Shown here: positions 1-64,000 of the stretch, one piece after another | How positions within the stretch are numbered: the first letter of the stretch is position 1 | Layout: the number at the start of each line of letters is the position of its first letter | Source: Phycisphaerae bacterium | GTDB lineage: Bacteria > Planctomycetota > Phycisphaerae > Phycisphaerales > SM1A02 | Assembly: GCA_002709295.1 (NCBI GenBank) | Contig: PAQL01000031.1 | Span: forward strand, 1 to 64,000 | DNA: 64,000 nt | Direction: 5' to 3' | The notes under the pieces: generated by a model | Database searches by the model: none | The model's input: only the letters and a program-made list of their open reading frames with translations | What the model was told of the DNA's origin: nothing | Translations under genes and position numbers: made by a program

Positions 1-23
1 TCCTTGGATGTACGCCATAACGA

Positions 24-57
24 AAAATGCCCCGGATCTTTCGATACGGGGCATTTT
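24..57. terminator. Rho-independent terminator, possibly bidirectional
   Basis: An 11-bp perfect stem (AAAATGCCCCG / CGGGGCATTTT) encloses a 12-nt loop, with A-rich and T-rich flanks on the two sides. It probably ends the unseen gene to the left and could also end apbC, which is transcribed leftward. The stretch between 58 and 169 holds nothing else I can support. Confidence 0.8.
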
Positions 58-169
58 CTTAAACCGCGCCGCAGATTGCTAGGTTTTCACACAGTCTGTC
101 ATGCGGGGCTTTTTCGTTTCTGCCGCCATGCAGCATGGGCCGCCGTGCTTACCACGGCGGCACCGCCAG

Positions 170-1264
170 TCAGTCGTCCGACACCGTGATGTTGGGCATC
201 GACTGCGCAATGATCTGACCGCTCTGGCTGATACGCGCGCCAACCGTACGAGCGACCTCCTGATAGATCATGGCGATCTGGCTTTCCGGATCGGCGATCA
301 CCGTCGGGCGCCCGGCGTCCGCCTGACTGCGGATCGCCATCGAGAGTGGCAGCGAGGCCAGCAGATCGACGTTGTACTGCGCCGCCAGCTTCTCGCCGCC
401 CCCCTCACCGAACAGATGTTCGGCGTGTCCGCAGTTGGAACAGATGTGGATGGCCATGTTCTCCACCACACCAAGTACCGGGATGTTCACCTTGCGGAAC
501 ATTTCCACACCTTTCTTCGCATCGAGCAATGCCAGATCCTGCGGTGTGGTCACGATGACAGCGCCGGTAACCGGCACCTTTTGCGCCAGCGTCAGCTGAA
601 TGTCGCCGGTGCCCGGGGGCATGTCGATGACCAGGTAGTCCAGATCGCGCCACGCGGTCTGGGTGATCAGTTGCAACAGCGCACCGGATACCATTGGTCC
701 GCGCCAGACCACCGGGGTACGGTCGTCGGAGAGAAACGCCATCGACATCAGCTGCACGCCGTGGGCCTCGAGCGGCACGAAGAACTTCTCGTCGCGCACC
801 TGTGGACGAGTGCCCTCGGCAATCCCGAACATGATGCCCACGCTAGGCCCATAGATATCGGCGTCCAGCACCCCAACCCGCGCGCCTTCACGCGCGAGCG
901 CCAGCGCCAGGTTGGCCGCCGTGGTGGACTTGCCCACGCCGCCCTTGCCCGACGCTACCGCGATGATGTTCTTCACGCTCGCCAGTGCCGGCACCTGATC
1001 CAGGGCCTTGTGCGGCTTTACCACGCAATCGACCTGCACGTCGGCACGCGCCACCTCGTCAAGACCCTCGACCGCCATGGCCAGCATCTGTGCCCAGCCA
1101 CTGCGGAACAGGCCGGCGGCATAGCCCAGCTCGAGCTGGACGCTGACGCGATCGCCCTGGATCTCGATGGAGCGCACGCAGCCGGCGCTCACCGGATCCT
1201 GATTCAGATGGGGGTCGGTGTACTGACGCAATACGGATTCCACAGCTTCGCGGGTGACAGGCAT
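170..1264 (-). CDS. apbC: Iron-sulfur cluster carrier ATPase ApbC/Mrp
   Basis: The product has 364 residues, normal for bacterial ApbC/Mrp P-loop NTPases, which bind a [4Fe-4S] cluster and pass it to apo-proteins in the cytoplasm. An N-terminal DUF59/MIP18-like domain covers about residues 1-90. The deviant Walker A motif GKGGVGKS is at about 107-114, and a CxxC pair (CSNC) near residue 275 is the expected cluster ligand. The protein starts MPVTREAVESVL, as pseudomonad homologues do. It diverges from metG, a common pseudomonad arrangement. Confidence 0.95.
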   Translation of the reverse strand: MPVTREAVESVLRQYTDPHLNQDPVSAGCVRSIEIQGDRVSVQLELGYAAGLFRSGWAQMLAMAVEGLDEVARADVQVDCVVKPHKALDQVPALASVKNIIAVASGKGGVGKSTTAANLALALAREGARVGVLDADIYGPSVGIMFGIAEGTRPQVRDEKFFVPLEAHGVQLMSMAFLSDDRTPVVWRGPMVSGALLQLITQTAWRDLDYLVIDMPPGTGDIQLTLAQKVPVTGAVIVTTPQDLALLDAKKGVEMFRKVNIPVLGVVENMAIHICSNCGHAEHLFGEGGGEKLAAQYNVDLLASLPLSMAIRSQADAGRPTVIADPESQIAMIYQEVARTVGARISQSGQIIAQSMPNITVSDD

Positions 1265-1445
1265 GGGTACTCCAAGAAAGACCGAGCAAAACAGACAGGC
1301 ATGTTACTCCCTGGACCGAAATCGGCCCACCGGCGCGCAATGCTGGTGGTTGGACTATCGGCACGGCAAGGCGTGCGGATGAAAAAAACCGGCTGCAGCT
1401 TTATAGTGCCGAGCTTTCTCCCAGCAATTGCGACTGCAGAAGCCC
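1265..1445. promoter_or_regulatory. Divergent apbC/metG intergenic region
   Basis: This 181-bp gap separates two divergent starts and must hold both promoters. I cannot assign -35/-10 boxes with confidence. The metG ribosome-binding site is weak (AGAAG before the ATG at 1446). Confidence 0.5.
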
Positions 1446-3488
1446 ATGTCCGAAGCCCGCAAGATCCTCGTCACCAGCGCCCTGCCCTACGCCAACGGCT
1501 CGATCCACCTCGGCCACATGCTCGAGTACATTCAGACCGACATGTGGGTGCGCTTCCAGAAGCTGCGCGGCAACCAATGTGTGTACGTCTGCGCCGATGA
1601 CGCGCACGGCTCGGCGATCATGCTGCGCGCCGAAAAGGAAGGCATCACGCCGGAGCAGCTGATCGCCAACGTGCAAGCCGAGCACAGTGCCGATTTCGCC
1701 GACTTTCTGGTCGACTTCGACAACTTCTATTCGACGCATTCGGATGAGAACCGTGAGCTCGCCGAGCTGATCTACACGCGCCTGCACGATGCGGGGCACA
1801 TAGCGACGCGCTCGGTGACCCAGTATTTCGACCCCGAGAAAGGCATGTTCCTCGCCGACCGCTTCATCAAAGGCACGTGCCCGAAGTGCGGCGCCGAAGA
1901 TCAGTACGGCGACAACTGCGAGAAGTGCGGTGCGACCTACGAGCCGACCGAACTGAAAGATCCGCGCTCGGCAATTTCCGGCGCTACGCCTGTGCTCAAG
2001 GACTCCAAGCATTTCTTCTTCAAGCTGCCCGACTTCGAAACGATGCTCAAGGAATGGACTCGCGGCGGCGCGCTGCAGGACTCGGTCGCCAACAAGATCG
2101 CCGAATGGCTCGATAGCGGGCTGCAGGAGTGGGACATTTCCCGCGACGCACCCTATTTCGGTTTCGAGATCCCCGGCGAGCCGGGCAAGTATTTCTACGT
2201 CTGGCTCGACGCACCGATCGGTTACATGGCGAGCTTCCAGAATCTCTGCAAACGCCGCCCCGAACTGTCCTTCGAGGCTTTCTGGAGCAAGGACTCAAGT
2301 GCCGAGCTGTACCACTTCATCGGCAAGGACATTATCAACTTCCACACCCTGTTCTGGCCGGCCATGCTGGACGGCGCGGGCTTCCGCAAGCCGACCGCGG
2401 TGAACGTGCATGGTTACCTGACGGTGAACGGGCAGAAGATGTCCAAGTCGCGCGGCACCTTCATCAAGGCGCGCACCTATCTCGAACACCTGAACCCTGA
2501 GTATCTGCGCTACTACTATGCGTCCAAGCTCGGCCGTGGCGTCGACGACCTCGACCTGAACCTCGAGGATTTCGTGCAGAAGGTCAATTCCGACCTGGTC
2601 GGAAAGGTGGTCAACATCGCCAGCCGCTGCGCCGGGTTCATCCACAAGGGCAACGGCGGCGTGATGGTCGACGCCAACCCCGAGCCGGAACTATGGGCAG
2701 CCTTCCAGACCGCCGCACCCGGCATCGCAGATGCCTATGAGGCACGCGACTTCGCACGCGCCATGCGCGAGATCATGCATCTGGCCGACCGCGCCAACGC
2801 CTGGATCGCCGACAAGGCGCCCTGGGCCTTGAACAAGGTCGAGGGCAAGCAGGCAGAGGTGCAGGAGATCTGCGCCCTGGGTATCAACCTGTTCCGCCAA
2901 CTGGTCATATTCCTCAAGCCAGTGCTGCCCAATCTGGCCGCTGCCGCCGAGCGATTCCTCAACGTCGAGCCGCTCAGCTGGTCGGACCACGCAGCGCCTC
3001 TGGCCAACCACTCGCTCAACGCCTTTACCCCACTGATGACTCGCATCGAGCCCGCTAAGATAGACGCCATGATCGAAGCCTCCAAAGAAGACCTCGCCGC
3101 CCAGGCCACCGAAGCAGTTGCCCAAGGTAACGGCGAGCTGATCAAGGAGCCGCTGGCGCCGGAAATCAACTTCGACGCCTTCGCTGCGGTGGATCTGCGC
3201 ATAGCCCTGATCGAGAAGGCCGAGTTCGTCGAGGGAGCCGACAAGCTGCTGCGCCTGACCCTGGACATCGGCGACGCCAAGCGCAACGTGTTCTCGGGCA
3301 TCAAGAGTGCCTATCCGGAACCGAGCAAGCTGGAAGGCCGACTGACGCTTTATGTCGCCAACCTGGCACCGCGCAAGATGAAGTTCGGCCTGTCCGAAGG
3401 CATGGTGCTGGCCGCAGGCCCGGGCGGCAGCGAGATCTACCTGCTTAGCCCGGACGCCGGCGCCAAACCTGGCCAGCGCGTCATGTAA
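1446..3488 (+). CDS. metG: Methionyl-tRNA synthetase
   Basis: This class I aminoacyl-tRNA synthetase charges tRNA-Met in the cytoplasm. The product has 680 residues, the usual length for the dimeric long form. The HIGH-type motif HLGH is near residue 20. A zinc knuckle with two CxxC-type pairs (CPKCG, CEKCG) lies near 145-165. KMSKS is at about 331-335. A C-terminal Trbp111-like tRNA-binding/dimerisation domain covers about 575-680. I chose the ATG at 1446 (MSEARKIL) over one 18 nt upstream because it gives the conserved N-terminus. Confidence 0.97.
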
Positions 3489-3548
3489 CCTGGCCCTGCG
3501 AGCCGGTCACAAAGCCGGCTCGCAGGCCTGACGCCCCATGGGAAAACC

Positions 3549-3755
3549 ATGCGCGAACCTATCGATCCTTCACGCTGCCCGCTGTGCGGCCAGCCCAACC
3601 AGTGCGCCGAATGCGAACCCGGCGCGGAACAGCCTTGCTGGTGCGTGTCCCTGACCATTCCAGCCAGCACCCTCGACCGCCTCCCCGACGCGCTCAGAAA
3701 CCGGGCCTGTCTCTGCCCCCGCTGCGCCCGCAGCGAGCCCCGCAGCGACGCCTGA
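3549..3755 (+). CDS. Small cysteine-rich CWC-type protein
   Basis: The 68-residue product carries about nine cysteines in CPLCG, CAECE, CWC and CPRC patterns, matching the cysteine-rich CWC family common in proteobacteria. The spacing suggests zinc binding, but the biochemical role is unknown. Its TGA overlaps the ATG of the next gene (TGATG), so the two are probably translationally coupled. That pairing with a pseudouridine synthase is seen in other pseudomonads. Confidence 0.8.
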   Translation: MREPIDPSRCPLCGQPNQCAECEPGAEQPCWCVSLTIPASTLDRLPDALRNRACLCPRCARSEPRSDA

Positions 3756-4447
3756 TGCGACTCGACCGCTACCTCGCCAGCCGCGCACAACTCAGCCGCC
3801 AAGACGTCCGCCGCCTGCTGGCCGAAGGGCGGGCGCGGGTGAATGGCAATGTCGCACTGGAGACGGATCGAGAAATACGGATCTTCGACCGCATCGAACT
3901 CGATGGCGAACTGCTGCAGCCTGGGAAAGCCGCTCGCTATTTGATGCTGCACAAGCCGGCCGGGTGCGTTAGCGCGACGCACGACACAACCCACAGGACC
4001 GTGCTGGATCTTATCGACGAACCGGAGAAGCACGACCTGCACATCGCCGGGCGCCTGGACTTCAACACAACGGGGCTGATGCTGCTCACCAACGACGGTC
4101 ACTGGTCGCGGCGCCTGACCCAACCGAGCAGCCGGCAAGGCAAGGTCTACCTGGTCGAAACCGAGGACGAGATTTTGCCAGAGTGCATCCTGGCCTTTGC
4201 CAAAGGCCTCTACTTCCGCTTCGAGAACCTCACGACTCTGCCCGCTCAACTCACGCTGCTCGGCCCGCGTCAGGCCCGACTGACCCTGCACGAAGGGCGC
4301 TACCATCAGGTCAAACGTATGTTCGGCCATTTCAACAATCGCGTGACCACGCTGCACCGCGAGAGCATGGGCCCACTGCAGCTCGACCCGGCGCTCCCCG
4401 CCGGCAGCCATCGCCCGCTGACTGAGCAAGAGGTTGCGCAGATCTAA
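3755..4447 (+). CDS. rsuA: RsuA-type 16S rRNA pseudouridine synthase
   Basis: The product has 230 residues. An N-terminal S4 RNA-binding domain (about 1-60, MRLDRYLASRAQLSRQ) is followed by the RsuA/RluB/E/F catalytic domain. The catalytic aspartate sits in GRLDFNTTGLML near residue 105. RsuA makes pseudouridine 516 in 16S rRNA; the exact target is inferred from family. The ATG at 3755 overlaps the stop of the CWC gene and places the S4 domain at the N-terminus. Confidence 0.88.
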   Translation: MRLDRYLASRAQLSRQDVRRLLAEGRARVNGNVALETDREIRIFDRIELDGELLQPGKAARYLMLHKPAGCVSATHDTTHRTVLDLIDEPEKHDLHIAGRLDFNTTGLMLLTNDGHWSRRLTQPSSRQGKVYLVETEDEILPECILAFAKGLYFRFENLTTLPAQLTLLGPRQARLTLHEGRYHQVKRMFGHFNNRVTTLHRESMGPLQLDPALPAGSHRPLTEQEVAQI

Positions 4448-4522
4448 GGGCGACACCAGTTACCGGAAAAATCATCATCGCCCTTCATTTCCCCCACGCC
4501 TTCTGGTAAAAAGGCACCCGTC

Positions 4523-4596
4523 GCGGGCGTCGTATAATGGCATTACCTGAGCTTCCCAAGCTCATGACGAGGGTTCGATTCCCTTCGCCCGCTCCA
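4523..4596 (+). tRNA. tRNA-Gly(CCC), prophage integration site
   Basis: The 7-bp acceptor stem is GCGGGCG / CGCCCGC. The anticodon stem TGAGC / GCTCA closes the loop TTCCCAA with anticodon CCC. The TTC-containing T arm and an encoded CCA end at 4594-4596 are present. The prophage entered within the 3' part (from 4553), but its end restores an intact 3' half, so this copy should be functional. Confidence 0.95.
4553..4596 (+). repeat. attL: 44-bp direct repeat, left prophage junction
   Basis: The segment TTCCCAAGCTC...CGCTCCA, running from the anticodon loop to CCA, recurs identically at 48520-48563. Flanking bases differ on both sides (left GC/right GA before it; left G/right C after it). This is the classic tRNA-gene footprint of a tyrosine recombinase. 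Confidence 0.93.
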
Positions 4597-4604
4597 GATT
4601 CTAC

Positions 4605-4629
4605 GGGGCCTCTAGTGAGGCCCCTTTTT
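4605..4629 (+). terminator. Terminator downstream of tRNA-Gly
   Basis: GGGGCCTC, a TAGT loop, GAGGCCCC and a T-run form a strong intrinsic terminator nine bases after the tRNA CCA. It lies inside the prophage end, so the phage supplies the tRNA terminator after integration. Confidence 0.88.
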
Positions 4630-4633
4630 ATTT

Positions 4634-4686
4634 GGTGACAGTAATGGCGACAGTTATCGATTGTCGGGGCCGCTGAAACTGTCACC
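4634..4686. promoter_or_regulatory. Candidate left-arm integrase binding sites
   Basis: Three copies of a GGTGACAGTT-like decamer occur beside attL: GGTGACAGTA at 4634, GGCGACAGTT at 4646 and the inverted AACTGTCACC at 4677. The same decamer recurs twice beside the integrase near the other end (48368-48390). Sharing by both arms suggests arm-type sites for the prophage integrase or its excisionase. Confidence 0.5.
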
Positions 4687-4732
4687 ACCGCCGGCCGTAA
4701 TCATCCCCAAAATGGCAAAACGAGAGGCCGCC

Positions 4733-5209
4733 CTAGCGCCTGGCCGCAGCCCTCACTCCGTCGTAGACCCGCTCACAGGTAAGCCCTGCTGACCGGGATC
4801 TGTCAGCCTGGCCTGCCATTGCTCGGCCTGCCGCCTCCATTTCTCCAAGCACGTCGGCGAACACTGCGGCGGCGTTTGCCCTTGCCTGGCGCTCGCCGGC
4901 AGTTCCGGCATTGCAGGTAGCGAGCTGAGTGGCAAGCCGCCCGGCTTGCCGGCGCAACCCAGCAGCAACAGCCCCAGCATCAGCGGCAGCACGCCGCAGG
5001 TCTTCCAGTTCGTCATGGCCTTTCTGTCCTTCTGTATCGGCTACCGCCTGTTGTTTGCGCTCTACAACGCGCACCACCTGCACCGCTTGGGTCTGGTCCT
5101 GCGCGATGCCTGCTCCCAGCCGCCAGCCATTGACCTTCCAGCCCGCGGCAAAGCAGAGCACCGCCAGCAGCCCGTAAACGGTGCTGCGCTCAAATAGCGT
5201 GCCGATCAT
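4733..5209 (-). CDS. i-spanin Rz-like (DUF2514 type) lysis protein
   Basis: The 158-residue product starts MIGTLFERSTVYGLLAVLCFAAGW, a single N-terminal membrane anchor. A long, charged, helix-prone periplasmic segment rich in Ala, Gln and Arg follows. This is the shape of an inner-membrane spanin. The ATG overlaps the endolysin stop (ATGA), which fixes the start. It acts with the embedded Rz1 gene to fuse or disrupt the outer membrane at the end of phage lysis. A longer upstream reading in this frame is only endolysin antisense frame. Confidence 0.8.
   Translation of the reverse strand: MIGTLFERSTVYGLLAVLCFAAGWKVNGWRLGAGIAQDQTQAVQVVRVVERKQQAVADTEGQKGHDELEDLRRAAADAGAVAAGLRRQAGRLATQLATCNAGTAGERQARANAAAVFADVLGEMEAAGRAMAGQADRSRSAGLTCERVYDGVRAAARR
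4753..5016 (-). CDS. o-spanin Rz1-like lipoprotein, embedded in Rz
   Basis: The 87-residue product has a signal peptide ending in a lipobox (LLLLGC, then AG), a short proline-rich mature part typical of Rz1, and a few further cysteines. It lies wholly inside the Rz gene in another frame, the arrangement seen in lambda. The mature lipoprotein should sit in the outer membrane and contact Rz. An ATG at 5016 is preceded by AAAGG. Automatic annotation could easily miss this gene. Confidence 0.78.
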   Translation of the reverse strand: MTNWKTCGVLPLMLGLLLLGCAGKPGGLPLSSLPAMPELPASARQGQTPPQCSPTCLEKWRRQAEQWQARLTDPGQQGLPVSGSTTE

Positions 5210-5838
5210 GCCAACACCTCCTGCCCCGCCTGCCACAGCGCCAGGCGCTGCGCCTGGCCATGGGTGCCGCCGTTGATGCGGCGGGTGATCCGCTCGAACT
5301 CGCCGGCATCCGCCAGTTCGTTGAGGCCGTTGCTGCTCCAGAACCAAGCGGCGGACAGTGCTGCCCATTCGGGCTGTTCGAGCAGGTCGGGGTAGTCCTC
5401 GAGGTTCTGGCCGATGGCCTCGCTGCAGATGCGATAGTTGTCGCGCCCGGTGAGCTGGATCAGCCCGCGCCCGCGGTAGCGCCAGCCGTCGCCGCTGGCG
5501 GCCGGGCCATTGCCCAGCCGATCGGCGTAGACGTGGTTGGCGATGGGCTCGGGCCGCCGCGCCAGGAGGTGCGCCAGCGCGTTGGGCTGCCCGTCGGCCG
5601 CGCGAAAGCGCCGCGGCCAGGTAGCTGCCAGACCTGCTGCGGAATAGTTGAGGTTCTCGATCAGGTGGCGGAGATGGCCAGACTCGTGGCCGACCTGGGC
5701 AATGAACGCCGCTCGCCGCACAGGGCTATCAATGCGGTAGCGCGCCATGGCTCGGTTGAGTGCAGGTACAAAAACGCCCGCGACAGGGCGGGCGTTGGGG
5801 AGGATCTGCAGCAGCTGCTGCTCGGTCAGGGGTCGCAT
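5206..5838 (-). CDS. Phage endolysin, glycoside hydrolase family 19
   Basis: The 210-residue product resembles GH19 chitinase/lysozyme-type endolysins that cleave peptidoglycan glycan strands. The motif GHESGHL near residue 50 carries the probable catalytic glutamate. YRGRGLIQLTGRDNY and NGLNELAD are characteristic of the fold. No signal peptide is visible, so export would rely on the holin. The ATG at 5838 with GGAG upstream gives MRPLTEQQLLQ. The spanin genes follow with a 4-nt overlap. Confidence 0.9.
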   Translation of the reverse strand: MRPLTEQQLLQILPNARPVAGVFVPALNRAMARYRIDSPVRRAAFIAQVGHESGHLRHLIENLNYSAAGLAATWPRRFRAADGQPNALAHLLARRPEPIANHVYADRLGNGPAASGDGWRYRGRGLIQLTGRDNYRICSEAIGQNLEDYPDLLEQPEWAALSAAWFWSSNGLNELADAGEFERITRRINGGTHGQAQRLALWQAGQEVLA

Positions 5839-5852
5839 GGGAAACTCCAGGC

Positions 5853-5876
5853 AAAAGAAGCCCGCGCGTGGCGGGC
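5853..5876 (-). terminator. Terminator-like hairpin upstream of the endolysin
   Basis: Leftward RNA would form GCCCGC / GCGGGC with a 5-nt loop followed by TTCTTTTG. It sits between gpD and the endolysin start, so lysis genes depend on read-through or antitermination. Confidence 0.6.
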
Positions 5877-5943
5877 GTGTCAGATCAGCGGAAACCAAAC
5901 AAGGTTCGCTTTCCTTTTTCGGCTGCGCGCGTCCTTCGGGCGC

Positions 5944-7002
5944 TTATCCGCCCGCATCCGGCAAGCTCACCACCGCCAGCGGTGCGTCGGCTTTCTTGGT
6001 GCGGCCGACCTTGGCCTTGCCCTGGTTGCCGGCTGAAATCGAGTAGCTGTCCACCCAGCTCTGTCCGGCATAGGTGCGGGTCACAGACTCCACTAGGTAG
6101 TCGCCGTCGGCGCCGGCCTTGAAGCCAGCCAGCCGCACCGTGCTTTCGGCGCCGATGTCGGCGCGCCCTATCGACGACAGGTTGCCGGAGGCGGTCGCGC
6201 GGTTGAGTCCATCCAGGCGAGATTTGGCAGCTGCCTTGGCGGCGTCCGGTGTCGGGTAGACGTGCCGGTCAACGTGCTCGCCGCCGGCCTGGGCGGCTGT
6301 GCCGTCCGGGTTGGGCAGTTCCACCACCACCTGCTTGCCGGTTTTCGGGTCGTGCGCGCGCGCCTTCACTTTCGCGAACGCGGCGCGATCGGGGAATGTC
6401 AGCTGGTAGCTGGCGAGATCCTGCGGGGTCAGCGTCACGGCCGGCACTGCCTTGCCTGTGGCCGACTTGCCGGAGTCACGCGGCAGGACGATCAGCTTGC
6501 CCTCCTTCACCGTCGCGGTCGCGCCGTGCTGGCGGGCCAGGCGGGTAATGAAGTGCAGATCGGATTCGCCCTGCTGGTCAGCGCGCGGAACCTCGGCCTC
6601 GACGCTGCAGGCAGGCTCCCACCCGTTGCGCGCGGCGACCGTGGCGACAATGGCCGCGACCGTCGTCGATTCATACGCGACGCTGCGGGTGCTGCGCGCG
6701 TCCTGGCGCATGTCGCTCGGCTTGGCGCGAATGGTGATCGTGGACGGCGGGCCGGACAGTTCGATTTCATCCACGGTGAAGCTGCCCATCGGCGCGAGCG
6801 CCTGCCCTCGCCAGCCCAGAGCAACGCGAAGGACCGCGCCCTTGGGCGGAAACTCGACGCGGCCGTCCCGGTCATCGAGGCGAATCTCCAGCTCATCCGA
6901 GTCGAGCCCCGCCTTGTCGGTGATGCGCAGCTCGAGCAGGCGGTCGCGCAGCAGCTCGGTGATGTTCTCTTTGTTGGCGATCAGTTCGAAGTCGGCTTGC
7001 AT
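5944..7002 (-). CDS. P2 gpD-like late control/tail hub protein
   Basis: The 352-residue product resembles the phage late control D family (P2 gpD; related to the VgrG N-terminal region), a tail hub component that links the tube to the baseplate spike. Recognisable stretches include MGSFTVDEIELSGPP and TYAGQSWVDSYSI. It is the last tail structural gene before the lysis cassette. It is separated from gpX by a 2.6-kb block of regulatory and unknown genes, whereas U, X and D are usually contiguous. Confidence 0.88.
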   Translation of the reverse strand: MQADFELIANKENITELLRDRLLELRITDKAGLDSDELEIRLDDRDGRVEFPPKGAVLRVALGWRGQALAPMGSFTVDEIELSGPPSTITIRAKPSDMRQDARSTRSVAYESTTVAAIVATVAARNGWEPACSVEAEVPRADQQGESDLHFITRLARQHGATATVKEGKLIVLPRDSGKSATGKAVPAVTLTPQDLASYQLTFPDRAAFAKVKARAHDPKTGKQVVVELPNPDGTAAQAGGEHVDRHVYPTPDAAKAAAKSRLDGLNRATASGNLSSIGRADIGAESTVRLAGFKAGADGDYLVESVTRTYAGQSWVDSYSISAGNQGKAKVGRTKKADAPLAVVSLPDAGG

Positions 7003-7039
7003 GCTTGGCCTGCACGGTCAGTTGCGAAATTTGTTCAGG

Positions 7040-7069
7040 AACAAAAGAACCCAGCGCCGGGCTGGGTTC
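7040..7069 (-). terminator. Leftward terminator after the antirepressor gene
   Basis: GAACCCAGC / GCTGGGTTC with a 5-nt loop is followed, in the leftward sense, by TTTTGTTCC. It ends the inserted cassette just before gpD. Confidence 0.75.
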
Positions 7070-7130
7070 AGTGGTTGCCGAGGGGCGTCGGGGCTATTGC
7101 TCAAAATTGAGCATTAGCTTCAGCAGGATG

Positions 7131-8096
7131 TTACGCGGCTTGCTGCATGCGCTGCGCCACGGCGGCCAGAATGCCGGGCAGCAGCCGCTGAGGCGGGCCG
7201 GATGGGTCCGCGATCCAGTCGGCGAGGTGCTCGACGTTGGCCAGCACCGCACACTGCGGTATCTCGCGCAGCGTGATGCGGCCCCGCTCGTCCAGGTGGC
7301 AGAGGAACCGGTTGTTGCCGATCATGCCGCGCAGCAGCTCGGCGGGGTCGCCGCTGCCCTGCGGGATGGGCGGTGCAGGCTGTTTGCCCTGCAGCTCGCC
7401 AAGCGTGCGGGCGAGCCAGCTACGCCAGCGGGCGCCGCGCTCGTGCTCGGCGTAGTCGCTTGCGCGAAAGGCCGCGGAGGGCGAAAGGAAGTTCAGCGAC
7501 TGGCGCCCGCGCTTGGTGGTGCACACCTCGGTACGCGAGGCGGCGCGGGTGATGCGGTCCGAGGAGCGCAGGCCCAGCGCGACAGCCACATTGGCGGCGG
7601 CGAACCAGGGCTGGCCGTCACGCATCACCACCCGGATGCGCTTGCCTTCGAAGGCTACCTGGTCCCAATCCTCTGCCGGCAGGGTGGCGATGCGGGGCGC
7701 GGCGCTTTCCACCTGCGCCGCCTCTAGCTGGTTGAAGGCATCGATATACGCCTCTTTGAACTTGGCCGCCTCTTTGCCAGTAAAGCCCATGCAAAGGAAG
7801 GTGAAGCCGTCGCGGGTCATGCGAACCACGGGATACTTGGCTACGCCGCCATTGGGCTGCTCGATTGATTGAGATGCTTCCGCAAAATTGCGGAGGCGAA
7901 ACTCCGGCGAACAATCCAGGCTCCGAATGCGCCTCAGCACATCGTCATGACGCTTTCCGAAGCGCTCCGCCACAGCAAGGCTGGTGGTCATAGGTCGGCC
8001 GTCTATCAGCTCCACCGCAGCATTGATGTGTTGGGCTGGCGTGTCCCATGTAGGGGTTGTGTTGCCGGTGTGTTGGGTTGTGGTAGTATCGACCAT
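7131..8096 (-). CDS. Rha/BRO-type phage antirepressor
   Basis: The 321-residue product has two recognisable parts. Residues about 40-130 resemble the Rha regulatory family (TSLAVAERFGKRHDDVLRRI ... FTFLCMGFTGKEAAKFKEAY). Residues about 165-245 resemble BRO-N domains (GKRIRVVMRDGQPWFAAANV). Such proteins act as antirepressors or phage regulators. The ATG at 8096 is preceded by AGGA; upstream codons lack features. It lies downstream of a small Arc-like gene on the same strand, inside an insertion between gpX and gpD. Confidence 0.82.
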   Translation of the reverse strand: MVDTTTTQHTGNTTPTWDTPAQHINAAVELIDGRPMTTSLAVAERFGKRHDDVLRRIRSLDCSPEFRLRNFAEASQSIEQPNGGVAKYPVVRMTRDGFTFLCMGFTGKEAAKFKEAYIDAFNQLEAAQVESAAPRIATLPAEDWDQVAFEGKRIRVVMRDGQPWFAAANVAVALGLRSSDRITRAASRTEVCTTKRGRQSLNFLSPSAAFRASDYAEHERGARWRSWLARTLGELQGKQPAPPIPQGSGDPAELLRGMIGNNRFLCHLDERGRITLREIPQCAVLANVEHLADWIADPSGPPQRLLPGILAAVAQRMQQAA

Positions 8097-8161
8097 GACG
8101 TTATTCCTAGTTAGTTTGATGTCACCTGAAGCCCTGGCCTGTCCGCCGGGGCTTCTTTCTT

Positions 8162-8332
8162 TCAGGCTACTGCCTGCTTGCCTTGCATTTCCCGCCATTT
8201 GAATCCCTCCTCGATCAGCAAACCCAATTCTGCGTTTAGGCTGCGGCGGCTATTCCGCGCCTCGTTTTCTGCGCGCTCACGAATGTCATTGGCTAGTCGC
8301 AGCGGGTAAGGAGTTCTTCTTTTCGATTCCAT
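8162..8332 (-). CDS. Small Arc-like ribbon-helix-helix repressor
   Basis: The 56-residue product begins MESKRRTPYPLRLANDIRER, followed by EARNSRRSLNAELGLLIEEG. This is the Arc-type pattern of a DNA-contacting strand and two helices. A very strong ribosome-binding site (AGGAGGTGG) precedes the ATG at 8332. It diverges from another Arc-like gene across a 126-bp region of repeats, so the two probably regulate that region. It may control the antirepressor downstream, as Arc and Ant do in P22 (inference). Confidence 0.8.
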   Translation of the reverse strand: MESKRRTPYPLRLANDIRERAENEARNSRRSLNAELGLLIEEGFKWREMQGKQAVA

Positions 8333-8350
8333 AGGCCACCTCCTGAAAGT

Positions 8351-8394
8351 GAATCTATTAGATGTCACATGCATGATAGATGTCAAATAGATTC
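8351..8394. promoter_or_regulatory. Operator-like repeats between two divergent Arc-type genes
   Basis: The 9-bp inverted repeat GAATCTATT / AATAGATTC (8351-8359 and 8386-8394) encloses two direct copies of TAGATGTCA (8359 and 8377, 18 bp apart) and an 8-bp CATGCATG palindrome (8368-8375). The region is AT-rich compared with its surroundings, as expected for overlapping promoters and Arc-type operators. Confidence 0.65.
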
Positions 8395-8458
8395 TTTGAT
8401 GGCAAACTGAGTCATTGCGCATACTGCAACTCGTAGAACCGTTAATCCCTGAGCTCGA

Positions 8459-8923
8459 ATGAACGAGAAGAAGCAGCAAACCGCCTACCCGCTACGCATG
8501 CCCAAAGAAACGCGGCAGCTTCTTGAAAACAGCGCTAAGGCGGGTGGGCGGTCTTTACACGCTGAAATTATCCAACGCCTGCAGGCGACCATTGATCTTG
8601 ATGAGCTCATGGCTGAAATGCAGACGGGCACCTACGCCGATGTGGGCGAGATGCTGGAGTCGGTGCTGGCCGACAACAACCTCATGACGGCCAGGGGTGA
8701 GCAGACCTTCGGCACCGCCTATTCGATGCTCGACCGGTTGCTTGATGAAAAGCTCGCACCCATCCGCGAAACGCTGCTGGAGGTCAAAAGCTACGAGAAG
8801 CGCGGCGACAAGCCCTCCCCCACTACCAAGAAGCCCATCCGCAAGACGTCCCGGCCGCTGGGCATGGAGCAGGACGAATGGGAGGCCAGGCGCGCTGCCA
8901 GTCGGGAGCCGCGCGACGAGTAA
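8459..8923 (+). CDS. Arc-like DNA-binding protein with C-terminal extension
   Basis: The 154-residue product has an N-terminal Arc-like ribbon-helix-helix region (residues 1-45: QQTAYPLRMPKETRQLLEN ... GRSLHAEIIQRLQA). A helical middle and a basic, proline-rich C-terminus with MEQDEWEARRAAS follow. It diverges from the 56-residue Arc-like gene. The larger size and charged tail suggest a second partner or oligomer role, which is unknown. The ATG at 8459 directly precedes the conserved N-terminus. Confidence 0.75.
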   Translation: MNEKKQQTAYPLRMPKETRQLLENSAKAGGRSLHAEIIQRLQATIDLDELMAEMQTGTYADVGEMLESVLADNNLMTARGEQTFGTAYSMLDRLLDEKLAPIRETLLEVKSYEKRGDKPSPTTKKPIRKTSRPLGMEQDEWEARRAASREPRDE

Positions 8924-8966
8924 CGCTGCGATTCCCGGTCCCCCGATTTGGGGGGCGGGCAGCAGT

Positions 8967-9209
8967 TCAGCGCTTGCTGATCAGCAAATCTTTCATAAGG
9001 GCATGCTCGATTTCCTGGGTGGTTGGCAGGTGGTAGGCCAGCACCTCCGCGACGATCTCGGCGGGCAAATTGGGCAGATGAGTCTGCCAGTAAAGCTTGG
9101 CGCGGGGCCTGTCGATACCCCCACGCATCTGCATCTCGATGCCCTTGCGCACGATGTCTTTGTGCGCCTGCTCTTCTTCCCTTTGCTTGCATTGTTCTGG
9201 AGTGATCAT
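8967..9209 (-). CDS. Hypothetical phage protein, 80 residues
   Basis: I do not recognise the family. The product is charged and helical (MITPEQCKQREEEQAHKDIV) with a central IDRPRAKLYWQTHLP and no membrane segment. The ATG at 9209 shares the tetranucleotide CATG with the start of the rightward gene, so the two genes are head to head with a 2-nt overlap. An in-frame TTG at 9221 is an alternative start. The ribosome-binding site is weak. Confidence 0.55.
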   Translation of the reverse strand: MITPEQCKQREEEQAHKDIVRKGIEMQMRGGIDRPRAKLYWQTHLPNLPAEIVAEVLAYHLPTTQEIEHALMKDLLISKR

Positions 9210-9633
9210 GTCGGCATCCAATATCGAGCGGTTTGATGAGCTGACGGGGCGGGTGCTGGCTGCGCTTTACGCGGCCTTCCCCGTACCTGTTGCGCTATGC
9301 CCCGACCTCTTTGTGAGCGAAGCTTCGCGCATGGATGACTTCCTTGGGATGCCAGTGGCGACCGAGGAAGCCGAGTTCTGCGACGCCACCATTTGCTGGC
9401 TGGCAACAGCGGGCTACTTGCACTTCCAAGAACGTGATCCCGAGCTGTTGCAGGGCTTTGCGGGCGTGGTGCTGACAGCCAAGGGGCTTGAGCTGTTGAA
9501 GGCCATACCCGATAGCCTGGGCGGGTCGTTCGGCGAACGCCTGCGCGATGCAGCTGCGGCTGAAGGGCGGGAGGGCCTGCGCGCGCTGGCTTCCCAGGTG
9601 CTGGGCGCTGGTATTGCGCTGATGCTGAACTAG
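9208..9633 (+). CDS. Hypothetical protein in the tail-region insertion
   Basis: The 141-residue product (MSASNIERFDELTGRVLAAL...) is helix-rich and ends in a glycine/alanine-rich segment (ALASQVLGAGIALMLN). I assign no function. A GGAG motif at a good distance precedes the ATG at 9208. Its orientation is opposite to the tail operon, and its location in the inserted block between gpX and gpD suggests a moron gene that could be expressed from the lysogen. Confidence 0.6.
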   Translation: MSASNIERFDELTGRVLAALYAAFPVPVALCPDLFVSEASRMDDFLGMPVATEEAEFCDATICWLATAGYLHFQERDPELLQGFAGVVLTAKGLELLKAIPDSLGGSFGERLRDAAAAEGREGLRALASQVLGAGIALMLN

Positions 9634-9646
9634 GCCCTGGCTGCCG

Positions 9647-9853
9647 CTACGACCACAACCGCACGGTCTCGGACTTCTGCGCTGGCAGATCCGGCAGCAG
9701 GATCAGCTGGCCGGCGCTGTACGGCTGCGGCACCGAGGACAGGCCCGGGTTGGCCGCCAGCACCGCTTCCACGGTGCCGGTGAGGTGGCCGTAGTGGCGG
9801 TGGCAGAGGGTGTCGAGCACGTCGCCGTCAGCGGTTCGCGTAATCGTCGCCAT
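9647..9853 (-). CDS. P2 gpX-like tail protein
   Basis: The 68-residue product (MATITRTADGDVLDTLCHRHYG...) matches the gpX family, a small tail protein with a LysM-like fold (ends in GQLILLPDLP). It overlaps the end of the gpU gene by 26 nt, which is normal for U-X pairs. The ATG at 9853 gives the conserved MAxxxRTxDGD start. Confidence 0.87.
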   Translation of the reverse strand: MATITRTADGDVLDTLCHRHYGHLTGTVEAVLAANPGLSSVPQPYSAGQLILLPDLPAQKSETVRLWS

Positions 9854-10781
9854 AGCGCTTGAACTCCAGTGTGAATTGCTGCTTGAGCGGGGCGCCGTCG
9901 GCGGTGATGGAGCCCTGTTCCTCTTCGATCTGCACCAGGTACCAGCGGCCCAGGGCATCGCCGTAGCCGGTGGTCAGCTGCAGCGGTGATTGCTGGGCGC
10001 CGATACGGCGCAGGGTGTCGAGCTGGCGAGCGCCGGCGTCGGTCTTGGTGTAGATGGCACCGCTGACGCTGATCGTCTCGCCGCCCTTGTTCACCGCCTG
10101 CAGGGCTTCCTGCCGTTGCAGGCGTTCCTGCGCGGCCACGTTGAAGCTGGTGGTGCGACGCAGCGAGTCGTACGCGGCCGTGCTAAGTCCGAAGAAGAAC
10201 TTCTCGCCGGTCGATTCGGCGGTCAGCACGAGCAGGTGCGAGCGGGATGAGGATGCGGCGGGCGCGATGGGCAGCATCGGCGAAGCCAGGCTGTTGACTA
10301 TCGGCACCGCCGTTGGCTTGCCGGTTAGGCCATCCATCACCGTTGCGAAATTGTTGCGCAGCGCATCCATCGCTGCGCCCGGGAGCGCCATTGTCTGCTG
10401 CTTTAACGTAGTGAGCGTGCCGCTGAAGTCGGAAAAAACCGGTGCGAGCTTGGTGGCGATGGCGGCGCCAGCTTCGCCCGCAGCATTCGCGGCGGCCATG
10501 CCTTGCGAGATCGACGCTTCGGCGGTTGATAGCGCCCGCAGGCCACGAGTTATCTTGCTTGCCTGCTCGCCTGGCAGAAAACTCAGGTCTACCCCTTTGG
10601 CCGCGCCGATGGCGCTCCGCATCGCATCGGTCGACCCGACCAGATCGAGGCGCGTGGCCGAGGCAAAAAGATCGGCAGCGGCGGCCTTTCCAGATTGTGC
10701 GGCGGTCACGGTAGCGCGCATCCGCTCACCGCCAGCGGCGGCAAGCGAGGCGGCGTGCGACAGGTTGCTGATTAGTTCCAT
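9828..10781 (-). CDS. gpU-type tail protein with a long N-terminal extension
   Basis: The C-terminal half (about 175-317: HLLVLTAESTGEKFFFGLST ... FTLEFKRYGDDY) is the P2 gpU tail-completion domain. P2 gpU has about 160 residues, whereas this product has 317. The first 150 or so residues are Ala-rich and helical, with no recognised domain. The extension could help the tape measure or terminator ring. It follows the tape-measure gene by 24 nt in the leftward tail operon. Confidence 0.8.
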   Translation of the reverse strand: MELISNLSHAASLAAAGGERMRATVTAAQSGKAAAADLFASATRLDLVGSTDAMRSAIGAAKGVDLSFLPGEQASKITRGLRALSTAEASISQGMAAANAAGEAGAAIATKLAPVFSDFSGTLTTLKQQTMALPGAAMDALRNNFATVMDGLTGKPTAVPIVNSLASPMLPIAPAASSSRSHLLVLTAESTGEKFFFGLSTAAYDSLRRTTSFNVAAQERLQRQEALQAVNKGGETISVSGAIYTKTDAGARQLDTLRRIGAQQSPLQLTTGYGDALGRWYLVQIEEEQGSITADGAPLKQQFTLEFKRYGDDYANR

Positions 10782-10805
10782 GACGCTTCCTTAGTTTGGC
10801 AGCGG

Positions 10806-13166
10806 TTACACATGCGCGACATCGAACAGCTGGGCACGCTGCTGCTGCGCGCTGAACGAGTCGAACATCTGCTTGAGGTGCGGCATCAGCTCATTGGCGA
10901 CAGTGCGCGGGTCTTTGACGTCGCCCTGCACCGTCAGGCTGATCTGCGGGGCAAAGCTGAGATTCGCTGGTGGCGGGGGCGCGGCGGGTGTTGCAGCCTG
11001 CGCTGTAACGGCTGCAGCTTCAGCGGCTTTCGGGGCGGGCGGCTCATCGGCGCCGAACGCTTTCTTGCCGAGCCAGCCGCCCAGTTTGTCGCCGCCGAAC
11101 GAGCCAATCGCGGCGCCGATCAGCCCGCCGGCTGCAGCGCCGAGGGGCCCGGCCAGGGCGCCCATCATCGCGCCTGCCTTGGCGCCGGCCAGGCCGCCGG
11201 CGAGCGTGCCCGCGGCGCCACCGTAGCCTTCGGCTTTTTCGTCGCGCGTTGTGGCAGTGGTAGCCGTGTTGTATACCCCAGCAACGGCACCAAGCACGGC
11301 CAGCCCGCCGCCGAGCTTGCCGCCACTTTTGCCGAGAAAGCTCAAGGCTTTGCCGAGCATTCCGCCACCGGCCTTGCCGGCCTTGGTCTTGCCGCTGATC
11401 GAGTCCAGCACGCCGCCGCTTGGCCAGTTGGTCACGACCACGCGCTGTGCATCTTCGCCGCCCAGCAGTGCGCCCGCTGCCGCACCGGCCTTGCCGCCAA
11501 ATACCTTGCCGACCACGTTGCTGACGGCAGATCCGGTGCCGCTGCCGCCGCCTGAGCCGCCCCCGAGTAGGGCGCGGCCCATCTTCAGCGCGCCGCCAGC
11601 CATCTTGAGGGTGCCGATGGCCCCGACTAGCGAGGCCACTCCCGCTGCAGCCACCAGCGAGCCGCTGGCCACCATTGGGTACTTTTCGGTCAGGCTGGCC
11701 ATTCCCGCCGCAACGGCGCTGATACCGTCTGCGGTGAAGTCCGTGATCGGGCGGATGGCGTCGCCGATTTTCAGCATTAGGTTGCCGAACTGGTCGCCGG
11801 CTTCCTTCCACTTGTTCTGCGATGCGTCGCGGCGGTCGTTAAGATCCTTCTCCAGCTTGGCCTGACCGTCGGCGCTCTTGATGGCCTTGAGGTTTTCCTG
11901 GGTGAGCTTCTTGTTCTGGATCGCGGCGAGCGCGGCTTGCTTGGCCTGCTGGTCACCGATGAACTCGGTCAGGCCGGCCATGGACAGGTAGCCGTCCAGC
12001 ATCTTCTGCCGGGCGGCAGGGTCTTCGGTGGCGGCGATCTGCTCCTGGATCTTCGCGAGCTGCTTGGCTTTCTCCGGGTCGGTGCGCTGCATCGATTGTT
12101 CGATCAGGCCGATGAACGCCGAGACCGGGTCGTAGCCCTTGGCGATGGCGGCCTGCATCGAGCCGTCGTAGTCGATGCCCTGGTCCTCGAAACGCTTGCG
12201 GGTGTCCTGTGCAGTGATCTTGCTGAACAGGTTGCGCAGGTTGTTCGCCGCTTCGTCGGCGCTGCCGGCGGCTTTCATCTGCGTTTGCAGCATGTTGGCG
12301 AGGCCAACGGTCGCGGCCTCGCCGCTGATGCCGAAGCCGGTCATCTGCGGCATCAGGGTGGCGAAGTGGCGCGCCATGTCCTTGGCTTCGAAGCTGCCCA
12401 GGTCGCCGGCCACGGCGATATTGCCGAGCGCCTTTTCCATGCCCTTGGCATCGGTGACGCCGGCCTGCTTGAGCGCGAGCACCATCGCCGAGACGTCACT
12501 GGCGCCGGCGTTCTGGCCGACCGCGAACTTGGCGATCAGGCTGGCGAAGCCGGCGGCGTCCTTGATTTCCATGCCGCCGGCCACCAGCTGGTTGACGGCC
12601 TCTGCCAGTTCGTTGCGATCCATGCCGTTCGCCGAGGCGTCGCGGCGGATGGATTCGGCCAGGGCGGTTTCCTCACCCGTGCGGGCGATGCCGCCCTTGA
12701 TGGCGATGTCGCGGATGATGGCCTGGTAGTTGGCAGCGACCATGGTTGGCGCGGCAGCGGTCGCGGCCACGGCGCCGCCGATCTGCATCGCCTGTCGGCC
12801 CTGCGCCAGGCCTTCGCCGAGCTGCGCGCGGCCGGCCTCCATCATCTCGGCGCTGCGCGCGGCGCGTGCGAGTCGGGTGTACTCCTTTTCCAGCCGACCG
12901 ACCGATACGCCGTGCTCCTTCAGCCGGGCGACGTTGCGGGCGTGCAGATCCTCGAGGCGCTTGAGGCCGCTGCCGCCCTGCTGCACCGTGCGGACCATTT
13001 CGCGGCGCAGCTCGATTGTCTCGCCCACCAGCCGATGCAGGCCGCGGGTCTTTTCTGCGCGTGCGCGCAGGCCATCCATGCCGCGCGTGGTCTCGCCAAT
13101 CGCGCGGCCGAACGAGGAGGCGACGGAGCCGCCAATGACGACGCCGAGCGCTATGCCTTTGCTCAT
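10806..13166 (-). CDS. Tail tape measure protein (P2 gpT type)
   Basis: The 786-residue product has an N-terminal coiled-coil region (about 25-110). A TP901-type tape-measure core follows (LAEAVNQLVAGGMEIKDAAGFASLI, then GFGISGEAATVGLANML). Hydrophobic Gly/Ala-rich membrane-like segments occur from about 500 to 720. It sets tail length and is ejected with DNA. It lies downstream of the tail chaperone gene gpE/E', as expected. Confidence 0.92.
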   Translation of the reverse strand: MSKGIALGVVIGGSVASSFGRAIGETTRGMDGLRARAEKTRGLHRLVGETIELRREMVRTVQQGGSGLKRLEDLHARNVARLKEHGVSVGRLEKEYTRLARAARSAEMMEAGRAQLGEGLAQGRQAMQIGGAVAATAAAPTMVAANYQAIIRDIAIKGGIARTGEETALAESIRRDASANGMDRNELAEAVNQLVAGGMEIKDAAGFASLIAKFAVGQNAGASDVSAMVLALKQAGVTDAKGMEKALGNIAVAGDLGSFEAKDMARHFATLMPQMTGFGISGEAATVGLANMLQTQMKAAGSADEAANNLRNLFSKITAQDTRKRFEDQGIDYDGSMQAAIAKGYDPVSAFIGLIEQSMQRTDPEKAKQLAKIQEQIAATEDPAARQKMLDGYLSMAGLTEFIGDQQAKQAALAAIQNKKLTQENLKAIKSADGQAKLEKDLNDRRDASQNKWKEAGDQFGNLMLKIGDAIRPITDFTADGISAVAAGMASLTEKYPMVASGSLVAAAGVASLVGAIGTLKMAGGALKMGRALLGGGSGGGSGTGSAVSNVVGKVFGGKAGAAAGALLGGEDAQRVVVTNWPSGGVLDSISGKTKAGKAGGGMLGKALSFLGKSGGKLGGGLAVLGAVAGVYNTATTATTRDEKAEGYGGAAGTLAGGLAGAKAGAMMGALAGPLGAAAGGLIGAAIGSFGGDKLGGWLGKKAFGADEPPAPKAAEAAAVTAQAATPAAPPPPANLSFAPQISLTVQGDVKDPRTVANELMPHLKQMFDSFSAQQQRAQLFDVAHV

Positions 13167-13194
13167 GGGTACTCTCCGCAGGAGTGCGATTGCG

Positions 13195-13332
13195 TCAGCC
13201 GCCCAGCCACCAGGCGGCGTCGCACAGGGTCAGCCGGTCGATCTCCGACGGCTGGAAATGCAGCTCGGCCGCCAGGCGTCGAGCGATATGGCGCAGCGAA
13301 TCAGGCGTCGACGTTATCGGACACAAGGCGAA
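13195..13332 (-). CDS. GpE-like tail chaperone extension in the +1 frame
   Basis: Downstream of, and overlapping, the gpE gene is an open segment in the +1 frame with no ATG of its own. Its end (LAAELHFQPSEIDRLTL, then AAWWLGG) resembles P2 GpE-type domains with the xHFxPSEIDxL pattern. It would be joined to gpE by a shift at TTT-C (13333-13330): tRNA-Phe on TTT can re-pair with TTC. A strong Shine-Dalgarno sequence AGGAGG lies 5 nt before the TTT. Separate initiation at a non-ATG codon (TTG) is the alternative. The segment encodes 45 residues. Confidence 0.6.
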   Translation of the reverse strand, partial: FALCPITSTPDSLRHIARRLAAELHFQPSEIDRLTLCDAAWWLGG

Positions 13333-13609
13333 AATAGCCCTCCTGGAGCCGGCCGTAATCGCGCAGCGTGAGCCGCTCGATATCGGCCACGCCGCACTCG
13401 GCGAGGGTGGCGAACAGCTGGATCTCCTTCGCTTCGTCGTCGTCCTTGTTGAGCTTGTTGGCGGCGCGCATGTCGCCGATGGTCGGGCTGCGCAGGGTGA
13501 TACGGTCGACGCGCACGCCGTTGAGTTCGACCGGCTTGGACAGCTGGACGATGGCGGCGTCGGCGCCGAGGGTGAGCCACTCGGGCAGCGGCTTGTTGGT
13601 ATCGGTCAT
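13301..13609 (-). CDS. P2 gpE-like tail assembly chaperone
   Basis: The 102-residue product (MTDTNKPLPEWLTLGADAAI...) resembles phage tail assembly protein E, made between the tube gene and the tape measure. In P2 and many dsDNA phages this protein is extended by a programmed frameshift, and both forms wrap the tape measure during assembly. Here the extension is in the +1 frame and begins about ten codons before the stop. Confidence 0.87.
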   Translation of the reverse strand: MTDTNKPLPEWLTLGADAAIVQLSKPVELNGVRVDRITLRSPTIGDMRAANKLNKDDDEAKEIQLFATLAECGVADIERLTLRDYGRLQEGYFRLVSDNVDA

Positions 13610-13656
13610 GCGTCAATCCTCGAAGAGATGGGCCTGCGCTGCAGGCCCGGAGTGGG

Positions 13657-14160
13657 TCAGAGGCCGATGGCGGCGCGCTCGGCTGCCGCTTCGTCGTTGC
13701 CGTTGATGATCCGCACGCAGTTGAGCGGGTCCATTTCGTAGACGACCTGGCCGTCTACCTCGAGCTTGTAGTAGCTGGGCGCCAGGGTGAACGTCGACTC
13801 GCCCTTCTCGCCCGCCACCCAGCTGCCCATGTCCAGCTCTTCGAGCATGCCGCGCAGGGTGGCGACCGCCGGGGTGATGTTGCCCTTCTGGTCTTTGTAG
13901 GCGCCGCGGAACGTGCCGTTGAACGAGGTGTCGTCCGCCAGGCCGAACATGCCGAGCAGCTCGCGGTCAACGCCGGTGACCTTGAAGGAGCCGTCGAGCA
14001 TTTCCATGCCCATGCCCATCTTCACCGGGCCGTCCATGCCGCCAGCGCGGTGCTCTTCGGTCTTGCGGCGCAGCTTTGGCAGTACAAGTTCGGTGACGCG
14101 CCCGGAAAAGCTGCGACCGTCGACGAACAGGTTCATGTTGGTAAGTACTTGAGGAATCAT
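13657..14160 (-). CDS. Major tail tube protein (P2 FII type)
   Basis: The 167-residue product (MIPQVLTNMNLFVDGRSFSGRV...) is of the P2 FII family and forms the inner tube of the contractile tail. The length and the KMGMGMEMLDGSFKVTG core are typical. It follows the sheath gene by 15 nt. Confidence 0.93.
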   Translation of the reverse strand: MIPQVLTNMNLFVDGRSFSGRVTELVLPKLRRKTEEHRAGGMDGPVKMGMGMEMLDGSFKVTGVDRELLGMFGLADDTSFNGTFRGAYKDQKGNITPAVATLRGMLEELDMGSWVAGEKGESTFTLAPSYYKLEVDGQVVYEMDPLNCVRIINGNDEAAAERAAIGL

Positions 14161-14175
14161 CGCGGGGTCAGCTCC

Positions 14176-15345
14176 TTAGCTGTTGGTGTCGAGCACTTCA
14201 GTGATCCACTGGTTGGTAACCTCGACGCGGAACTGCGGGTTCTCGGCCGGCGGCACGTCGGTGAAGCGGATGTTCCAGTACACGCGGCCCTGCTCCAGTT
14301 GGCTTGCGGTGTTCAGCTCGGTGTCCGGGTAGACCTCGAAGTTGATCAGCGCGCCCTGGTTCTTCAGGTCGCGCATGAAGGCGTTGAGGCCCTCGGTCAC
14401 GTCCTTCACGTAGGTCTTTGTGATGGAGCGGTCGACAGCCCACTTGTGGCCGTAGAGGATCGCGTCCATCACGATATCCACGGTGCGCACGCGGGTGACG
14501 AATGCCCACTTCGGGTCCGCGCTCAGCGTGCGGTTGCCCCACAGGCGGAAGCCGCCGTCGCGGATCACCGTCGCGATGTTCGCGGCGTTGAGCAGGTTGG
14601 CGCGGCAGGTGTCGTCGCCATCGAGGAACTCGATCGGGCGGGCAGTGCCGACGATGCCGGTGATTTCCTTGTTCGACGGGCTCGCCCAGAAACCGTAGCG
14701 TGCGTCGGTCTGCGCGAACAGGCCGGCGACATACGCGGACGCCGGGGCATGCGCCTCGCCGTTGGCAGTGGTGTCCCAGAACTTGACGCCCGGGTCGACC
14801 ATGTAGATGCGCTTGCTGCCGAAATTGCCGGCATAGGCGATGGCCGCTTCGTCGTCCGTGTTGGGGCCGTCGACGATGGCGATGGCCTTGAGCTTGGCGG
14901 CGATGCCGTCCATTGCAGTCGCGACCGCCTGAGTGCTGGAGTGGCCTGGGGCGATCAGCAGGCGGGGCTGCGCGTTGTAGCGCGACTTGCCGTCCAGCAG
15001 GGCCTGCAGGCCGGTGCGGGCACCGGTTTCGTCGATGCCGCCGATGATGGCGCTGGTGGTCGCGGCGTCATCGATGCCGGCCTCGATGCCCACCGCCACG
15101 ATCACCGCGCTGGACTGCTCGTAGATCGCCCGGGCCGCCTGGGTGATGGGCGCATCGGCGCCGAACGCGGCAACCGCTTCGCGGTAGCTGGTCAGCAGCA
15201 CCGGGTCGTTCGCGCTGCGCAGGCCAGCGCCGGCCGTGAACAGACCCACAAGACCGATGATGGAGCTGGTCGGGATGGCGATCGGGCGCGGGCCGGTGTC
15301 GACCAGCGTGACGGTGACGCCATGGAAAAACGATGTCTGGGCCAT
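14176..15345 (-). CDS. Tail sheath protein (P2 FI type)
   Basis: The 389-residue product (MAQTSFFHGVTVTLVDTGPRPI...) is the contractile sheath subunit. Family features include the N-terminal HGVxVxxxDTGxRPI, GLVGLFTAG and the C-terminal DVPPAENPQFRVEVTNQW. Length is normal for P2-type sheaths. A terminator lies just upstream, so the gene may start a separate transcript or depend on antitermination. Confidence 0.94.
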   Translation of the reverse strand: MAQTSFFHGVTVTLVDTGPRPIAIPTSSIIGLVGLFTAGAGLRSANDPVLLTSYREAVAAFGADAPITQAARAIYEQSSAVIVAVGIEAGIDDAATTSAIIGGIDETGARTGLQALLDGKSRYNAQPRLLIAPGHSSTQAVATAMDGIAAKLKAIAIVDGPNTDDEAAIAYAGNFGSKRIYMVDPGVKFWDTTANGEAHAPASAYVAGLFAQTDARYGFWASPSNKEITGIVGTARPIEFLDGDDTCRANLLNAANIATVIRDGGFRLWGNRTLSADPKWAFVTRVRTVDIVMDAILYGHKWAVDRSITKTYVKDVTEGLNAFMRDLKNQGALINFEVYPDTELNTASQLEQGRVYWNIRFTDVPPAENPQFRVEVTNQWITEVLDTNS

Positions 15346-15368
15346 GTGGCCTCCTTTATGACGGGCAA

Positions 15369-15393
15369 TAAAAAACCCGCCGGGGCGGGTGTT
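15369..15393 (-). terminator. Leftward terminator upstream of the sheath gene
   Basis: Leftward RNA folds as ACCCGCC/GGCGGGT followed by TTTTTATTG. It divides the baseplate, fibre and DGR segment from the sheath/tube segment. Confidence 0.7.
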
Positions 15394-15411
15394 TGGGGCG
15401 AATCGTTACGC

Positions 15412-15648
15412 TCAGCCGACGCGGTACTCGGCCGGCAGGTGCCGGCGCTGCCGCTCGGCCTCGTATGACGTGCGGCAGTGGTCGCGGTCCCAGAAAAACA
15501 GCCGGTCGATGCGGCGCCAGGCGTTGGACTGGGCGCGCAGGCGCCAGGCGCGGGCGCTCAGGGTTTCGTCGGCGTAGCCGAAGCCGTCGCCCTTGATCCA
15601 GACGACGGTGTTGGCTACTTGGTCGATGGCGATCAGCAGCTGTTTCAC
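15412..15648 (-). CDS. Small conserved phage tail-region protein
   Basis: The 78-residue product (MKQLLIAIDQVANTVVWIKGDGFGYADETLSARAWR...) is not assigned to a named family. WIKGDGFGYADETLSARAWRL and WRRIDRLFFWDRDHCRTSY recall small proteins after tail-fibre assembly genes in pseudomonad prophages. The start overlaps the upstream gene by 4 nt (ATGA), so it is translationally coupled. Confidence 0.7.
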   Translation of the reverse strand: MKQLLIAIDQVANTVVWIKGDGFGYADETLSARAWRLRAQSNAWRRIDRLFFWDRDHCRTSYEAERQRRHLPAEYRVG

Positions 15649-16250
15649 GCCGGCGCCCCTGCGAGCAGCTCGCGCAGCGCCGGGATCGCGCCGACGGCGT
15701 CGGCGTCCTGCGCAGCCTCGAGCAGGTCTTCGATGCGCTGGCGCGCGCCGATGATGGCGCCGCTGGCCTGGGCGTAGGCGTCGGCTTTGGTGAGCACTCG
15801 CGCGGCGAGGTCGACGCGGTCGATGCCGCGTGCAGACGCCAGGGCGTCAAGCAGTGGCGTGGTGGCGGTCTCGTCGGCCTGGATGGCTTCGGCGTCCTTG
15901 ACCTGCTGCGGCCACGAGCTCACCTCGCGTTCCGGGTAGCTGACAGACAGCGTGGCCAGCAGCTGGTCTGCATCGATGCGGGCCGCTGCTGCGCGTTCGG
16001 CGCGGGCGGCGTCGAGCTGCGCCGCTTCGCTGGCGGGCAGGTCCAGCGTGGCAAGCAATTCGGCTGCAGCGGCATCGCAGGCGGGCAGCTCCTGCGGCTG
16101 GCCGTGCTGCTGCACGCTGACGAAGTAGCCGGCCGCGCGGTAGTCGGTCGGCACCTGCCAGACGTGGACACGGGCGGCCTGCGGCAGGTGCGGCAGTGGC
16201 TCGCTGTGGTCGCCGATGGTGAGGGTGTGGTTTTCGATTGTCGGGTTCAT
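15645..16250 (-). CDS. Tail-fibre-assembly-like protein
   Basis: The 201-residue product (MNPTIENHTLTIGDHSEPLPHLPQ...) looks like proteins encoded after tail fibres. The N-terminal half has a short beta-rich part. The centre is an Ala-rich helix (AAQLDAARAERAAAARIDAD) with SVSYPEREVSSWPQQVKDA, reminiscent of tail fibre assembly/DUF4376 families. It would help fold or attach the DGR-varied fibre. It begins 3 nt after the RT stop. Confidence 0.65.
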   Translation of the reverse strand: MNPTIENHTLTIGDHSEPLPHLPQAARVHVWQVPTDYRAAGYFVSVQQHGQPQELPACDAAAAELLATLDLPASEAAQLDAARAERAAAARIDADQLLATLSVSYPEREVSSWPQQVKDAEAIQADETATTPLLDALASARGIDRVDLAARVLTKADAYAQASGAIIGARQRIEDLLEAAQDADAVGAIPALRELLAGAPA

Positions 16251-16253
16251 GAC

Positions 16254-17279
16254 TCAGCTCCGGGTCAGGGCGAATTCGTTCAGGATTGCAGCGGTGGTGT
16301 TGTGGGCATTGCAGTGCTTGGCGTAGGCCAGGTAGCTCATCAGGCGGGCGCGAGCGCGGTCGGCGTCGAGCACGCCTGCGCCGTACAGCGCGCGGGTGCG
16401 GGCGAGCAGTTTGCGGGCGCGCTTGATGTTGCGTTTGCGCGGTAACCGGTGGGTGGCCCAGGTGCGGTAGCCGCAGAAGTCCACGCCACAGGGCGCCGGC
16501 AGGATGCAGGTCTTGGGGTTGAGCCGAAGGCCTAGGCGCGTGACTTCGTCCTCCAGGGCGACGAGCGTGGCGTGGGCGGCCTGCTTGGTCGGCAGGACGA
16601 TCACGGTGTCATCCATGTAGCGCACGTAGCGGCCCACGCCGCAGTGGTCGATCATGTGGTGGTCCAACTGGTCGAGCAGCACGTTCGCCGATAGCTGGCT
16701 GGTCAGGGCGCCGACGGGCAGGCCCAGGCCGTCGTCGTGGCCGTAGCCGCGGGCGATGGCGCGCCACAGCGCCAGGGTGCGCGGGCAGCTGATCACCCGG
16801 CGGATGGCGGCGAACAGCACGTCGTGGTCGATGCTGGCGAAGTAGCTCTTGATGTCGGCCTTGATGAGGTACGGCTTGGTGCTCTCGCGCTGGGCGGCCC
16901 GAATCATCTGCTGCACGGCGCGGCAGGCGCGCTGCGAGCCCTTGCCGGCGCGGCAGGCGTAGCTGTGATGGATGAAGCGGCGCTCGAACAGCGGCTCCAC
17001 CACCCGCACCAGGGCGTGGTGCACGATGCGATCGGCAAACGGCGGCGCCTGGATGTCGCGCAGTTTGGGCTCGTGCACACGGAACTCGCGCGCCCTGCCC
17101 GGCCGCCAGCTGCCCCACACCAGATGGTTGTGGATGTTGAGCAGGTTTTCCTCAAGGTTGATCGAGAACAGCGCCACCTCGCGGCGATACCGCTTGCCCC
17201 GGCGAGCGGCCAGGTAGGCCGCCATCAGGTTGTCGAAGTCCGCGATCTGGTCGTACAGGTGTGCATGCGTGATCGGCAC
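16254..17279 (-). CDS. DGR reverse transcriptase
   Basis: The 341-residue product copies the TR RNA into cDNA with random changes at adenines. Visible motifs are domain A ADIKSYF (141-147), the DGR-type domain 4 signature VGALTSQ (189-195, where most RTs have QGxxxSP), and the YMDD active site (221-224). A C-terminal thumb follows to LNEFALTRS. I chose the GTG at 17279 because AGGAGG lies immediately upstream and the protein then starts VPITHAHLYDQI. No maturase or integrase domain is present, which separates it from group II intron RTs. It lies after TR in the order target, avd, TR, RT. Confidence 0.95.
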   Translation of the reverse strand: MPITHAHLYDQIADFDNLMAAYLAARRGKRYRREVALFSINLEENLLNIHNHLVWGSWRPGRAREFRVHEPKLRDIQAPPFADRIVHHALVRVVEPLFERRFIHHSYACRAGKGSQRACRAVQQMIRAAQRESTKPYLIKADIKSYFASIDHDVLFAAIRRVISCPRTLALWRAIARGYGHDDGLGLPVGALTSQLSANVLLDQLDHHMIDHCGVGRYVRYMDDTVIVLPTKQAAHATLVALEDEVTRLGLRLNPKTCILPAPCGVDFCGYRTWATHRLPRKRNIKRARKLLARTRALYGAGVLDADRARARLMSYLAYAKHCNAHNTTAAILNEFALTRS

Positions 17280-17438
17280 GCTCCCTCCTTGTTGAGGCCG
17301 GTGGCCACGTTCGGCCCTCGTGGCGCTACTTGCCGCCACCGGCAGTTGATCTTCGGCGCAAAGCGCCAGGACAGACGCCCCGAAGGAAAGGCGCTGGAAG
17401 GCAGCCCGTGGGCTGCCAGCTTCTGGCCGTGTCATTCG

Positions 17439-17559
17439 TTCGCCAGGCGGGCACCGATGTTGCTGTTCGTGTTCGACGTCGAGTTGTTGACGTTGACATA
17501 CCACAGCCCCGCATTCGCGGCGTTGTTCCAATTGCCGCCCGCGATCGGGAAGTACTCGC
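17439..17559 (-). repeat. DGR template repeat (TR)
   Basis: This 121-bp non-coding segment lies between avd and the RT gene. It aligns without gaps to VR at 17986-18106, with 12 mismatches. On the coding strand every mismatch is an A in TR (to G ten times, T once, C once); no other base differs. TR holds about 30 adenines, many in AAC/AAT codons that let the matching VR codon vary widely. It lacks a start codon and would be transcribed leftward with the RT. Confidence 0.97.
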
Positions 17560-17584
17560 ACTATTGAGCGTCTGCCCTTGTTGC

Positions 17585-17977
17585 TCATTTCTGCGCCGCC
17601 TTCAGCCAGCCGCCCACCATCCGTCCGATCTGGCCGACATGTTCGGACCAGACCTGGTAGCGGTGGGCGTTGATGTATTGCAGGCGCAGGCTCTTGCGAA
17701 TCCAGCCGCGGAGCACCTCGATCTCGACGTCGAGATCCTTGAGGGTGCTCTGCTTGTGGTATCGCTTCCAGGCAGTGATGGTCAGGCGCTGGATCTTGTT
17801 CAGCGACTGGCGGATCTCCGCGCACAGCAGGTGTCGCTCGAGCTTGGGGTACTGCAGGAGTGCCGCATGGCTGTACCCCTCCAGATCCTCGAGCCGAGCG
17901 AGCAGCTGCGCGTAGTGATGCGCCGGCCCTGTCGGCGGGCTCTCGCCCGCCTTCTCATGACTCAAGAGGCCAGACAC
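17585..17977 (-). CDS. avd: DGR accessory variability determinant Avd
   Basis: The 130-residue helical basic product (ends GQIGRMVGGWLKAAQK) fits the Avd family, a four-helix-bundle protein that forms a pentamer and binds the RT and TR RNA. Length and position between VR and TR are typical. I chose the GTG at 17977, which overlaps the target gene stop and has AAGG upstream; a TTG at 17965 is an alternative. The first codons overlap the DGR hairpin. Confidence 0.88.
   Translation of the reverse strand: MSGLLSHEKAGESPPTGPAHHYAQLLARLEDLEGYSHAALLQYPKLERHLLCAEIRQSLNKIQRLTITAWKRYHKQSTLKDLDVEIEVLRGWIRKSLRLQYINAHRYQVWSEHVGQIGRMVGGWLKAAQK
17934..17951 (-). promoter_or_regulatory. DGR target-site hairpin downstream of VR
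   Basis: On the coding strand, GGCGGGC, a GAGA loop and GCCCGCC form a perfect 7-bp hairpin 28 bp after the target-gene stop. Hairpin/cruciform elements with a GRNA tetraloop, 3' of VR, are known to promote retrohoming in the BPP-1 DGR. The stem length, loop and place all match. It lies inside the 5' end of avd. Confidence 0.85.
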
Positions 17978-17978
17978 A

Positions 17979-20504
17979 TCACACCTTCGCCAGGCGGGCA
18001 CCGAGGTTGCTGTACGTGTTCGACGCCGAGCTGCCGACGTTGACACACCACAGCCCCGCATCCGCGGCGTTGCTCCAACCGCCGCCCGCGACCGGGAAGT
18101 ACTCGCCCGACGTCGACATGTACTGCAGGTCCGGCGCGGTGGCATTGCTGTTGCTGGTCGGGCCGGTGTCGCCGAGGAACACATCCTCCAGATCCCAGCC
18201 GGCGCCCTGGCCGTCCATGAAGGTGGTCGGGTAGATCGGCCCCGTTGCAGCTGCGCGTGCCTTGGTGCTGACCCAGCTCTTGTTGCCGTTCTGGTCCCAC
18301 AGGTTGACCGCGCCGTTGACCGTCTTGAGCCCGTCCATCCACTGGTACACGTTGCCCCACAGCCCGACGATGCCCCGGTAGCTCGCCTGCGCCACATCCG
18401 TTGCGTCGACGTTGGCGGCGGCGGATGCGTTGACGCGCCCTTGCCCGGTCTTGGTCTGGCTGTCCATGGTTGCGTTTTCGACCAGGTACAGCCACTGGAT
18501 GGCCGACCAGTGGAAGGCGCTCCAGAGCATGAAGCCGGTCACGCCGCTGACGTTGCGGGCGTTTGCATCGGCGATGAACTGCGTCAGCGAGCGGCTGACG
18601 GCCGGCAGCACGCCGGCGACCGAGGCGAGCTTGCTGCTCTGCAGGCTGGCCTGGTACTTGCCGATGTAGATCTGATCCAAGTCCGCGCCGGCGTTGCGGA
18701 ACGCCGGGTGCAGGCGGTAGCCCGAGACCGGCTGGTCCGACACCCACCAGGCTTCCTTACCCGCGTTCGCGCCAGCCGCGATGGTGGCGCGGCGGATGTA
18801 GAACTTCGGGATGCGCACCATCGCCTGGCCGTCGATGGTGACGTCCTGGATGCCGCCGAACACCGGGTGGGCGTTGAAGTAAGACGTCCCTGGGGCCGTG
18901 ACAGTGGCGCCGTCAGCATCCACATAGGCCCAGGTGCCGCCATTCCCGCCGGTGGTGATCAGCGCCACGCCGGCGACGTTGGCGAAGGCCTGCTTGGTGG
19001 TGATCTTCACCTCGCTCGAGTACTCGGACCAACCGCGGCTGCTGCCCTTGTGCCGGGCGCGCAGGTAGTAGGCGTTCTGGCCTGCCTGCAGCACGCCGGC
19101 CGGCAGCGTGCGGGACAGCCTGTTGGTCACGTCTTCGCCTGAATCCCACAATGGGGCTTCCCACGTCCCTGTCGAGGTGCGGACTTGCCACTGGGTGGCG
19201 GCGTGGGTATCGGTGGCGCCGACAACGGCGAAGGCGCCGGTCTGCAGGGTTGGGGTTTCACCGATGTCGGTTGCGTTGTTGGCCGGGGCGACCAGTGCCG
19301 GTGCTGCGACGTAGGCGAAGCTCGCAGCAGTGGTGAAGTTGCTTGCCGCGGACCAGTCAGACCAGAGGCCGGAGGCGTCCTGCACGCGACCGCGAACGTG
19401 GTATTGCGTGCCGGTGTTGAGAATGCCGGCGGGCAACGTGTACGACAGGCCGGCAGGGAGCGCGCCGGAGTCATGGGTGATAGTGGTAAAGGTCGCGCCG
19501 GTCGACAGCTGGAATTGCAGTCCCGCCTGGGGGGTGCCACCCGGGCTGGCGTAGCTGCCAATCGCCAGGGTCGGGCGCTCGAAGATGCCGGTGGCGCCGT
19601 TCGCGGGAGAGCTTATCGCCGGGGCGCTTGGCCGCATTGCTGGGTTGGTGAAGCCGCCGAGGCCGGTGGCCGCGGAGATCGCGACGATGTGACGGACGAC
19701 TATCGGCTCGCCCTCGATGTCGAGGCGCAGGGAGCCGTCGCCGCGCATCGGCAGGATGTACTCGTAGTCGGCGAAGCCGGCGGGGATGTCGCCACCCTGG
19801 CGGCGCACCGACCAGACGCGCTCGGTCCACGCGGCGTGGTACTGGTCGCGGAAGTACAGGCGGGCCTCGCCGCTGTTCAGGCTGCGGCGGATGATGACCG
19901 CGCCGCCCTCGATGTCGGCGCCGATGTTGACCGGGCGCGACAGCCAGATGTCGCCGACCGCGCCCTCGGCGTAGGCGGCGCCCTGCTGGTCGAGCGAGCA
20001 GCGGGTCAGCACGCCGCCGGCGAAGCCGCGGGTCAGGTTGCTGGCCACGCGGATGCGGTTTTCGCTGAGGATGGTCACGCACTGGATCAGCAGCGAGCCC
20101 TCGGCGTCGGACAGGACGTAGAACTCGCCCGGGCGCAGCTGGGCGGTGCTCTGCACGTCGACCGAGTCGTCGCCGCTGACGGCCTGCAGGATCGGGGTGT
20201 CGATGGCGTCGATCAGGGTGAAGCCCGGCGCCCACAGCTCGAAGGCGATGCGGTTGTCGCGGTAGAGCCAGTCGAGCGTGACGGCGCGTTGCACGGACAC
20301 GTTGCTGGTTTCTTCCAGGGAGCCCACGCGTTCAGCGACCTCGGTGATGCTCAGGCCGGTGCTTTCGACGGCCTCGCGCAGCCAGACGTCGTTGTTGATC
20401 AGGACGTTGTAGTTGGGGTTCCAGGTGTCGGGGTGACGAGGATCGGTGGTCTCCAGCTGGCGGACGTGGTCCTGGAAAGTCGGGGTGCCGGTGATGTTGG
20501 CCAT
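17979..20504 (-). CDS. Tail fibre protein, DGR target with C-type-lectin-fold tip
   Basis: The 841-residue product starts MANITGTPTFQDHVRQLETT, a fibre N-terminus that anchors to the baseplate. The middle has two or more fibronectin-like repeats (ALVAPANNATDIGETPTLQTG and a similar APAISSPANGATGIFERPTL). The C-terminus (about 560-841: GTSYFNAHPVFGG, then MVRIPKFYIRR, WMDGLKTVNGAVNLWD and GGGWSNAADAGLW) is the formylglycine-generating-enzyme-like/C-type-lectin domain common in DGR targets. The variable residues at the end would form the receptor-contact surface. GAGG precedes the ATG at 20504. Confidence 0.93.
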   Translation of the reverse strand: MANITGTPTFQDHVRQLETTDPRHPDTWNPNYNVLINNDVWLREAVESTGLSITEVAERVGSLEETSNVSVQRAVTLDWLYRDNRIAFELWAPGFTLIDAIDTPILQAVSGDDSVDVQSTAQLRPGEFYVLSDAEGSLLIQCVTILSENRIRVASNLTRGFAGGVLTRCSLDQQGAAYAEGAVGDIWLSRPVNIGADIEGGAVIIRRSLNSGEARLYFRDQYHAAWTERVWSVRRQGGDIPAGFADYEYILPMRGDGSLRLDIEGEPIVVRHIVAISAATGLGGFTNPAMRPSAPAISSPANGATGIFERPTLAIGSYASPGGTPQAGLQFQLSTGATFTTITHDSGALPAGLSYTLPAGILNTGTQYHVRGRVQDASGLWSDWSAASNFTTAASFAYVAAPALVAPANNATDIGETPTLQTGAFAVVGATDTHAATQWQVRTSTGTWEAPLWDSGEDVTNRLSRTLPAGVLQAGQNAYYLRARHKGSSRGWSEYSSEVKITTKQAFANVAGVALITTGGNGGTWAYVDADGATVTAPGTSYFNAHPVFGGIQDVTIDGQAMVRIPKFYIRRATIAAGANAGKEAWWVSDQPVSGYRLHPAFRNAGADLDQIYIGKYQASLQSSKLASVAGVLPAVSRSLTQFIADANARNVSGVTGFMLWSAFHWSAIQWLYLVENATMDSQTKTGQGRVNASAAANVDATDVAQASYRGIVGLWGNVYQWMDGLKTVNGAVNLWDQNGNKSWVSTKARAAATGPIYPTTFMDGQGAGWDLEDVFLGDTGPTSNSNATAPDLQYMSTSGEYFPVAGGGWSNAADAGLWCVNVGSSASNTYSNLGARLAKV
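17986..18106 (-). repeat. DGR variable repeat (VR)
   Basis: This is the last 121 bp before the stop of the tail-fibre gene, encoding about residues 800-840. Compared with TR it differs at 12 adenine-derived positions, changing ten residues: I to V, N to G, N to S, N to D, Y to C, N to G, N to S, T to A, N to Y and I to L. The invariant framework residues (GLW, GARLA) are kept. The pattern shows past adenine mutagenesis. Confidence 0.97.
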
Positions 20505-20512
20505 GTTGAACC

Positions 20513-20872
20513 TCAGTATTGGAAGATGATTTCGAATTCGAGCTGGGTCTCAGGCTCGAGCTCTTTGGGGGTCAATACGCGGCGCCCCATGAGGGTGCCC
20601 TCTTCATCGAACACGCCCACCTCGCGCAGGGTGTTGGCGCCGGCCTGGGTGCCTGAAAGCACGCCGGTCACGGTAAGCACCGGGCCTGCCGTGGTGTTGA
20701 CGGTGGGCACGCGCAGCCATTGGGCCGCAAGCGCGGTGTCGCTCAGCGTGTAGGGCGCGTCGCCTGATCCGAAGCCGAGCTCGGCGGCGCGGGGCATCTG
20801 CCCGCCTTCGGCGGCGCGTAGCGCGACCTTGGTGCGGTAGGCGGTGGTGGCGGCGATTGCGATCGATGTCAC
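20513..20872 (-). CDS. Tail-collar fibre domain protein (DUF3751-like)
   Basis: The 119-residue product (MTSIAIAATTAYRTKVALRA ... LREVGVFDEEGTLMGRRVL) resembles the N-terminal phage tail-collar domain normally fused to P2 gpH-type fibres. Here it stands alone before the fibre gene. It probably forms part of the fibre attachment. The GTG start at 20872 overlaps the TAG of gpI (TAGTG), which implies coupling. Confidence 0.75.
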   Translation of the reverse strand: MTSIAIAATTAYRTKVALRAAEGGQMPRAAELGFGSGDAPYTLSDTALAAQWLRVPTVNTTAGPVLTVTGVLSGTQAGANTLREVGVFDEEGTLMGRRVLTPKELEPETQLEFEIIFQY

Positions 20873-21966
20873 TAGATGGACTCCTGTATCACGGACGATC
20901 CGCGGCGGATGCGGACAAGGCCGCGGTGGTGGATAAGTGCCGGCCCTTGGCGCTGCCCGAGGTTTGTGGTGCCGTCGAGCATGGCGTCAGGGGTTTGCAG
21001 CGTCGGGTACCAGAGCGCGCCGCGGCCATCGAGCGAGCCGTAGCCGTCGAGCGTTTCGCCGGCCACGGTGAAGCGGCCATCCAAATGCGGGTCGTCGTCG
21101 AGGCTTTCGGGTGGCTCGGCGATGTCGCCGCCGAAGCCGAATTCCGCGGGGCGCACGGTGCCGCGAACGGCGATCGCCAGCTGGCCGGCGTCGAGCGGTT
21201 CGCCCTCGGGGCGGTAGCCGCAGAGGTCTCCGGCGCCGTCGAGCGCGCCTTGGCCGTCGAGCGAGTCCGGCGCGTTCTGCCCGCCAATGGGCCCGCAGCC
21301 GTCGAGCGTCTCGAAGCCGGCGACCTGGAAACGACGGCAGTCGGCCAGGCGGACGCGGGCGCGAACATCCATTGCGGCCAGCGTGACGCGTGAATCGAAC
21401 TCGAACAGCGCGGCGATGATCAGGGCGATCAGTTGGCTGCGCGCGGGCGCGTAGGCGTTGCAGATCGCAACCGCCTCGCGCTGGCGGGCGCGGCTCCAGC
21501 TGACCTCGCCCACATTCAGGCGTACCGCGTATTCGGCCCAGCTGCGGGTGGTGAAGCGAAATTCACCGGCGGGCGCCGAAAGGTCGCCGCCGCCGTCGAG
21601 TGCTCCGTCGTTGTCGAGCAGGCCGCCGCCGGCGGCAAGCCACTGTTGATGCAGCTGGCGGTGCTCGATGAGCGTCGAATCGGTGTAGCCGGCGCCCGCG
21701 AGGGCTTGCTCGACAGCCCAGGGTGTGCCCTTTTTGCGGTGCCAGGCGATGCTGCCGGCAACAGTCGCGCGCTTGCGTTCGGTCGGCCACGCGTCGTCCC
21801 ACACATCAACGGACAGCGCCCAGGCGGGCCAGGGCAGGTGTGGCTCCGGGCAGGTCGCCGGATTCCAGAGCGCTCGCGCAGCCTCGGGGTCAAGGCTGGC
21901 CAGGCTCATGGCTTCGGCCAGTGCGCGTTCCAGTTCAGTGCTGTTCGCTGGCAGCAGGCTAGACAT
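20872..21966 (-). CDS. P2 gpI-like baseplate protein with C-terminal LDG repeats
   Basis: The 364-residue product has the gpI domain in the first 180 residues or so (MSSLLPANSTELERALAEAM ... WAEYAVRLN, KRATVAGSIAWHRKKGTPWAVE). P2 gpI has about 176 residues. The extra C-terminal half carries repeats of the LDGxGxLDG type (DSLDGQGALDGAGDL, ETLDGYGSLDGRGAL), a beta-rich extension of unknown role that may adapt the baseplate to the fibre. The start overlaps the gpJ end by 8 nt. Confidence 0.87.
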   Translation of the reverse strand: MSSLLPANSTELERALAEAMSLASLDPEAARALWNPATCPEPHLPWPAWALSVDVWDDAWPTERKRATVAGSIAWHRKKGTPWAVEQALAGAGYTDSTLIEHRQLHQQWLAAGGGLLDNDGALDGGGDLSAPAGEFRFTTRSWAEYAVRLNVGEVSWSRARQREAVAICNAYAPARSQLIALIIAALFEFDSRVTLAAMDVRARVRLADCRRFQVAGFETLDGCGPIGGQNAPDSLDGQGALDGAGDLCGYRPEGEPLDAGQLAIAVRGTVRPAEFGFGGDIAEPPESLDDDPHLDGRFTVAGETLDGYGSLDGRGALWYPTLQTPDAMLDGTTNLGQRQGPALIHHRGLVRIRRGSSVIQESI

Positions 21967-22840
21967 CGGCGCCCTCCTGCACGCTGAGGCTTAGTTCGCC
22001 GAGCAGCGGTGCCTGGGTGTCATCGCAGATCAGATCGGCCAGCGGCGCCTGCAGCGCGACGCGCATGACGCCGGGCTGATGCAGGGCGGCATAGATGCCC
22101 GACAGCGTTGCGTCATAGCCAAGACGGTGGACGCTCTGCGCGTAGGCCTGCGCGGCTGCCCGCGCCGCCTCGAGCACCGGGCCAGCAGAGGGGCCGGGAT
22201 AGAGTGTCAGTGTCGCGCGGATATCGAAACGGCGAACCGTGGCGGCGACGACTTCAACCGCATCGTTCACGCTGCGGCGGTCGCGGGCCGAAAGATGCGC
22301 TTCAGCCATCTGCAGCAGCTCGGCGCTTGGTGCGCCATCGCCTTCCGCCGCCAACAGCACGACCCGAACCACGCCGGGGTCGGGGCGCAGCACGGCGGCA
22401 TCGGCGACGCCGGCGACCGACAACGCGTGGAAGCGGTACGCCTCGAAAGTACCGCAGCTGGTGTAGCTCTCCGGCGCGAGCTGGACGCGGCGTCGAAGGC
22501 TGGCATCCGATTCGTAGGTCGGCGGAACGGGCGGGCTCGCCGCTGGATCTCCGGGGGAGATCATGAGGCGCTCGACCCCGAATGGTGCGGCGAGATGCTG
22601 CAAGTCGGACCCGGCGGCGTAGGCCAGCATCACGGCGCGGGCGGCGTCGTTGATGCGGGCGCGCAGCTGTACCTCGCGGTAAGCAGCCAGTTCCAGCAGC
22701 TTGATCGCCGGGTCCGACTCGACCAGTGCGCCGAAGTCGGGGTAGAGGCTGGCGAACTGGTCGGCGATATCCTGGTAGATCACCTCGTAATCGAGGCTCT
22801 CGACAACGTCCGGCGGCGGGAGCAGCGACAGGTCGATCAT
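21959..22840 (-). CDS. Baseplate assembly protein J (P2 gpJ)
   Basis: The 293-residue product (MIDLSLLPPPDVVESLDYEV...) matches the baseplate J family, a wedge component at the tail edge. Typical motifs are AYREVQLRARINDAARAVML, GxDLQHLAAPFGVER and VRVVLLA. The ATG at 22840 overlaps the gpW stop (ATGA), which settles the start among several upstream possibilities. Confidence 0.93.
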   Translation of the reverse strand: MIDLSLLPPPDVVESLDYEVIYQDIADQFASLYPDFGALVESDPAIKLLELAAYREVQLRARINDAARAVMLAYAAGSDLQHLAAPFGVERLMISPGDPAASPPVPPTYESDASLRRRVQLAPESYTSCGTFEAYRFHALSVAGVADAAVLRPDPGVVRVVLLAAEGDGAPSAELLQMAEAHLSARDRRSVNDAVEVVAATVRRFDIRATLTLYPGPSAGPVLEAARAAAQAYAQSVHRLGYDATLSGIYAALHQPGVMRVALQAPLADLICDDTQAPLLGELSLSVQEGADV

Positions 22841-23193
22841 AGGGTCAGGTCCAGGTTGACGGTGCTGCCGAGGTATTCGCCGACCAGCGTCATGCTGATG
22901 CGGCCGTTTTCGATGGAAACCACCTTCACGCTGCGCAGGCGGATGCGTGGCTCGCCGTACTCGCGGCCGGCGGCGTCCTTGCGGGAGGCCAGGGCGGCGG
23001 CGACTTCGGCCTGCACGGCGGAGATCCACCCGCGGGTGACGGGCAGGTCGACCATGCGCGGCAGGTCGGAGCCGTACATGGGGCGCATCCGGCGCGAGCC
23101 GCGCGGGGTGCTGAGGATGTCCGCGATGCTTTGCTTGAGGTGTTCGAGGCCGGTCATGCGCTGGCCGGTGTGGCGATTCATGCCGATTGTCAT
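22837..23193 (-). CDS. Baseplate assembly protein W (gp25-like)
   Basis: The 118-residue product of the GPW/gp25 family (LKQSIADILSTPRGSRRMRPMYGSDL) forms the baseplate wedge around the hub. A second in-frame ATG four codons in (MNRHTGQRM) is an equally possible start. It is coupled to gpJ by a 4-nt overlap. Confidence 0.92.
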   Translation of the reverse strand: MTIGMNRHTGQRMTGLEHLKQSIADILSTPRGSRRMRPMYGSDLPRMVDLPVTRGWISAVQAEVAAALASRKDAAGREYGEPRIRLRSVKVVSIENGRISMTLVGEYLGSTVNLDLTL

Positions 23194-23202
23194 GTCAGTG
23201 CC

Positions 23203-23493
23203 CTACCCGGCGAATACGTTTGGCGAGCCCTGCGCGATGCTGCTGCCGCAGGCGACCGGGTCGCCGATGCGGCCCAGCGGCAGGCCGTTGACGAAGACCG
23301 TTGCGCTGCCGGCGGCGAGCGTGCTGGCGTGGGTTTCCGGAATCGATGGGCAGGTGTGCGCTGCCCAGGCGTCGCCCTGCCGGTGGGCCGGGCTGCCGTT
23401 GATCATTACGTCCGGGCTGCCGGCGGTGCAGGCGCGGGGCGGCCAGCAGCCGTGTCCTGTGCAGCTGTCGCCCTGGCGTGCGGCTGCAGGCAT
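23203..23493 (-). CDS. PAAR-domain spike tip protein
   Basis: The 96-residue product has the PAAR-like pattern: MPAAARQGDSCTGHGC, MINGSPAHRQGDAWAAHTC, and a second GLPLGRIGDPVACGSSIAQGS. These glycine-rich repeats form a sharp metal-binding cone on the tail spike. The position next to gpV, the spike, is consistent. The ATG at 23493 gives the conserved start. Confidence 0.88.
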   Translation of the reverse strand: MPAAARQGDSCTGHGCWPPRACTAGSPDVMINGSPAHRQGDAWAAHTCPSIPETHASTLAAGSATVFVNGLPLGRIGDPVACGSSIAQGSPNVFAG

Positions 23494-23507
23494 GGCTAAC
23501 TCCGTTG

Positions 23508-23969
23508 TCAGTTGATGTTGACGATGGGGCCGTTGATATCGATGCCGTCGGCGCTGAGCCGGATGGTCGACGGGCCGCAGCGCAGCGTGATGCTGCCGAC
23601 CGCAGGCACATCGAGCAGGTAGTGGCTGGCGGCGTGGTCGTATTCCTGCCGGGCGCCGTCGGGCCAGTCCTGCGCGGTGATTTCGGCGCGGTTGTCGTTC
23701 TGCTCGCCCTGAGTCGAATAGAACCCGGGGATGATGAAGCCGCTGGCGGCCTCGCCCGAGGGGCTGAACAGCAGGGCCTGTTCGCCCACCGTCGGTGGGC
23801 GCCAGTGCCGCACGGCGCCGGCGCTTTGGGTGTGCCAGGGCATCCAGGCGGATACCCACTCGCCCACCCGCAAGCGGCAGCGGGCGTTCGGCAGGTCCAC
23901 CGCTTCGATGGTGCCGGCCTGGATCAGGGTGGCGAGGCGGCGGTCGTGCTCGGCGGTGGCGTAGGTCAT
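23508..23969 (-). CDS. Baseplate spike protein V (P2 gpV)
   Basis: The 153-residue product (MTYATAEHDRRLATLIQAGT...) resembles gpV with an OB-fold (VDLPNARCRLRVGEWVSAWMPWHT) and a C-terminal beta-helix (GSITLRCGPSTIRLSADGIDINGPIVNIN). It is a little shorter than P2 gpV, which fits with a separate PAAR tip being encoded next to it. Confidence 0.92.
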   Translation of the reverse strand: MTYATAEHDRRLATLIQAGTIEAVDLPNARCRLRVGEWVSAWMPWHTQSAGAVRHWRPPTVGEQALLFSPSGEAASGFIIPGFYSTQGEQNDNRAEITAQDWPDGARQEYDHAASHYLLDVPAVGSITLRCGPSTIRLSADGIDINGPIVNIN

Positions 23970-24523
23970 AGCTCGAATCCGTCAGGTGACTGCGCCAGTT
24001 GGTAAAGGTGTTCGTTGCCCGGCCCGGTTTCGGGGTCGTAGCCGAAATACAGGGCAGTGTCGGCGGCGCCGGTGGGCGCCTCGAACGGCCACTCGGTTTC
24101 GCCGATGTGGAATTCGTGGCGCCACTCGACCAGCCACACCAGGTAGCCGTCCAGGTCGGGGTGCGTCCAGTCGGGTGACGCCCGGCTGAAGTCGGCCAGG
24201 GTGATCGGCAGGCCCCAGTTCTGGTTCTGCAGCAGGCGCACAAGGCGCGTGGCCAGCAGCGCCCCTTTCATGTCCGCATGCAGGGCGTTGGGGTCCACCA
24301 CGATACGCGCCTGGATATGCGCGACCAGGGCGGTTTCACCGGTGCCGGGGTCGGTACCGGGTTGCAGCCCGGCGACTTCGCCGAGCACGCAGGGCAGGTC
24401 GAGCCGGCGGCCGACCTGCGGCCAGAATTCGGCGGACTTGACCTCGGGCAGGGCCGCGCTGATGCCGGCAGTGATCGCCGCGCACAGTTGCTCGAGGCTG
24501 ATTTGGTCCGAGGCGTCCGTCAT
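23966..24523 (-). CDS. Mu gp37-like tail-completion protein
   Basis: The 185-residue product (MTDASDQISLEQLCAAITAG...) resembles small proteins between head-tail connector genes and gpV, such as DUF1834/gp37-type proteins. Features are ETALVAHIQARIVVDPNA, ATRLVRLLQNQNWG and WRHEFHIGETEWP. It may close the neck or tail. The assignment is by position and weak resemblance. It overlaps gpV by 4 nt. Confidence 0.6.
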   Translation of the reverse strand: MTDASDQISLEQLCAAITAGISAALPEVKSAEFWPQVGRRLDLPCVLGEVAGLQPGTDPGTGETALVAHIQARIVVDPNALHADMKGALLATRLVRLLQNQNWGLPITLADFSRASPDWTHPDLDGYLVWLVEWRHEFHIGETEWPFEAPTGAADTALYFGYDPETGPGNEHLYQLAQSPDGFEL

Positions 24524-24541
24524 GGGTAGCTCCGGGCGGCG

Positions 24542-24850
24542 TCACCGGGGCCGCAGGATCAGGGCCGTGAGGCCTGTTCCGTCGGGCTCGATGTTGACCA
24601 CCTCATATTCGCCGCCATCGGGGGCCGGCAGGTTGATGATGACGACGGAGCCACGCGCGGCTGTTGCGGCGTCGGCGCTGCGCAGCGTGAGCTGCGGTTC
24701 CACCAGGCCGGTGCCGAGCTTGCCGATGGCAGGCTCGCGCCAGAGCGAGGCGAACATGCCCCGCACCGGCGTGCCGTCGAGCGTGGCCGGGTCGGACAGG
24801 GCTGCGAATACAGCCCCGTCCGCTTCGGCGACCAGGTCGCGGAAGGCCAT
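24542..24850 (-). CDS. Head-tail joining protein (lambda FII-like)
   Basis: The 102-residue product (MAFRDLVAEADGAVFAALSD...) fits the small head-tail connector family that includes lambda gpFII (GSVVIINLPAPDGGEYEVVNIEPDG). It attaches the tail to the filled head and lies right after the capsid gene, as in lambda. Confidence 0.75.
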   Translation of the reverse strand: MAFRDLVAEADGAVFAALSDPATLDGTPVRGMFASLWREPAIGKLGTGLVEPQLTLRSADAATAARGSVVIINLPAPDGGEYEVVNIEPDGTGLTALILRPR

Positions 24851-24856
24851 CGCGCG

Positions 24857-25846
24857 TTACACGGTCAGCTTGATGACTGCGCGCGGGCGCGTGCAGATGT
24901 GCAGCGGGTTGGACTGCGCCTCGCCGATCACGCCCTTGTCGAACGGCAGGCGGTCGAGCTTGGCGTAGTGTGGTACGCCGAGGGTGTTGACCGTTTCCAT
25001 GTAGTTCGCCGGGGCGAAGATGGACTTGAACAGGTCCTCGACGCCTTCCGGCACCAGGTAGGCTTCACCATCGCCGACGAACGCGGTGCTGCCGACCTTG
25101 CCGCGATAGCGCACCCACAGCACCCCGCCGAAGGTGAACGCCTGGCGGCGGTCGCCCAGCAGGCTGTCGGCCTTGGTGGACTGCAGGTAGACGTCTTTCA
25201 CCGACTTGTCGGCGATCAGCTTGGCCCAGAAGGTCGAGCCGCACAGGGCGATGGCGCCGGTACCAGTTACGGTCCCGAGCGCGTCGTCCTGCATGTCCAG
25301 CGCAATGCCGGCCTTGGCGCTGACGTCAGCGGTGCCGAACTCCATGGCCAGGGTCTGCTGGGTGATGCCGAAGCGCTGGAACAGGTCGGCCAGCGGCGTG
25401 GTGCCGTCCGCGTCGACGATCAGGCCCTTGATTGCGCCGATGCGCTGGAACTCGTGGGTGAGTTCCAGCTGCTTGCGCGCCTTCTCGATGCGGGCGTTGA
25501 CCACGTCCTGCACGCCTTGCAGCTCGGTGCGCGAGCCGGCGGCGCGGATGCCCTGGATCTCGTCGGCGGTGATGGTGAACTGCTGCGGCAGGTGAACGTT
25601 GTTGAACGGGATCAGCGTGCGCTTGCTGCCGATCACCACGCTGCCGGGTGCGCCGCGGGAGGCGGACGGGACCAGCGCGAGCACGTCGCCGTCCTTCTCG
25701 ATCTGCTGGACCGTAGTGATGCTGCCCTCTTCGTTGAAGAGGCCCATCGCGGCGAGCTGGCCGGGGACGGGGTGCTCTTCGTTGATGGTGGCAACCAGGG
25801 ACGTAACGCTAAACGCTTCGTCTTCGAAAATGGAGATGTCGGCCAT
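24857..25846 (-). CDS. Major capsid protein (lambda gpE type)
   Basis: The 329-residue product (MADISIFEDEAFSVTSLVAT...) is of the phage major capsid E family. Visible motifs are RTLIPFNNVHLPQQFTITAD and TFGGVLWVRYRGKVG. It assembles the icosahedral shell with the decoration protein upstream. AGGAG precedes the ATG. Confidence 0.93.
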   Translation of the reverse strand: MADISIFEDEAFSVTSLVATINEEHPVPGQLAAMGLFNEEGSITTVQQIEKDGDVLALVPSASRGAPGSVVIGSKRTLIPFNNVHLPQQFTITADEIQGIRAAGSRTELQGVQDVVNARIEKARKQLELTHEFQRIGAIKGLIVDADGTTPLADLFQRFGITQQTLAMEFGTADVSAKAGIALDMQDDALGTVTGTGAIALCGSTFWAKLIADKSVKDVYLQSTKADSLLGDRRQAFTFGGVLWVRYRGKVGSTAFVGDGEAYLVPEGVEDLFKSIFAPANYMETVNTLGVPHYAKLDRLPFDKGVIGEAQSNPLHICTRPRAVIKLTV

Positions 25847-25866
25847 TGTGGGCTCCTAGAAATGAG

Positions 25867-25888
25867 AAGCCCCGCAGATGCGGGGCTT
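25867..25888 (-). terminator. Hairpin between decoration and capsid genes
   Basis: A 9-bp stem AAGCCCCGC/GCGGGGCTT with a 4-nt loop is followed leftward by CTCATTTC. It may be a partial terminator or RNA processing site that adjusts capsid to decoration protein levels. Confidence 0.5.
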
Positions 25889-25905
25889 GGGAATGCCGGG
25901 TGGCG

Positions 25906-26256
25906 TTACGGGCGGATCACGATGCCCAGGGCGAACAGGTCGTCTTCGCCGGCGGTGTCGACGCCGGTGAGCAGGCGCCCCACCACTTCCGCGTCGCGGG
26001 CGACGACGGCAGCGCGCTGCGCTTCGGTCGAAATGCCGGCCGGGGCGAAGAGGATCGCTGCGGCCACTTCGGTGCCGTCGGTGGCGGCCGCGCTGTAGGG
26101 TGCGTACTCGCCGGACGCGGTGACCTTGCCCAGCAGCTGGCCGGCGGGCAGGTTGGAGGCGGTAGCCGCCAGGGTGACTTCTTCGCGCGAGCGCGTGCCG
26201 TTGGCCTCCGAAAGGAGGAATTCACCGGCGTGTACGCCTTCGGTCTTGTTGCTCAT
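25906..26256 (-). CDS. Head decoration protein (lambda gpD type)
   Basis: The 116-residue product (MSNKTEGVHAGEFLLSEANG...) matches the HDPD/gpD family that trimerises on the expanded capsid to stabilise it. TGLxxxxGEYAPYS-like and GVDxxxEDDLFALGIV patterns are visible. The start overlaps the protease stop (ATGA). Confidence 0.9.
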   Translation of the reverse strand: MSNKTEGVHAGEFLLSEANGTRSREEVTLAATASNLPAGQLLGKVTASGEYAPYSAAATDGTEVAAAILFAPAGISTEAQRAAVVARDAEVVGRLLTGVDTAGEDDLFALGIVIRP

Positions 26257-27419
26257 TGATGCGCTCCTTTCGAGGCTCGGGATTTACGGCTGGCGTAGAT
26301 GGCGCCAGGGTCTGCTGCTTTGCTCGACGCCGCGGGCGGCGTGTCATCCACGGGCGGATGATTGGTGATCTTGATCTGGCCGCTGGTGGCCACGACCTTG
26401 TCGTAGAGCTTGGCCTTGGCGGCTTCGGGCTCGACGCCGTCGATGATCAGCTGTTCGGCCTCGCCGGGCAGCTTGGCGAGGTTGCACAGCTCGCGGATGG
26501 TCTTGGCTCGCGCAACCTGCGCCTGGATGGCTTCGCGGCTTTTCAGCCCGCTGGCCTTGATCAGGGCGCCGACCAGGTTGCTGATGCCCTGCTCCGCGCA
26601 GGCGGCAGCCAGCTCGGTGGCGAGCGTGGCGGCGTCTGGCTGGTCGGAATCGGGATCGTCTTCCGGCTCGGGCTCGGCGCTGGCCAGCAGGTCGTGCGCG
26701 GCCTGGGGCGTGTTGCGGTAGCGGTTGAGGATCTTGCCGTGGGCGCAGTTGCTGGCCTTCGCCTGGTCGGCGGGCGTGACGGCATCGACGAAGCCGATCG
26801 CCAGTGCCTCAGGGGGCGTCAGCCAGGTTTCGGCGTTGATCATGCGGCGCAGTTCGGCGTCATCGACCGTCAGCGCGCGGCGGTTGTAGCTGGCGACGAT
26901 GGACTCGAAGGCCTTGTCCATCATCTCCGCGACCTTGCGCAGCTCGTCGCTGTCGCCGGCGGCAACGGTCCAGGGGTTGTGGACCATGAACAGGGCGTTG
27001 TCGGCCATTTCCACCCGGTGCGCCCCGCAGGCGGCGACGCTGGCGGCGCTGAAACAGGCGCCGACGATGTGCACCGTGCAGCGCTCACCCAGAGCCTGCA
27101 GCATGTTGTGGATGGCGATGCCGTCGAAGAGGTCGCCGCCGACGCTGTCGATCATCACGCGCACCGGCGAGGTGCCGTCATCCTGCGCCTTGAGATCGCG
27201 GATGAAGTCCGATGCGGTCATGCCCCAATAGCCGATCTCGCCGTAGAGGTATACCTCGATGATCTTCTGCTCAGCCTCGCCGACGGCGCGGATGCTGTAC
27301 CAGTGTTCGGTCTGCAGCTGGGGCGCTGCGCCGGCCTTGTTCATGATGCGCGGGCTGGCGAGCGTGCAGATGCCCAGCTGAGCCAGGGCGGCTGCCAGGG
27401 TGGAAAGGTGGCGGGTCAT
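26253..27419 (-). CDS. ClpP-like head maturation protease/scaffold
   Basis: The 388-residue product has a ClpP/S14-like protease domain (about 40-230). IEVYLYGEIGYWG, SVGGDLFDGIAIHNML, the putative nucleophile serine in CFSAASVAA and histidine in FMVHNPW are visible. A helical C-terminal part (TLATELAAACAEQGI ...) may act as scaffold. The ATG at 27419 overlaps the portal stop. It processes the prohead, as lambda gpC does. Confidence 0.9.
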   Translation of the reverse strand: MTRHLSTLAAALAQLGICTLASPRIMNKAGAAPQLQTEHWYSIRAVGEAEQKIIEVYLYGEIGYWGMTASDFIRDLKAQDDGTSPVRVMIDSVGGDLFDGIAIHNMLQALGERCTVHIVGACFSAASVAACGAHRVEMADNALFMVHNPWTVAAGDSDELRKVAEMMDKAFESIVASYNRRALTVDDAELRRMINAETWLTPPEALAIGFVDAVTPADQAKASNCAHGKILNRYRNTPQAAHDLLASAEPEPEDDPDSDQPDAATLATELAAACAEQGISNLVGALIKASGLKSREAIQAQVARAKTIRELCNLAKLPGEAEQLIIDGVEPEAAKAKLYDKVVATSGQIKITNHPPVDDTPPAASSKAADPGAIYASRKSRASKGAHQ

Positions 27420-28870
27420 TGGTCTTCCTCTTTCTGGGTCGCCGGGGCTGCGTTGGCGGCGGTGTAGGTGAGGCCGAGTTCGGCGGCGCGGCGGTTGTCC
27501 TGGGCGTTCTCTTCGTCGATCTGCTCGGCGTCGTAACCCGTGCGCAGCACGTGCTCGCTGCGGCTGTTGAGGCCGCCGGCGATTTCCTTGAGCTTGCCTT
27601 CGACGTCCTGCACCGGGTGGATGTAGGCCCAGCCCTGCGGAATCCAGCGGGTGCGCAGGTAGTCGCGGCGGCGGGCGGTGTAGTCCGCCAGCTGGATGGC
27701 ACCGGTGAGCACGGCGGTGTCGAGCCAGGCGGCGCGCACCGGGCGGCACAACTGGTGCACGTAAACGCCGAACTGCAGTTGCTCGATGCGGCGACGGAAA
27801 TCGTTCAGCAGCACGCGCAGCACGCGATCGCTGATGTCGCCCATGTCGCCCGTCAGCAGTTCATACGGCAGGCCGACACCGGCGGCGGTGGCCTGCAGCT
27901 GTTGGCGCATGAAGTCCACATAGGTGTTGCCGGCGTCAGGCGGGTCGGAAAACTCCACCTCCTCGCCTTCCATGAGCTCCTGCATGCTGCCGGGCTCGAG
28001 GCCGACCATCGGGACGCCGTCGGCGCCAGCGGTGATCGGCTGGCCGGTGATCGGGTCCAGCGGCTGCTGGCCTTCGCGCGCAGGCTTCGTGATGAAGCCG
28101 GCGAACAGGTTGCTCACTTCTTGCCGGAACAGCACCGCGTCGTCGTAGTTGTCCAGCGACTTGAGGCGCAGCAGCACCGGGGCGAGCCGGGGCACGCCGC
28201 GCAGCTGGCCGGCCTCGGTGGGCTCGAAGATGTGCAGCACGTCGCCGGCTGGCACGCGGTTCAGTGTGTTGTAGCCGGTGGCGGGGTTGGTCGGGTCGCC
28301 CGGGTGGCGGGCGTACATCCAGTACGCGACGCGCTGGCCGAGGGCGTTGAACTCGATGCCGGCGCGCACTTCGTTGCCGTTGCGGGTCTTGAAGTGCTTG
28401 TCCACGGGAACGTGCTCGGGCGCGAGCAACTGCAGCTGCAGCGGCACGGCCAGGTCGTCTTCGGCGCGGCGGTAGCGCAGGCGCACGAAGCACTCGCCGC
28501 TCTCTTCGACCATGCGGGCGATCAATGCCTGCTGGCCGTAGAAGTCGGTGAGACCGTCGGCGTCCGATTCGTCTACCCAGTCTTCCCAGAGCAGGCGCAG
28601 GGCGCGGCGCAGGGCGGCGTCTTCGATGCTTGCGCGGGGCGTGATGCCGGTGCCGATGATGCTGGACACGCGCTTGTCGATGGCACTGTAGGCGTAGGGG
28701 TCGTTGCGCACCGCTGCGCGCGAGCGCTTGCGCAGGGCCGGCAGGGCCGGCAGCGCGATAGCGTTGATGGCGCCGTCGGGTGCGTCCCAGCCTGCTGCGC
28801 GGCGCCCTGTTGCGGCGCCTTCGTAGCTTGCGCGGATGCGCTTGGGGGTCAGGCGGATGCGGTTGCTCAT
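27416..28870 (-). CDS. Portal protein (lambda gpB type)
   Basis: The 484-residue product (MSNRIRLTPKRIRASYEGAA...) is of the lambda family of portals. It forms the dodecameric DNA entry vertex. RNDPYAYSAIDKRVSSIIGTG and EDWVDESDADG are recognisable. The order gpW, portal, protease, decoration, capsid matches lambda. Confidence 0.94.
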   Translation of the reverse strand: MSNRIRLTPKRIRASYEGAATGRRAAGWDAPDGAINAIALPALPALRKRSRAAVRNDPYAYSAIDKRVSSIIGTGITPRASIEDAALRRALRLLWEDWVDESDADGLTDFYGQQALIARMVEESGECFVRLRYRRAEDDLAVPLQLQLLAPEHVPVDKHFKTRNGNEVRAGIEFNALGQRVAYWMYARHPGDPTNPATGYNTLNRVPAGDVLHIFEPTEAGQLRGVPRLAPVLLRLKSLDNYDDAVLFRQEVSNLFAGFITKPAREGQQPLDPITGQPITAGADGVPMVGLEPGSMQELMEGEEVEFSDPPDAGNTYVDFMRQQLQATAAGVGLPYELLTGDMGDISDRVLRVLLNDFRRRIEQLQFGVYVHQLCRPVRAAWLDTAVLTGAIQLADYTARRRDYLRTRWIPQGWAYIHPVQDVEGKLKEIAGGLNSRSEHVLRTGYDAEQIDEENAQDNRRAAELGLTYTAANAAPATQKEEDQ

Positions 28871-29073
28871 AGACCTTTGCCCTTGCTGTACAGGCGCGTC
28901 ACGCGGGGGCGCGTCACGGTTGCGGTGGCCAGTTGCCGGGATATCTCGTCGCGGGCGCGCAGCAGATCGTCCACGTCGCGGTACTCGACGGTGCGGTCCT
29001 GGTAGCGGACCAGCCGCTCGCCCTTGGCGATGGCCCGCTCTACCGTGGCGAGGTCGTCCTTCGTGAAAGCCAT
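28867..29073 (-). CDS. Head-tail connector gpW (lambda type)
   Basis: The 68-residue product (MAFTKDDLATVERAIAKGERLVRYQDRT... , VEYRDVDDLLRARDEI) is a clear gpW-family protein that fits at the head-tail junction. The ATG at 29073 follows the terminase stop at once; its stop overlaps the portal ATG. Confidence 0.92.
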   Translation of the reverse strand: MAFTKDDLATVERAIAKGERLVRYQDRTVEYRDVDDLLRARDEISRQLATATVTRPRVTRLYSKGKGL

Positions 29074-29074
29074 G

Positions 29075-31048
29075 TCAACGCCTCGATAGGTAGCCGCTGC
29101 GCGTGCTCCGGCGTGCCGGCATCGGCACCGGCGCTGGCGGCGGTGTGGGTTGTGGTTTTGCGGGAGTGGGCGACGGCGCTGGCTGGGCGGGCTGGTCGCT
29201 GGCGGCTGGGCCATCCGAGAACAGCGAGCCCTGCGAGACGGCCTGCCGCAGGCGCGACCATTCCGGCTCGCGGTAGCGGTGCAGGCCGAGGTAATGCGCC
29301 ATGGCCAGGTTGTACACCAGCAGGTCGAGCGCTTCGTTGCGCTCGGCCTTGCCCTTGACCCACTCGGTTTTCTTGTGGCCCTTGATGTAGCGGGCGATCT
29401 TCCGTTCCGCGACGCACTGCTGGTAGAAGTCCTCGGGCAGGTCCTGGCTGAAGTGCAGCGCGCCGGGGCCGTCGTGCATGGCGTAGCGGTTGTATATCCA
29501 GTCCTTCGCGGTGTCGGTGCCGATGATCCAGAGTTCGGCACCGTCCTTCTGCGTCGAGCCCTTCCAGGTGACATCGACCTTCGACGGGCGCTGGGCGATC
29601 ACCGGGCGGCTCGGCCGACTGGAGCCCTTGACCGCGAACACGTTGCGCCAACGGCGCAGGCGGGTGAACTGGTAGACCTCGTCGGTGTGGTGGCCGCCGG
29701 AGTCGACCGCCGCCGCGCAGATCGCCAGCTCGACGCCGGAGGTGTGCCGATAACGGGTCTTCAGGTGTTCGTCCAGCAGCGCCCAGGTGCGCTCGTCCGA
29801 GGGGTCGCCCATGATGACCTTGTGGTCGACGATCCAGCGTTCGAGCCCTTCGCCCCAGCCCACCACCAACATCTCCAAGCGATTGTGCTGGGTGTCGACG
29901 GCAGCCGTCAGGATCAGCGCGCCGCTGGGCACGCTGCCGAGCGGGTAGCTCTCGGCGCGTGCCTGCAGTTCACTGGCCTTGGTCATCTCCTGGGCCGAGT
30001 CCCACAGCCGCGCCAGGCGGGTGTTGTAGAACACCTGCATGGGCTCGAGGTCGCCCTTGTCCTGCGCCTTCTTTGCCTTGTCGTACTGCTTGGCGAGGCC
30101 GAGCCAGCTGACCCAGCCGAGCGGGGCGTACAGCGCGTTGAGGTGGAAGCCGACCGTCTCGCCGTCGCCTTCGGCATGGGCGCGCCATTCGCCGCGGGCG
30201 AGCATGTCGCCCTTGTGGTGTTCGTCGATCAGGCAGCCGCATTCGGGGTTGCAGCACAGGTACTGAACGTGGCTGTAGTCGGCCGAGTACTTGAGGTTTT
30301 CCCACTCCAGCACTTGCATCTCGGCGCAGTGCGGGCACGGCACGTAGTAGTGGCGCTGGTCGCTCTCGGCGAACAGGTCGGCGATGCGCGACGCGCCCTT
30401 GATGGTGGGCGAGCTGGAGAAGTAGACCTTGGCGTTACGGCCGAACGTGGAGGTGCGCGTCTCGGCCAGTTCGATGGGGTCGCCTTCGTTGTCGACGTCG
30501 ACGTCCCAGCGGTCGACCTCGTCGCCGTAGACGTAGCGCGCGGACAGTTCGGCCAGGTTGGACGCGGAGCCGGCGGTGGTGGCGTAGAGCGTGCCGCCTT
30601 CGAATTCCTTGGTGTCCATGGTGTTGCGCGAGTCGCGTGAGCGCGGCGAGGCGACGCGGCTGCGCAGTTCGGGCGTGGCTTCGATGGTCTTGCCGACCCG
30701 GCCGCTGACGCGCTTGGCCAGCGACAGGCTGGGCAGCAGCATCAGGATGTTGGCCGGCGCCATGTGGATGCAGCCGCCGATCCAGTTGAGGGCGATCTGC
30801 GTTTTCATCAGCTGCGAGGCGACCATGGTCACCACGCGGCGCGCCGGGTGACCGGGCGACAGGCAGCGCATCGGCTCGCGGGCGTAGGGCGTGCGGTCGG
30901 TGCGGTACGGGCCGGGCTCCGCGGCGCCGGTGTCGCGTGGGATGCGCATGTACTGGTCGGCCCATTCGTCGACCCACAGGTCAGGGTCGGGGCGCAGGCC
31001 GCGCATGTAGGCCGCACGGTACGCGGCTGCACCGTCGGCGTAGGGCAT
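29075..31048 (-). CDS. Terminase large subunit (lambda gpA type)
   Basis: The 657-residue product packages DNA with an N-terminal ATPase and a C-terminal nuclease. It matches the GpA family: WADQYMRIPRDTG, TAGSASNLAELSARYVYGDEVDRW, and CPHCAEMQVLEWEN with paired cysteines. This type usually cuts at cos sites, so linear phage DNA with cohesive ends is expected. The C-terminal tail is Pro/Ala-rich. Confidence 0.95.
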   Translation of the reverse strand: MPYADGAAAYRAAYMRGLRPDPDLWVDEWADQYMRIPRDTGAAEPGPYRTDRTPYAREPMRCLSPGHPARRVVTMVASQLMKTQIALNWIGGCIHMAPANILMLLPSLSLAKRVSGRVGKTIEATPELRSRVASPRSRDSRNTMDTKEFEGGTLYATTAGSASNLAELSARYVYGDEVDRWDVDVDNEGDPIELAETRTSTFGRNAKVYFSSSPTIKGASRIADLFAESDQRHYYVPCPHCAEMQVLEWENLKYSADYSHVQYLCCNPECGCLIDEHHKGDMLARGEWRAHAEGDGETVGFHLNALYAPLGWVSWLGLAKQYDKAKKAQDKGDLEPMQVFYNTRLARLWDSAQEMTKASELQARAESYPLGSVPSGALILTAAVDTQHNRLEMLVVGWGEGLERWIVDHKVIMGDPSDERTWALLDEHLKTRYRHTSGVELAICAAAVDSGGHHTDEVYQFTRLRRWRNVFAVKGSSRPSRPVIAQRPSKVDVTWKGSTQKDGAELWIIGTDTAKDWIYNRYAMHDGPGALHFSQDLPEDFYQQCVAERKIARYIKGHKKTEWVKGKAERNEALDLLVYNLAMAHYLGLHRYREPEWSRLRQAVSQGSLFSDGPAASDQPAQPAPSPTPAKPQPTPPPAPVPMPARRSTRSGYLSRR

Positions 31049-31065
31049 GGCGTTCAGTCAGGCGG

Positions 31066-31641
31066 TCATAGCGCCTGCTCCAGTTCGGTGGAGCTGACTC
31101 GCTCGGCGTCCTCGAGCGCGCGCCGGATGGCGGCAGAGAGGCGGCGGTCCAACTCCCAGGGGTCGTTGATGGCGGCGAGCTCCGGGGCGATCTGCTTGGG
31201 CAGGCCGAGCAGGAGGTCGCGCAGCATGCGGGCGGTCGCGAACGCGGCCGCTTCGATCGCCGGCACCTCGGCCAGCAGGCCGTGCGCCTTCCGATATTCG
31301 TCTTCGGCGAGGTTCGCCAGGTAGTGCTCGCGGCGGGCGCGGGCTTTCTGGAAATCGATGGGGCCGGCCTCTTGCGGCGGCGGCTCCAGGTCAGGTGCGG
31401 TCGGGGCGATGTGAGCCGCGACGCCTCGCGCGGCGCGCTCGCGCTGGTGGCGGTCGGCCACGCCGGCCTTGCTGGGGTCGGCGGTCTTGGTGAGCAGCGC
31501 CTCGGTGGCGGCGACGTCGACCTTCTTGCCGTCCGGAGCAAACACCAGCCGGCCCTGCTCCTTCAGCTTTGTGACGTAGCCGGGCGAAACGCCTCGGTGC
31601 GCGGCGAAGGCGCTCTTCGTCAGGTACAAGGGAGAGGTCAC
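31066..31641 (-). CDS. Terminase small subunit (Nu1-like)
   Basis: The 191-residue product has an N-terminal winged-helix DNA-binding part (LTKSAFAAHRGVSPGYVTKLKEQGRL) like lambda Nu1. A helical centre (HYLANLAEDEYRKAHG) and an oligomerisation tail follow. It binds the packaging initiation site, probably in the gap just to the right. Confidence 0.87.
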   Translation of the reverse strand: MTSPLYLTKSAFAAHRGVSPGYVTKLKEQGRLVFAPDGKKVDVAATEALLTKTADPSKAGVADRHQRERAARGVAAHIAPTAPDLEPPPQEAGPIDFQKARARREHYLANLAEDEYRKAHGLLAEVPAIEAAAFATARMLRDLLLGLPKQIAPELAAINDPWELDRRLSAAIRRALEDAERVSSTELEQAL

Positions 31642-31786
31642 GATTTCACCTAAACGGGCTGTTTTTTACCTTGGGGTGAAATTTCACTAACTTCGCAAAC
31701 CAGTCGCTAGCGAGAAAGCGGGGCCCGAATTACCCGTGTCCGGCGGAGGCTCCAGGGGCCCCTGCGGGGTGCGCGGGGCTGGTGCA
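31642..31786. other. Candidate cos/packaging region
   Basis: This non-coding 145-bp gap next to the terminase small subunit holds two 12-bp perfect palindromes: GTGAAATTTCAC at 31676-31687, and CAGGGGCCCCTG at 31753-31764. A related inverted repeat, ATTTCACC at 31643-31650, pairs with GGTGAAAT at 31675-31682. A lambda-type terminase should have its cos site in this position. Late promoter elements are also possible. Confidence 0.45.
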
Positions 31787-32521
31787 TCACCGGGCGGTCC
31801 GCACCGCGTGGTCCAGGGCGTCGCGCAGCTCGTTGCCGTAGTGCGCCTTCACCATGTTCTCGGCGATCTTGAAGAACGGGAACTCTACACGGTAGCCAGG
31901 TGCGCCACTGGTGAAGACGAACACAGGTCTCACTGCATCGCCCCAGGCAGTACTGCGGCGCTCCCAGATGCCCTGCGTGCCGTCGATCTCCGCCGCGAAG
32001 TAGCGCTGGGCATTGCCCTTGCTGCGGCTGCGGCGGCTATTGGTCGCGTTCGCTTGGTAGCCCCGGCGCTGCTCAGCAGCACCGAGGCCCGACAGCACCT
32101 TGGTGATCAGCCCGCGCGGTGCGTTGCCGTAGGCGTTCAGCATGTCGCTCGCCGGGACCGCGTATTGCCCGCGACGCATGATGCCGGCGGCGATCAATGC
32201 TTCCTCGAATCGCTTGTGCCGTCGCAACCCGCCATGCACTGCCTGCTGCAGATAGCGGTCGGCGGGGATGCCCGTCGTCCATTGATCCTTGAACCACACC
32301 CGCGCTTCCGGCTTCGCCTTCGTCGCTGGGCGGATGAACAGGCTGTTCATCGTCGTGCTGGTCGGCCTGTCGAGGCGGGCGCGCATCACCTTCAGCATCC
32401 CGCCTCTGACCCGCTGCGCCATCCGCGTCGCGGCCAGCACCCGGGCGAACGGCATGTGCTGCCGCTCGAGGTCAGTCATGAAGCGGTGTGCCTCAGTCGA
32501 ATCGACATCAATCTTGAGCAT
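31787..32521 (-). CDS. Minor tail Z-like phage protein
   Basis: The 244-residue product (MLKIDVDSTEAHRFMTDLER...) resembles phage minor tail/gpZ-like proteins (QVPFAxxxAxTRMAQRVR, SLFIRPATKAKPEARVWF, GYRVEFPFFKIAENMVKAHYGNEL). The location upstream of terminase, away from tail genes, is unusual for a tail completion protein. I chose the ATG at 32521 rather than the adjoining GTG because GAGGGCGG fits it. Confidence 0.68.
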   Translation of the reverse strand: MLKIDVDSTEAHRFMTDLERQHMPFARVLAATRMAQRVRGGMLKVMRARLDRPTSTTMNSLFIRPATKAKPEARVWFKDQWTTGIPADRYLQQAVHGGLRRHKRFEEALIAAGIMRRGQYAVPASDMLNAYGNAPRGLITKVLSGLGAAEQRRGYQANATNSRRSRSKGNAQRYFAAEIDGTQGIWERRSTAWGDAVRPVFVFTSGAPGYRVEFPFFKIAENMVKAHYGNELRDALDHAVRTAR

Positions 32522-32530
32522 CACCCGCCC

Positions 32531-32878
32531 TCAGCCATCACTATCGAGCGTCGCCGTGTTCTCGACGCCCGCACGCTTCGCCAGCCAGCGCGAGTAGATG
32601 CCGCCGGCCACATCCGCACCGATCAGCCCAGTACCGATACCGAACGCGCCTGCGAGGTAGGGATCGCCCCAGGCCCACAGCGACATCATAAGCGCGACCA
32701 TCCCGAACAGCGCCGAGCTGCCAAAACGCAGCAGCACACGGCGGGCAATCTCGCCCATCGTCACGCCCTGCACATCCGCCTGCCGCATCTCCCCGACCAA
32801 CCCGGCCAGCGCCACGGCGATCAGCAGCCAGGTCGGCAGCTCGGCCAGGGTGTTCTGCACTTGGTTCTCGGTCGACAT
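32531..32878 (-). CDS. Holin (LydA/phage holin 3 type)
   Basis: The 115-residue product has three possible membrane helices (WLLIAVALAGLVG near 15, FGSSALFGMVALMMSLWAW near 50, AFGIGTGLIGADVAGGIYS near 80) and a polar C-terminus. This matches three-span phage holins. It should permeabilise the inner membrane and release the GH19 endolysin, which is encoded 27 kb away at the other end of the late operon. Confidence 0.8.
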   Translation of the reverse strand: MSTENQVQNTLAELPTWLLIAVALAGLVGEMRQADVQGVTMGEIARRVLLRFGSSALFGMVALMMSLWAWGDPYLAGAFGIGTGLIGADVAGGIYSRWLAKRAGVENTATLDSDG

Positions 32879-32892
32879 GCGCGGGCTCCAGC

Positions 32893-32929
32893 CGGAAAAG
32901 ACAAAGCCCCGCACGATGGCGGGGCTTTG
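32893..32929 (-). terminator. Strong leftward terminator upstream of the holin
   Basis: The 11-bp stem CAAAGCCCCGC/GCGGGGCTTTG is followed, leftward, by TCTTTTCC. It ends early transcripts before the late block and is the probable target of late antitermination. The 206 bp to its right (32930-33135) hold no gene; I expect the late promoter there but cannot place it. Confidence 0.8.
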
Positions 32930-33135
32930 CGAGGTGACCGGCAGGGGCTCCGGTCGGGTTGCCTGACACAGCAGAAAGGCTCGTTTCGGTCATTGCCTTG
33001 GCGCTGCTCTGACCTGTTATGCGCTTTGTACCCCCCGACTGCGGCGGCGTAAACCGTCACTTAACGCCACCGGGCAACGTGGGCCCTATCTCCGGTTAAT
33101 CTCGCCCTGAAATGGGGATTAAGCCGGCGCGCGCT

Positions 33136-33627
33136 TTACGCCACGCGCCGCCCGCCCTGCACCCGCTGCAGCTGCGCCCGGCGCTCCAGCTCCGCCCGAA
33201 CCCGCTCGTGCAACTGCTGCACACGCTCGTGATAGGTCCGCTCCGAGCGAATGCGCACCCGCCGCATCTGCTGCGCCACCGTAGGGATCGGGTCCGGCAG
33301 ATAACGCACCATCGCCAACTTCACCAGCTGCGTCTCCAGGCAGAACGGCGGGCGGCTCGTGTGCCCGGCCTGCCGCCAGGCGCGCGCCAACTGGCGGTCC
33401 TGCACCAGCCCTGCCTGCTTGATCGTCCCGATGGCCGCATCCACCTCCTCGGCAACCTGATCGACCGCGCCCGCCAGCCCGATCGAGCCGCGGCCAGAAG
33501 AGGGGATCATCCCGCCGTACTGCATCGCCGCCGCCAGCGGCGACGCCCCCGACGCACCAGGCGAACCCAGCCCGCCCCGGCACCGCTCTCCCCAGTACTG
33601 CAGCAACGCCTCCACTGCCTCAATCAC
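33136..33627 (-). CDS. Possible late-gene antiterminator/regulator
   Basis: The 163-residue basic product has a Gly/Ser-rich N-terminal part (LLQYWGERCRGGLGSPGASG). Its C-terminal helices look like a helix-turn-helix (VAQQMRRVRIRSERTYHERVQQLHERVRAELERR). Such proteins at the end of the early block, before the terminator and holin, often act as Q-like late activators; that is inference from context. A GTG start at 33627 is preceded by GGAGGTG. Confidence 0.6.
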   Translation of the reverse strand: MIEAVEALLQYWGERCRGGLGSPGASGASPLAAAMQYGGMIPSSGRGSIGLAGAVDQVAEEVDAAIGTIKQAGLVQDRQLARAWRQAGHTSRPPFCLETQLVKLAMVRYLPDPIPTVAQQMRRVRIRSERTYHERVQQLHERVRAELERRAQLQRVQGGRRVA

Positions 33628-33642
33628 GGCCCACCTCCAAGG

Positions 33643-34005
33643 TCAGCGCTGCCGCGCAGCGATGTCAGCCTGCAACCGCTCATGCCGCCGAACAAGCGGC
33701 TCGAGCAGCTCAAGCACCCGCAGATAGGCCGGTAAGTCATCACCCACCAGGATGTAATCGATGTTCGACCCGTCGATATCCACATCGAAGAGATAGCGCA
33801 CGCCAGGCAGCTCGCCCTCGGGGCGCTCGAACTCCTCACGACGATACAAGCGATAGACGCCATCCACTTCGTCGTACTGGATGAACCCCATCAACCTAAT
33901 GAAGTCGTCATATTCCTCCCAGTCCGCCCAATCCGGCCGGAGCATCGCCTCCAGCGTCTCGCTAACACGAACCAGCTCCCCACGCTCAACCTTGAAAACC
34001 GCCAT
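33643..34005 (-). CDS. Hypothetical phage protein, 120 residues
   Basis: I do not recognise the family. The product (MAVFKVERGELVRVSETLEA...) is acidic, with YDDFIRLMGFIQYDEVDG and VDIDGSNIDYILVGDDLPAYLRVL. The compact alpha/beta pattern suggests a small globular protein. AGGAG precedes the ATG. It lies next to the repeat array 34045-34332. Confidence 0.65.
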   Translation of the reverse strand: MAVFKVERGELVRVSETLEAMLRPDWADWEEYDDFIRLMGFIQYDEVDGVYRLYRREEFERPEGELPGVRYLFDVDIDGSNIDYILVGDDLPAYLRVLELLEPLVRRHERLQADIAARQR

Positions 34006-34044
34006 TTCTGCTCGCTCCTATGTGCCAAACCCGGTTGAAATAAA

Positions 34045-34332
34045 CCCTATACAGTTTCGCCTCTACCCTAACCAAACCCTAACCAGTCAAACACCCTTAT
34101 AATTCAACACTTTCAAGCATTCTGGTTAGGGTGGTTATAGTGGTTAGGGTTGTTCGCGCGTAAAGAAAAAAATCGCTCGCCACTCCCGCCAACAGCAATC
34201 ACACAACGCACGCGCCTGCGCGCGACAAACCCTAACCACCCTATACACCGCGCCAGAACCCGCGCCGCCCGCGCCTCTCAGCTGTTTACGGTTGCAAAAA
34301 GCAACCCTAACCAACCCTAACCACCCTAAACA
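34045..34332. repeat. CCCTAACCA iteron array, candidate phage replication origin
   Basis: Seven exact copies of CCCTAACCA occur: 34066, 34077, 34230, 34305 and 34315 forward; 34123 and 34141 inverted. Four degenerate copies also occur: 34045, 34132 (inverted), 34239 and 34324. Adjacent copies are 9-11 bp apart, about one helical turn. The block is non-coding, AT-richer than its surroundings, and adjoins the primase-helicase gene. It may bind a replication initiator or repressor. Confidence 0.7.
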
Positions 34333-34342
34333 CCGGCAGGCG

Positions 34343-37069
34343 TCAGGCCGCCACATTGCCAGCCCCCTTGAACGGCTCGACCCAGCCCTTGCACTTTTCC
34401 CACTTCGTCGGGCTCCAGCCGGCCTCAGCCGCCCGGTCGCGGAACGCTTTCACCAGCGCACCCATGGCCCTGGCGTCGCCGACGCTCAAGTTGGGGGGCG
34501 GGGAAGGCAGGAAGAACATCGAGAACCGCCGCTTGCCGAAATCGTCATACCAGTGGATCTGCTGATCCGGCTTGGGCACCTGCGTCCCCAGGAAACACGA
34601 CAGCTTCGTCGCCGTCAGCGAGTGCTCCTTGTTCACCGAGCACCATTCCAAGAACAGATCGTGGATATCCGAAGTCAGCGCCACATCGAACGGCACGCCG
34701 AGGTAGCCTGCACGCCAGTGCACCAAAAACGTCTCCCAGCCTGACCGGGACAGCTCAACCAGCCGCTGCCTTGCGGCCGTTTTCGGCGGCCGGGTGCGCT
34801 CGTCGAAGGCACCGAGGTCGAAGCTCAGCAAGTAGTGGTAGAACGCCCGGATGCCATCATTGGCGATCTCCCACGCAACCCGCTTCTGCAGCCGCTCATC
34901 CAGCGTCTGCTCCGGCCACATCACGAACATCCGCCGGTCGTTCTCGCTGATCGGCCACGGCAAGATCTCGTTCGAGAGGAACACGGCGTTCATATAGTTC
35001 GCCTCCTCCCAACCGTTCACGAATTTCGACTCGATACGCACCGTCTTACCGGTCACCATGTGCTTGATCTTGCCGACCTGGTTGTAGCGCTGGTCCCGGC
35101 TCACCACCTCCTCGAAAACCCCGTAGAGCTTGTTCGACTGCCACGCCGTCCAGCTCGAATCCAGCTGGCCCTGGCCAACGGTCGCGCCGTAGTCCCCGTA
35201 AATCTCCCGCATGATGTCCGAGAGCAGGAACGACTTGCCCGAGCCCTCCATCGTCGAATGGAGCAGCACCGCGGTATCCATCTTCGCGCCCACGTTCTGC
35301 AGCGGATAAGCCAGCCAGCACGTGAGCCAGTGCACCGCCGCCTCATCGCCGTTGCACAGAAACTTCAACATCCGCACGATGCCCGCGCAGCGCTCCATAT
35401 CCTCGAGCGGCGCCAGCGGCAGCCCCTCGAACGTATTGATGTGCGTCTCCGGGCTCTTGCGCATGCGCGGGTCGAATACCAGATTCGCCGCCGGCACCAC
35501 CTGCCGCTCCGGGCTGTTCAGCCAGAGCGTGAATGCATCACCCAGCGCCAACTGCACCGCGCGCGCCGGCAGGCGCTGGCGCAGCTGCCGGTCCCAAATG
35601 TCCTGCGAGCCGTCCAGATACACATAGCGCTCAGCCGGGGCCATGCCCGGCACCGCCGCCTTCTTCGCCTTGCCCTCCAGCTTCGCCTGGCTGGCCAATC
35701 GCTCGGCCTGGGCCTCGCCGATCACCTTCTTCGTCGGCGAATCCATCCACGCCTTCGCCAGCGGCTTCGTCACCAGCGCCTCGAAGGCTGTCTTCTTCAT
35801 CACCGCCCTGGTGAACTGGTCGTAAACGTTCGTCTTGCCCTCCACCAGCGCAAACCGCTGCGCGACCCGCTCCGCCGTCCAGGCCATCCCCCCGCCCCCC
35901 TCGTGGGAAGGTGCCGCCTCAGCGGCGGGGTCGCCAGATGGGGTAAGGGGAAGAGGCGCGGCCAGTGCCGCATCCAGCTGCTGCGCGACCACCTCCAGCC
36001 CCCACGCCACATGCACATCGTTCCAGTCCTGCCCCGCCTCGCCTTCGGCCGGCTGGGTCGGGAAGGCCGCAATGCCGCCAACCTCACCCGCCGCCGCTTC
36101 CGCCTTCTTGCGCCCCGGGTTGCCGGGCTTCGTCGGGTCATCGTCGCCGGCGACCACCAGCAGCGCATCCGGGCATTGGGCCGCCAGGTCACGCGCAACC
36201 GCCGGCATGTTGCCGGAGTCCAGCGCCATCGCCACCGGCCAACCCTTCGCCATATGCACACTGGCAGCCGTCGCATAGCCTTCGGCCTCGCCGATCACCG
36301 TCGCGCCGGCCAGGTCGCCCAGCACATGCCGGCAACCCGCCTTGCGCCCGTACTTCGGGAACAGCTTCGTGCCCTGCTCATTGATCGCCTGCAGGCTCCA
36401 CAGCTTGCCCGCCGCATCGCGCAGCGGAATGGCAATGCTGCCTTTCTTGAACATCAGGAAGCTGATCGAATCCGGCCGGGGCTTCGGCAGGTTGGCGAAG
36501 AACTCGCGCACCTCGCTGCCCACCCACACATCGCAGCGCTGCCGCTCGTCATCGATGGCCAGCACAACCGTGTAATGGAAGAAGCCAACGCCAAAAGCCC
36601 CCACCTGCTTGCGCTCCAGGTAGGGGCTCACGCCTTGCGGCTTGCAATGCTTCGTCCAGATCAGCTCACACGCGCTGGCCACCGCCTCGCGCATCACCGA
36701 GGCCCGCGCCTCGTCCGCCTCGATCTCGGCCTGGCGCAGGGCGCGGCGCGCTTCTGCCTCGGCCTTCAAACGGCGCTTGTCCTCGGCTGTCAGTTCGCGT
36801 TTTTCCGGCTGCCAGCCGTATTCCTTCGCCAGCTTCACCACCGAGGCGATGCCCACGCCGCCCTTGCGGAACGAGCGCCACACCGCCTTCGCATCGGCCG
36901 CCTTGTAGCCGGCGCCCGACTGGCTCCAGTCGTCCCAGGCGTCCCAGCCATCCTGGCCGAATGAATCCTTCACCCCCATACCCACCTGCACCCAAACCTC
37001 CCGGCTGTCAGCCGGGATAAAGCGCAGTAGGCCGGGTAACTCCGCCAGGGTGATTTGATGGTCAGTCAT
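34343..37069 (-). CDS. Phage replication primase-helicase (PriCT-2/Toprim/D5-type)
   Basis: The 908-residue product appears to combine three parts. An N-terminal PriCT-2-like region (about 1-85: DAWDDWSQSGAGYKAADA) comes first. A central Toprim-like domain (about 220-330: TVIGEAEGYATAASVHMAKG, LLVVAGDDD) follows. The C-terminal SF3/DUF5906-type helicase (about 480-870) has Walker A in TMEGSGKSFLL. It should prime and unwind phage DNA. The ATG at 37069 overlaps the previous gene by 8 nt; a GTG at 37081 is the alternative. Confidence 0.9.
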   Translation of the reverse strand: MTDHQITLAELPGLLRFIPADSREVWVQVGMGVKDSFGQDGWDAWDDWSQSGAGYKAADAKAVWRSFRKGGVGIASVVKLAKEYGWQPEKRELTAEDKRRLKAEAEARRALRQAEIEADEARASVMREAVASACELIWTKHCKPQGVSPYLERKQVGAFGVGFFHYTVVLAIDDERQRCDVWVGSEVREFFANLPKPRPDSISFLMFKKGSIAIPLRDAAGKLWSLQAINEQGTKLFPKYGRKAGCRHVLGDLAGATVIGEAEGYATAASVHMAKGWPVAMALDSGNMPAVARDLAAQCPDALLVVAGDDDPTKPGNPGRKKAEAAAGEVGGIAAFPTQPAEGEAGQDWNDVHVAWGLEVVAQQLDAALAAPLPLTPSGDPAAEAAPSHEGGGGMAWTAERVAQRFALVEGKTNVYDQFTRAVMKKTAFEALVTKPLAKAWMDSPTKKVIGEAQAERLASQAKLEGKAKKAAVPGMAPAERYVYLDGSQDIWDRQLRQRLPARAVQLALGDAFTLWLNSPERQVVPAANLVFDPRMRKSPETHINTFEGLPLAPLEDMERCAGIVRMLKFLCNGDEAAVHWLTCWLAYPLQNVGAKMDTAVLLHSTMEGSGKSFLLSDIMREIYGDYGATVGQGQLDSSWTAWQSNKLYGVFEEVVSRDQRYNQVGKIKHMVTGKTVRIESKFVNGWEEANYMNAVFLSNEILPWPISENDRRMFVMWPEQTLDERLQKRVAWEIANDGIRAFYHYLLSFDLGAFDERTRPPKTAARQRLVELSRSGWETFLVHWRAGYLGVPFDVALTSDIHDLFLEWCSVNKEHSLTATKLSCFLGTQVPKPDQQIHWYDDFGKRRFSMFFLPSPPPNLSVGDARAMGALVKAFRDRAAEAGWSPTKWEKCKGWVEPFKGAGNVAA

Positions 37070-37772
37070 CACGGCCCCCACGCGCCAGTTTGTCGTACAC
37101 CGCCGGCGAGCCGTACAGGCTCAGGATCAGCTCGCTTTCCAGCACCAACAGGTAGTTCGGGTCCAGCGCCGCCAGCAGGTTGCGAATCGCATGCTGCCCG
37201 CCCGCCGTCTCCAGCCGCCGCAACGCCGCCAGCGCCACGCGCTCAAGCTCGGCACGCTCGAGCATGGTCGGGTCTTCAATCCACTGATGCAGGTCGGCCG
37301 GGCGAATCAGCCCGGCGTCATCCGGCACCGCCTGCGCTTGCGGGCGGCCATAGCCATCGAGGGTGAACAGAATGCGGCGGTGGCGCAGCTCGACGAGCGC
37401 GTCGGCCTGGTCGTTTGAGGCGGGGTTCTTCTGCCAGTAGGCAGCCAGCGCGGCATAGCACTCGCGCTTGTAGCGGATCAGCGCCGGGCGAATGGCTTGG
37501 CGGCAGCGCTTCACTTCAACGCCGAACAGCCAGCCGTTGAGCAGCTCAATCGGCAGGCAAGCGGTCATTTGCTCGCCGCCCGCTGAAGGTGTGGCCATCA
37601 TGACCACGCCTTGAGAAAGCACCTCGTCACGCTTGATGCGGTCGAGCTGCGATTTCCAGTTCAGGCCTATGCCCTCGCAGATCGGCCGCATGGCGACCAG
37701 CTGCTGGGTTTCGGTGGTGATGACGGTGAGTGCTTTGCCGAGAAATTCGACGGTATCGATGGAAGTGGTCAT
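37062..37772 (-). CDS. P22AR N-terminal-type antirepressor
   Basis: The 236-residue product begins MTTSIDTVEFLGKALTVITT, followed by MRPICEGIGLNWKSQLDRIKR and MTACLPIELLNGWLFGV. This matches the phage antirepressor N-terminal domain, which antagonises repressors or regulates phage genes. The C-terminal half is helical with no family I recognise. AGGAG precedes the ATG at 37772. Confidence 0.85.
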   Translation of the reverse strand: MTTSIDTVEFLGKALTVITTETQQLVAMRPICEGIGLNWKSQLDRIKRDEVLSQGVVMMATPSAGGEQMTACLPIELLNGWLFGVEVKRCRQAIRPALIRYKRECYAALAAYWQKNPASNDQADALVELRHRRILFTLDGYGRPQAQAVPDDAGLIRPADLHQWIEDPTMLERAELERVALAALRRLETAGGQHAIRNLLAALDPNYLLVLESELILSLYGSPAVYDKLARGGRDD

Positions 37773-37939
37773 GCCGGACGCTCCTGTGCGAGTGCTAAGC
37801 ACCTGCCGGAACGTTCTTACGCGCGCCGGCATGGTGGCCGGGAGGTTAAGAACTCGAGCACAGTCGAGCGGACTTCTTTCCCTTTCGGGTGTTGTATCCG
37901 TCGCCCTCCCGGCCATAGCTTTGCCATGACGCGGGCGCA

Positions 37940-37967
37940 AAAAAACCGCATGTCTGTCGGGTGCGGA
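37940..37967 (-). terminator. Leftward terminator after the DksA-like gene
   Basis: CCGCA/TGCGG with an 11-nt loop is followed leftward by seven T. It separates the CII/DksA-like transcript from the antirepressor and replication genes. Confidence 0.7.
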
Positions 37968-37999
37968 ATGCCGCTGTGCTGAGGAGTTCTTACGCTCCA

Positions 38000-38011
38000 T
38001 CCCATATGGGA
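38000..38011. promoter_or_regulatory. 12-bp palindrome TCCCATATGGGA
   Basis: This perfect palindrome lies in the 283-bp gap 37773-38055 between the DksA-like gene and the antirepressor gene. It may be an operator for one of the phage regulators. The rest of the gap holds the terminator above and nothing else I can support. Confidence 0.4.
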
Positions 38012-38055
38012 CGGGCGAGAGCATAGGCCGGAACACCTCGGGAATCAAGCTGGCT

Positions 38056-38277
38056 TCAACCAAGCCGCACCCCCGCATTCCGCTTGTCCTCGAACGCCTG
38101 GCACTCGGTGCACAGCCGGCACCCCCTAACCGCCTCGCGCCGGGCCAGCGGAATCTCCACGCCGCACTCCTCGCACTCGGCCAGGCTCTCGCCCTGGTAC
38201 TGCACACGACTTGCGATAAGGCGCTGTAGCTCCTCGTCCTGCTCCCTCTGGGCGCGTTCAATCAGATGCTCATCCAT
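38056..38277 (-). CDS. DksA/TraR-type zinc finger protein
   Basis: The 73-residue product (MDEHLIERAQREQDEELQRL ... CEECGVEIPLARREAVRGCRLCTEC) has the C4 zinc finger CxxC-x17-CxxC of the TraR/DksA family. It is short like phage TraR homologues that bind RNA polymerase and mimic DksA-ppGpp effects. The ATG at 38277 overlaps the end of the CII-like gene by 8 nt. Confidence 0.88.
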   Translation of the reverse strand: MDEHLIERAQREQDEELQRLIASRVQYQGESLAECEECGVEIPLARREAVRGCRLCTECQAFEDKRNAGVRLG

Positions 38278-38761
38278 GGCACGCCGCCTCCGCTTCCATC
38301 GCCTGCTCAGCGCCCGCCACAATCCCCAGGATCTCGCCGATCACCTTGTTCGCGTGGTAGCGCAGCGCTTCCACCTCGTGCCGCTCCCAGCAATTGTCCT
38401 TGGCGCCGTCGTGCAGGCTGCCCACGAACTCGCCTTCGGCCTGCAGCAGCGCACCCAACGCCTTCAGCGCATCGCGCGTGGCCGGCACCGGCTGCGGCAC
38501 GAACGCCACCGCACCGGCCGGACGCACCAAAGCCGCCAGCAGGCGCGGATCGCGCGTGGTCGCTACAATCTCTTCAAGGAACTCAGGGTGCAGCGGGCGG
38601 TTGCCCGTAGGGTTGACGCGCTTGCTCAGCTCGTCGGGGTCGATGCCGATGGTCAGCGCCACCGCGTTCTGCCCACCCACCGCATCGCGCGTGGCGCGGT
38701 ACAGCGCCTGGCGAGTGGTCAACACCGGGCCGGCGCCCGGCAGAAGGTCTTTACGGCTCAT
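38270..38761 (-). CDS. Phage regulatory CII-family protein
   Basis: The 163-residue product (LTTRQALYRATRDAVGGQNAVALTIGIDPDELSKRVNP...) fits the phage regulatory protein CII/CP76 family. It has an N-terminal helix-turn-helix (about 20-50) and a long helical C-terminus. It is the second gene of the leftward early operon after the cro-like gene, as cII follows cro in lambda. It may promote lysogeny. Confidence 0.85.
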   Translation of the reverse strand: MSRKDLLPGAGPVLTTRQALYRATRDAVGGQNAVALTIGIDPDELSKRVNPTGNRPLHPEFLEEIVATTRDPRLLAALVRPAGAVAFVPQPVPATRDALKALGALLQAEGEFVGSLHDGAKDNCWERHEVEALRYHANKVIGEILGIVAGAEQAMEAEAACHG

Positions 38762-39099
38762 AGCGTTAATGCCCCTGTAACGCTGTAGCCAACCGCGGGG
38801 CCGTTGCCCTACAGTTCACCTACAGCACGCGCCCCTCATGACTGCTGTGTCCACGGGTCGCGGGTTGAGGTAGCCGGCTGGTAACCGGTTACCGGACCGT
38901 CGAGGCTGGGGTTCTTGCTGTGGTAAGTGGGTCCCCAGTTCTCGACCTCTATACAAGCCTGCCGCCGTAGCGACAGGCTTTTGTGTTTCTGGGCTGCTTG
39001 CCCGGCGCCGGCCCGATGGCGTTGGTAAGACTCTCGGGCCGGCTCCCGCCTGATACGTGTGCTGCTGTGCTGTGTCCTGAAGGCGGGCTGTGATTCTGG
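38762..39099. promoter_or_regulatory. cro-cII intergenic region with palindromes and terminator
   Basis: This 338-bp non-coding region holds the 14-bp perfect palindrome GGTAACCGGTTACC (38880-38893). A hairpin at about 38953-38983 (AAGCCTG/CAGGCTT) could act like lambda tR1. A cluster of CTGTA/CTACAG motifs lies near 38772-38826, just upstream of the CII-like start. These look like operator sites for the CII-like or Cro-like proteins. Confidence 0.55.
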
Positions 39100-39357
39100 T
39101 TAGGCGCGGCGTTCGCCTTGGCGCCGCTCTCCGCGCCTACGCTCCGCCTGGCGGCGGTCAGCTTCGAAGCCGGCGCCACCGCTCTTCTCGGCATAGAGCT
39201 TTTCCAGCTCCTTACCGATGCAGTAACGGAGTTCAGCGCCATTCAGCGCCCGGAAAACGGTCGGCTGAGTAACGCCAATAGCATCAGCGATGCCTTGCTG
39301 GGTCATCCCAGCTTCGATAAGCGCTTTCAGCATTTCAGTGATCGAGGGAGTAGTCAT
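39100..39357 (-). CDS. Cro-like helix-turn-helix regulator
   Basis: The 85-residue product starts MTTPSITEMLKALIEAG and has a helix-turn-helix (MTQQGIADAIGVTQPTVFRALNG). The C-terminus is very basic (ERRRGERRQGERRA). It diverges from the CI repressor across a 100-bp operator region. It should repress the CI promoter in the lytic cycle. The ATG at 39357 gives a short leader. Confidence 0.82.
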   Translation of the reverse strand: MTTPSITEMLKALIEAGMTQQGIADAIGVTQPTVFRALNGAELRYCIGKELEKLYAEKSGGAGFEADRRQAERRRGERRQGERRA

Positions 39358-39457
39358 GACAAAGGAATGTATCCGGCTACGCATTGAGCAAGATAATACG
39401 CATCGGAATTGTCAGCCGCAATACGCTTTGCATAATTCGCAAAGGAATAATCTCGGC
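39358..39457. promoter_or_regulatory. Lysis-lysogeny operator region
   Basis: One hundred bases between divergent cro-like and cI genes hold an inverted repeat TTTGC(N7)GCAAA (39427-39443), two AATACGC copies (39395 and 39419 region), and AATG(N12)CATT (39366-39385). These are the likely operator sites bound by CI and Cro. Confidence 0.65.
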
Positions 39458-40120
39458 ATGGCTATTTCGATCGGTCACATCGCCGCCACGCTGGCGGCAA
39501 GGCGCGAAAAGCTGGGCTGGAGCGAGACAGAGCTGGCCAAGAGAGCCGGCCTTAACCAATCCACCGTGCACCGCATCCTTAAGGGTGAGTTCCAGAACCC
39601 GCAGATCAATTACATCGAGCGCCTCACTCGCGCCCTTGGGTTGGACATGGCCGAAGTACTCGGCCTCCGCCAGCCCGATCCGCAAACCCTAGACTCGACC
39701 TTGGGGCCTGGGCCCGCCTTGCATCAACGCGTACCTCTAATTTCATGGGTGCGCGCAGGAGATTTATGCGAGGCGATAGACTTGTTTGAACCTGGCTTTG
39801 CCGATGATTGGCTCGACTGCCCCTTCCCCCATAGCCCCTCTGCCTATTGCCTGGAAGTTCGGGGGCTAAGCATGTCCCCGGAGTACAGAACCGGGGAGAT
39901 TCTTCTCGTAGAGCCCGAGCTGGTCCCTATGCACAACGATGACGTTGTCGTACGCACTCCAGATGGCCAGGTAACGTTCAAGCGCTTGCAGATAACCGAG
40001 GACGGCACATACCTTCTGGCATTGAACCCGGAATTTCCGAATCGAATCCTGCATATGCCAGAACAAACGAGCTTCTGCGGTGTAGTGACTGGTTCATGGA
40101 TCAAGCGGAAACGACGGTAG
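39458..40120 (+). CDS. CI-type prophage repressor (Xre + S24 peptidase-like)
   Basis: The 220-residue product has an N-terminal Xre helix-turn-helix (about 8-65: WSETELAKRAGLNQSTVHRI). The C-terminal LexA/S24 domain has the self-cleavage Ala-Gly site in WVRAGDL (about residue 98), the serine in GLSMSP (about 138) and the lysine in VTFKRL (about 178). The protein should be inactivated by RecA-dependent self-cleavage, making the prophage SOS-inducible. It is the immunity repressor. Confidence 0.92.
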   Translation: MAISIGHIAATLAARREKLGWSETELAKRAGLNQSTVHRILKGEFQNPQINYIERLTRALGLDMAEVLGLRQPDPQTLDSTLGPGPALHQRVPLISWVRAGDLCEAIDLFEPGFADDWLDCPFPHSPSAYCLEVRGLSMSPEYRTGEILLVEPELVPMHNDDVVVRTPDGQVTFKRLQITEDGTYLLALNPEFPNRILHMPEQTSFCGVVTGSWIKRKRR

Positions 40121-40174
40121 ACCGCGGGCAGAGACTGGACAGAATCCGAGCCAAAGGTGTAAAGATACAGAACT

Positions 40175-40213
40175 GGCGAGTGGCAACGCGGTCTTTATAT
40201 CCGTATACTCGCC
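40175..40213. promoter_or_regulatory. Promoter/operator of the toxin locus
   Basis: A 7-bp inverted repeat GGCGAGT/ACTCGCC flanks an AT-rich stretch with a -10-like TATACT at 40204-40209. It lies 41 bp before the first gene of the toxin pair, as expected for autoregulated toxin-antitoxin promoters. Confidence 0.5.
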
Positions 40214-40253
40214 GGCCACTTGAAACATGCTTGCACCCAAAAGAGACGCAGAT

Positions 40254-40766
40254 ATGGCTCTCAATCTCGCTGCCTCATCGCTGATCATGGCCACGCTGGC
40301 AATGGTTGGAGATTATTCGGTTGCTGCACAGGCTTCGCATCTGCGTTCTTCATCGTCGCATGCGGAACGCCCGAGTAAGCCAGTCAACCGACAGGACCAG
40401 CGCCGCATAATCGAAGAGATCCGGGACCAGTTCAATGAACTGGACGGCCTCTACGCGCAAGCGATTCAGGCCACTCTTAAGCGCGGGTGCTTCGACGCAG
40501 AGCTGTTTGAGCGTCTTCCACACCACATCAGCATGACGAGAGCGCTAGAGGCGGCCCTGCGTGGGACCATCGTTCAGCCTGATATTGAGGAGGCGCACAT
40601 GGGCTTGCGCCGCTCAGTGGCGAAGGTCAGAGGCCGACTGGTCCAGCTTGAGAATCTTCTTCTCCAAGCTCATGAAACGCCGGACTACTTCGAGAGCGAC
40701 ATCGACATGGAAGGGCTGAAAGCGCTTGCAGACCATTCCACTAGGCATCTGGCGAAGATTGCCTAG
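40254..40766 (+). CDS. Putative antitoxin partner of the YafO-like toxin, unknown family
   Basis: The 170-residue product has no family I recognise. It starts MALNLAASSLIMATLAMVGD, then a helical part (DQRRIIEEIRDQFNELDGLYAQAIQATLKRG) and ends RHLAKIA. The gene ends 3 nt before the YafO-like toxin, so the pair is co-transcribed. YafO partners are normally small Phd-like YafN proteins, which this is not. An ATG at 40227 is an alternative start. The antitoxin role is inferred only from position. Confidence 0.5.
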   Translation: MALNLAASSLIMATLAMVGDYSVAAQASHLRSSSSHAERPSKPVNRQDQRRIIEEIRDQFNELDGLYAQAIQATLKRGCFDAELFERLPHHISMTRALEAALRGTIVQPDIEEAHMGLRRSVAKVRGRLVQLENLLLQAHETPDYFESDIDMEGLKALADHSTRHLAKIA

Positions 40767-40769
40767 CGA

Positions 40770-41210
40770 ATGGCGGTAATCGTTACCTTCAATAGCTCCA
40801 CATATTCCGAACTGTTCGCTCCGATAGAAGCCAGCTATCCCGGCCTTGCCGAGAAATTAAGGGCTGACTTTCAGCGGTACGTAGAATCCGACCGTACCAA
40901 CCCGCCGCATTATTTTGGGCGTGACGTCTGCTACACGCAGCCTCCCGAAGCGCTTAGATCCTCGTTGATGCACATCCACATAAAGCTTCCCCCCGGCCGC
41001 TTTCCACAGGACCGTGCGCAGTATTACCGCGTCTGCCAGCCTGGAAAACCAGGGCAAGATGCCGCGCTGGTGTATGTCCAGGGCGAGATCGAGGAAGAGA
41101 GCTACCAGCTGTTAGCGTTTCTATGGCCAGATGCTCATGGTCAAGCCCGCCAGAGAGATTTGATGCGCTACCTTGCACGCCTCGCCCAAGAGTTTCGAGA
41201 CAGCCATTGA
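40770..41210 (+). CDS. YafO-family mRNA interferase toxin
   Basis: The 146-residue product aligns by eye with Escherichia coli YafO: LRADFQRYVESDRTNPPHYF with GRD, MHIHIKLPPGRFP, ALVYVQGEIEEESYQLLAFL and a C-terminal LARLAQEFR. YafO cleaves ribosome-bound mRNA. The gene lies in the lysogenic-side cluster near the repressor, where phage maintenance or defence genes are often found. Its partner is the gene directly upstream. Confidence 0.75.
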   Translation: MAVIVTFNSSTYSELFAPIEASYPGLAEKLRADFQRYVESDRTNPPHYFGRDVCYTQPPEALRSSLMHIHIKLPPGRFPQDRAQYYRVCQPGKPGQDAALVYVQGEIEEESYQLLAFLWPDAHGQARQRDLMRYLARLAQEFRDSH

Positions 41211-41324
41211 TAGTCGACGGCACCGCCGGAAAACCGCATGAGCATTTTAATCCCTATACGTATTGACTAGATAAATTCGTTGACGGATTATTGCCGCGTA
41301 CCCACTTACCACGGGATCGCGACA

Positions 41325-41522
41325 ATGGACACAGCACAGCACAGCAGCACCCGCTGCCCGGTCTTTCTGCCCCCGGCAGCGGCATCCAACCCCTTCACCG
41401 TACGCCGCATCGAGCGTGAAACCGGCCTGACCGCTCACGTCACCCTGCGCGCCGCACAACTCAAGCGCCACACCCGCCCCACCTTCGAGAGCTTCGGCCC
41501 GTTCGGAGGCGACTGCGCATGA
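41325..41522 (+). CDS. Small hypothetical phage protein
   Basis: The 65-residue product (MDTAQHSSTRCPVFLPPAAA...) is not recognised. It is polar with a basic central part and ends FGPFGGDCA. It overlaps the next gene by 4 nt. It may be translationally coupled to the Lar-like gene. Confidence 0.55.
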   Translation: MDTAQHSSTRCPVFLPPAAASNPFTVRRIERETGLTAHVTLRAAQLKRHTRPTFESFGPFGGDCA

Positions 41523-42574
41523 GCACCTTCTCCCTCACCAAAGGCAGCGCCGCCGCCCTCGGCATGCTCGCCATCCAGGCCGGCAGCGAAACCCTGCTGC
41601 TCACCCAGCCCGCCCGCGAGCTGCGCGCCGAGCTGAGCATCGAGCCCTTCACCGGCGACAGTGGCGACCAGCTGCTGGCCGTGCTGTTCATGCGCGAGCA
41701 GCGCCACAGCATGACCCTCCAGCGCGGCGACGGCGCCAACGTCCAGCACCTGGCTGACTGGGTCGAGGCCGTCGCCAACGGCACGCTGGATACTGCGCAG
41801 GCGATTCCCCAGCGCCAACCCGTGCTGCTGCCCTGCTGCCGGTGCGAAGGCGTGGCAATCGCTTATAGATACCTGGCCCCGGCGCCGGCCCTGCATTGCC
41901 TCCACGGGGTGAAATGCCGCCACCGGGACTGCCAATCGCTGGAAGGGGCTGCCACCGCGGCAGCAGCCGCCGACGCCTGGAACGCCATTCAGCGCGAAGA
42001 GCTGGCCGAGGCAGCAGAGCCAGCCCCGGCGCAGGATGAGCTGCTAAGCGGGTTCTGCCAGTGGTATCGCGGCAAGAACGGATACGCCCCGTATCATCCG
42101 AGAGGGAGCGAGGGAGCAGAAGCGTTCGCTGCCGGTGCGGAATGGCAACGCACCCGCCCCGCGCCGACCGAGCATCAGCCGGTCGAGGTGATGCGCTTCC
42201 AGCTAAAGCACCCGGACACTGGCGATACGCGTTCCGTCACGCTTACTCGCTCCGAGGTCGCGGATGGCATGGATGACACCATTTTCGAGAAGCTCGGCGA
42301 CTTGATCTGCGACTGCCAGCCGGTCGGCGAAACGAACGTCGTGGACTGCAGCTGCGACGATTATATCTACGAGTTCGAGCTGGTGAACGCAGCCCCCATC
42401 GCGCAGACCGCCCCGCAGCCGGAGCAGAGTGGGCTGGTGGAGGCGCTACGCAAGATTTGCGCAGAGTGGGACCGCCAAAAGCGCCTGTTTCCTGAGCTGA
42501 GCAGAGACGCCTGGATGGACCTCGCAATTGCAGAAGCTCGCTGCGCCCTGTCGGCCACCAGCCCCACCGCCTGA
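41519..42574 (+). CDS. Phage protein with Lar-like zinc ribbon segment
   Basis: The 351-residue product is unfamiliar overall. Residues about 100-155 (LLPCCRCEGVAIAYRY ... CRHRDCQSL, then ADAWNAI) resemble the zinc-ribbon pattern of Lar-type restriction alleviation proteins, which end in a WN motif. A second cysteine-containing part (DLICDCQPVG, then VVDCSCDDYIY) lies near 265-285. It may be a composite early protein that blocks or modifies host enzymes; the function is uncertain. Confidence 0.55.
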   Translation: MSTFSLTKGSAAALGMLAIQAGSETLLLTQPARELRAELSIEPFTGDSGDQLLAVLFMREQRHSMTLQRGDGANVQHLADWVEAVANGTLDTAQAIPQRQPVLLPCCRCEGVAIAYRYLAPAPALHCLHGVKCRHRDCQSLEGAATAAAAADAWNAIQREELAEAAEPAPAQDELLSGFCQWYRGKNGYAPYHPRGSEGAEAFAAGAEWQRTRPAPTEHQPVEVMRFQLKHPDTGDTRSVTLTRSEVADGMDDTIFEKLGDLICDCQPVGETNVVDCSCDDYIYEFELVNAAPIAQTAPQPEQSGLVEALRKICAEWDRQKRLFPELSRDAWMDLAIAEARCALSATSPTA

Positions 42575-42585
42575 GGCCCGCCACC

Positions 42586-42861
42586 ATGAACCGCACCCTC
42601 GACCAGGCCGCTGCCGTGCTCGGCATCGGCCCGCGCAAGCTGCGCGCCCGCATGCGTGAGCTGGGCCTGCTCAACCACGCCGGCGAGCTGATCAGCAGCG
42701 AGCGCGGCCGGGGCCGGCTGTTCGTCGACACCCGCAGCCGCTGGAACCCGGCCATCAACAGCTACACCCACTATGGCGTCGTCATGGCCACCGAGGCCGG
42801 CATCGCCTGGCTGGCGGAGCAGCTCGACATCACCGTCACCAAGAAGGACGCCGCCGCATGA
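42586..42861 (+). CDS. KilA-C-like phage antirepressor domain protein
   Basis: The 91-residue product (MNRTLDQAAAVLGIGPRKLRARMRELG...) matches the KilAC/ANT C-terminal domain that binds DNA or partners in many phage antirepressors (YTHYGVVMATEAGIAWLAEQL). It stands alone without an N-terminal KilA-N or BRO domain. It overlaps the next gene by 4 nt. Confidence 0.75.
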   Translation: MNRTLDQAAAVLGIGPRKLRARMRELGLLNHAGELISSERGRGRLFVDTRSRWNPAINSYTHYGVVMATEAGIAWLAEQLDITVTKKDAAA

Positions 42862-43256
42862 CCACCTCTGCCACCCAACACGCGATCGGCGCGCTCAAGC
42901 TCACCCGTCTGCACCTGGACCACCCGAGCGTGATCCCGGCCCGGGTGCTGCGCGACACCTGCACCGAGGCCATTGCCCGCCTGCAGCTCAACGAGCCGCA
43001 CGCTGACGACCTCGGCCGGCTCTGGTGCGCACTGTTCGCGGTGCTGCCGCGCGGCTTCCTGCCCCACGTCACGCTCACCCGCGAGCCGGCCACGCCGTTC
43101 GCCTGCGTCATCACCGACGCCACGGGCAACCTCGTCGATCGCCAACTGGGCAAGACCATCGAAGGCATCACCGAGCTCATCCGCCTGCGCCACGGCGCGC
43201 CCAGCGCGGCACGCACCGCCGAGGGGCGCGGGGAGAACGGAGGGGCCACCGCGTGA
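42858..43256 (+). CDS. Hypothetical phage protein
   Basis: The 132-residue product (MTTSATQHAIGALKLTRLHL...) is conserved-looking but unfamiliar to me. It has a helical front and a VITDATGNLVDRQLGKTIEG segment. It lies between the KilAC-like gene and the PrtN-like gene, overlapping both by 4 nt, in a tightly packed rightward operon. Confidence 0.6.
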   Translation: MTTSATQHAIGALKLTRLHLDHPSVIPARVLRDTCTEAIARLQLNEPHADDLGRLWCALFAVLPRGFLPHVTLTREPATPFACVITDATGNLVDRQLGKTIEGITELIRLRHGAPSAARTAEGRGENGGATA

Positions 43257-43516
43257 CCAGCACCTACCAGCAACTGCTGCGCCGCTACGACCGGCCCTGC
43301 CTGCCGCTGGACGAAGTGCGCGCCGAGTACCTGCCCCACATCGGCAGCGTCGACTACCTGATCGAACTGATCCACCAGGGCCGCATCGGCCTGCGCTACA
43401 CCCGCACGGACGTCACCCGCAAGGCGCCGCCCGTGGTTTACCTGCGCGACCTGGCCGCCTGGCTGGACGCGCACGACCCGAGCAACACCCAACCCGCCAC
43501 TCACCGCGTGGCGTAA
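43253..43516 (+). CDS. PrtN-like pyocin activator family protein
   Basis: The 87-residue product (YQQLLRRYDRPCLPLDEVRAE... , VVYLRDLAAWLDAHD) resembles PrtN, the activator of pyocin genes in Pseudomonas aeruginosa. In PrtN proteins this layout includes a winged-helix-like part and a C-terminal helix. A GTG start at 43253, in the TGA of the upstream gene, is preceded by GGAGG. It could activate phage or pyocin-type promoters. Confidence 0.7.
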   Translation: MTSTYQQLLRRYDRPCLPLDEVRAEYLPHIGSVDYLIELIHQGRIGLRYTRTDVTRKAPPVVYLRDLAAWLDAHDPSNTQPATHRVA

Positions 43517-43536
43517 CCAACGCAAGGACACAGCAC

Positions 43537-43884
43537 ATGAAAGCAACCGATACCAGCGAGTTCATCAACAGCCTCAATGCCGGGGTGTTCGCCCAGCAGG
43601 TCGGCCGCGCCCTCTCCGACGTCGCTGCCGGCGTGGTCGAGTACAGCAAGCAAGGCCAGGTGACGCTGACCTTCAAGCTCAAGCAGATCGGCCAGAGCCA
43701 GCAGGTCGCGGTCACCCATACGCTCGATTACGTGCAACCGACCAAGCGCGGCAAAAAGCGTGAGGACACCACACTCGACACGCCGCTTTACGTCACCGCC
43801 AACGGCCTCGAACTGTTCCAGACCGACCCGACCGCGCAGCTGTTCACCCGCGAAGACGCGCCAGTAAAAGCCCGCGAAGTTTGA
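43537..43884 (+). CDS. Conserved phage protein upstream of DUF2303
   Basis: The 115-residue product (MKATDTSEFINSLNAGVFAQ...) is a small beta-rich protein (VTLTFKLKQIG, VTHTLDYVQPTKRG). Similar proteins precede DUF2303 genes in many Pseudomonas prophages; the function is unknown. AAGGA precedes the ATG. Confidence 0.65.
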   Translation: MKATDTSEFINSLNAGVFAQQVGRALSDVAAGVVEYSKQGQVTLTFKLKQIGQSQQVAVTHTLDYVQPTKRGKKREDTTLDTPLYVTANGLELFQTDPTAQLFTREDAPVKAREV

Positions 43885-43922
43885 CCCAGCAAAACCCACC
43901 TACCACACAAGGAAGCAACACC

Positions 43923-44735
43923 ATGCCATTGAGCAAAGAAGCCATTCAGCACATCGAAGCCAACGCCATCGCCGCAATGGGCACGATGCCCCGTCAGCAG
44001 GTGCCGACCATCGCCCTGCCCAAGGACATGGCCGTGCACAACCTCGAGCGCTTCGCCGAGCAGCGCGCCCGCTTCCGCGGCGAAATGCTCACCGCCAGCA
44101 TCGCGGACTTCGCCAGCTACGTGCTCCACCACGGCGAGGCGAACACCGCTGCCTTCATCGATCAGGAACGCATGGCCTGCCGCGCTTTCTTCAACCTGGG
44201 CACCCAGGCCGCGCCCGGCCACGGCGACGACACCGCCATGCTCCTGCTGAAACCGACCGCCGCCTACTCCGCCGTGCTGGCCATCGCCGGCAAGCCGCTC
44301 AGCCAGCGCGAACTGGCCGAGTGGATGGAGGACTGGGCGCACTGCCTGCAGGTGCGCGCCGGCGAAGAGGTGTTGGCCGTCGCCGCCGCCTGCGCCGCGG
44401 TGCGCAACATCACCATCAAGGCCGGCAGCGAGCGCACCCACACCGAGCACAACTTCGGCGCCGCTCGCTCGGCGATGGACGAGATCGAGGCCAAGAGCCA
44501 GGACCGCCTGCCCACCGAGCTGGTCGTGGTCACCGAGCCCTACGACGGCCTGCTGCCGCAGACCATCGTCCTGCGCCTGTCAGTCATCACCGGCGAGAAG
44601 CCGCAGCTCAAGCTGCGCTGGGTGCGCGAAGAAGCCCAGCACGAGGAAATCGCCCAGGACTTCAAGCGCGTGATCCAGCAGGAAGTTGGCGGTAGCGCCA
44701 TCGTCACGCTCGGCACCTTCCGCCTGGGCGAATAA
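43923..44735 (+). CDS. DUF2303 (YfdQ-like) phage protein
   Basis: The 270-residue product (MPLSKEAIQHIEANAIAAMG...) fits the DUF2303 family, common in lambdoid and Pseudomonas prophages and likely involved in phage DNA metabolism. FASYVLHHGEANTAAFID and EWMEDWAHCLQ are typical. I chose the ATG at 43923 with AGGA in front of it, rather than one 42 nt upstream. Confidence 0.85.
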   Translation: MPLSKEAIQHIEANAIAAMGTMPRQQVPTIALPKDMAVHNLERFAEQRARFRGEMLTASIADFASYVLHHGEANTAAFIDQERMACRAFFNLGTQAAPGHGDDTAMLLLKPTAAYSAVLAIAGKPLSQRELAEWMEDWAHCLQVRAGEEVLAVAAACAAVRNITIKAGSERTHTEHNFGAARSAMDEIEAKSQDRLPTELVVVTEPYDGLLPQTIVLRLSVITGEKPQLKLRWVREEAQHEEIAQDFKRVIQQEVGGSAIVTLGTFRLGE

Positions 44736-44799
44736 CCACCACGCCACACCCCGCCGGCCTTACCACCCGGCGGGCTCGACACAACAGGGGACACAGCAC

Positions 44800-45303
44800 A
44801 TGAACTTCACCACCATTCAGATCATCGCCCTGCTCGGCTCGCTCGCCTCGCTGGCGCTGCTGTTCGGCATCGGCTACCACGAAGGCCGCCGCGCCGCGCG
44901 CAACGACCTGGCACAGGCCTCCAAAGCCCACGAGGAACTGATCGAAAACCTGCGCCACCAGCGCGACCGAGCGGTGCACGAGCACACCCTCAGCCGCCTC
45001 AACGCCGCCCAGGCGCTCGAAGCCATCACCAGCGAGCTGGACGAAGCCCGCCGCCAGATCGCCCTGCTTGAACGCCAGGCCCTCACCGACGCGGACGCCC
45101 ACGCCCTGGCGGAAATCACCGGCCAACTCAACCTGGCCGCCACCACCTACCAGGCCATGCACTCCAACCAGGCCACCCACGCCCGCCGCCTCGCCCACGC
45201 TGCGAGCACCCTCGCCGAGCGCTATTGGACCGCCGCGCCCCGCTCCACCTGGGAGCGCGTCGACGCAACGTTGGGCAGCCAATCGGCTGCGATGAGCGCG
45301 TGA
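44800..45303 (+). CDS. Membrane-anchored coiled-coil phage protein
   Basis: The 167-residue product starts with one membrane helix (IQIIALLGSLASLALLFGIG, residues 6-25). A long Ala/Glu/Arg-rich coiled coil (to about 130) follows. The architecture suggests a superinfection exclusion or membrane-tethered helper, but there is no direct evidence. AGGGG precedes the ATG at 44800. Confidence 0.65.
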   Translation: MNFTTIQIIALLGSLASLALLFGIGYHEGRRAARNDLAQASKAHEELIENLRHQRDRAVHEHTLSRLNAAQALEAITSELDEARRQIALLERQALTDADAHALAEITGQLNLAATTYQAMHSNQATHARRLAHAASTLAERYWTAAPRSTWERVDATLGSQSAAMSA

Positions 45304-45313
45304 GGTGAGGACC

Positions 45314-45916
45314 ATGAGCATGAAGATGGCAAAACCATCGGGCGATGACATTCAGGCAGCCGAAGAGCTGATGCAGATTCTGCAGCTCATTGATGCCCGC
45401 TTCGGCGGCCCGTGGGCCAACCCGGACGCAGGGGACAGCATCAGCGAATTGCTGCAGGACGGTGAAAAAGAGTTCGACGGCGAGAACATCACCCACCTGC
45501 AGACCCTCTACAACAACCTGGCACGCCTGCTGCGCTGCACACCGAACTTCTACGGGCGCGTTATCAGCGGCATGTGCCACGTGATCATGTACCCGAAGAA
45601 CGAGATTCTCGACCCTGAGTCGGACTGTATTGACCTGCACCCACGCTTCGCCCAGCTGGCTGTAGAAGCCAGCCGCACGGCAGAGCTGGAGGCAGAGAAC
45701 GCCGCGCTTCGCGCCGCACAGACCGAGCAGCACATCCATACCGCCGGCCAACGACTCTATGAAGAACTGCGCCAGTGGCTGGCAACAGAGCATGACCCCG
45801 ATAGTCAGGCGGCGCTACAGGCGTGGCGCGAAGCCATCGCGCAGACCGCCCCTCAGCATTCGGACGACGAAGCCGTCGACCGCTTCGCCGCAGTGCATGT
45901 GAGGGGCCATGAATGA
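45314..45916 (+). CDS. Hypothetical phage protein
   Basis: The 200-residue product (MSMKMAKPSGDDIQAAEELM...) has a helical N-terminus with LMQILQLIDARFGGPW and a long C-terminal coiled coil (ELEAENAALRAAQTEQHIH). I cannot name a family. Its stop codon overlaps the start of the methyltransferase gene. Confidence 0.65.
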   Translation: MSMKMAKPSGDDIQAAEELMQILQLIDARFGGPWANPDAGDSISELLQDGEKEFDGENITHLQTLYNNLARLLRCTPNFYGRVISGMCHVIMYPKNEILDPESDCIDLHPRFAQLAVEASRTAELEAENAALRAAQTEQHIHTAGQRLYEELRQWLATEHDPDSQAALQAWREAIAQTAPQHSDDEAVDRFAAVHVRGHE

Positions 45917-46658
45917 GCTGGCTCTTTTCGCGGGTGCTGGTGGAGGAATTCTCGGCGGCCACCTCTTGGGATGGCGCACCGTCTGCGCCGTTGAGCGTAA
46001 TGCCCACGCTGCACAGATTCTCGCGCAACGACAAAACGATGGAGCCCTCCCAGCTTTCCCGATTTGGTCTGACGTGTGCAGTTTTGACGGAAGACCGTGG
46101 CGCGGCCTTATTGACCTGGTTTCGGGCGGCTTCCCCTGCCAGGACATCAGCAACAGTGGCGAGAAAGAAGGCATCGAAGGCGCGCGCAGCGGACTGTGGA
46201 AAGAAATGTCGCGCATCGTTCGCGAAGTTGGACCGCGCTACGTCTTCGTGGAGAACGTCGCAGCTCTCCTTGTTCGAGGAATCGACGTCGTCCTCGGTGA
46301 CCTGGCCGCGATGGGGTTTGATGCTCGATGGGGAGTGCTGGGATCTGCCGACTGTGGCGGCCACCAAACCCGAGAAAGGGTATGGATTATGGCCGACGCT
46401 CAAGGCCTCAGATGGCGAACAGCGGACATCGAACCTGGAGTACTTCAAGCGACGCTTGACCGTATCGCCGGATCTTCCAGTGATCGTGGCTTTGAGTACG
46501 CCTCCGACCTCAAGGGGATTCTACGGCCGACTAAACCCGGATTGGTGCGAGTGGTTGATGACGTGGCCCATCAAGTGGACCGAATTAGAGCCATTGGAAA
46601 TGGACAGGATCCACGAGTGGCAGCGGCAGCATTCACTCTGCTGGCTGAAGAGGAATGA
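45909..46658 (+). CDS. C5-cytosine DNA methyltransferase (Dcm-like)
   Basis: The 249-residue product has the ordered motifs of a cytosine-5 methyltransferase: motif I LFAGAGGGILGG (6-17), motif IV GGFPCQDIS with PCQ (73-81), motif VI VENVAALL (114-121), motif VIII QTRERVW (153-159) and motif X RAIGNGQDPRVAAAAF. It is short; the target recognition region is compressed to about 45 residues, so activity is uncertain. It may protect phage DNA from host restriction. The same DNA is open in a second frame. Confidence 0.85.
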   Translation: MNELALFAGAGGGILGGHLLGWRTVCAVERNAHAAQILAQRQNDGALPAFPIWSDVCSFDGRPWRGLIDLVSGGFPCQDISNSGEKEGIEGARSGLWKEMSRIVREVGPRYVFVENVAALLVRGIDVVLGDLAAMGFDARWGVLGSADCGGHQTRERVWIMADAQGLRWRTADIEPGVLQATLDRIAGSSSDRGFEYASDLKGILRPTKPGLVRVVDDVAHQVDRIRAIGNGQDPRVAAAAFTLLAEEE

Positions 46659-46668
46659 GGCAGCATGA
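45913..46668 (+). CDS. Overlapping +1-frame reading of the methyltransferase gene
   Basis: This 251-residue frame runs almost exactly over the methyltransferase gene (MSWLFSRVLVEEFSAATSWD...). It ends in LNPDWCEWLMTWPIKWTELE and LEMDRIHEWQRQHS, a pattern I recall as a frequent C-terminus of phage proteins in this position. GAGGGG is 6 nt before this ATG but only 2 nt before the methyltransferase ATG, so the spacing favours this start. It may be a real second product or an evolutionary by-product; coding is not proven. Confidence 0.5.
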   Translation: MSWLFSRVLVEEFSAATSWDGAPSAPLSVMPTLHRFSRNDKTMEPSQLSRFGLTCAVLTEDRGAALLTWFRAASPARTSATVARKKASKARAADCGKKCRASFAKLDRATSSWRTSQLSLFEESTSSSVTWPRWGLMLDGECWDLPTVAATKPEKGYGLWPTLKASDGEQRTSNLEYFKRRLTVSPDLPVIVALSTPPTSRGFYGRLNPDWCEWLMTWPIKWTELEPLEMDRIHEWQRQHSLCWLKRNEAA

Positions 46669-46976
46669 CCTGCTCCATCTTCTTCACCACGGAAATGCCC
46701 AACGATACCGCCCAGGTCAGCGGGCGCCTGCCACGCAAGCCGCAGCGATGGACGATGGAATGGCTGGTCAAAACGCCAGACGGCAAGACCCACGTCGACA
46801 ACTCCCGCACCATCCAGCGCGCCACCTATGAGGAGGTAAACGCGATCATGGGCGCCATCATCGACGACATCAAAGCCGAGATCGGCGAACTGGCAACTTT
46901 CATCAGCTACCGCCTGACCTGCCACGGCGGCACCAAGAAGCATCGCAAGGGAGGGAAACGCCGTGGTCGCGCTTGA
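46665..46976 (+). CDS. Small hypothetical phage protein
   Basis: The 103-residue product (MTCSIFFTTEMPNDTAQVSG...) has a basic lysine-rich C-terminus (GGTKKHRKGGKRRGRA). I do not recognise the family. It overlaps the end of the second methyltransferase frame by 4 nt. GAGG precedes the ATG. Confidence 0.6.
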   Translation: MTCSIFFTTEMPNDTAQVSGRLPRKPQRWTMEWLVKTPDGKTHVDNSRTIQRATYEEVNAIMGAIIDDIKAEIGELATFISYRLTCHGGTKKHRKGGKRRGRA

Positions 46977-47163
46977 GGGTTACCTGCGCGAGGAGCAGGT
47001 GCTGGAGGTCACCACGCTGTCCCACGCCACGCTCTGGCGCGAGATCAAGGCCGGGCGCTTCCCGAAACAGGTCCGGCTTTCGCCGGGCCGCGTCGGTTGG
47101 CGGGCATCGGATCTGCGCCTCTGGCTGGAGGACCCAGAAGCGTGGAGCAATCAGGCGGCGTGA
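46963..47163 (+). CDS. AlpA-like excisionase/regulator
   Basis: The 66-residue product (YLREEQVLEVTTLSHATLWREIKAGRFPKQVRL... , WRASDLRLWLEDPEAW) is a MerR-like winged helix of the AlpA family. Such proteins act as excisionases or integrase activators. It is a GTG-started gene with GGGAGGG upstream. Its 3' end faces the integrase 3' end, 3 bp apart. Confidence 0.82.
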   Translation: MVALEGYLREEQVLEVTTLSHATLWREIKAGRFPKQVRLSPGRVGWRASDLRLWLEDPEAWSNQAA

Positions 47164-47166
47164 CGG

Positions 47167-48366
47167 CTACGGCTTCACGCCAGCCACATCTACAAGCCAG
47201 GTAGCCCAATCCTCGAGGCCCTGGCTTTTTTCTTTCAGGTAGTCGTAGCGGTCATAGTGCTTCGACGACACATCGCTGAACGCATGCCCCTGGATGCGAT
47301 CGCGCAGTTCCTTGCTGATCCCCGCCACACCCATCAGCGTCTTGCAGGTGCGCCGCAGGTCGCGCAGCGTGAATGGCGTCTTGAACGTGTCCGGGTGCCG
47401 CGCGCAAAGCTTCGTCACCGCCCTCGACACGGACTGCACGTTGATTGAGTTGTTCTTATACCGGCCCATGAACGGAAAGGCCTCTTCGCCGGAGATCGGT
47501 TTCAGCCGCTCCAGGCAGGCGCGGCTCAGGTCGTTGAACGGCACCACATGAATCTCCCGCTCGCCTTCTACGCCCTTCTTGCTGCGGATCATGTAGTAGT
47601 CGTCGCGGTACATCGTGCGGTCTGATGCCACCACCTGCTCCGGCCGCTGCCCACCGCTGGCAATCAGGAACTTGATCAGCTCCGCCGTGACCAGGCTCAG
47701 TTCCTCGGGCAGCAGGTTCCACAGCGCCGCCAGCTCTTCCTTGCTCAGCACGCGCTGGCCGGGGCGCTCCCAATCGCCCTGCACGGGGATGCTCGCCACC
47801 GGGTTATAGGTCAACCCGAAGCGCACTTTCGACTTGAGGTAGTCCCGCGGGTTGTATTCCTGGTTGAGCCCGTGCTGGAACGCCGCGTGCAGCTGCGACC
47901 GCACCCGGTTGCAGTAGGTGGTCACCTTCGCCTTGATCATCGCGGAGATTATGTCGCGGATATCCCCGGGCTCGATGGCGCTGGCCAGCTTCTTCACCAG
48001 GTGCGGGAACGGCTCAGAGACATAGTGCTTGAGCGACCATTCCACGTTACCGGCCGAGGCCGCGCCTTCGGCTTTCAACTTGGCCACATACGAATCGAGC
48101 AGGTTCTGCAGCGTGCCCTCCGCTTCACTCTGCGGCGAGGCCCCTTTGCACTTGTCGCGCGCAACGGTGAGCGACATCGTTGGCCACACGCCGAGCTTGC
48201 GTTGCTTCTTCTTGCCGGCCACGAACCACTGGTAGTAGAACTCTTTCGTGCCGTTGGCGCGAACCTTCAGCAGCAGCACCCCTTCCCCGCGCGCACCGCG
48301 CCCGTCGGACATCACATAGTCGCGGTCTTCTGGCTTGAGCGAACGGATCTGCTTTTCGGTTAGCAT
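47167..48366 (-). CDS. int: Prophage tyrosine integrase
   Basis: The 399-residue product has an N-terminal DUF4102-type domain (YVMSDGRGARGEGVLLLKV, FYYQWFVAGKKKQRKLGVWP). A C-terminal catalytic domain follows: arginine in GGQRPEQV, LRDLRRTC (second arginine), histidine in QGHAFSD and tyrosine in HYDRYDY. It should insert the phage into tRNA-Gly. The ATG at 48366 lacks a strong ribosome-binding site. The gene ends beside AlpA and starts near attR. Confidence 0.93.
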   Translation of the reverse strand: MLTEKQIRSLKPEDRDYVMSDGRGARGEGVLLLKVRANGTKEFYYQWFVAGKKKQRKLGVWPTMSLTVARDKCKGASPQSEAEGTLQNLLDSYVAKLKAEGAASAGNVEWSLKHYVSEPFPHLVKKLASAIEPGDIRDIISAMIKAKVTTYCNRVRSQLHAAFQHGLNQEYNPRDYLKSKVRFGLTYNPVASIPVQGDWERPGQRVLSKEELAALWNLLPEELSLVTAELIKFLIASGGQRPEQVVASDRTMYRDDYYMIRSKKGVEGEREIHVVPFNDLSRACLERLKPISGEEAFPFMGRYKNNSINVQSVSRAVTKLCARHPDTFKTPFTLRDLRRTCKTLMGVAGISKELRDRIQGHAFSDVSSKHYDRYDYLKEKSQGLEDWATWLVDVAGVKP

Positions 48367-48367
48367 G

Positions 48368-48390
48368 CGTGACAGTTTCCGGTGACAGTT
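48368..48390. promoter_or_regulatory. Candidate right-arm integrase sites
   Basis: Two decamers, CGTGACAGTT and GGTGACAGTT, occur at 48368 and 48381, just upstream of the integrase ATG. They match those near attL (4634-4686). They may also serve integrase autoregulation. Confidence 0.5.
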
Positions 48391-48519
48391 GTCCCGAACT
48401 AACACGAAATTCAGCGGGACAAATTGAGACTGAGCCGGAAGCCCCAGCCCATACAGGACTGGGATTGTAGCGCCTTTACGATACCTCGCGTTATACCCTG
48501 ATATTTGGCCCGCTATAGA

Positions 48520-48563
48520 TTCCCAAGCTCATGACGAGGGTTCGATTCCCTTCGCCCGCTCCA
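48520..48563 (+). repeat. attR of the prophage and probable attL of the ICE
   Basis: This 44-bp copy of the tRNA-Gly 3' part lacks the 5' half and is not a working tRNA gene. It sits between the prophage integrase and the ICE integrase, 238 bp before the latter. Elements of the ICEclc type also use the 3' end of tRNA-Gly, so the site appears to serve both elements. Confidence 0.88.
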
Positions 48564-48572
48564 CCGCATCAT

Positions 48573-48706
48573 TCTGCGGACTTCCGCAGAAGTCCAAGAG
48601 AGTCTGCAAGTCGTTGCCACACAAGGACTTTTCCTCTCTTTGACGTTCTGCCGTGGTCCACTGCGATCCGCCTACAGCCGGGACTTTTAAGTCCACAAAC
48701 AAGTCC
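48573..48706. repeat. GGACTT/AAGTCC cluster and hairpins at the ICE left end
   Basis: The hexamer GGACTT or its complement occurs six times in 130 bp (48578, 48590, 48625, 48681, 48689 and 48701). One 18-bp hairpin is TCTGCGGA-CT-TCCGCAGA (48573-48590); an overlapping one pairs 48578-48583 with 48590-48595. GGACTTTTAAGTCC (48681-48694) is a perfect palindrome. The cluster precedes the integrase gene, so integrase, excisionase or regulator binding is likely. Confidence 0.55.
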
Positions 48707-48801
48707 ATTTTTGCGGGCGCGGCTGATTCCGGATTGTTGATGGAGGGGCGAGGTCGACGTGACCAGCATCTGGTTCCTGACTCATGTTCAGGAGCAAGAG
48801 C

Positions 48802-50655
48802 ATGGCACTCTCAGACCTGGCCGTTCGGCAGGCCAAGGCAACTGGCAAGGCATACACCCTCCCTGACTTGGATGGCCTCTCCCTGGCCGTCACGGCTGCA
48901 GGGGGCAGGACTTGGCACTTCCGCTACTACTGGGCGGGCAAGCAGAAGCGGATGTCGCTCGGCACCTACCCGGAGGTGACGCTTCGCGAGGCCCGCAGCC
49001 TGCGCGACGAAGCGCGCGCCCTGCTGGCCAAAGGCACCAATCCTCGCGTTCACCGCAAGCAGAAGCGCACCGCTGTCCGGCTCGCCGACGAAAACACCTT
49101 CGAGGCGGTGTATCGCAAGTGGCTCAAGCATCGCGGGCTCAGCCTCAAGGAAGGCCGGCAGACGACCCTTTCGATACTTCCGCGCATCTTCGACAAGGAT
49201 GTGCTGCCCGCCTTGGGCAAGCGGTCGGTCTATGAGATCAAGCGTCCCGACCTCTTGGAGGTGATTGCCAAGATCGAGAAGCGCAGGGCGCTCTCCGTCG
49301 CCGAGAAAGTCAGGACGTGGTTCAACCAACTGTTCCGCTACGCGCTGGTGATCGTGCCGGGCCTGGAGCAGAACCCTGCCTCCGATCTCGATGTGGTGGC
49401 GCTGCCGCTGCCACCCGTCAACCACAACCCGTTCCTGCGCATGGCCGAGCTGCCGAAGCTGTTGCAGCGGCTGCGCAGCTATCGCGGCAGGCGGCAGACC
49501 CAGCTCGGGCTGCGGCTGTTGCTGCTGACCGGCGTGCGAACCGGCGAGCTGCGACAGGCGATGCCGGATCAATTCGATCTGGACCGTGGGTTGTGGATCA
49601 TCCCGCCCGACGTCGTGAAGCAACTCCAGTTGGATATGCGCAAGAAGCGGCAGCAGCCGAAGGACATCCCGCCCTACATCGTGCCTTTGTCGATTCAGGC
49701 CATGGAGATCGTCCGGCACCTGCTTGATGAGTTCAAGCCGGCCCAGCGCTACCTGTTCCGGCACGACAGCGACTTGAAGAAGCGCATCAGCGAGAACACG
49801 CTCAATGGTGCCCTCAAGCGCATGGGCTATCAGGAACGCCTGACCGGACACGGCATCCGCGGCACGATGTCCACTGCGCTCAACGAGATCGGCTACCCGA
49901 AGGTCTGGGGGGATGCACAGCTCTCGCATGTCGATCCCAACAAGGTCAGCGCGACCTACAACCATGCCGAGTACGTGGAGCAGCGTCGCCGCATGATGCA
50001 GGACTGGGCCGATCGGCTCGACCTCTTCGAGCAGAACCAGGTCGAGGCGGCCAGCATGCCGCTCACCGTGCATCTGGAAGGCGTGCCCGCGTTCCCGAAT
50101 GAGCAAACCGCAAGCGCACCCTCCACGCCGGTTGCCGCTTCGCCAATCCTGCTCGTGACGAAGCCGGGTGACGCCATGCCGTTGGTTTCTGCCGCCGCAC
50201 ATCGGCTGCCGGCGGTTCCGCCCCCTCGATCGGCCGCGCCGCTGGTGCCTTCGGACATTCAGCGCGAGAGGATGGAACTGTTCGATGTCTTCGAAGCGCC
50301 GCACAACCTTCCCGTCGCGGCGTTTGCCAAGATGGCGGGCAAGTCCCGCAGGTGGATCAGCTACGAGATCAAGGCGGGCAACTTGCTGGCGTTGAACGTG
50401 GGCAACCGCGGCCAGCGCGTGCCGGATTGGCATCTCGACCCACTCAAACACGAGCTGATCCAGTCCGTCCTCAAGCTGACCAGGGGTGCGGACCCTTGGC
50501 AGATCTACCATGCACTGCTGCAACCGCGCTCGATGCTGCGGGGGCATTCGGCACTGGAGGGCGTGACGGCCAGCAATCTCGACAAGCTCGTCATGGCAGT
50601 GAGCGCAGCCGTGAAGGAAAGCGAATGGACCCCGCTGCGAGTCGGAGTCGCCTAG
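48802..50655 (+). CDS. intB: ICE tyrosine integrase, IntB13-like
   Basis: The 617-residue product is a P4-type integrase with an N-terminal DUF4102 domain (about 10-95) and a catalytic core. Visible are the arginine in TGVRTGEL (near 250), HGIRGTM (about 353-359), QLSH and the tyrosine in YNHAEYVE (near 396). A further 200 residues extend the C-terminus (ERMELFDVF ... DPWQIYHALLQPRSM), typical of the long ICEclc-type integrases. AGGAG precedes the ATG at 48802. Confidence 0.93.
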   Translation: MALSDLAVRQAKATGKAYTLPDLDGLSLAVTAAGGRTWHFRYYWAGKQKRMSLGTYPEVTLREARSLRDEARALLAKGTNPRVHRKQKRTAVRLADENTFEAVYRKWLKHRGLSLKEGRQTTLSILPRIFDKDVLPALGKRSVYEIKRPDLLEVIAKIEKRRALSVAEKVRTWFNQLFRYALVIVPGLEQNPASDLDVVALPLPPVNHNPFLRMAELPKLLQRLRSYRGRRQTQLGLRLLLLTGVRTGELRQAMPDQFDLDRGLWIIPPDVVKQLQLDMRKKRQQPKDIPPYIVPLSIQAMEIVRHLLDEFKPAQRYLFRHDSDLKKRISENTLNGALKRMGYQERLTGHGIRGTMSTALNEIGYPKVWGDAQLSHVDPNKVSATYNHAEYVEQRRRMMQDWADRLDLFEQNQVEAASMPLTVHLEGVPAFPNEQTASAPSTPVAASPILLVTKPGDAMPLVSAAAHRLPAVPPPRSAAPLVPSDIQRERMELFDVFEAPHNLPVAAFAKMAGKSRRWISYEIKAGNLLALNVGNRGQRVPDWHLDPLKHELIQSVLKLTRGADPWQIYHALLQPRSMLRGHSALEGVTASNLDKLVMAVSAAVKESEWTPLRVGVA

Positions 50656-50702
50656 CAGCAGGAATGCGGGATCGTGGCGAAACCCCGATCCCCGCGCCTC
50701 TG

Positions 50703-51476
50703 TCAGGACACCAAGCGCGCGCGGCGGGCGAATCTGGCCTGGGTGTCCGACAAGGAAGCGTCGCGGCGGAGCAGGTAAGCCATCACGATCGTTGGTGCGC
50801 CGGCCAGCGGCCGCACGGCGATGCCTCGGCGTAAGTAGCTCGCCAGTCTCGCGGCAGGTGCAATGGCGATCCCGTACCCGGCGGCAACCAGCGTCATCGC
50901 CACATCGAATGTCTCCACCGTTTGCTCTCGCTCTTGCAGCGCGTTCTCGAACACGCGCTGCACGGTCATGCGCCATGGTTCATCGGCCGTGGACTGCGCG
51001 CAGATCAAGGACTGCTTGAGCACTTCCTCGCACGGCACTTCACGGTAGGCCAGCAGGTGGGAGCGCTTGGCCACGGCGACCGCCAGCGTGTCATGCCACA
51101 GCGGCTCGCATATCCAGCCAGGCCACTGCCAGGCAGCCGCAGACAGGGCGAAGTCGAAGCCGTCGCCCGGCAGCTCCGCGCCTCGACCGGGATCTGTCCA
51201 TCCGGCCAGGACGGCATGAGTCTCCGGCTCTTCGGCACGCTGCAGGGCGAGCACGTCGGCGAGCTGGGGAGGCACCCATTCGCCGAGGACGGCCATGCGA
51301 ATTTCGGCGGTGATGTCACTCGATTCCACGTCCAGCTCCCCCAGGCGGTGAACTCGTGGCAACTGATCTCGAAGCCGTGATGAGTTAAGTTTAACGTGGT
51401 TTAAATCGTGACCGTGTTCGACGCTCTTGGCAATGCCAAAGCGTTCGATCCAAAGGGGCCGCCCCACCGGCACCAC
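50703..51476 (-). CDS. LysR-type effector-binding domain without helix-turn-helix
   Basis: The sequence resembles the substrate-binding part of LysR regulators (ELDVESSDITAEIRMAVLGEWVPPQL ... GDGFDFALSAAAW, MTLVAAGYGIAIAPAARLASYL). There is no N-terminal helix-turn-helix. The front overlaps the divergent Xre gene, and no good start codon follows for many residues. It may be a truncated regulator that no longer binds DNA, or a fragment left after rearrangement. The GTG at 51476 is only the most upstream start. Confidence 0.5.
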   Translation of the reverse strand: MVPVGRPLWIERFGIAKSVEHGHDLNHVKLNSSRLRDQLPRVHRLGELDVESSDITAEIRMAVLGEWVPPQLADVLALQRAEEPETHAVLAGWTDPGRGAELPGDGFDFALSAAAWQWPGWICEPLWHDTLAVAVAKRSHLLAYREVPCEEVLKQSLICAQSTADEPWRMTVQRVFENALQEREQTVETFDVAMTLVAAGYGIAIAPAARLASYLRRGIAVRPLAGAPTIVMAYLLRRDASLSDTQARFARRARLVS

Positions 51477-51732
51477 TACCTACGAAGCGGAACCAGCCAT
51501 CGCGTTTGGGGCTGCCGTGCGGGAAGAAAGAACCAACCAGGGCATCGCTCAGGAAACGCTGGCCCACATGGCCGGCATCGAACGGTCGCACATGGGCAAG
51601 ATCGAGCGCGGCGAGCATGTCCCCACGCTCCCTCTCATCCTCAAGATTGCCCGTGCGCTGAAATGCAGTTCCGCCCACTTGATGACTCTGACCGAAGCCA
51701 AGCTGGCGGAGTCGGCCCCATCCGCAGATTGA
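51433..51732 (+). CDS. Xre-type regulator of the ICE
   Basis: The 99-residue product has a helix-turn-helix (IAQETLAHMAGIERSHMGKIERGEHVPTLPLILKIARAL). It lies next to the relaxase gene and may control transfer or integrase genes. The AT-rich region 51386-51405 with GTTTAA direct repeats just upstream is its likely promoter. Confidence 0.85.
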   Translation: MPKRSIQRGRPTGTTTYEAEPAIAFGAAVREERTNQGIAQETLAHMAGIERSHMGKIERGEHVPTLPLILKIARALKCSSAHLMTLTEAKLAESAPSAD

Positions 51733-51758
51733 AGCCGGCCCGCACAGCGGTCGCATGC

Positions 51759-53609
51759 CTACGCCTGATCGTCGTCCTTGCCCCCAAGGGCTGGATCTTC
51801 GCGCTTTGCGGCCTCGTTGAGGAGCCGCAGGTATGGGTTGTCTGGCGGCGCCTCCTGGAACAGCGCATCCGGGCTGGCGAGCAGGTAGCCGTGCAGCCGG
51901 CGCGACTTGCGCGGCCCCGTGACTTCGCAGGTCCAGATGTTCAGCCCGCTGGGCTGCTTGCGGTGCTGTCCCAGCTTCTCGAAGCGCTTCTGTACCCACT
52001 GCCACCCCTCCAGCTTCTCCTGCTTGGCCAGCGCGGCGACTTGAAGGTACTCCTGCGCGTAGCGCTGGAACACGCCGGGGCTGACGAGGTAGGTCGTACC
52101 GGCGACGGTATGCACCAGGGCCTTGGCGTCGTTGATGATGAGCTTGCGCGTCTGGATGCTCTGACGCAGCCAGACCATGAAGTGCGCCCCGGAGGGCTCC
52201 GCGCGATCCTGGGAAGGCGCGAGGCCCATCTGCGGCGGGGGCACGGTCGAAGGGGCCGGCTCGGGCTCGGCAACAGGGGAACTCGGGATCTCCGGTGCCG
52301 TGGGTGGAGCGGTGTCGCCCAGCAGGTCGAGTAGCGCGGCCACGCCGGTGTCTGTGCCTGCGGATGCGATCGGCGCCGTGCTCGCGGGTGCAGCTTCGGT
52401 GCCTTCCACGCGCGGCCCATCGGCCACCGCCGGCGCCTGCGGCGTCGGCTCCGCTTGTTCCTCTTCGACCTGCACACGGCCTGCGAACGGCGCCGGCCGG
52501 TCGGCGGCATCCCAGATCATCGCCGGCGAGAGCTTCAGGAAGGTGAAGGCGTGCGACCAGCCGGCGTCGCTGGTGACGGCAGCCTTCCAGATCGCCTTGC
52601 CATCCGGCGTCGGTTGCACGATGCCGTGATCCTGCAGCACGTTGAACACCGCCGTATTGCTCGCCGGGATACCGTCGATGCCCTGCGACAGCAGATGTGC
52701 GCGCAGCTTGTCGGAGACGGTCTTGCTCACCAGCCACAGGGCGTCTTGGGTCAGCCAACCGTCCGCCGGGCCGGCCTGGTTCAACTTGAACTCTTCCTTG
52801 AGCAGGTAGCGCAAGCCGTCGAGCAATTTGCGTTGCAGCGCATGCTTGGGCGCCGCCAGCGCCTTGCTGGGATCGCCGCCGAGTTCCTGGGCGACCGATG
52901 CCTGGTCGGCCTGCACGACCAGCTCGCCGAGCGTGCCGGCGTGCTCGTACTGGCCGGCCAGCACGTACAGCAGCGCGGCCCAGAGGTCAGGATAGCCGCT
53001 GAGCCAGTCGAAGATGTCCCGGTCGAGAAGGCGCGCGTAGAGCAGCCCGGTGGCGGCGCTGTGCAGGCGGTACTCACGCTCCTTTCGGTAACGGAAGCGG
53101 TAGGGCTTTCGCAGCGGGCCGTGCCAGGGATGCCAGACGCTGCCGTCGGCATGCTCGACGTGCAGATCGACCGCGATCTTGCCGATGTCGTGCAGCAGGG
53201 CCGCGTAGGCCGTACCTGCGGTCCAGGCCTCGGCCTGGGCCGCCTGTGCCTCCGGCGTGACGCCCGCAGGCAGCAGGTATGACTGCCGCAATTTCAGCGC
53301 ATAGGCGACGATCTCCAGGCCGTGGTCCAGCATGCCGCCCGGATAGGCGTGGTGGTGGTTCTCGGAGGCCGGGAACTGCTGGACCAACTCGGCGTAGCGC
53401 TCCAGTGGGGCGAGGTAGAGCGTGGCGAACTGTCGGCGCGAGAGCGATGTGCGCTGCCAGATGTGTTCCAGCAGTTTCTGCCGGCGCGGCGTGGCCAGCA
53501 GCGATGCGGCCGACTCCGGCCGCATCAACCCTTTCGGAGTTTCGATGGCGGATGTGGGCGGCGTGCCGACGGTGGGTGGGACCCTTTTGCGCTGGAACAG
53601 CGAGAGCAT
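51759..53609 (-). CDS. traI: MobH-type relaxase TraI
   Basis: The 616-residue product has the TraI_2/MobH relaxase domain (about 60-320) with the histidine motif ENHHHAYPGGMLDHGLEI and an HD-like LLHDIGKIAVDLHVEH. A proline-rich linker (about 385-470) and a TraI_2_C-like winged C-terminal domain (FMVWLRQSIQTRKLIIND) follow. It should nick oriT and lead the single strand into the recipient. Confidence 0.92.
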   Translation of the reverse strand: MLSLFQRKRVPPTVGTPPTSAIETPKGLMRPESAASLLATPRRQKLLEHIWQRTSLSRRQFATLYLAPLERYAELVQQFPASENHHHAYPGGMLDHGLEIVAYALKLRQSYLLPAGVTPEAQAAQAEAWTAGTAYAALLHDIGKIAVDLHVEHADGSVWHPWHGPLRKPYRFRYRKEREYRLHSAATGLLYARLLDRDIFDWLSGYPDLWAALLYVLAGQYEHAGTLGELVVQADQASVAQELGGDPSKALAAPKHALQRKLLDGLRYLLKEEFKLNQAGPADGWLTQDALWLVSKTVSDKLRAHLLSQGIDGIPASNTAVFNVLQDHGIVQPTPDGKAIWKAAVTSDAGWSHAFTFLKLSPAMIWDAADRPAPFAGRVQVEEEQAEPTPQAPAVADGPRVEGTEAAPASTAPIASAGTDTGVAALLDLLGDTAPPTAPEIPSSPVAEPEPAPSTVPPPQMGLAPSQDRAEPSGAHFMVWLRQSIQTRKLIINDAKALVHTVAGTTYLVSPGVFQRYAQEYLQVAALAKQEKLEGWQWVQKRFEKLGQHRKQPSGLNIWTCEVTGPRKSRRLHGYLLASPDALFQEAPPDNPYLRLLNEAAKREDPALGGKDDDQA

Positions 53610-53811
53610 GGCGAACCCCGGATGACGGGCTGCTCGGGGCGCCTTTTGGCCTTTTCAGGATAGGGCCTTTCCCCTTGGCGCCCTTCCTTTGCCCCTTCCC
53701 AGCCCTTTGGCCTTTGTCGGAAGCCTTTGGGTATAGGGCCGCTGCTTCGCGGGTGCCACGATGAATGCGGCATGGGGCAATCCCGGCAAGTGGGGCGCTG
53801 CGGGACGTTCG
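53610..53811. other. Non-coding region upstream of the relaxase, possible oriT
   Basis: This 202-bp gap is pyrimidine-rich on the plus strand, with repeated CCTTT/GGCCTTT motifs (read leftward as CAAAGG) between about 53645 and 53740. No gene is visible. oriT sites of related ICEs lie beside traI, so this is a candidate, as well as the traI promoter. Confidence 0.4.
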
Positions 53812-54732
53812 TCAGCTCTGGCCCAAGCCGGTGTCGAGGGCGGCGGATTGCGCTGCGAAGTCGTCGGGACGGCGCTTGCGGAAGGTTTCGAGATTGGCGA
53901 GCTTCCAGCGCAGTGCCGGCAGTTGAGCGGCGTGTGGGCATTGCACCAGCGACCAGTCCGGTTCTGCGCGCGCCAGCCCGCTCAGAAACTGCTTGTGCGC
54001 GGTGCTCAGTCGCTGTGGCAGCTCGCGCCGCACCCTGGCGCGAGCGTCGAGCAGTGTCTCCAGGGAGCAGCCCACTTCGGTCATGCCGACAAAGGCCCGC
54101 TCGTACTCGCCGGCGATGTCCTTGTCGTTGCCGAACAGCACTTCGTGGGGGGGCCGGTTGTGGCCCGCCAGATAGATCACGAAGCACTCGACCATGCCGT
54201 CGCTGATGTCGCCCGACTCAAAGAGCTGCCACACGTCGAACAGGTCGCGGGGGTGCTGCCGATCCAGCGCGGCCACCAGCTTGCTGGCGTACAGCTCGTC
54301 CGGTGCCAGAACCGGCAGCTCGAACTCGACGCCGAACAGATCGCTGGTCCTGGCGCTCAGCGGCCGCCGCTCGACGGGCAGCACGCTGCCTCGGAACACG
54401 ACGTTGACCTCGATCTTCACCTGGCTGGCGTCGTTCTCGACGATCAGCTTGGTGTCGCCCAGGTCCTTGGCGCGAACCAGGCGTGTCTGCACGCCCAGTG
54501 GTGCAACGCGCGCGGCGATGGCGGCCAGCTCCTGGTTGATGGCTTGCAGCGCTTCGTCGCGCGGCGTCTGCCATGGGAGGTACACCACGTCGATGTCCAC
54601 CGACAGGCGCGGCATGTCCCGCACGAAGAGGTTGATGGCCGTGCCGCCCTTCATGGCGAAGATGTCGTTGGCGAACACGTCGGGCGCGACGGCCAGCAGC
54701 AGGCGAACGGTGTCCGCGTAGGTCTTATCCAT
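53812..54732 (-). CDS. abiEii: AbiEii-type nucleotidyltransferase toxin
   Basis: The 306-residue product has the DUF1814 nucleotidyltransferase motifs GGTAINLF and LSVDIDVVY (the DxD pair), with EVNVVFRGSVLP and KLVAALDRQHPRDLFDVWQL. AbiEii toxins halt growth on phage infection; the family includes tRNA nucleotidyltransferases. It overlaps the antitoxin gene by 8 nt. It is ICE cargo. Confidence 0.9.
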   Translation of the reverse strand: MDKTYADTVRLLLAVAPDVFANDIFAMKGGTAINLFVRDMPRLSVDIDVVYLPWQTPRDEALQAINQELAAIAARVAPLGVQTRLVRAKDLGDTKLIVENDASQVKIEVNVVFRGSVLPVERRPLSARTSDLFGVEFELPVLAPDELYASKLVAALDRQHPRDLFDVWQLFESGDISDGMVECFVIYLAGHNRPPHEVLFGNDKDIAGEYERAFVGMTEVGCSLETLLDARARVRRELPQRLSTAHKQFLSGLARAEPDWSLVQCPHAAQLPALRWKLANLETFRKRRPDDFAAQSAALDTGLGQS

Positions 54733-55483
54733 GAGGTTTCAGGCTCAGCAAGGTGCCGTCATCGAGCCGGCTCATCCAGCGCGTGTTGCTGCCGGTGCGA
54801 ACCGGGTGCTGCTCCAGCAGGGCATCGACATCCACGAGGCTGGTCTCGCGCGCCCAGGTCAGGAACAGGCGCACGGCCTTCACGCTGGCGCAGCAGGACA
54901 GCAGTTGCCCGAGCAAGTCCTTGCGGGGGGAACGCAGTCCATCAAAGAGGTTGCGGGCCTCTTCGAGGCTCTGCTTGACGCCGGCTTCGTACAGCATCTC
55001 CAGCACGGCACGCTCGGGGGCTGCCACCCGCAGATCCTCGGGCAGGCCCGGCGGCGTGGTCAGGGTCTTGGCGGCCAGCGCCGTGTCCGGCCAGTCGAAC
55101 AGGCGGGCGTGGACATAGCGGGCCGGAAAGCGCGAAGTGAACCAGGCCGGCAACGCGAAGCGACCGTCGCCCCACAGCACCAGCGCCTCCCGGCTGCCCA
55201 GGTTGTGCCGCACACCCTGCAGGGCCAGGGCGCTCTTGCCGCCGACGTGCAGGCCGGGCACGCGCTGTTGCAGGAACTTCAGCGCACCGTAGACCCCGAA
55301 TTCATCGTTCGGGAAGGCATAGACGCCATGGGCCAAGCGCACGAGCCATCCGCCGTCGGCATAGTGGGCGGCGAGCTGGGGCGACACCCCGAACTGGCTC
55401 AGGGTGGCAAGGTCGAACGGCGCCCCGCGGGGGAGTCCCGCCTGCAGCCGCTTGATTACCTGGTGCCTAGAATTTCCATCCAT
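54725..55483 (-). CDS. abiEi: AbiEi-type antitoxin and regulator
   Basis: The 252-residue product has an N-terminal winged-helix region (LPRGAPFDLATLSQFGVSPQLAAHYADGGWLVRLAHGVYAF) and a central AbiEi antitoxin domain (VGGKSALALQGVRHNLG). It neutralises AbiEii and represses the operon. The ATG at 55483 is followed upstream by a clear palindrome. Upstream readings of the frame lack a start with a good ribosome-binding site. Confidence 0.9.
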   Translation of the reverse strand: MDGNSRHQVIKRLQAGLPRGAPFDLATLSQFGVSPQLAAHYADGGWLVRLAHGVYAFPNDEFGVYGALKFLQQRVPGLHVGGKSALALQGVRHNLGSREALVLWGDGRFALPAWFTSRFPARYVHARLFDWPDTALAAKTLTTPPGLPEDLRVAAPERAVLEMLYEAGVKQSLEEARNLFDGLRSPRKDLLGQLLSCCASVKAVRLFLTWARETSLVDVDALLEQHPVRTGSNTRWMSRLDDGTLLSLKPHG

Positions 55484-55498
55484 GCTATAAAAATAGCA
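55483..55498. promoter_or_regulatory. Operator of the AbiE pair
   Basis: TGCTAT-AAAA-ATAGCA is a perfect 6+4+6 inverted repeat directly at the start codon of abiEi. AbiEi proteins bind inverted repeats in their own promoter, so this is a good operator candidate. Confidence 0.65.
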
Positions 55499-55706
55499 CG
55501 GAATCCAATCAGCCCCTAGAGCTATCGCAGGAACGCGCAGGGAAAGTAGCATAAGGTTTTATTTATCATGCAGAATCTAATCGACCTGCGACCCAGGCCG
55601 ACCCGGCTCTGCCAGCCGCAACCCGCCCTCCTGGTCGCGGTCTATGCTGGAGGGCAAGCCCCAACCGGCCGCTCCATGAGGTGAGGCACCACTGAAGCCG
55701 AGGCAC

Positions 55707-56081
55707 ATGAACATGACCACCAACACGCACAACGGGCGCTGGAGCCACCGGCTGGGCCGGGGGGCTGGCCGTGCCTGGCGTGGATACCTGCGCCGCGAGC
55801 AGCGTGTCGCCGGCTGGCTGGTGACGCGCGGGGTGCCCGCGGGCGCGGCGACGGCGGTGCTCTGGATCGTCAAGCTGGCCGTGCTTGGTGTGCTGCTCTA
55901 CTCCGCGTTCTGGCTGGCGCTGCTGCTGGCCTTTGCAGTGATCGCTGCCTGGATGGTACGCAACGTCGATGCCGACGAAAGCAGTGATGATGACGAGCCT
56001 CAATGGCGAAACGGCCTGGACGGATACGGTCTCTACCGGGGCGAGGTACGCATCGACGGCGGCAGCGCGGACGACGAGTAG
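55707..56081 (+). CDS. DUF3742 family ICE protein
   Basis: The 124-residue product has one or two membrane helices (ATAVLWIVKLAVLGVLLYSAFWLALLLAFAVI, two adjoining segments near 50-82) and an acidic C-terminus (WRNGLDGYGLYRGEVRIDG). DUF3742 proteins are frequent in ICEclc-like elements next to traG. The role is unknown. It faces the traG-like gene. Confidence 0.82.
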   Translation: MNMTTNTHNGRWSHRLGRGAGRAWRGYLRREQRVAGWLVTRGVPAGAATAVLWIVKLAVLGVLLYSAFWLALLLAFAVIAAWMVRNVDADESSDDDEPQWRNGLDGYGLYRGEVRIDGGSADDE

Positions 56082-56097
56082 CTCGCCACTCTCAGCG

Positions 56098-57621
56098 CTA
56101 CTTCGCCTTCGCTGCTTTGATTGCAAGGTCAGCGCCTTTGCCTCCCGCAGATTTGGCGCCATCGGTGGCTGCTGAGAGCATCTGCGAAATGCTGCCTACG
56201 CGGACACCAACCCACGCGAGCGCAGCTACCCAGAAACCCGGTAGCACGATGAACATCATCGCCATGACGAAGTTCAGCAACATGTCGCCAAAGGCGTTGT
56301 TCAAACCGATCAACGGATCGAAGTTCGTGTGCGGCCTGTCCGCGCCAAACCCCCAGCCGTAGAGCGCGTCCAGGATCGTGCTGTCGATCCAGCGTGCGAG
56401 CTGGAACCAGAAGTCCACGAAGAACAGCGCGAACTGGACGCAGCTCACCGTCACCACCGTCTTCAGGTCGTAGGTGCCGATCAGCAGCACCAGCGGGATG
56501 CAGATGACGAGCGCCATCTTGAGCATGGTCAGCACCATCGGCAGCGCCTGGCGCACCACGTCCATCGCCGGAAAGAAGCCCAGCGAGCCGACGGTCAGCC
56601 CCAGGTCGCTCGCGCCGCGCGTGACGATGTTCGGCAGCGTCTTGTCGATCTGGCCGCCGTAGTCGGTGTAGACGGCGCCCTGGTTCATCTTCTGCTGCCT
56701 CGGCGAGACCACGGCGCGGATCACCGAGTCATTGACCTCGCTCTGCGACAGGAAGCCCACCCAGCGCCCGATGCGGGTCAGCAGGTCCGGGTCGACCTGT
56801 GCCAGCAGCCGGCTGCGCAGCCCCTGGCCACCATCGGCCCACCACTGCCGGCAGGACGGATAGCCGCCGCCGCTGTCCACCTGTGCCAGCCCCGCATCGC
56901 GGGTCGCGTCGTAGGGCCAGGCCGTGCGTGGGGTCTTGGCGCGATAGGTGTCATAGAAGCCGGGCGTGTCGAGGAAGTAACTCGACCCGATCCAGGTGAC
57001 GTCGTTCATCTGCTCGTCGGAGAGCGTCGGCCGGTTCATGAACAGCTTGGCGCGCGACGGCCCGTAGCAGTCGTGCGTGAAGTCGGCGACCTCCTGTGCC
57101 AGCACCGGATCATCGATGCGCGTGGCATCGACATCCATGCGAATCTGACGCAGGTCGGTGCCGCAGGGAATCGCCGCTACCGCGGCGCCCGTCACGGCTT
57201 TCGACAGCGCGTGCATGAAGAACCACCACACCGGCACCAGCGCGCTCTGGTTGTTGAGCGCCGTGTAGACGTTGGCCCAGCCCGTGTCGTTGGGTAGCGG
57301 GACGCTGACCTGGCATTGCGCGGAGCGCGTGGTGTCGAACCTGATCGTGGCGAGATCCACCGGGATAAACGGGATGCCGGCGAACATGATGACCACGATC
57401 GCCACCCACACCCGGTTCTCGATGCGCATCGACGACAGCACGCCCTTGTTGCCCTCGTCCGCACCTTCGCTGCGGGCCTTGAGCCATTCCTGAATCACGA
57501 TGGCCACGAACGGCAGCGCGAACACGCCGCTGGCCACGAGGATGCTCCAGATGCCGTTGTTGACCACCCAAGCCACCAGGGTCAGGTAATACTCCAGGTA
57601 GTCCGTGGTGTAGAGCGTCAT
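56098..57621 (-). CDS. traG: TraG N-terminal-like conjugal transfer protein
   Basis: The 507-residue product is a multi-span membrane protein of the TraG_N family. It starts MTLYTTDYLEYYLTLVAWVV, and further helices lie near 30-45, 80-95, 350-385, 400-420 and 455-480. It stabilises mating pairs and may assist pilus assembly. It is the first gene of the leftward block that includes the PFL_4711-like gene. Confidence 0.9.
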   Translation of the reverse strand: MTLYTTDYLEYYLTLVAWVVNNGIWSILVASGVFALPFVAIVIQEWLKARSEGADEGNKGVLSSMRIENRVWVAIVVIMFAGIPFIPVDLATIRFDTTRSAQCQVSVPLPNDTGWANVYTALNNQSALVPVWWFFMHALSKAVTGAAVAAIPCGTDLRQIRMDVDATRIDDPVLAQEVADFTHDCYGPSRAKLFMNRPTLSDEQMNDVTWIGSSYFLDTPGFYDTYRAKTPRTAWPYDATRDAGLAQVDSGGGYPSCRQWWADGGQGLRSRLLAQVDPDLLTRIGRWVGFLSQSEVNDSVIRAVVSPRQQKMNQGAVYTDYGGQIDKTLPNIVTRGASDLGLTVGSLGFFPAMDVVRQALPMVLTMLKMALVICIPLVLLIGTYDLKTVVTVSCVQFALFFVDFWFQLARWIDSTILDALYGWGFGADRPHTNFDPLIGLNNAFGDMLLNFVMAMMFIVLPGFWVAALAWVGVRVGSISQMLSAATDGAKSAGGKGADLAIKAAKAK

Positions 57622-57636
57622 GCCTGCCTCCCGGTC

Positions 57637-57990
57637 TCAGCCGTGCCGCAACAGTTGGCTGGCTTCCAGCGCGACCACGGCGATCACGGCCGCGATCTCC
57701 GTGCGCAGCAGGCGCTGATGCGTCTCGCGGGACGGCTCCCGCCGCAACAGGCGCCGGCGCATCCACCACCAGCCGTAAGCCGTCGCCCCGTAGAGGCACA
57801 GCCGCCACGCGAAGAAGTGGCCGGCGTGCGCCTGCAGCCAGTGCTGCCAGCCCTCGACGCCGCCGACCACGTGGATGCCGGCGATGTTCACCGCCACCGC
57901 CGCGGCCACCACCAGCAAGGTCCACAGCAGCGCCACGCCGACGCGGCGGTTGAACAACCATGGCAGCCGCAGCCAGGTCAGCCGGCTCAT
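57637..57990 (-). CDS. Small ICE membrane protein
   Basis: The 117-residue product has three hydrophobic segments (GVALLWTLLVVAAAVAVNIAG, FFAWRLCLYGATAYGWWW, IAAVIAVVALEASQLL). It belongs to the ICE mating-pair block by position. I cannot name its function. It overlaps the end of the upstream gene by 4 nt. Confidence 0.75.
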   Translation of the reverse strand: MSRLTWLRLPWLFNRRVGVALLWTLLVVAAAVAVNIAGIHVVGGVEGWQHWLQAHAGHFFAWRLCLYGATAYGWWWMRRRLLRREPSRETHQRLLRTEIAAVIAVVALEASQLLRHG

Positions 57991-59393
57991 GGCGTACCGC
58001 TCCGCGGCTTCTGGACTTCCCGCAGACGGTCGCGCGTGGTGTCGCCCTCGAAGACGCCACGCGAGCCGGCAGCGCGGGTGCTGTGGCGCTGGATGATCGC
58101 CATCGCCGAGTTGCCGGCCAGCGTGCGGCGCAGCTCCAGCTCGGTCTTGAGGTTGTTGATCTCCTGCTCCAGCGCACCGTTCTCCTGGTCGACCGCCTGC
58201 ACGGCCAGTTCGTTGGCGGCGACGTTCGGCTCCTTCTTGCCGGTCAGCAACGTGCGTTGCAGCAGCAGGGCCTTCTCCAGCACGCTGGACAGCGCAGCCT
58301 CGGACGCCAAGCGCTTGCCCAGCACGTCCTGGTCGGGTTCGTCCCGCAGGGCCTCGATCACGCCGCGGGTGATCGGCAGCGAGCTGCTGCCGGCCGCGTC
58401 GAGATTGGCCGGCGTCGTCGGCCGGGCGCCCGTTACCAGCTCCTGCAGCACCTGCAGCTTGGTCTCGTACTCTTCCTGGATCACTGGCGTGAGCCCGACG
58501 CCAGGCGTGGTCTGGGTCTTCGTGCAGTTTTCGCAGGTGCGTTGCTCGCGTTCGCCCAGCACGCGGTTCGCAAAGGCCGCGGCCGCGCCAGGCGACGACC
58601 AGGTCTGGCAGGTCAGGCGGTTGCCGCAGGCGCTGCGCGCGATCGACGAGGTATCGGTGGCGCTGCGCCCGTTGAGCAGGTTGTAGCCCGCGCGCGTCAC
58701 ATCGCCGACCACCTTGATCGAACTCTGGCCGGAGCCGCCCGCGTTGCCGCCGCCGACCCAGGGCACGCCGTTGTTCCCCTTGTTGGACTCGGCCTGCTCG
58801 ATGGCGGAGACGGCATCGGTGCTGCTGACCGCATCCCGCAGCGCCATCCCTTCGGCGAGCTGGTCCCAGCCGGCCTGGCCGCCGGCCATGTCCGCCATGC
58901 GATTGGCGATGGCCCGGCAGGTCATTTTCGAGCGGTCGAAATCCAGGCGCGCCTGGAGGATGCCGTTGGTCAGCAGGTTGTAGAGCCCCGGGTCGGCGCG
59001 CTGGATGATGAGCGCCGGGAGTGACGCCACCGCGGCAGTGGCGTTCTGGATCACGTTGCTCATGATCGTCTGGAAGCCGTTGGTGATGCCGTTGAGCTGG
59101 TTCTGCAGGGTCGTGGTGATGCTCATGTCGCCGCAGATCAGGTTGCTGTTCCAGCCGATCCCCACGCCGATGCTCTGCATGTTGCCGGCACCGCCCATCG
59201 ACACGGCCCGGCCGCCGCCGATGCTGTAGAGCACGTCGTCGCCGATCACGCTGCCGCTGACGTTCACGCCATTGGGATCGATGCGCGTCTGCGCCCAGGC
59301 GACGCCGACGACCAGCGTGATGGCCGCCACGAGCAGCGTGGCCCGCAGGGGCGATTTCGCGCGGCGCAGGAAGTCAGGGAGGGATGCGTTCAT
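57987..59393 (-). CDS. ICE transfer protein, PFL_4711/TIGR03755 family
   Basis: The 468-residue product has an N-terminal signal segment (ATLLVAAITLVVGVAWAQ). A periplasmic part with conserved GIGWNSNLICGDMSI, paired cysteines (CENC) and a C-terminal coiled-coil region (GALEQEINNLKTELELRR) follows. It fits the TIGR03755 integrating conjugative element family. The ATG at 59393 follows GAGGAA. Confidence 0.88.
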   Translation of the reverse strand: MNASLPDFLRRAKSPLRATLLVAAITLVVGVAWAQTRIDPNGVNVSGSVIGDDVLYSIGGGRAVSMGGAGNMQSIGVGIGWNSNLICGDMSITTTLQNQLNGITNGFQTIMSNVIQNATAAVASLPALIIQRADPGLYNLLTNGILQARLDFDRSKMTCRAIANRMADMAGGQAGWDQLAEGMALRDAVSSTDAVSAIEQAESNKGNNGVPWVGGGNAGGSGQSSIKVVGDVTRAGYNLLNGRSATDTSSIARSACGNRLTCQTWSSPGAAAAFANRVLGEREQRTCENCTKTQTTPGVGLTPVIQEEYETKLQVLQELVTGARPTTPANLDAAGSSSLPITRGVIEALRDEPDQDVLGKRLASEAALSSVLEKALLLQRTLLTGKKEPNVAANELAVQAVDQENGALEQEINNLKTELELRRTLAGNSAMAIIQRHSTRAAGSRGVFEGDTTRDRLREVQKPRSGTP

Positions 59394-59403
59394 CGTGGGT
59401 TCC

Positions 59404-60348
59404 TCACATGAAATCGACGCTGCCGAGGAAGACCTGGCCACGGCGCCGGCAGCAGGAGTACGGCCGCCACAAGGCCCAGGCGTAGTCGCCCTGCTGGGCC
59501 TGCACGCGGGTGCGGCTGTGCGGGAAGACCACGCAACTGTTCGAGAGCGTGGGCGTCAGCTCCTGCCACTTGCCCGTCGAGGCGTCGGTCTCCATCAGCG
59601 CGCCGGCCGGCCAGTAGCCGTCGCGGGCGCTGGCCAGCAGGGGCTGGTACACGTGAATCTGGTTGCGGCGTGTCACTATGTCGCCCGCGCGCTGCGCGAC
59701 CACGGCGCCGCTCTTGTGGTCGTCGGCCTGGTGCAGGAAGCCACCGCGGGGATACACGTTGCCCCAGAGGTTCAGGCCGGTGCGCGTACCGATTTCGCGC
59801 CGGCCGGGGATGAGCGCTTCGGGGTAGAACGCTTCCGGGATGTTGTAGCGCCAGGCGATCGTGTCGAGCGTGCTCAGCAGATACGGCATGAAGGCCGTGC
59901 CAGCGCCTTCGCAGGTGTAGCCGGAGGCGCTGGCGAACTGGCTGAACACCATCCCGGCCGGATGGCCGATGACATCGGCGTTCTTGAACTTGGCGAGGTT
60001 GTTCTCGTTGTCGTGATTGGTCGTGCCGTCACCGCCCGCCTTGGCGGTCGGGTTGGGCATGCTCATCGCCCTGACTTCCTGCCACGGGTTTTCTCCGGTG
60101 TTCGAGTAGCTCGACACCACCGCATCGGGGACGTAGTGGCGCACCTTGACGGAAGTGCGAACCGAGCAGCCGAAGGGCGTGCAGTACAGCCAGTAGCAGA
60201 TTCCGACCACGCGGTATTCGAGGCAGTCGGGGGACAGCGCCGACGAGACGATGGTGGCGGTGTCCAGGGCGAACGTCGACGTGGCCGCGCTCAGCAGCAG
60301 CGAGGCGGCGGTGGCGCGCAGGCGCCGGCGTGCCAGCAGGAGGCTCAT
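59404..60348 (-). CDS. TraU-like ICE protein, PFL_4710/TIGR03756 family
   Basis: The 314-residue product has a signal peptide (LLLSAATSTFALDTA) and many cysteines, including the pattern DCLEYRVVGICYWLYCTPFGC. This matches TraU/TIGR03756 proteins needed for DNA transfer and mating-pair stabilisation in the periplasm. The DsbA-like protein encoded nearby may form its disulfides. Confidence 0.9.
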   Translation of the reverse strand: MSLLLARRRLRATAASLLLSAATSTFALDTATIVSSALSPDCLEYRVVGICYWLYCTPFGCSVRTSVKVRHYVPDAVVSSYSNTGENPWQEVRAMSMPNPTAKAGGDGTTNHDNENNLAKFKNADVIGHPAGMVFSQFASASGYTCEGAGTAFMPYLLSTLDTIAWRYNIPEAFYPEALIPGRREIGTRTGLNLWGNVYPRGGFLHQADDHKSGAVVAQRAGDIVTRRNQIHVYQPLLASARDGYWPAGALMETDASTGKWQELTPTLSNSCVVFPHSRTRVQAQQGDYAWALWRPYSCCRRRGQVFLGSVDFM

Positions 60349-60794
60349 GGCTGCGCGCTCCGGTAGGCGTTGATGCGCGCGACGGCGCGGGGCACGTCGG
60401 GCTCGCCGTAGACCACGTAGCGTCGCTCGACCACCACGGCGGGAATCTTGGCGATGCCCAGCCCCCAGGCATCCGCGACACCTTGGTAGGCATGGCCGAT
60501 GCGGCGCTGCAGGGCCTCGCCGCCGTCATGCAACCGCTGCCGCACCAGGGCCGCGGCCTGTTGGGGGTCGGCCGGTAGGTGCGCGGCGAGTTCGACCTCG
60601 ATGCGCGTGGCCTGGTCCAGCTCGATGATCCGCACGCCGGCCGGGGCCTGCACCGGATGACGGCTGTCGGTGACGACGAGCACATCGGCGGCCGCCGCGA
60701 TGGGACCGAGCAGCGCGGCGCACAGTCCAGCGGCCAGCCGGGCGGCCAGGGGGCGCCGCGAGGCGGCAGGAAGGTTGAAGGAATGAGCCGGCAT
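60345..60794 (-). CDS. ICE protein, PFL_4709/TIGR03757 family
   Basis: The 149-residue product has a signal peptide (LAAGLCAALLGPIAAAADV) and a thioredoxin-like core without cysteines (LGIAKIPAVVVERRYVVYGEPDV). It resembles the TIGR03757/TrbC-like family. It overlaps the TraU-like gene by 4 nt. Confidence 0.85.
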   Translation of the reverse strand: MPAHSFNLPAASRRPLAARLAAGLCAALLGPIAAAADVLVVTDSRHPVQAPAGVRIIELDQATRIEVELAAHLPADPQQAAALVRQRLHDGGEALQRRIGHAYQGVADAWGLGIAKIPAVVVERRYVVYGEPDVPRAVARINAYRSAQP

Positions 60795-60899
60795 GTCGCG
60801 CCTCCGCGGAGTCGATGCAGACTCGTAGTCGAGCGCAATGCAGATCAGGGAACGACAAAGAAACCGAAACCGGTCAGCCCCGATTTCCTGCGGACCGGC

Positions 60900-60928
60900 G
60901 AAAAGAAACGGGAGCCAAGGGCTCCCGT
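60900..60928 (-). terminator. Terminator downstream of the RadC-like gene
   Basis: A 9-bp stem ACGGGAGCC/GGCTCCCGT with a 3-nt loop is followed leftward by TTCTTTTCG. Confidence 0.85.
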
Positions 60929-60946
60929 GGTGATGAAACGAGTGCG

Positions 60947-61441
60947 CTACAACAAGCCGGCTTCGGCGAACGAGTACGGGCTGCCCTTGCCGACGATGAA
61001 GTGGTCCAGCACCCGGACATCGACGGTGGCCAGGGCGCTCTTCAGCCGCTCGGTGATCGCACGATCAGCGGCCGATGGCTCGGTGGTCCCCGAGGGGTGC
61101 TGATGCGCCAGGATCAGCGCCGAAGCGTTGAGCGCCAGCGCACGCTGGACCACCACCCTCGGATACACCGAAGTCTGGTCGACCGTGCCCTTGAACAGCG
61201 GCTCAAAGGCGAGCACCTGGTGCTGGCTGTCGAGAAACACGACGGCGAAGATTTCGTTCGGCTCCGCGACCAGTTTCAGGCGCAGGTAGTCGCGCACGGC
61301 GGCGGGACTGCCCAGCGCTGGACCGGCCTTGAACACGCGGTTCTCCAGCAGGGTAATGGCCTGCTGGATGATCCAGTCTTCGTGCTGGGCGGCGATTAGG
61401 GTGAGCGACTCCGGGCGGGAGTCGGCGATGACAAGAGACAT
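60947..61441 (-). CDS. RadC-like JAB/MPN domain protein
   Basis: The 164-residue product has the JAMM metal motif [18 protein letters not shown] near 115-135 and [30 protein letters not shown]. It is a short RadC homologue common on ICEs and plasmids; true function unknown. The 195 bp to its right hold no gene. Confidence 0.9.
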
Positions 61442-61636
61442 GGCGAACCTCCAATGGATGAGATCGGAGGGCGCCTGCCCCTGGAGGGCAAACCCTCCTG
61501 GGGACGATGGGGATGGAACAGGTGACGAGCGGGCATCCACCACCGCGGATGCGGTGGCCGTTCGCGTCAAGGGATGCGATGCGAACGGGTTTCGATCAAC
61601 GCGGACGAGCCGCGCCGCAGCCTTGAAGATCGATGG

Positions 61637-62380
61637 CTACCTGGGCATGTCACCGGCAACGCCGGCGGGCATGTCTGGGGAATGGGCGGGTTCGGCTGCG
61701 GTCGTGCTGCGGGCGGCGAGCAGGTCGATGGCCGACAGCAAGGCATCGCCTTCGACGGGGCCGTGCAGCAGGAGGGTCTTGCCGGACTCGCGGTCGCGCA
61801 GTTGCAGGGCCGGCGTGGCCGCGATGCCCTGCTGTGCTGCTTCCACCGCCTGGGCGCGGATGACGGCATCGGGGCGATCGCTGTCGAGACAACCCTGCAT
61901 GGCTGGCGTGAGGTCGGGATAGCGCAGGCCCTCCGGCAGGCCGTGGCCGTCGCCGCGGGTGTTCGAGTAGAGCCACGCCACGGCCTGCCAGAACGTGGCA
62001 TGTCCGCCCGTCTCGCCCGCGCACTCGACCAGGCGTGCCCCGGCAGTCGCGGCCGGCTCGTGCATGGACAGCGGCAGGTGGTGCCACTGCCAGTTCACCT
62101 CGGGATGGGCGTCGATCCAGCGCTTGAGCGCGGGGAAGTAGGCCCGGCAGTACGGACACTCCAGGTCGGCGTACCCGACCACCGTGAAGCGCGCATCGGC
62201 ACGGCCATACAGCCAGGGCGGGCCGGCCGGTTTCGACGCTTCGGACCCGGCGGCGGCCAGGGACATGGGCTCGGTCGCCGGATGCGGCGCGCGCAGCAGC
62301 ATCCACGAGGCAACCCCAGTCGTCGCCACGATCAGCAGACCGATCCAGGGATGACGGCGGGCGAATGAAGGCATGCGCAT
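61637..62380 (-). CDS. DsbA-like thiol-disulfide exchange protein
   Basis: The 247-residue product has an N-terminal membrane anchor (WIGLLIVATTGVASWMLL) and a thioredoxin fold with the active site CPYC in YADLECPYCRAYFPAL (near 75). It probably oxidises or isomerises periplasmic transfer proteins, such as the cysteine-rich TraU-like product. Confidence 0.88.
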   Translation of the reverse strand: MRMPSFARRHPWIGLLIVATTGVASWMLLRAPHPATEPMSLAAAGSEASKPAGPPWLYGRADARFTVVGYADLECPYCRAYFPALKRWIDAHPEVNWQWHHLPLSMHEPAATAGARLVECAGETGGHATFWQAVAWLYSNTRGDGHGLPEGLRYPDLTPAMQGCLDSDRPDAVIRAQAVEAAQQGIAATPALQLRDRESGKTLLLHGPVEGDALLSAIDLLAARSTTAAEPAHSPDMPAGVAGDMPR

Positions 62381-62393
62381 CGTGTTGCTCCCG

Positions 62394-64000
62394 TCAGGCC
62401 AGCGTGTCCAGCGTCAGAGGTTCGATGCCCCGCGCGCGGTCGATCTTCTCGGCCACGCGGAAGGCGGCATCCAGCTCGCTGATGCCGTGCTGCTGCATCA
62501 ACTGGAAGCGTTCGGCCTTCTCCTCGGGCTCGGTCATCGCCATCGCCAGGTAGAGGCTGGGCGGCACGGCGCGGAACAGCACCTCCATCGACTTGGACAG
62601 GATGACGCCCTCGCTGAACTTGCCGGCCTCCTTGCGCGCCGAGAGCATCAGCGCCTTCTGCGAAGCGTTGAGTTCGCGGAAGCGCGCGATCTTCTCCACT
62701 TCATCGGGTGGCATCGACAGGCAGATCCACCACTCGATCATGTTGAGCATGGGCTCGGCCGCCTTCGGCAAGTCGTCGAGGTTCTGCGTGGCGAGCCAGA
62801 ACCAGGCGCCGAGCTTGCGCCACATCTTGGTGATCTTGACCACGTAGGGCGCGAGCAGCGGGTTCTTCGTGATGATGTGGCCTTCGTCCGTCACGTTGAT
62901 GATCGGACGGCCCAGGAACTGGTCGCGCTCGGCGATGTTGTTGACGGTGTTGATGAGCGAGATGTAGGCAATCGAGAGTTGGGCGTTGTAGCCCTCGCGC
63001 GCGAAGGTGGCCAGGTCCACGATGGTGATGTCCGCCTCGGGCCACGGCGTGCCGGACCGGTCGAACATCTCGCCGTCCACGTCCTGGCAGAACATATCCA
63101 TGGCGTCGGCCATCTCCAGCAGCCGTGCGCGCCGCATCTCCGGCAGCGTGGCGTCGCGGGCGCGCTCGCGCAGCGCGTCGCGCACATCGCGCGTGAGCAC
63201 CGTGCGTCTGTCCGCCACGCAATGCTGGGCCGCATCGAGAATGCACTGGCGGATCAGGCTGCGGTCGGCGCGCGTCATGCGCGCTTCTTCCTTGTCCTCG
63301 CCGCCGGTAATCATCAGCCGTGCAGTGATCTCCAGCTCGCCGAGCACGTCGCGCTGCTCGTCGCCTTCCACGGCCATGCCGGCATCGGTCTGGTCTTCGT
63401 CGAGCGCATCGGCGTCCAGCGTCTGTACCTGGCTCGGCGTATCGACCAGGCGCCAGGCGTCGGCGAACGGAGCCAGACTGACGCCCGCGCCCGGCGCGAG
63501 CTTCACCCGATGCACGGTGAGGCCCAGCCGTGCCGCGAAGTCGCCGAACAGGCCGAAGCTGTTGCCCGCCTCGACGATGAACAGGCGCGGCCGGTAGATC
63601 GCCGTCACCTGGTTCAGGATGTTGTTGAGCGTCGCGCTCTTGCCCGAACCCGTGGGGCCGAACAGGAATAGATGCGCGTTCATCTGCCGGTCGAGGCGGT
63701 TCAACGGATCGAAGGTGATCGGGCCGCCGCCGCGGTTGAAGAACGTGATGCCCGGATGCCCCGTGCCCTGACTGCGGCCCCAGACCGGCGCCAGGTTCGC
63801 CGCATGTTGCGCGAACATGAGCTGGGTGTACCACTGGCGCTTGTCGGCCGCCGGATCGAACACGCACGGCAGCCAGCGTAGATAGCTGTTCAGCGGCGCC
63901 ACCTCGTCCTCTTCGCGTACCGGTTGCAGGCCGGCGTTGAGCATCACGTTGACGAGCTGCAGGCCGCGCGCATCGAGCTGGGCCAGGTCGCGGCCGCGCA
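62394..64000 (-). CDS. Conjugative transfer ATPase, TIGR03744/VirB4-like, partial
   Basis: The visible C-terminal part has 535 residues and continues beyond the window. Walker A is FGPTGSGKSATLNN, and a Walker B-like segment WFWLATQNLDDLP follows. It matches the PFL_4706/TIGR03744 ATPase family that powers the type IV secretion channel at the inner membrane. The frame stays open to base 64000; its start is outside. Confidence 0.92.
   Translation of the reverse strand, partial: RGRDLAQLDARGLQLVNVMLNAGLQPVREEDEVAPLNSYLRWLPCVFDPAADKRQWYTQLMFAQHAANLAPVWGRSQGTGHPGITFFNRGGGPITFDPLNRLDRQMNAHLFLFGPTGSGKSATLNNILNQVTAIYRPRLFIVEAGNSFGLFGDFAARLGLTVHRVKLAPGAGVSLAPFADAWRLVDTPSQVQTLDADALDEDQTDAGMAVEGDEQRDVLGELEITARLMITGGEDKEEARMTRADRSLIRQCILDAAQHCVADRRTVLTRDVRDALRERARDATLPEMRRARLLEMADAMDMFCQDVDGEMFDRSGTPWPEADITIVDLATFAREGYNAQLSIAYISLINTVNNIAERDQFLGRPIINVTDEGHIITKNPLLAPYVVKITKMWRKLGAWFWLATQNLDDLPKAAEPMLNMIEWWICLSMPPDEVEKIARFRELNASQKALMLSARKEAGKFSEGVILSKSMEVLFRAVPPSLYLAMAMTEPEEKAERFQLMQQHGISELDAAFRVAEKIDRARGIEPLTLDTLA

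Follow-up and report, generated by a model that had tools for sequence, protein, structure and literature searches.

A well-preserved BPP-1-type diversity-generating retroelement in a P2-like prophage

More than 30,000 diversity-generating retroelements (DGRs) have been catalogued from metagenomes, many of them in phages, and they are broadly active (PMC8144416). The locus considered here lies in a window of 64 kb, i.e., the whole stretch of DNA that was analysed, and was described in an initial annotation as a complete DGR in a Pseudomonas prophage. It raises the question of whether the reverse transcriptase (RT) encoded there copies a TR into a VR at the end of a tail-fibre gene, or whether the repeat beside it has another origin. 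We conclude that this is almost certainly a complete phage DGR with the BPP-1 layout, whose RT copies TR into VR with adenine errors; no result of the analysis speaks against this reading. The element is a textbook, well-preserved member of the BPP-1 type, a known system rather than a new kind.

The window sequence and its open reading frames give the minus-strand order fibre gene with VR at its 3′ end, avd, TR and RT gene; the gene order first described is thus correct, and every part is found intact. The fibre gene (17979..20504) encodes the DGR target, an 841-residue tail-fibre/receptor-binding protein assigned by phrog_5302 and a structure model. VR (17986..18106) spans fibre codons 801–839, and the region around its 3′ end, the IMH region (CTCGGTGCCCGCCTGGCGAAGGTGTGA, 17979..18005), is delimited by the TR/VR alignment and assigned its putative role by analogy with BPP-1. 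The gene avd (about 17585..17977) encodes a four-helix-bundle accessory protein and is followed by TR (17439..17559), by a conserved structured RNA comprising the TR 3′ end and the spacer (17280..17470) and by the gene for the 341-residue RT (16254..17279). The whole assembly bin holds one TR, one VR and one RT, and a search of it gave no VR beyond the window's own; because the bin is not the contig's true host, remote VRs may exist in the true host chromosome.

TR (17559–17439) and VR (18106–17986), each 121 nt on the minus strand, can be aligned gap-free with an offset of 547 and form the longest imperfect two-copy repeat within 15–22 kb. Exact alignment bears out the 12 differences in 121 positions originally counted: each affects an adenine of TR as read on the coding strand (A>G ten times, A>T and A>C once each), and no non-adenine mismatch occurs inside the repeat. 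With 30 adenines among the 121 TR positions, the naive chance of 12 out of 12 is 5e-8. Just beyond VR, at position 17985, the TR side reads C and the VR side G. This C>G marks the IMH/IMH* junction, from which the two sequences diverge (GAAGGTGTGA versus GAACGAATGA); a difference is to be expected where the VR end and the TR end part, and it is no exception within the repeat. The ten fibre-end residues said to differ from the TR-encoded version do so, between residues 805 and 834. Eighteen TR codons bear an adenine, ten codons are AAC or AAT, and in whole codons adenine stands solely at codon positions 1 and 2; no change of a TR adenine yields a stop codon, and the upper bound of TR-encoded variants is 3.8e16.

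Relatives drawn from IMG/VR extend this record beyond a single genome. The five closest elements are that of the window and those of L038, L029, L030 and L031, four metagenomic viral contigs rather than cultured sister strains, which share the window's cassette and tail region (RT identity 84–99%) and differ from it in their VR alleles. Across the five, window included, 57 of 57 TR-VR differences fall at TR adenines, with a naive chance of about 1e-35 when pooled over events that are not fully independent. The 121-nt TR is the same in L031 and L038, yet 18 positions distinguish their VRs, every one of them a TR adenine. The TRs of any two elements also differ at 1–11 non-adenine positions where they are not identical in this way, and in every pair each VR follows its own TR; because these non-adenine differences are mirrored in the partner VRs, information has passed from TR to VR. 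Read from these alignments, the pattern is the expected trace of TR-to-VR copying with adenine-specific errors, and an adenine-biased repeat pair is present in most of the 94 wider RT relatives. The alignment across related elements was a check that the initial annotation had itself proposed, with a VR fixed among relatives as the outcome that would count against it; the variation found is TR-linked and adenine-only, on identical or near-identical TRs. Since the nearest relatives combine differing VRs with near-identical TRs, the lineage has recently been active, and on this comparative evidence we regard the DGR as active in its lineage.

Activity in the lineage might nevertheless have ended in this lysogen: the DGR could once have been active and now be silent, with VR fixed and the prophage unexpressed or not inducible. 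Repression in lysogens is common and only one VR sequence is known from this genome, but all genes are open, the motifs, hairpin, RNA helices and VR frame are intact and the closest relatives have diversified their VRs, so that we consider silence unlikely, though it is the most serious of the alternatives. Much less credible is an origin of the VR differences in point mutation and positive selection on the tip, or in recombination with other fibres. Selection acts strongly on fibre tips, and from phage to phage the fibre/cassette region forms a mosaic; neither process, however, predicts the restriction to adenines seen in the pooled record or the mirroring of non-adenine TR changes in VR.

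TR-to-VR copying calls for an RT of the DGR type, and the RT gene fits this assignment. It starts with GTG at 17279, behind a good ribosome site (AAGGAGGG), and not at the ORF start at 17825. Its translation carries VGALTSQ and YMDD, the two motifs initially reported, and the xGxxxSQ pattern, like VGALTSQ itself, recurs in relatives. The protein matches phrog_1423 (2.2e-120) and RVT_1 (2.8e-20), and its best PDB relative by sequence is 8ub7 (6e-51), which we take to be the BPP-1 bRT-Avd-RNA complex. In a maximum-likelihood tree of 63 RTs, with three non-DGR RTs (SP motif) as outgroup, the window RT groups with that of L038 and then with those of L029–L032, while the three non-DGR RTs stand outside (support 100/99); the branches of BPP-1 and Bise are long, and where exactly the two belong is unsure. 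A grouping with group II or retron RTs, which the initial annotation had named as contrary evidence, is not what the tree gives: the RT falls among DGR RTs, and it scores far below the curated cut-offs of group II, retron and Drt models. The gene avd starts at GTG 17977 or TTG 17965, directly behind the fibre stop, and its product matches bAvd PF22296 (2.5e-22), phrog_3206 (2e-29) and the NCBIfam equivalog NF033474 (96.8 bits, cut-off 80). That the RT belongs to a defence system, a retron or a group II intron, with the repeat beside it incidental, has a negligible probability, since the weak group II and Drt matches, all below cut-off, and the weak matches to PADLOC RT models are opposed by the phrog_1423 and 8ub7 matches, xGxxxSQ in place of xGxxxSP, a clade separate from the non-DGR RTs and an avd gene and TR/VR pair adjacent to the RT.

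Two further elements of the cassette are a hairpin past VR and a structured RNA between TR and RT. In phage DGRs, hairpins with stems of 7–10 bp and a GRNA loop lie downstream of VR (PMC3240598), and the hairpin of the window (17951–17934, minus strand; GGCGGGC-GAGA-GCCCGCC) agrees with this rule: a perfect 7-bp stem closes a GAGA loop 34 nt beyond VR, inside the first avd codons, and it is the sole GRNA-loop hairpin with a stem of at least 7 bp in the window. Of 53 distinct loci, 31 have a hairpin of this kind after VR and none has one after TR (shuffled sequence gives 0.0001). The 31 hairpins lie 26–40 nt beyond the aligned VR end and comprise 14 different stems, with the loops GATA, GAGA, GGTA, GGGA, GAAA and GACA. 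A TR without a hairpin is consistent with one-way transfer.

The spacer between TR and RT contains three helices (17417–17400, 17367–17355 and 17341–17299). An alignment of 12 close relatives has 40 pairs, 14 of them changed on both sides, and a covariation score of 0.340, against 0.182 for shuffled and at most 0.114 for slid alignments. A second set of 14 more distant relatives shares no member with the first; matches to the first model set its limits, but it was aligned and folded afresh without that model. It again yields the three spacer hairpins: of its 37 pairs, 23 are changed on both sides, and the score is 0.554 against 0.187 shuffled and at most 0.144 slid. Predictions for TR-proximal helices disagree between the two alignments, and we therefore claim the three spacer hairpins only. 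Scanned with the covariance model, most RT relatives searched, including Bacillota, have the element at the TR-RT junction; the BPP-1 spacer gives a weak match, confined to the TR end (12.7 bits). An Rfam scan of 16.9–18.4 kb gave no match, which means that the spacer falls under none of the catalogued RNA families, and the literature searched contained no published comparative model of this RNA. Because the BPP-1 spacer folds and recruits the RT-Avd complex (PMC12875486), the same function would be expected of the RNA described here.

The target of the system has the architecture of a DGR variable protein. Its middle is fibronectin/Ig-like, and a C-type-lectin-type variable domain occupies the C-terminus (about residues 550–841), with residues 557–839 matching the phrog_5302 tail protein (4.7e-37). 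An AlphaFold model of the last 300 residues (36-sequence alignment, pLDDT 84.7) has as its best match the Thermus aquaticus protein TaqVP (PDB 5vf4; Z 26.8 over 254 residues, 24% identity), followed by TvpA (Z 13.7) and Mtd (Z 12.6). As modelled, VR thus sits at the 3′ end of a target with a C-type-lectin fold of the DGR variable-protein kind. By analogy with BPP-1, the phage can probably switch receptor specificity.

From these parts we propose the following sequence of events, several steps of which are modelled on BPP-1. The TR region and the structured spacer would be transcribed, and the resulting RNA would bind the RT-Avd complex and self-prime cDNA synthesis. The RT would then copy TR, misincorporating opposite adenines, and the mutated cDNA would replace VR at the fibre 3′ end, with the GC-rich end of VR, together with the GRNA hairpin shortly after it, guiding homing. 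TR would stay unchanged because it lacks the hairpin. The receptor-binding tip, of C-type-lectin fold, could thereby take up to about 4e16 forms, none of them interrupted by a stop codon.

The phage that carries this cassette can be delimited. Perfect 44-bp direct repeats bound a prophage of about 44.0 kb (4553..48563): attL (4553–4596) is the 3′ part of a tRNA-Gly CCC gene (4523–4596), attR lies at 48520–48563 and the integrase gene (47167–48405) is at the right end. The prophage carries P2-like tail sheath, tube, baseplate and tape measure genes as well as a terminase gene and, judged by tail-gene order, integrase and att sites, is a P2-like contractile-tail temperate phage. Its sheath and tube are 78% identical to those of phage PS17, its lysis genes 83% identical to those of Stutzerimonas phage PG1, and a P. 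aeruginosa phage record contains a site 98.7% identical to its tRNA-Gly site. In the description "Pseudomonas prophage", the name "Pseudomonas" is supported by the contig's own content, whose genes point to Pseudomonadaceae, and is good to about family level; the assembly with which the contig is binned does not fit. In tetranucleotide profile, the other contigs sampled lie 0.06–0.13 from their own mean, and this contig lies 0.35–0.48 from it. The bin's 16S gives partial matches only, mostly of 73–79%, to proteobacterial plasmid-borne 16S, which marks the bin, at the level of this gene, as a different organism and does not identify the contig; the bin's RpoB, in a query frame that may be wrong, had no PDB match at 1e-50. 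The contig's composition is unlike that of the assembly, and the 16S of the bin is distant from those of Proteobacteria; the contig is therefore misbinned.

Comparison with the nearest relatives bears on how the cassette spreads. Between 23.3 and 18.5 kb, a stretch covering the baseplate and the greater part of the fibre, L030 matches the window at 97–100% identity; from the fibre 3′ end through RT the figure is 76–88%. L038 has the opposite pattern, with 99% identity in the cassette from avd to RT and 70–94% in baseplate and fibre. From these patterns, DGR and fibre tip appear to travel together, the cassette being exchanged as a unit between nearly identical phages. A broader reading joins this exchange to the spacer, and we offer it tentatively, as a possibility that may well prove wrong: the spacer would represent a widespread undescribed RNA family of many Proteobacteria and some Bacillota, recognisably unlike the BPP-1 spacer and usable for finding and classifying DGRs, and DGR cassettes with their VR would pass from phage to phage as interchangeable units of specificity.

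Set beside the BPP-1 DGR (mtd-VR, avd, TR, brt; NC_005357), the window element has the same gene order and orientation and repeats of similar size (121 versus 134 nt). Both have Avd, adenine-biased TR/VR differences, a GC-rich VR end, a hairpin near the avd start, a structured spacer and a lectin-fold target. The RTs are only 35% identical, and the BPP-1 spacer goes unrecognised past the TR end by the RNA model built from window relatives. Unlike Mtd, the window target is an 841-residue fibre with fibronectin-like domains and is closer to TaqVP, which comes from a different host and shares its fold with the whole C-terminal 300 residues; the P2-like contractile-tail phage is likewise unlike BPP-1. 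This is not the first DGR in a Pseudomonas phage, because Bise (OR683401) and SC_8_H2H8_2017 (MT121966) already carry DGRs, with adenine-biased TR/VR pairs and DGR-motif RTs about 35–36% identical to that of the window; SC_8_H2H8_2017 has two VRs, the window one. Neither record is annotated as containing a DGR. The P2-like Burkholderia phage KS5 was rejected as a precedent, its RT having been judged by its authors unlikely to act like Brt (PMC3091744).

The window element leaves the understanding of how DGRs work unchanged. Covariation in disjoint sets of relatives provides testable helices for the part of the DGR RNA that would recruit RT-Avd. The element itself is a clean, intact DGR of the BPP-1 type whose close relatives amount to a natural experiment, in which one template has had many VR outcomes and to which the swap of cassettes between otherwise near-identical phages adds.

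Diversity-generating retroelements (DGRs) are present, although unannotated, in the deposited genomes of two Pseudomonas phages that encode relatives of the window's DGR reverse transcriptase. In phage Bise (OR683401) the element (positions 3001-3830 of the locus) comprises a template repeat (TR)/variable repeat (VR) pair in which all nine differences (9/9) are at adenines, and in phage SC_8_H2H8_2017 (MT121966) the element (2480-3980) carries one TR and two VRs, with adenines accounting for 9 of 10 and 15 of 15 differences, respectively. A further related locus, from candidate division KSB1, contains five adenine-biased partner copies of one TR inside 8.5 kb and is likely a multi-target DGR.

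Near the right end of the prophage lies a possible C5 cytosine DNA methylase gene (45903-46658), whose match to PF00145 (6e-31) covers the N-terminal half of the model alone. The prophage seems to be followed in tandem by an integrative conjugative element that shares its tRNA-Gly site and runs from 48520 through the window's end at 64000 to contig position about 132,300. This putative element carries an integrase (48784-50655) and a TraG-like gene, and the att sequence recurs a third time, over 18 bp (TTCCCTTCGCCCGCTCCA), at contig position 132,293; part of the element matches a P. veronii plasmid at 91% identity. The 18-bp tRNA-Gly site is reminiscent of ICEclc-type elements. The putative element also carries an AbiEi/AbiEii abortive-infection pair (53812-55552; PADLOC matches of 4e-64 and 2e-113).

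The window (1-64000) is part of a 135,938-bp contig, G000:C31, that is foreign in composition to its own genome bin, with a tetranucleotide distance of 0.35-0.48 versus 0.06-0.13 in the other contigs sampled from the bin. The flanking metG on this contig is gammaproteobacterial-like. A host label read off the bin would be wrong for G000:C31.
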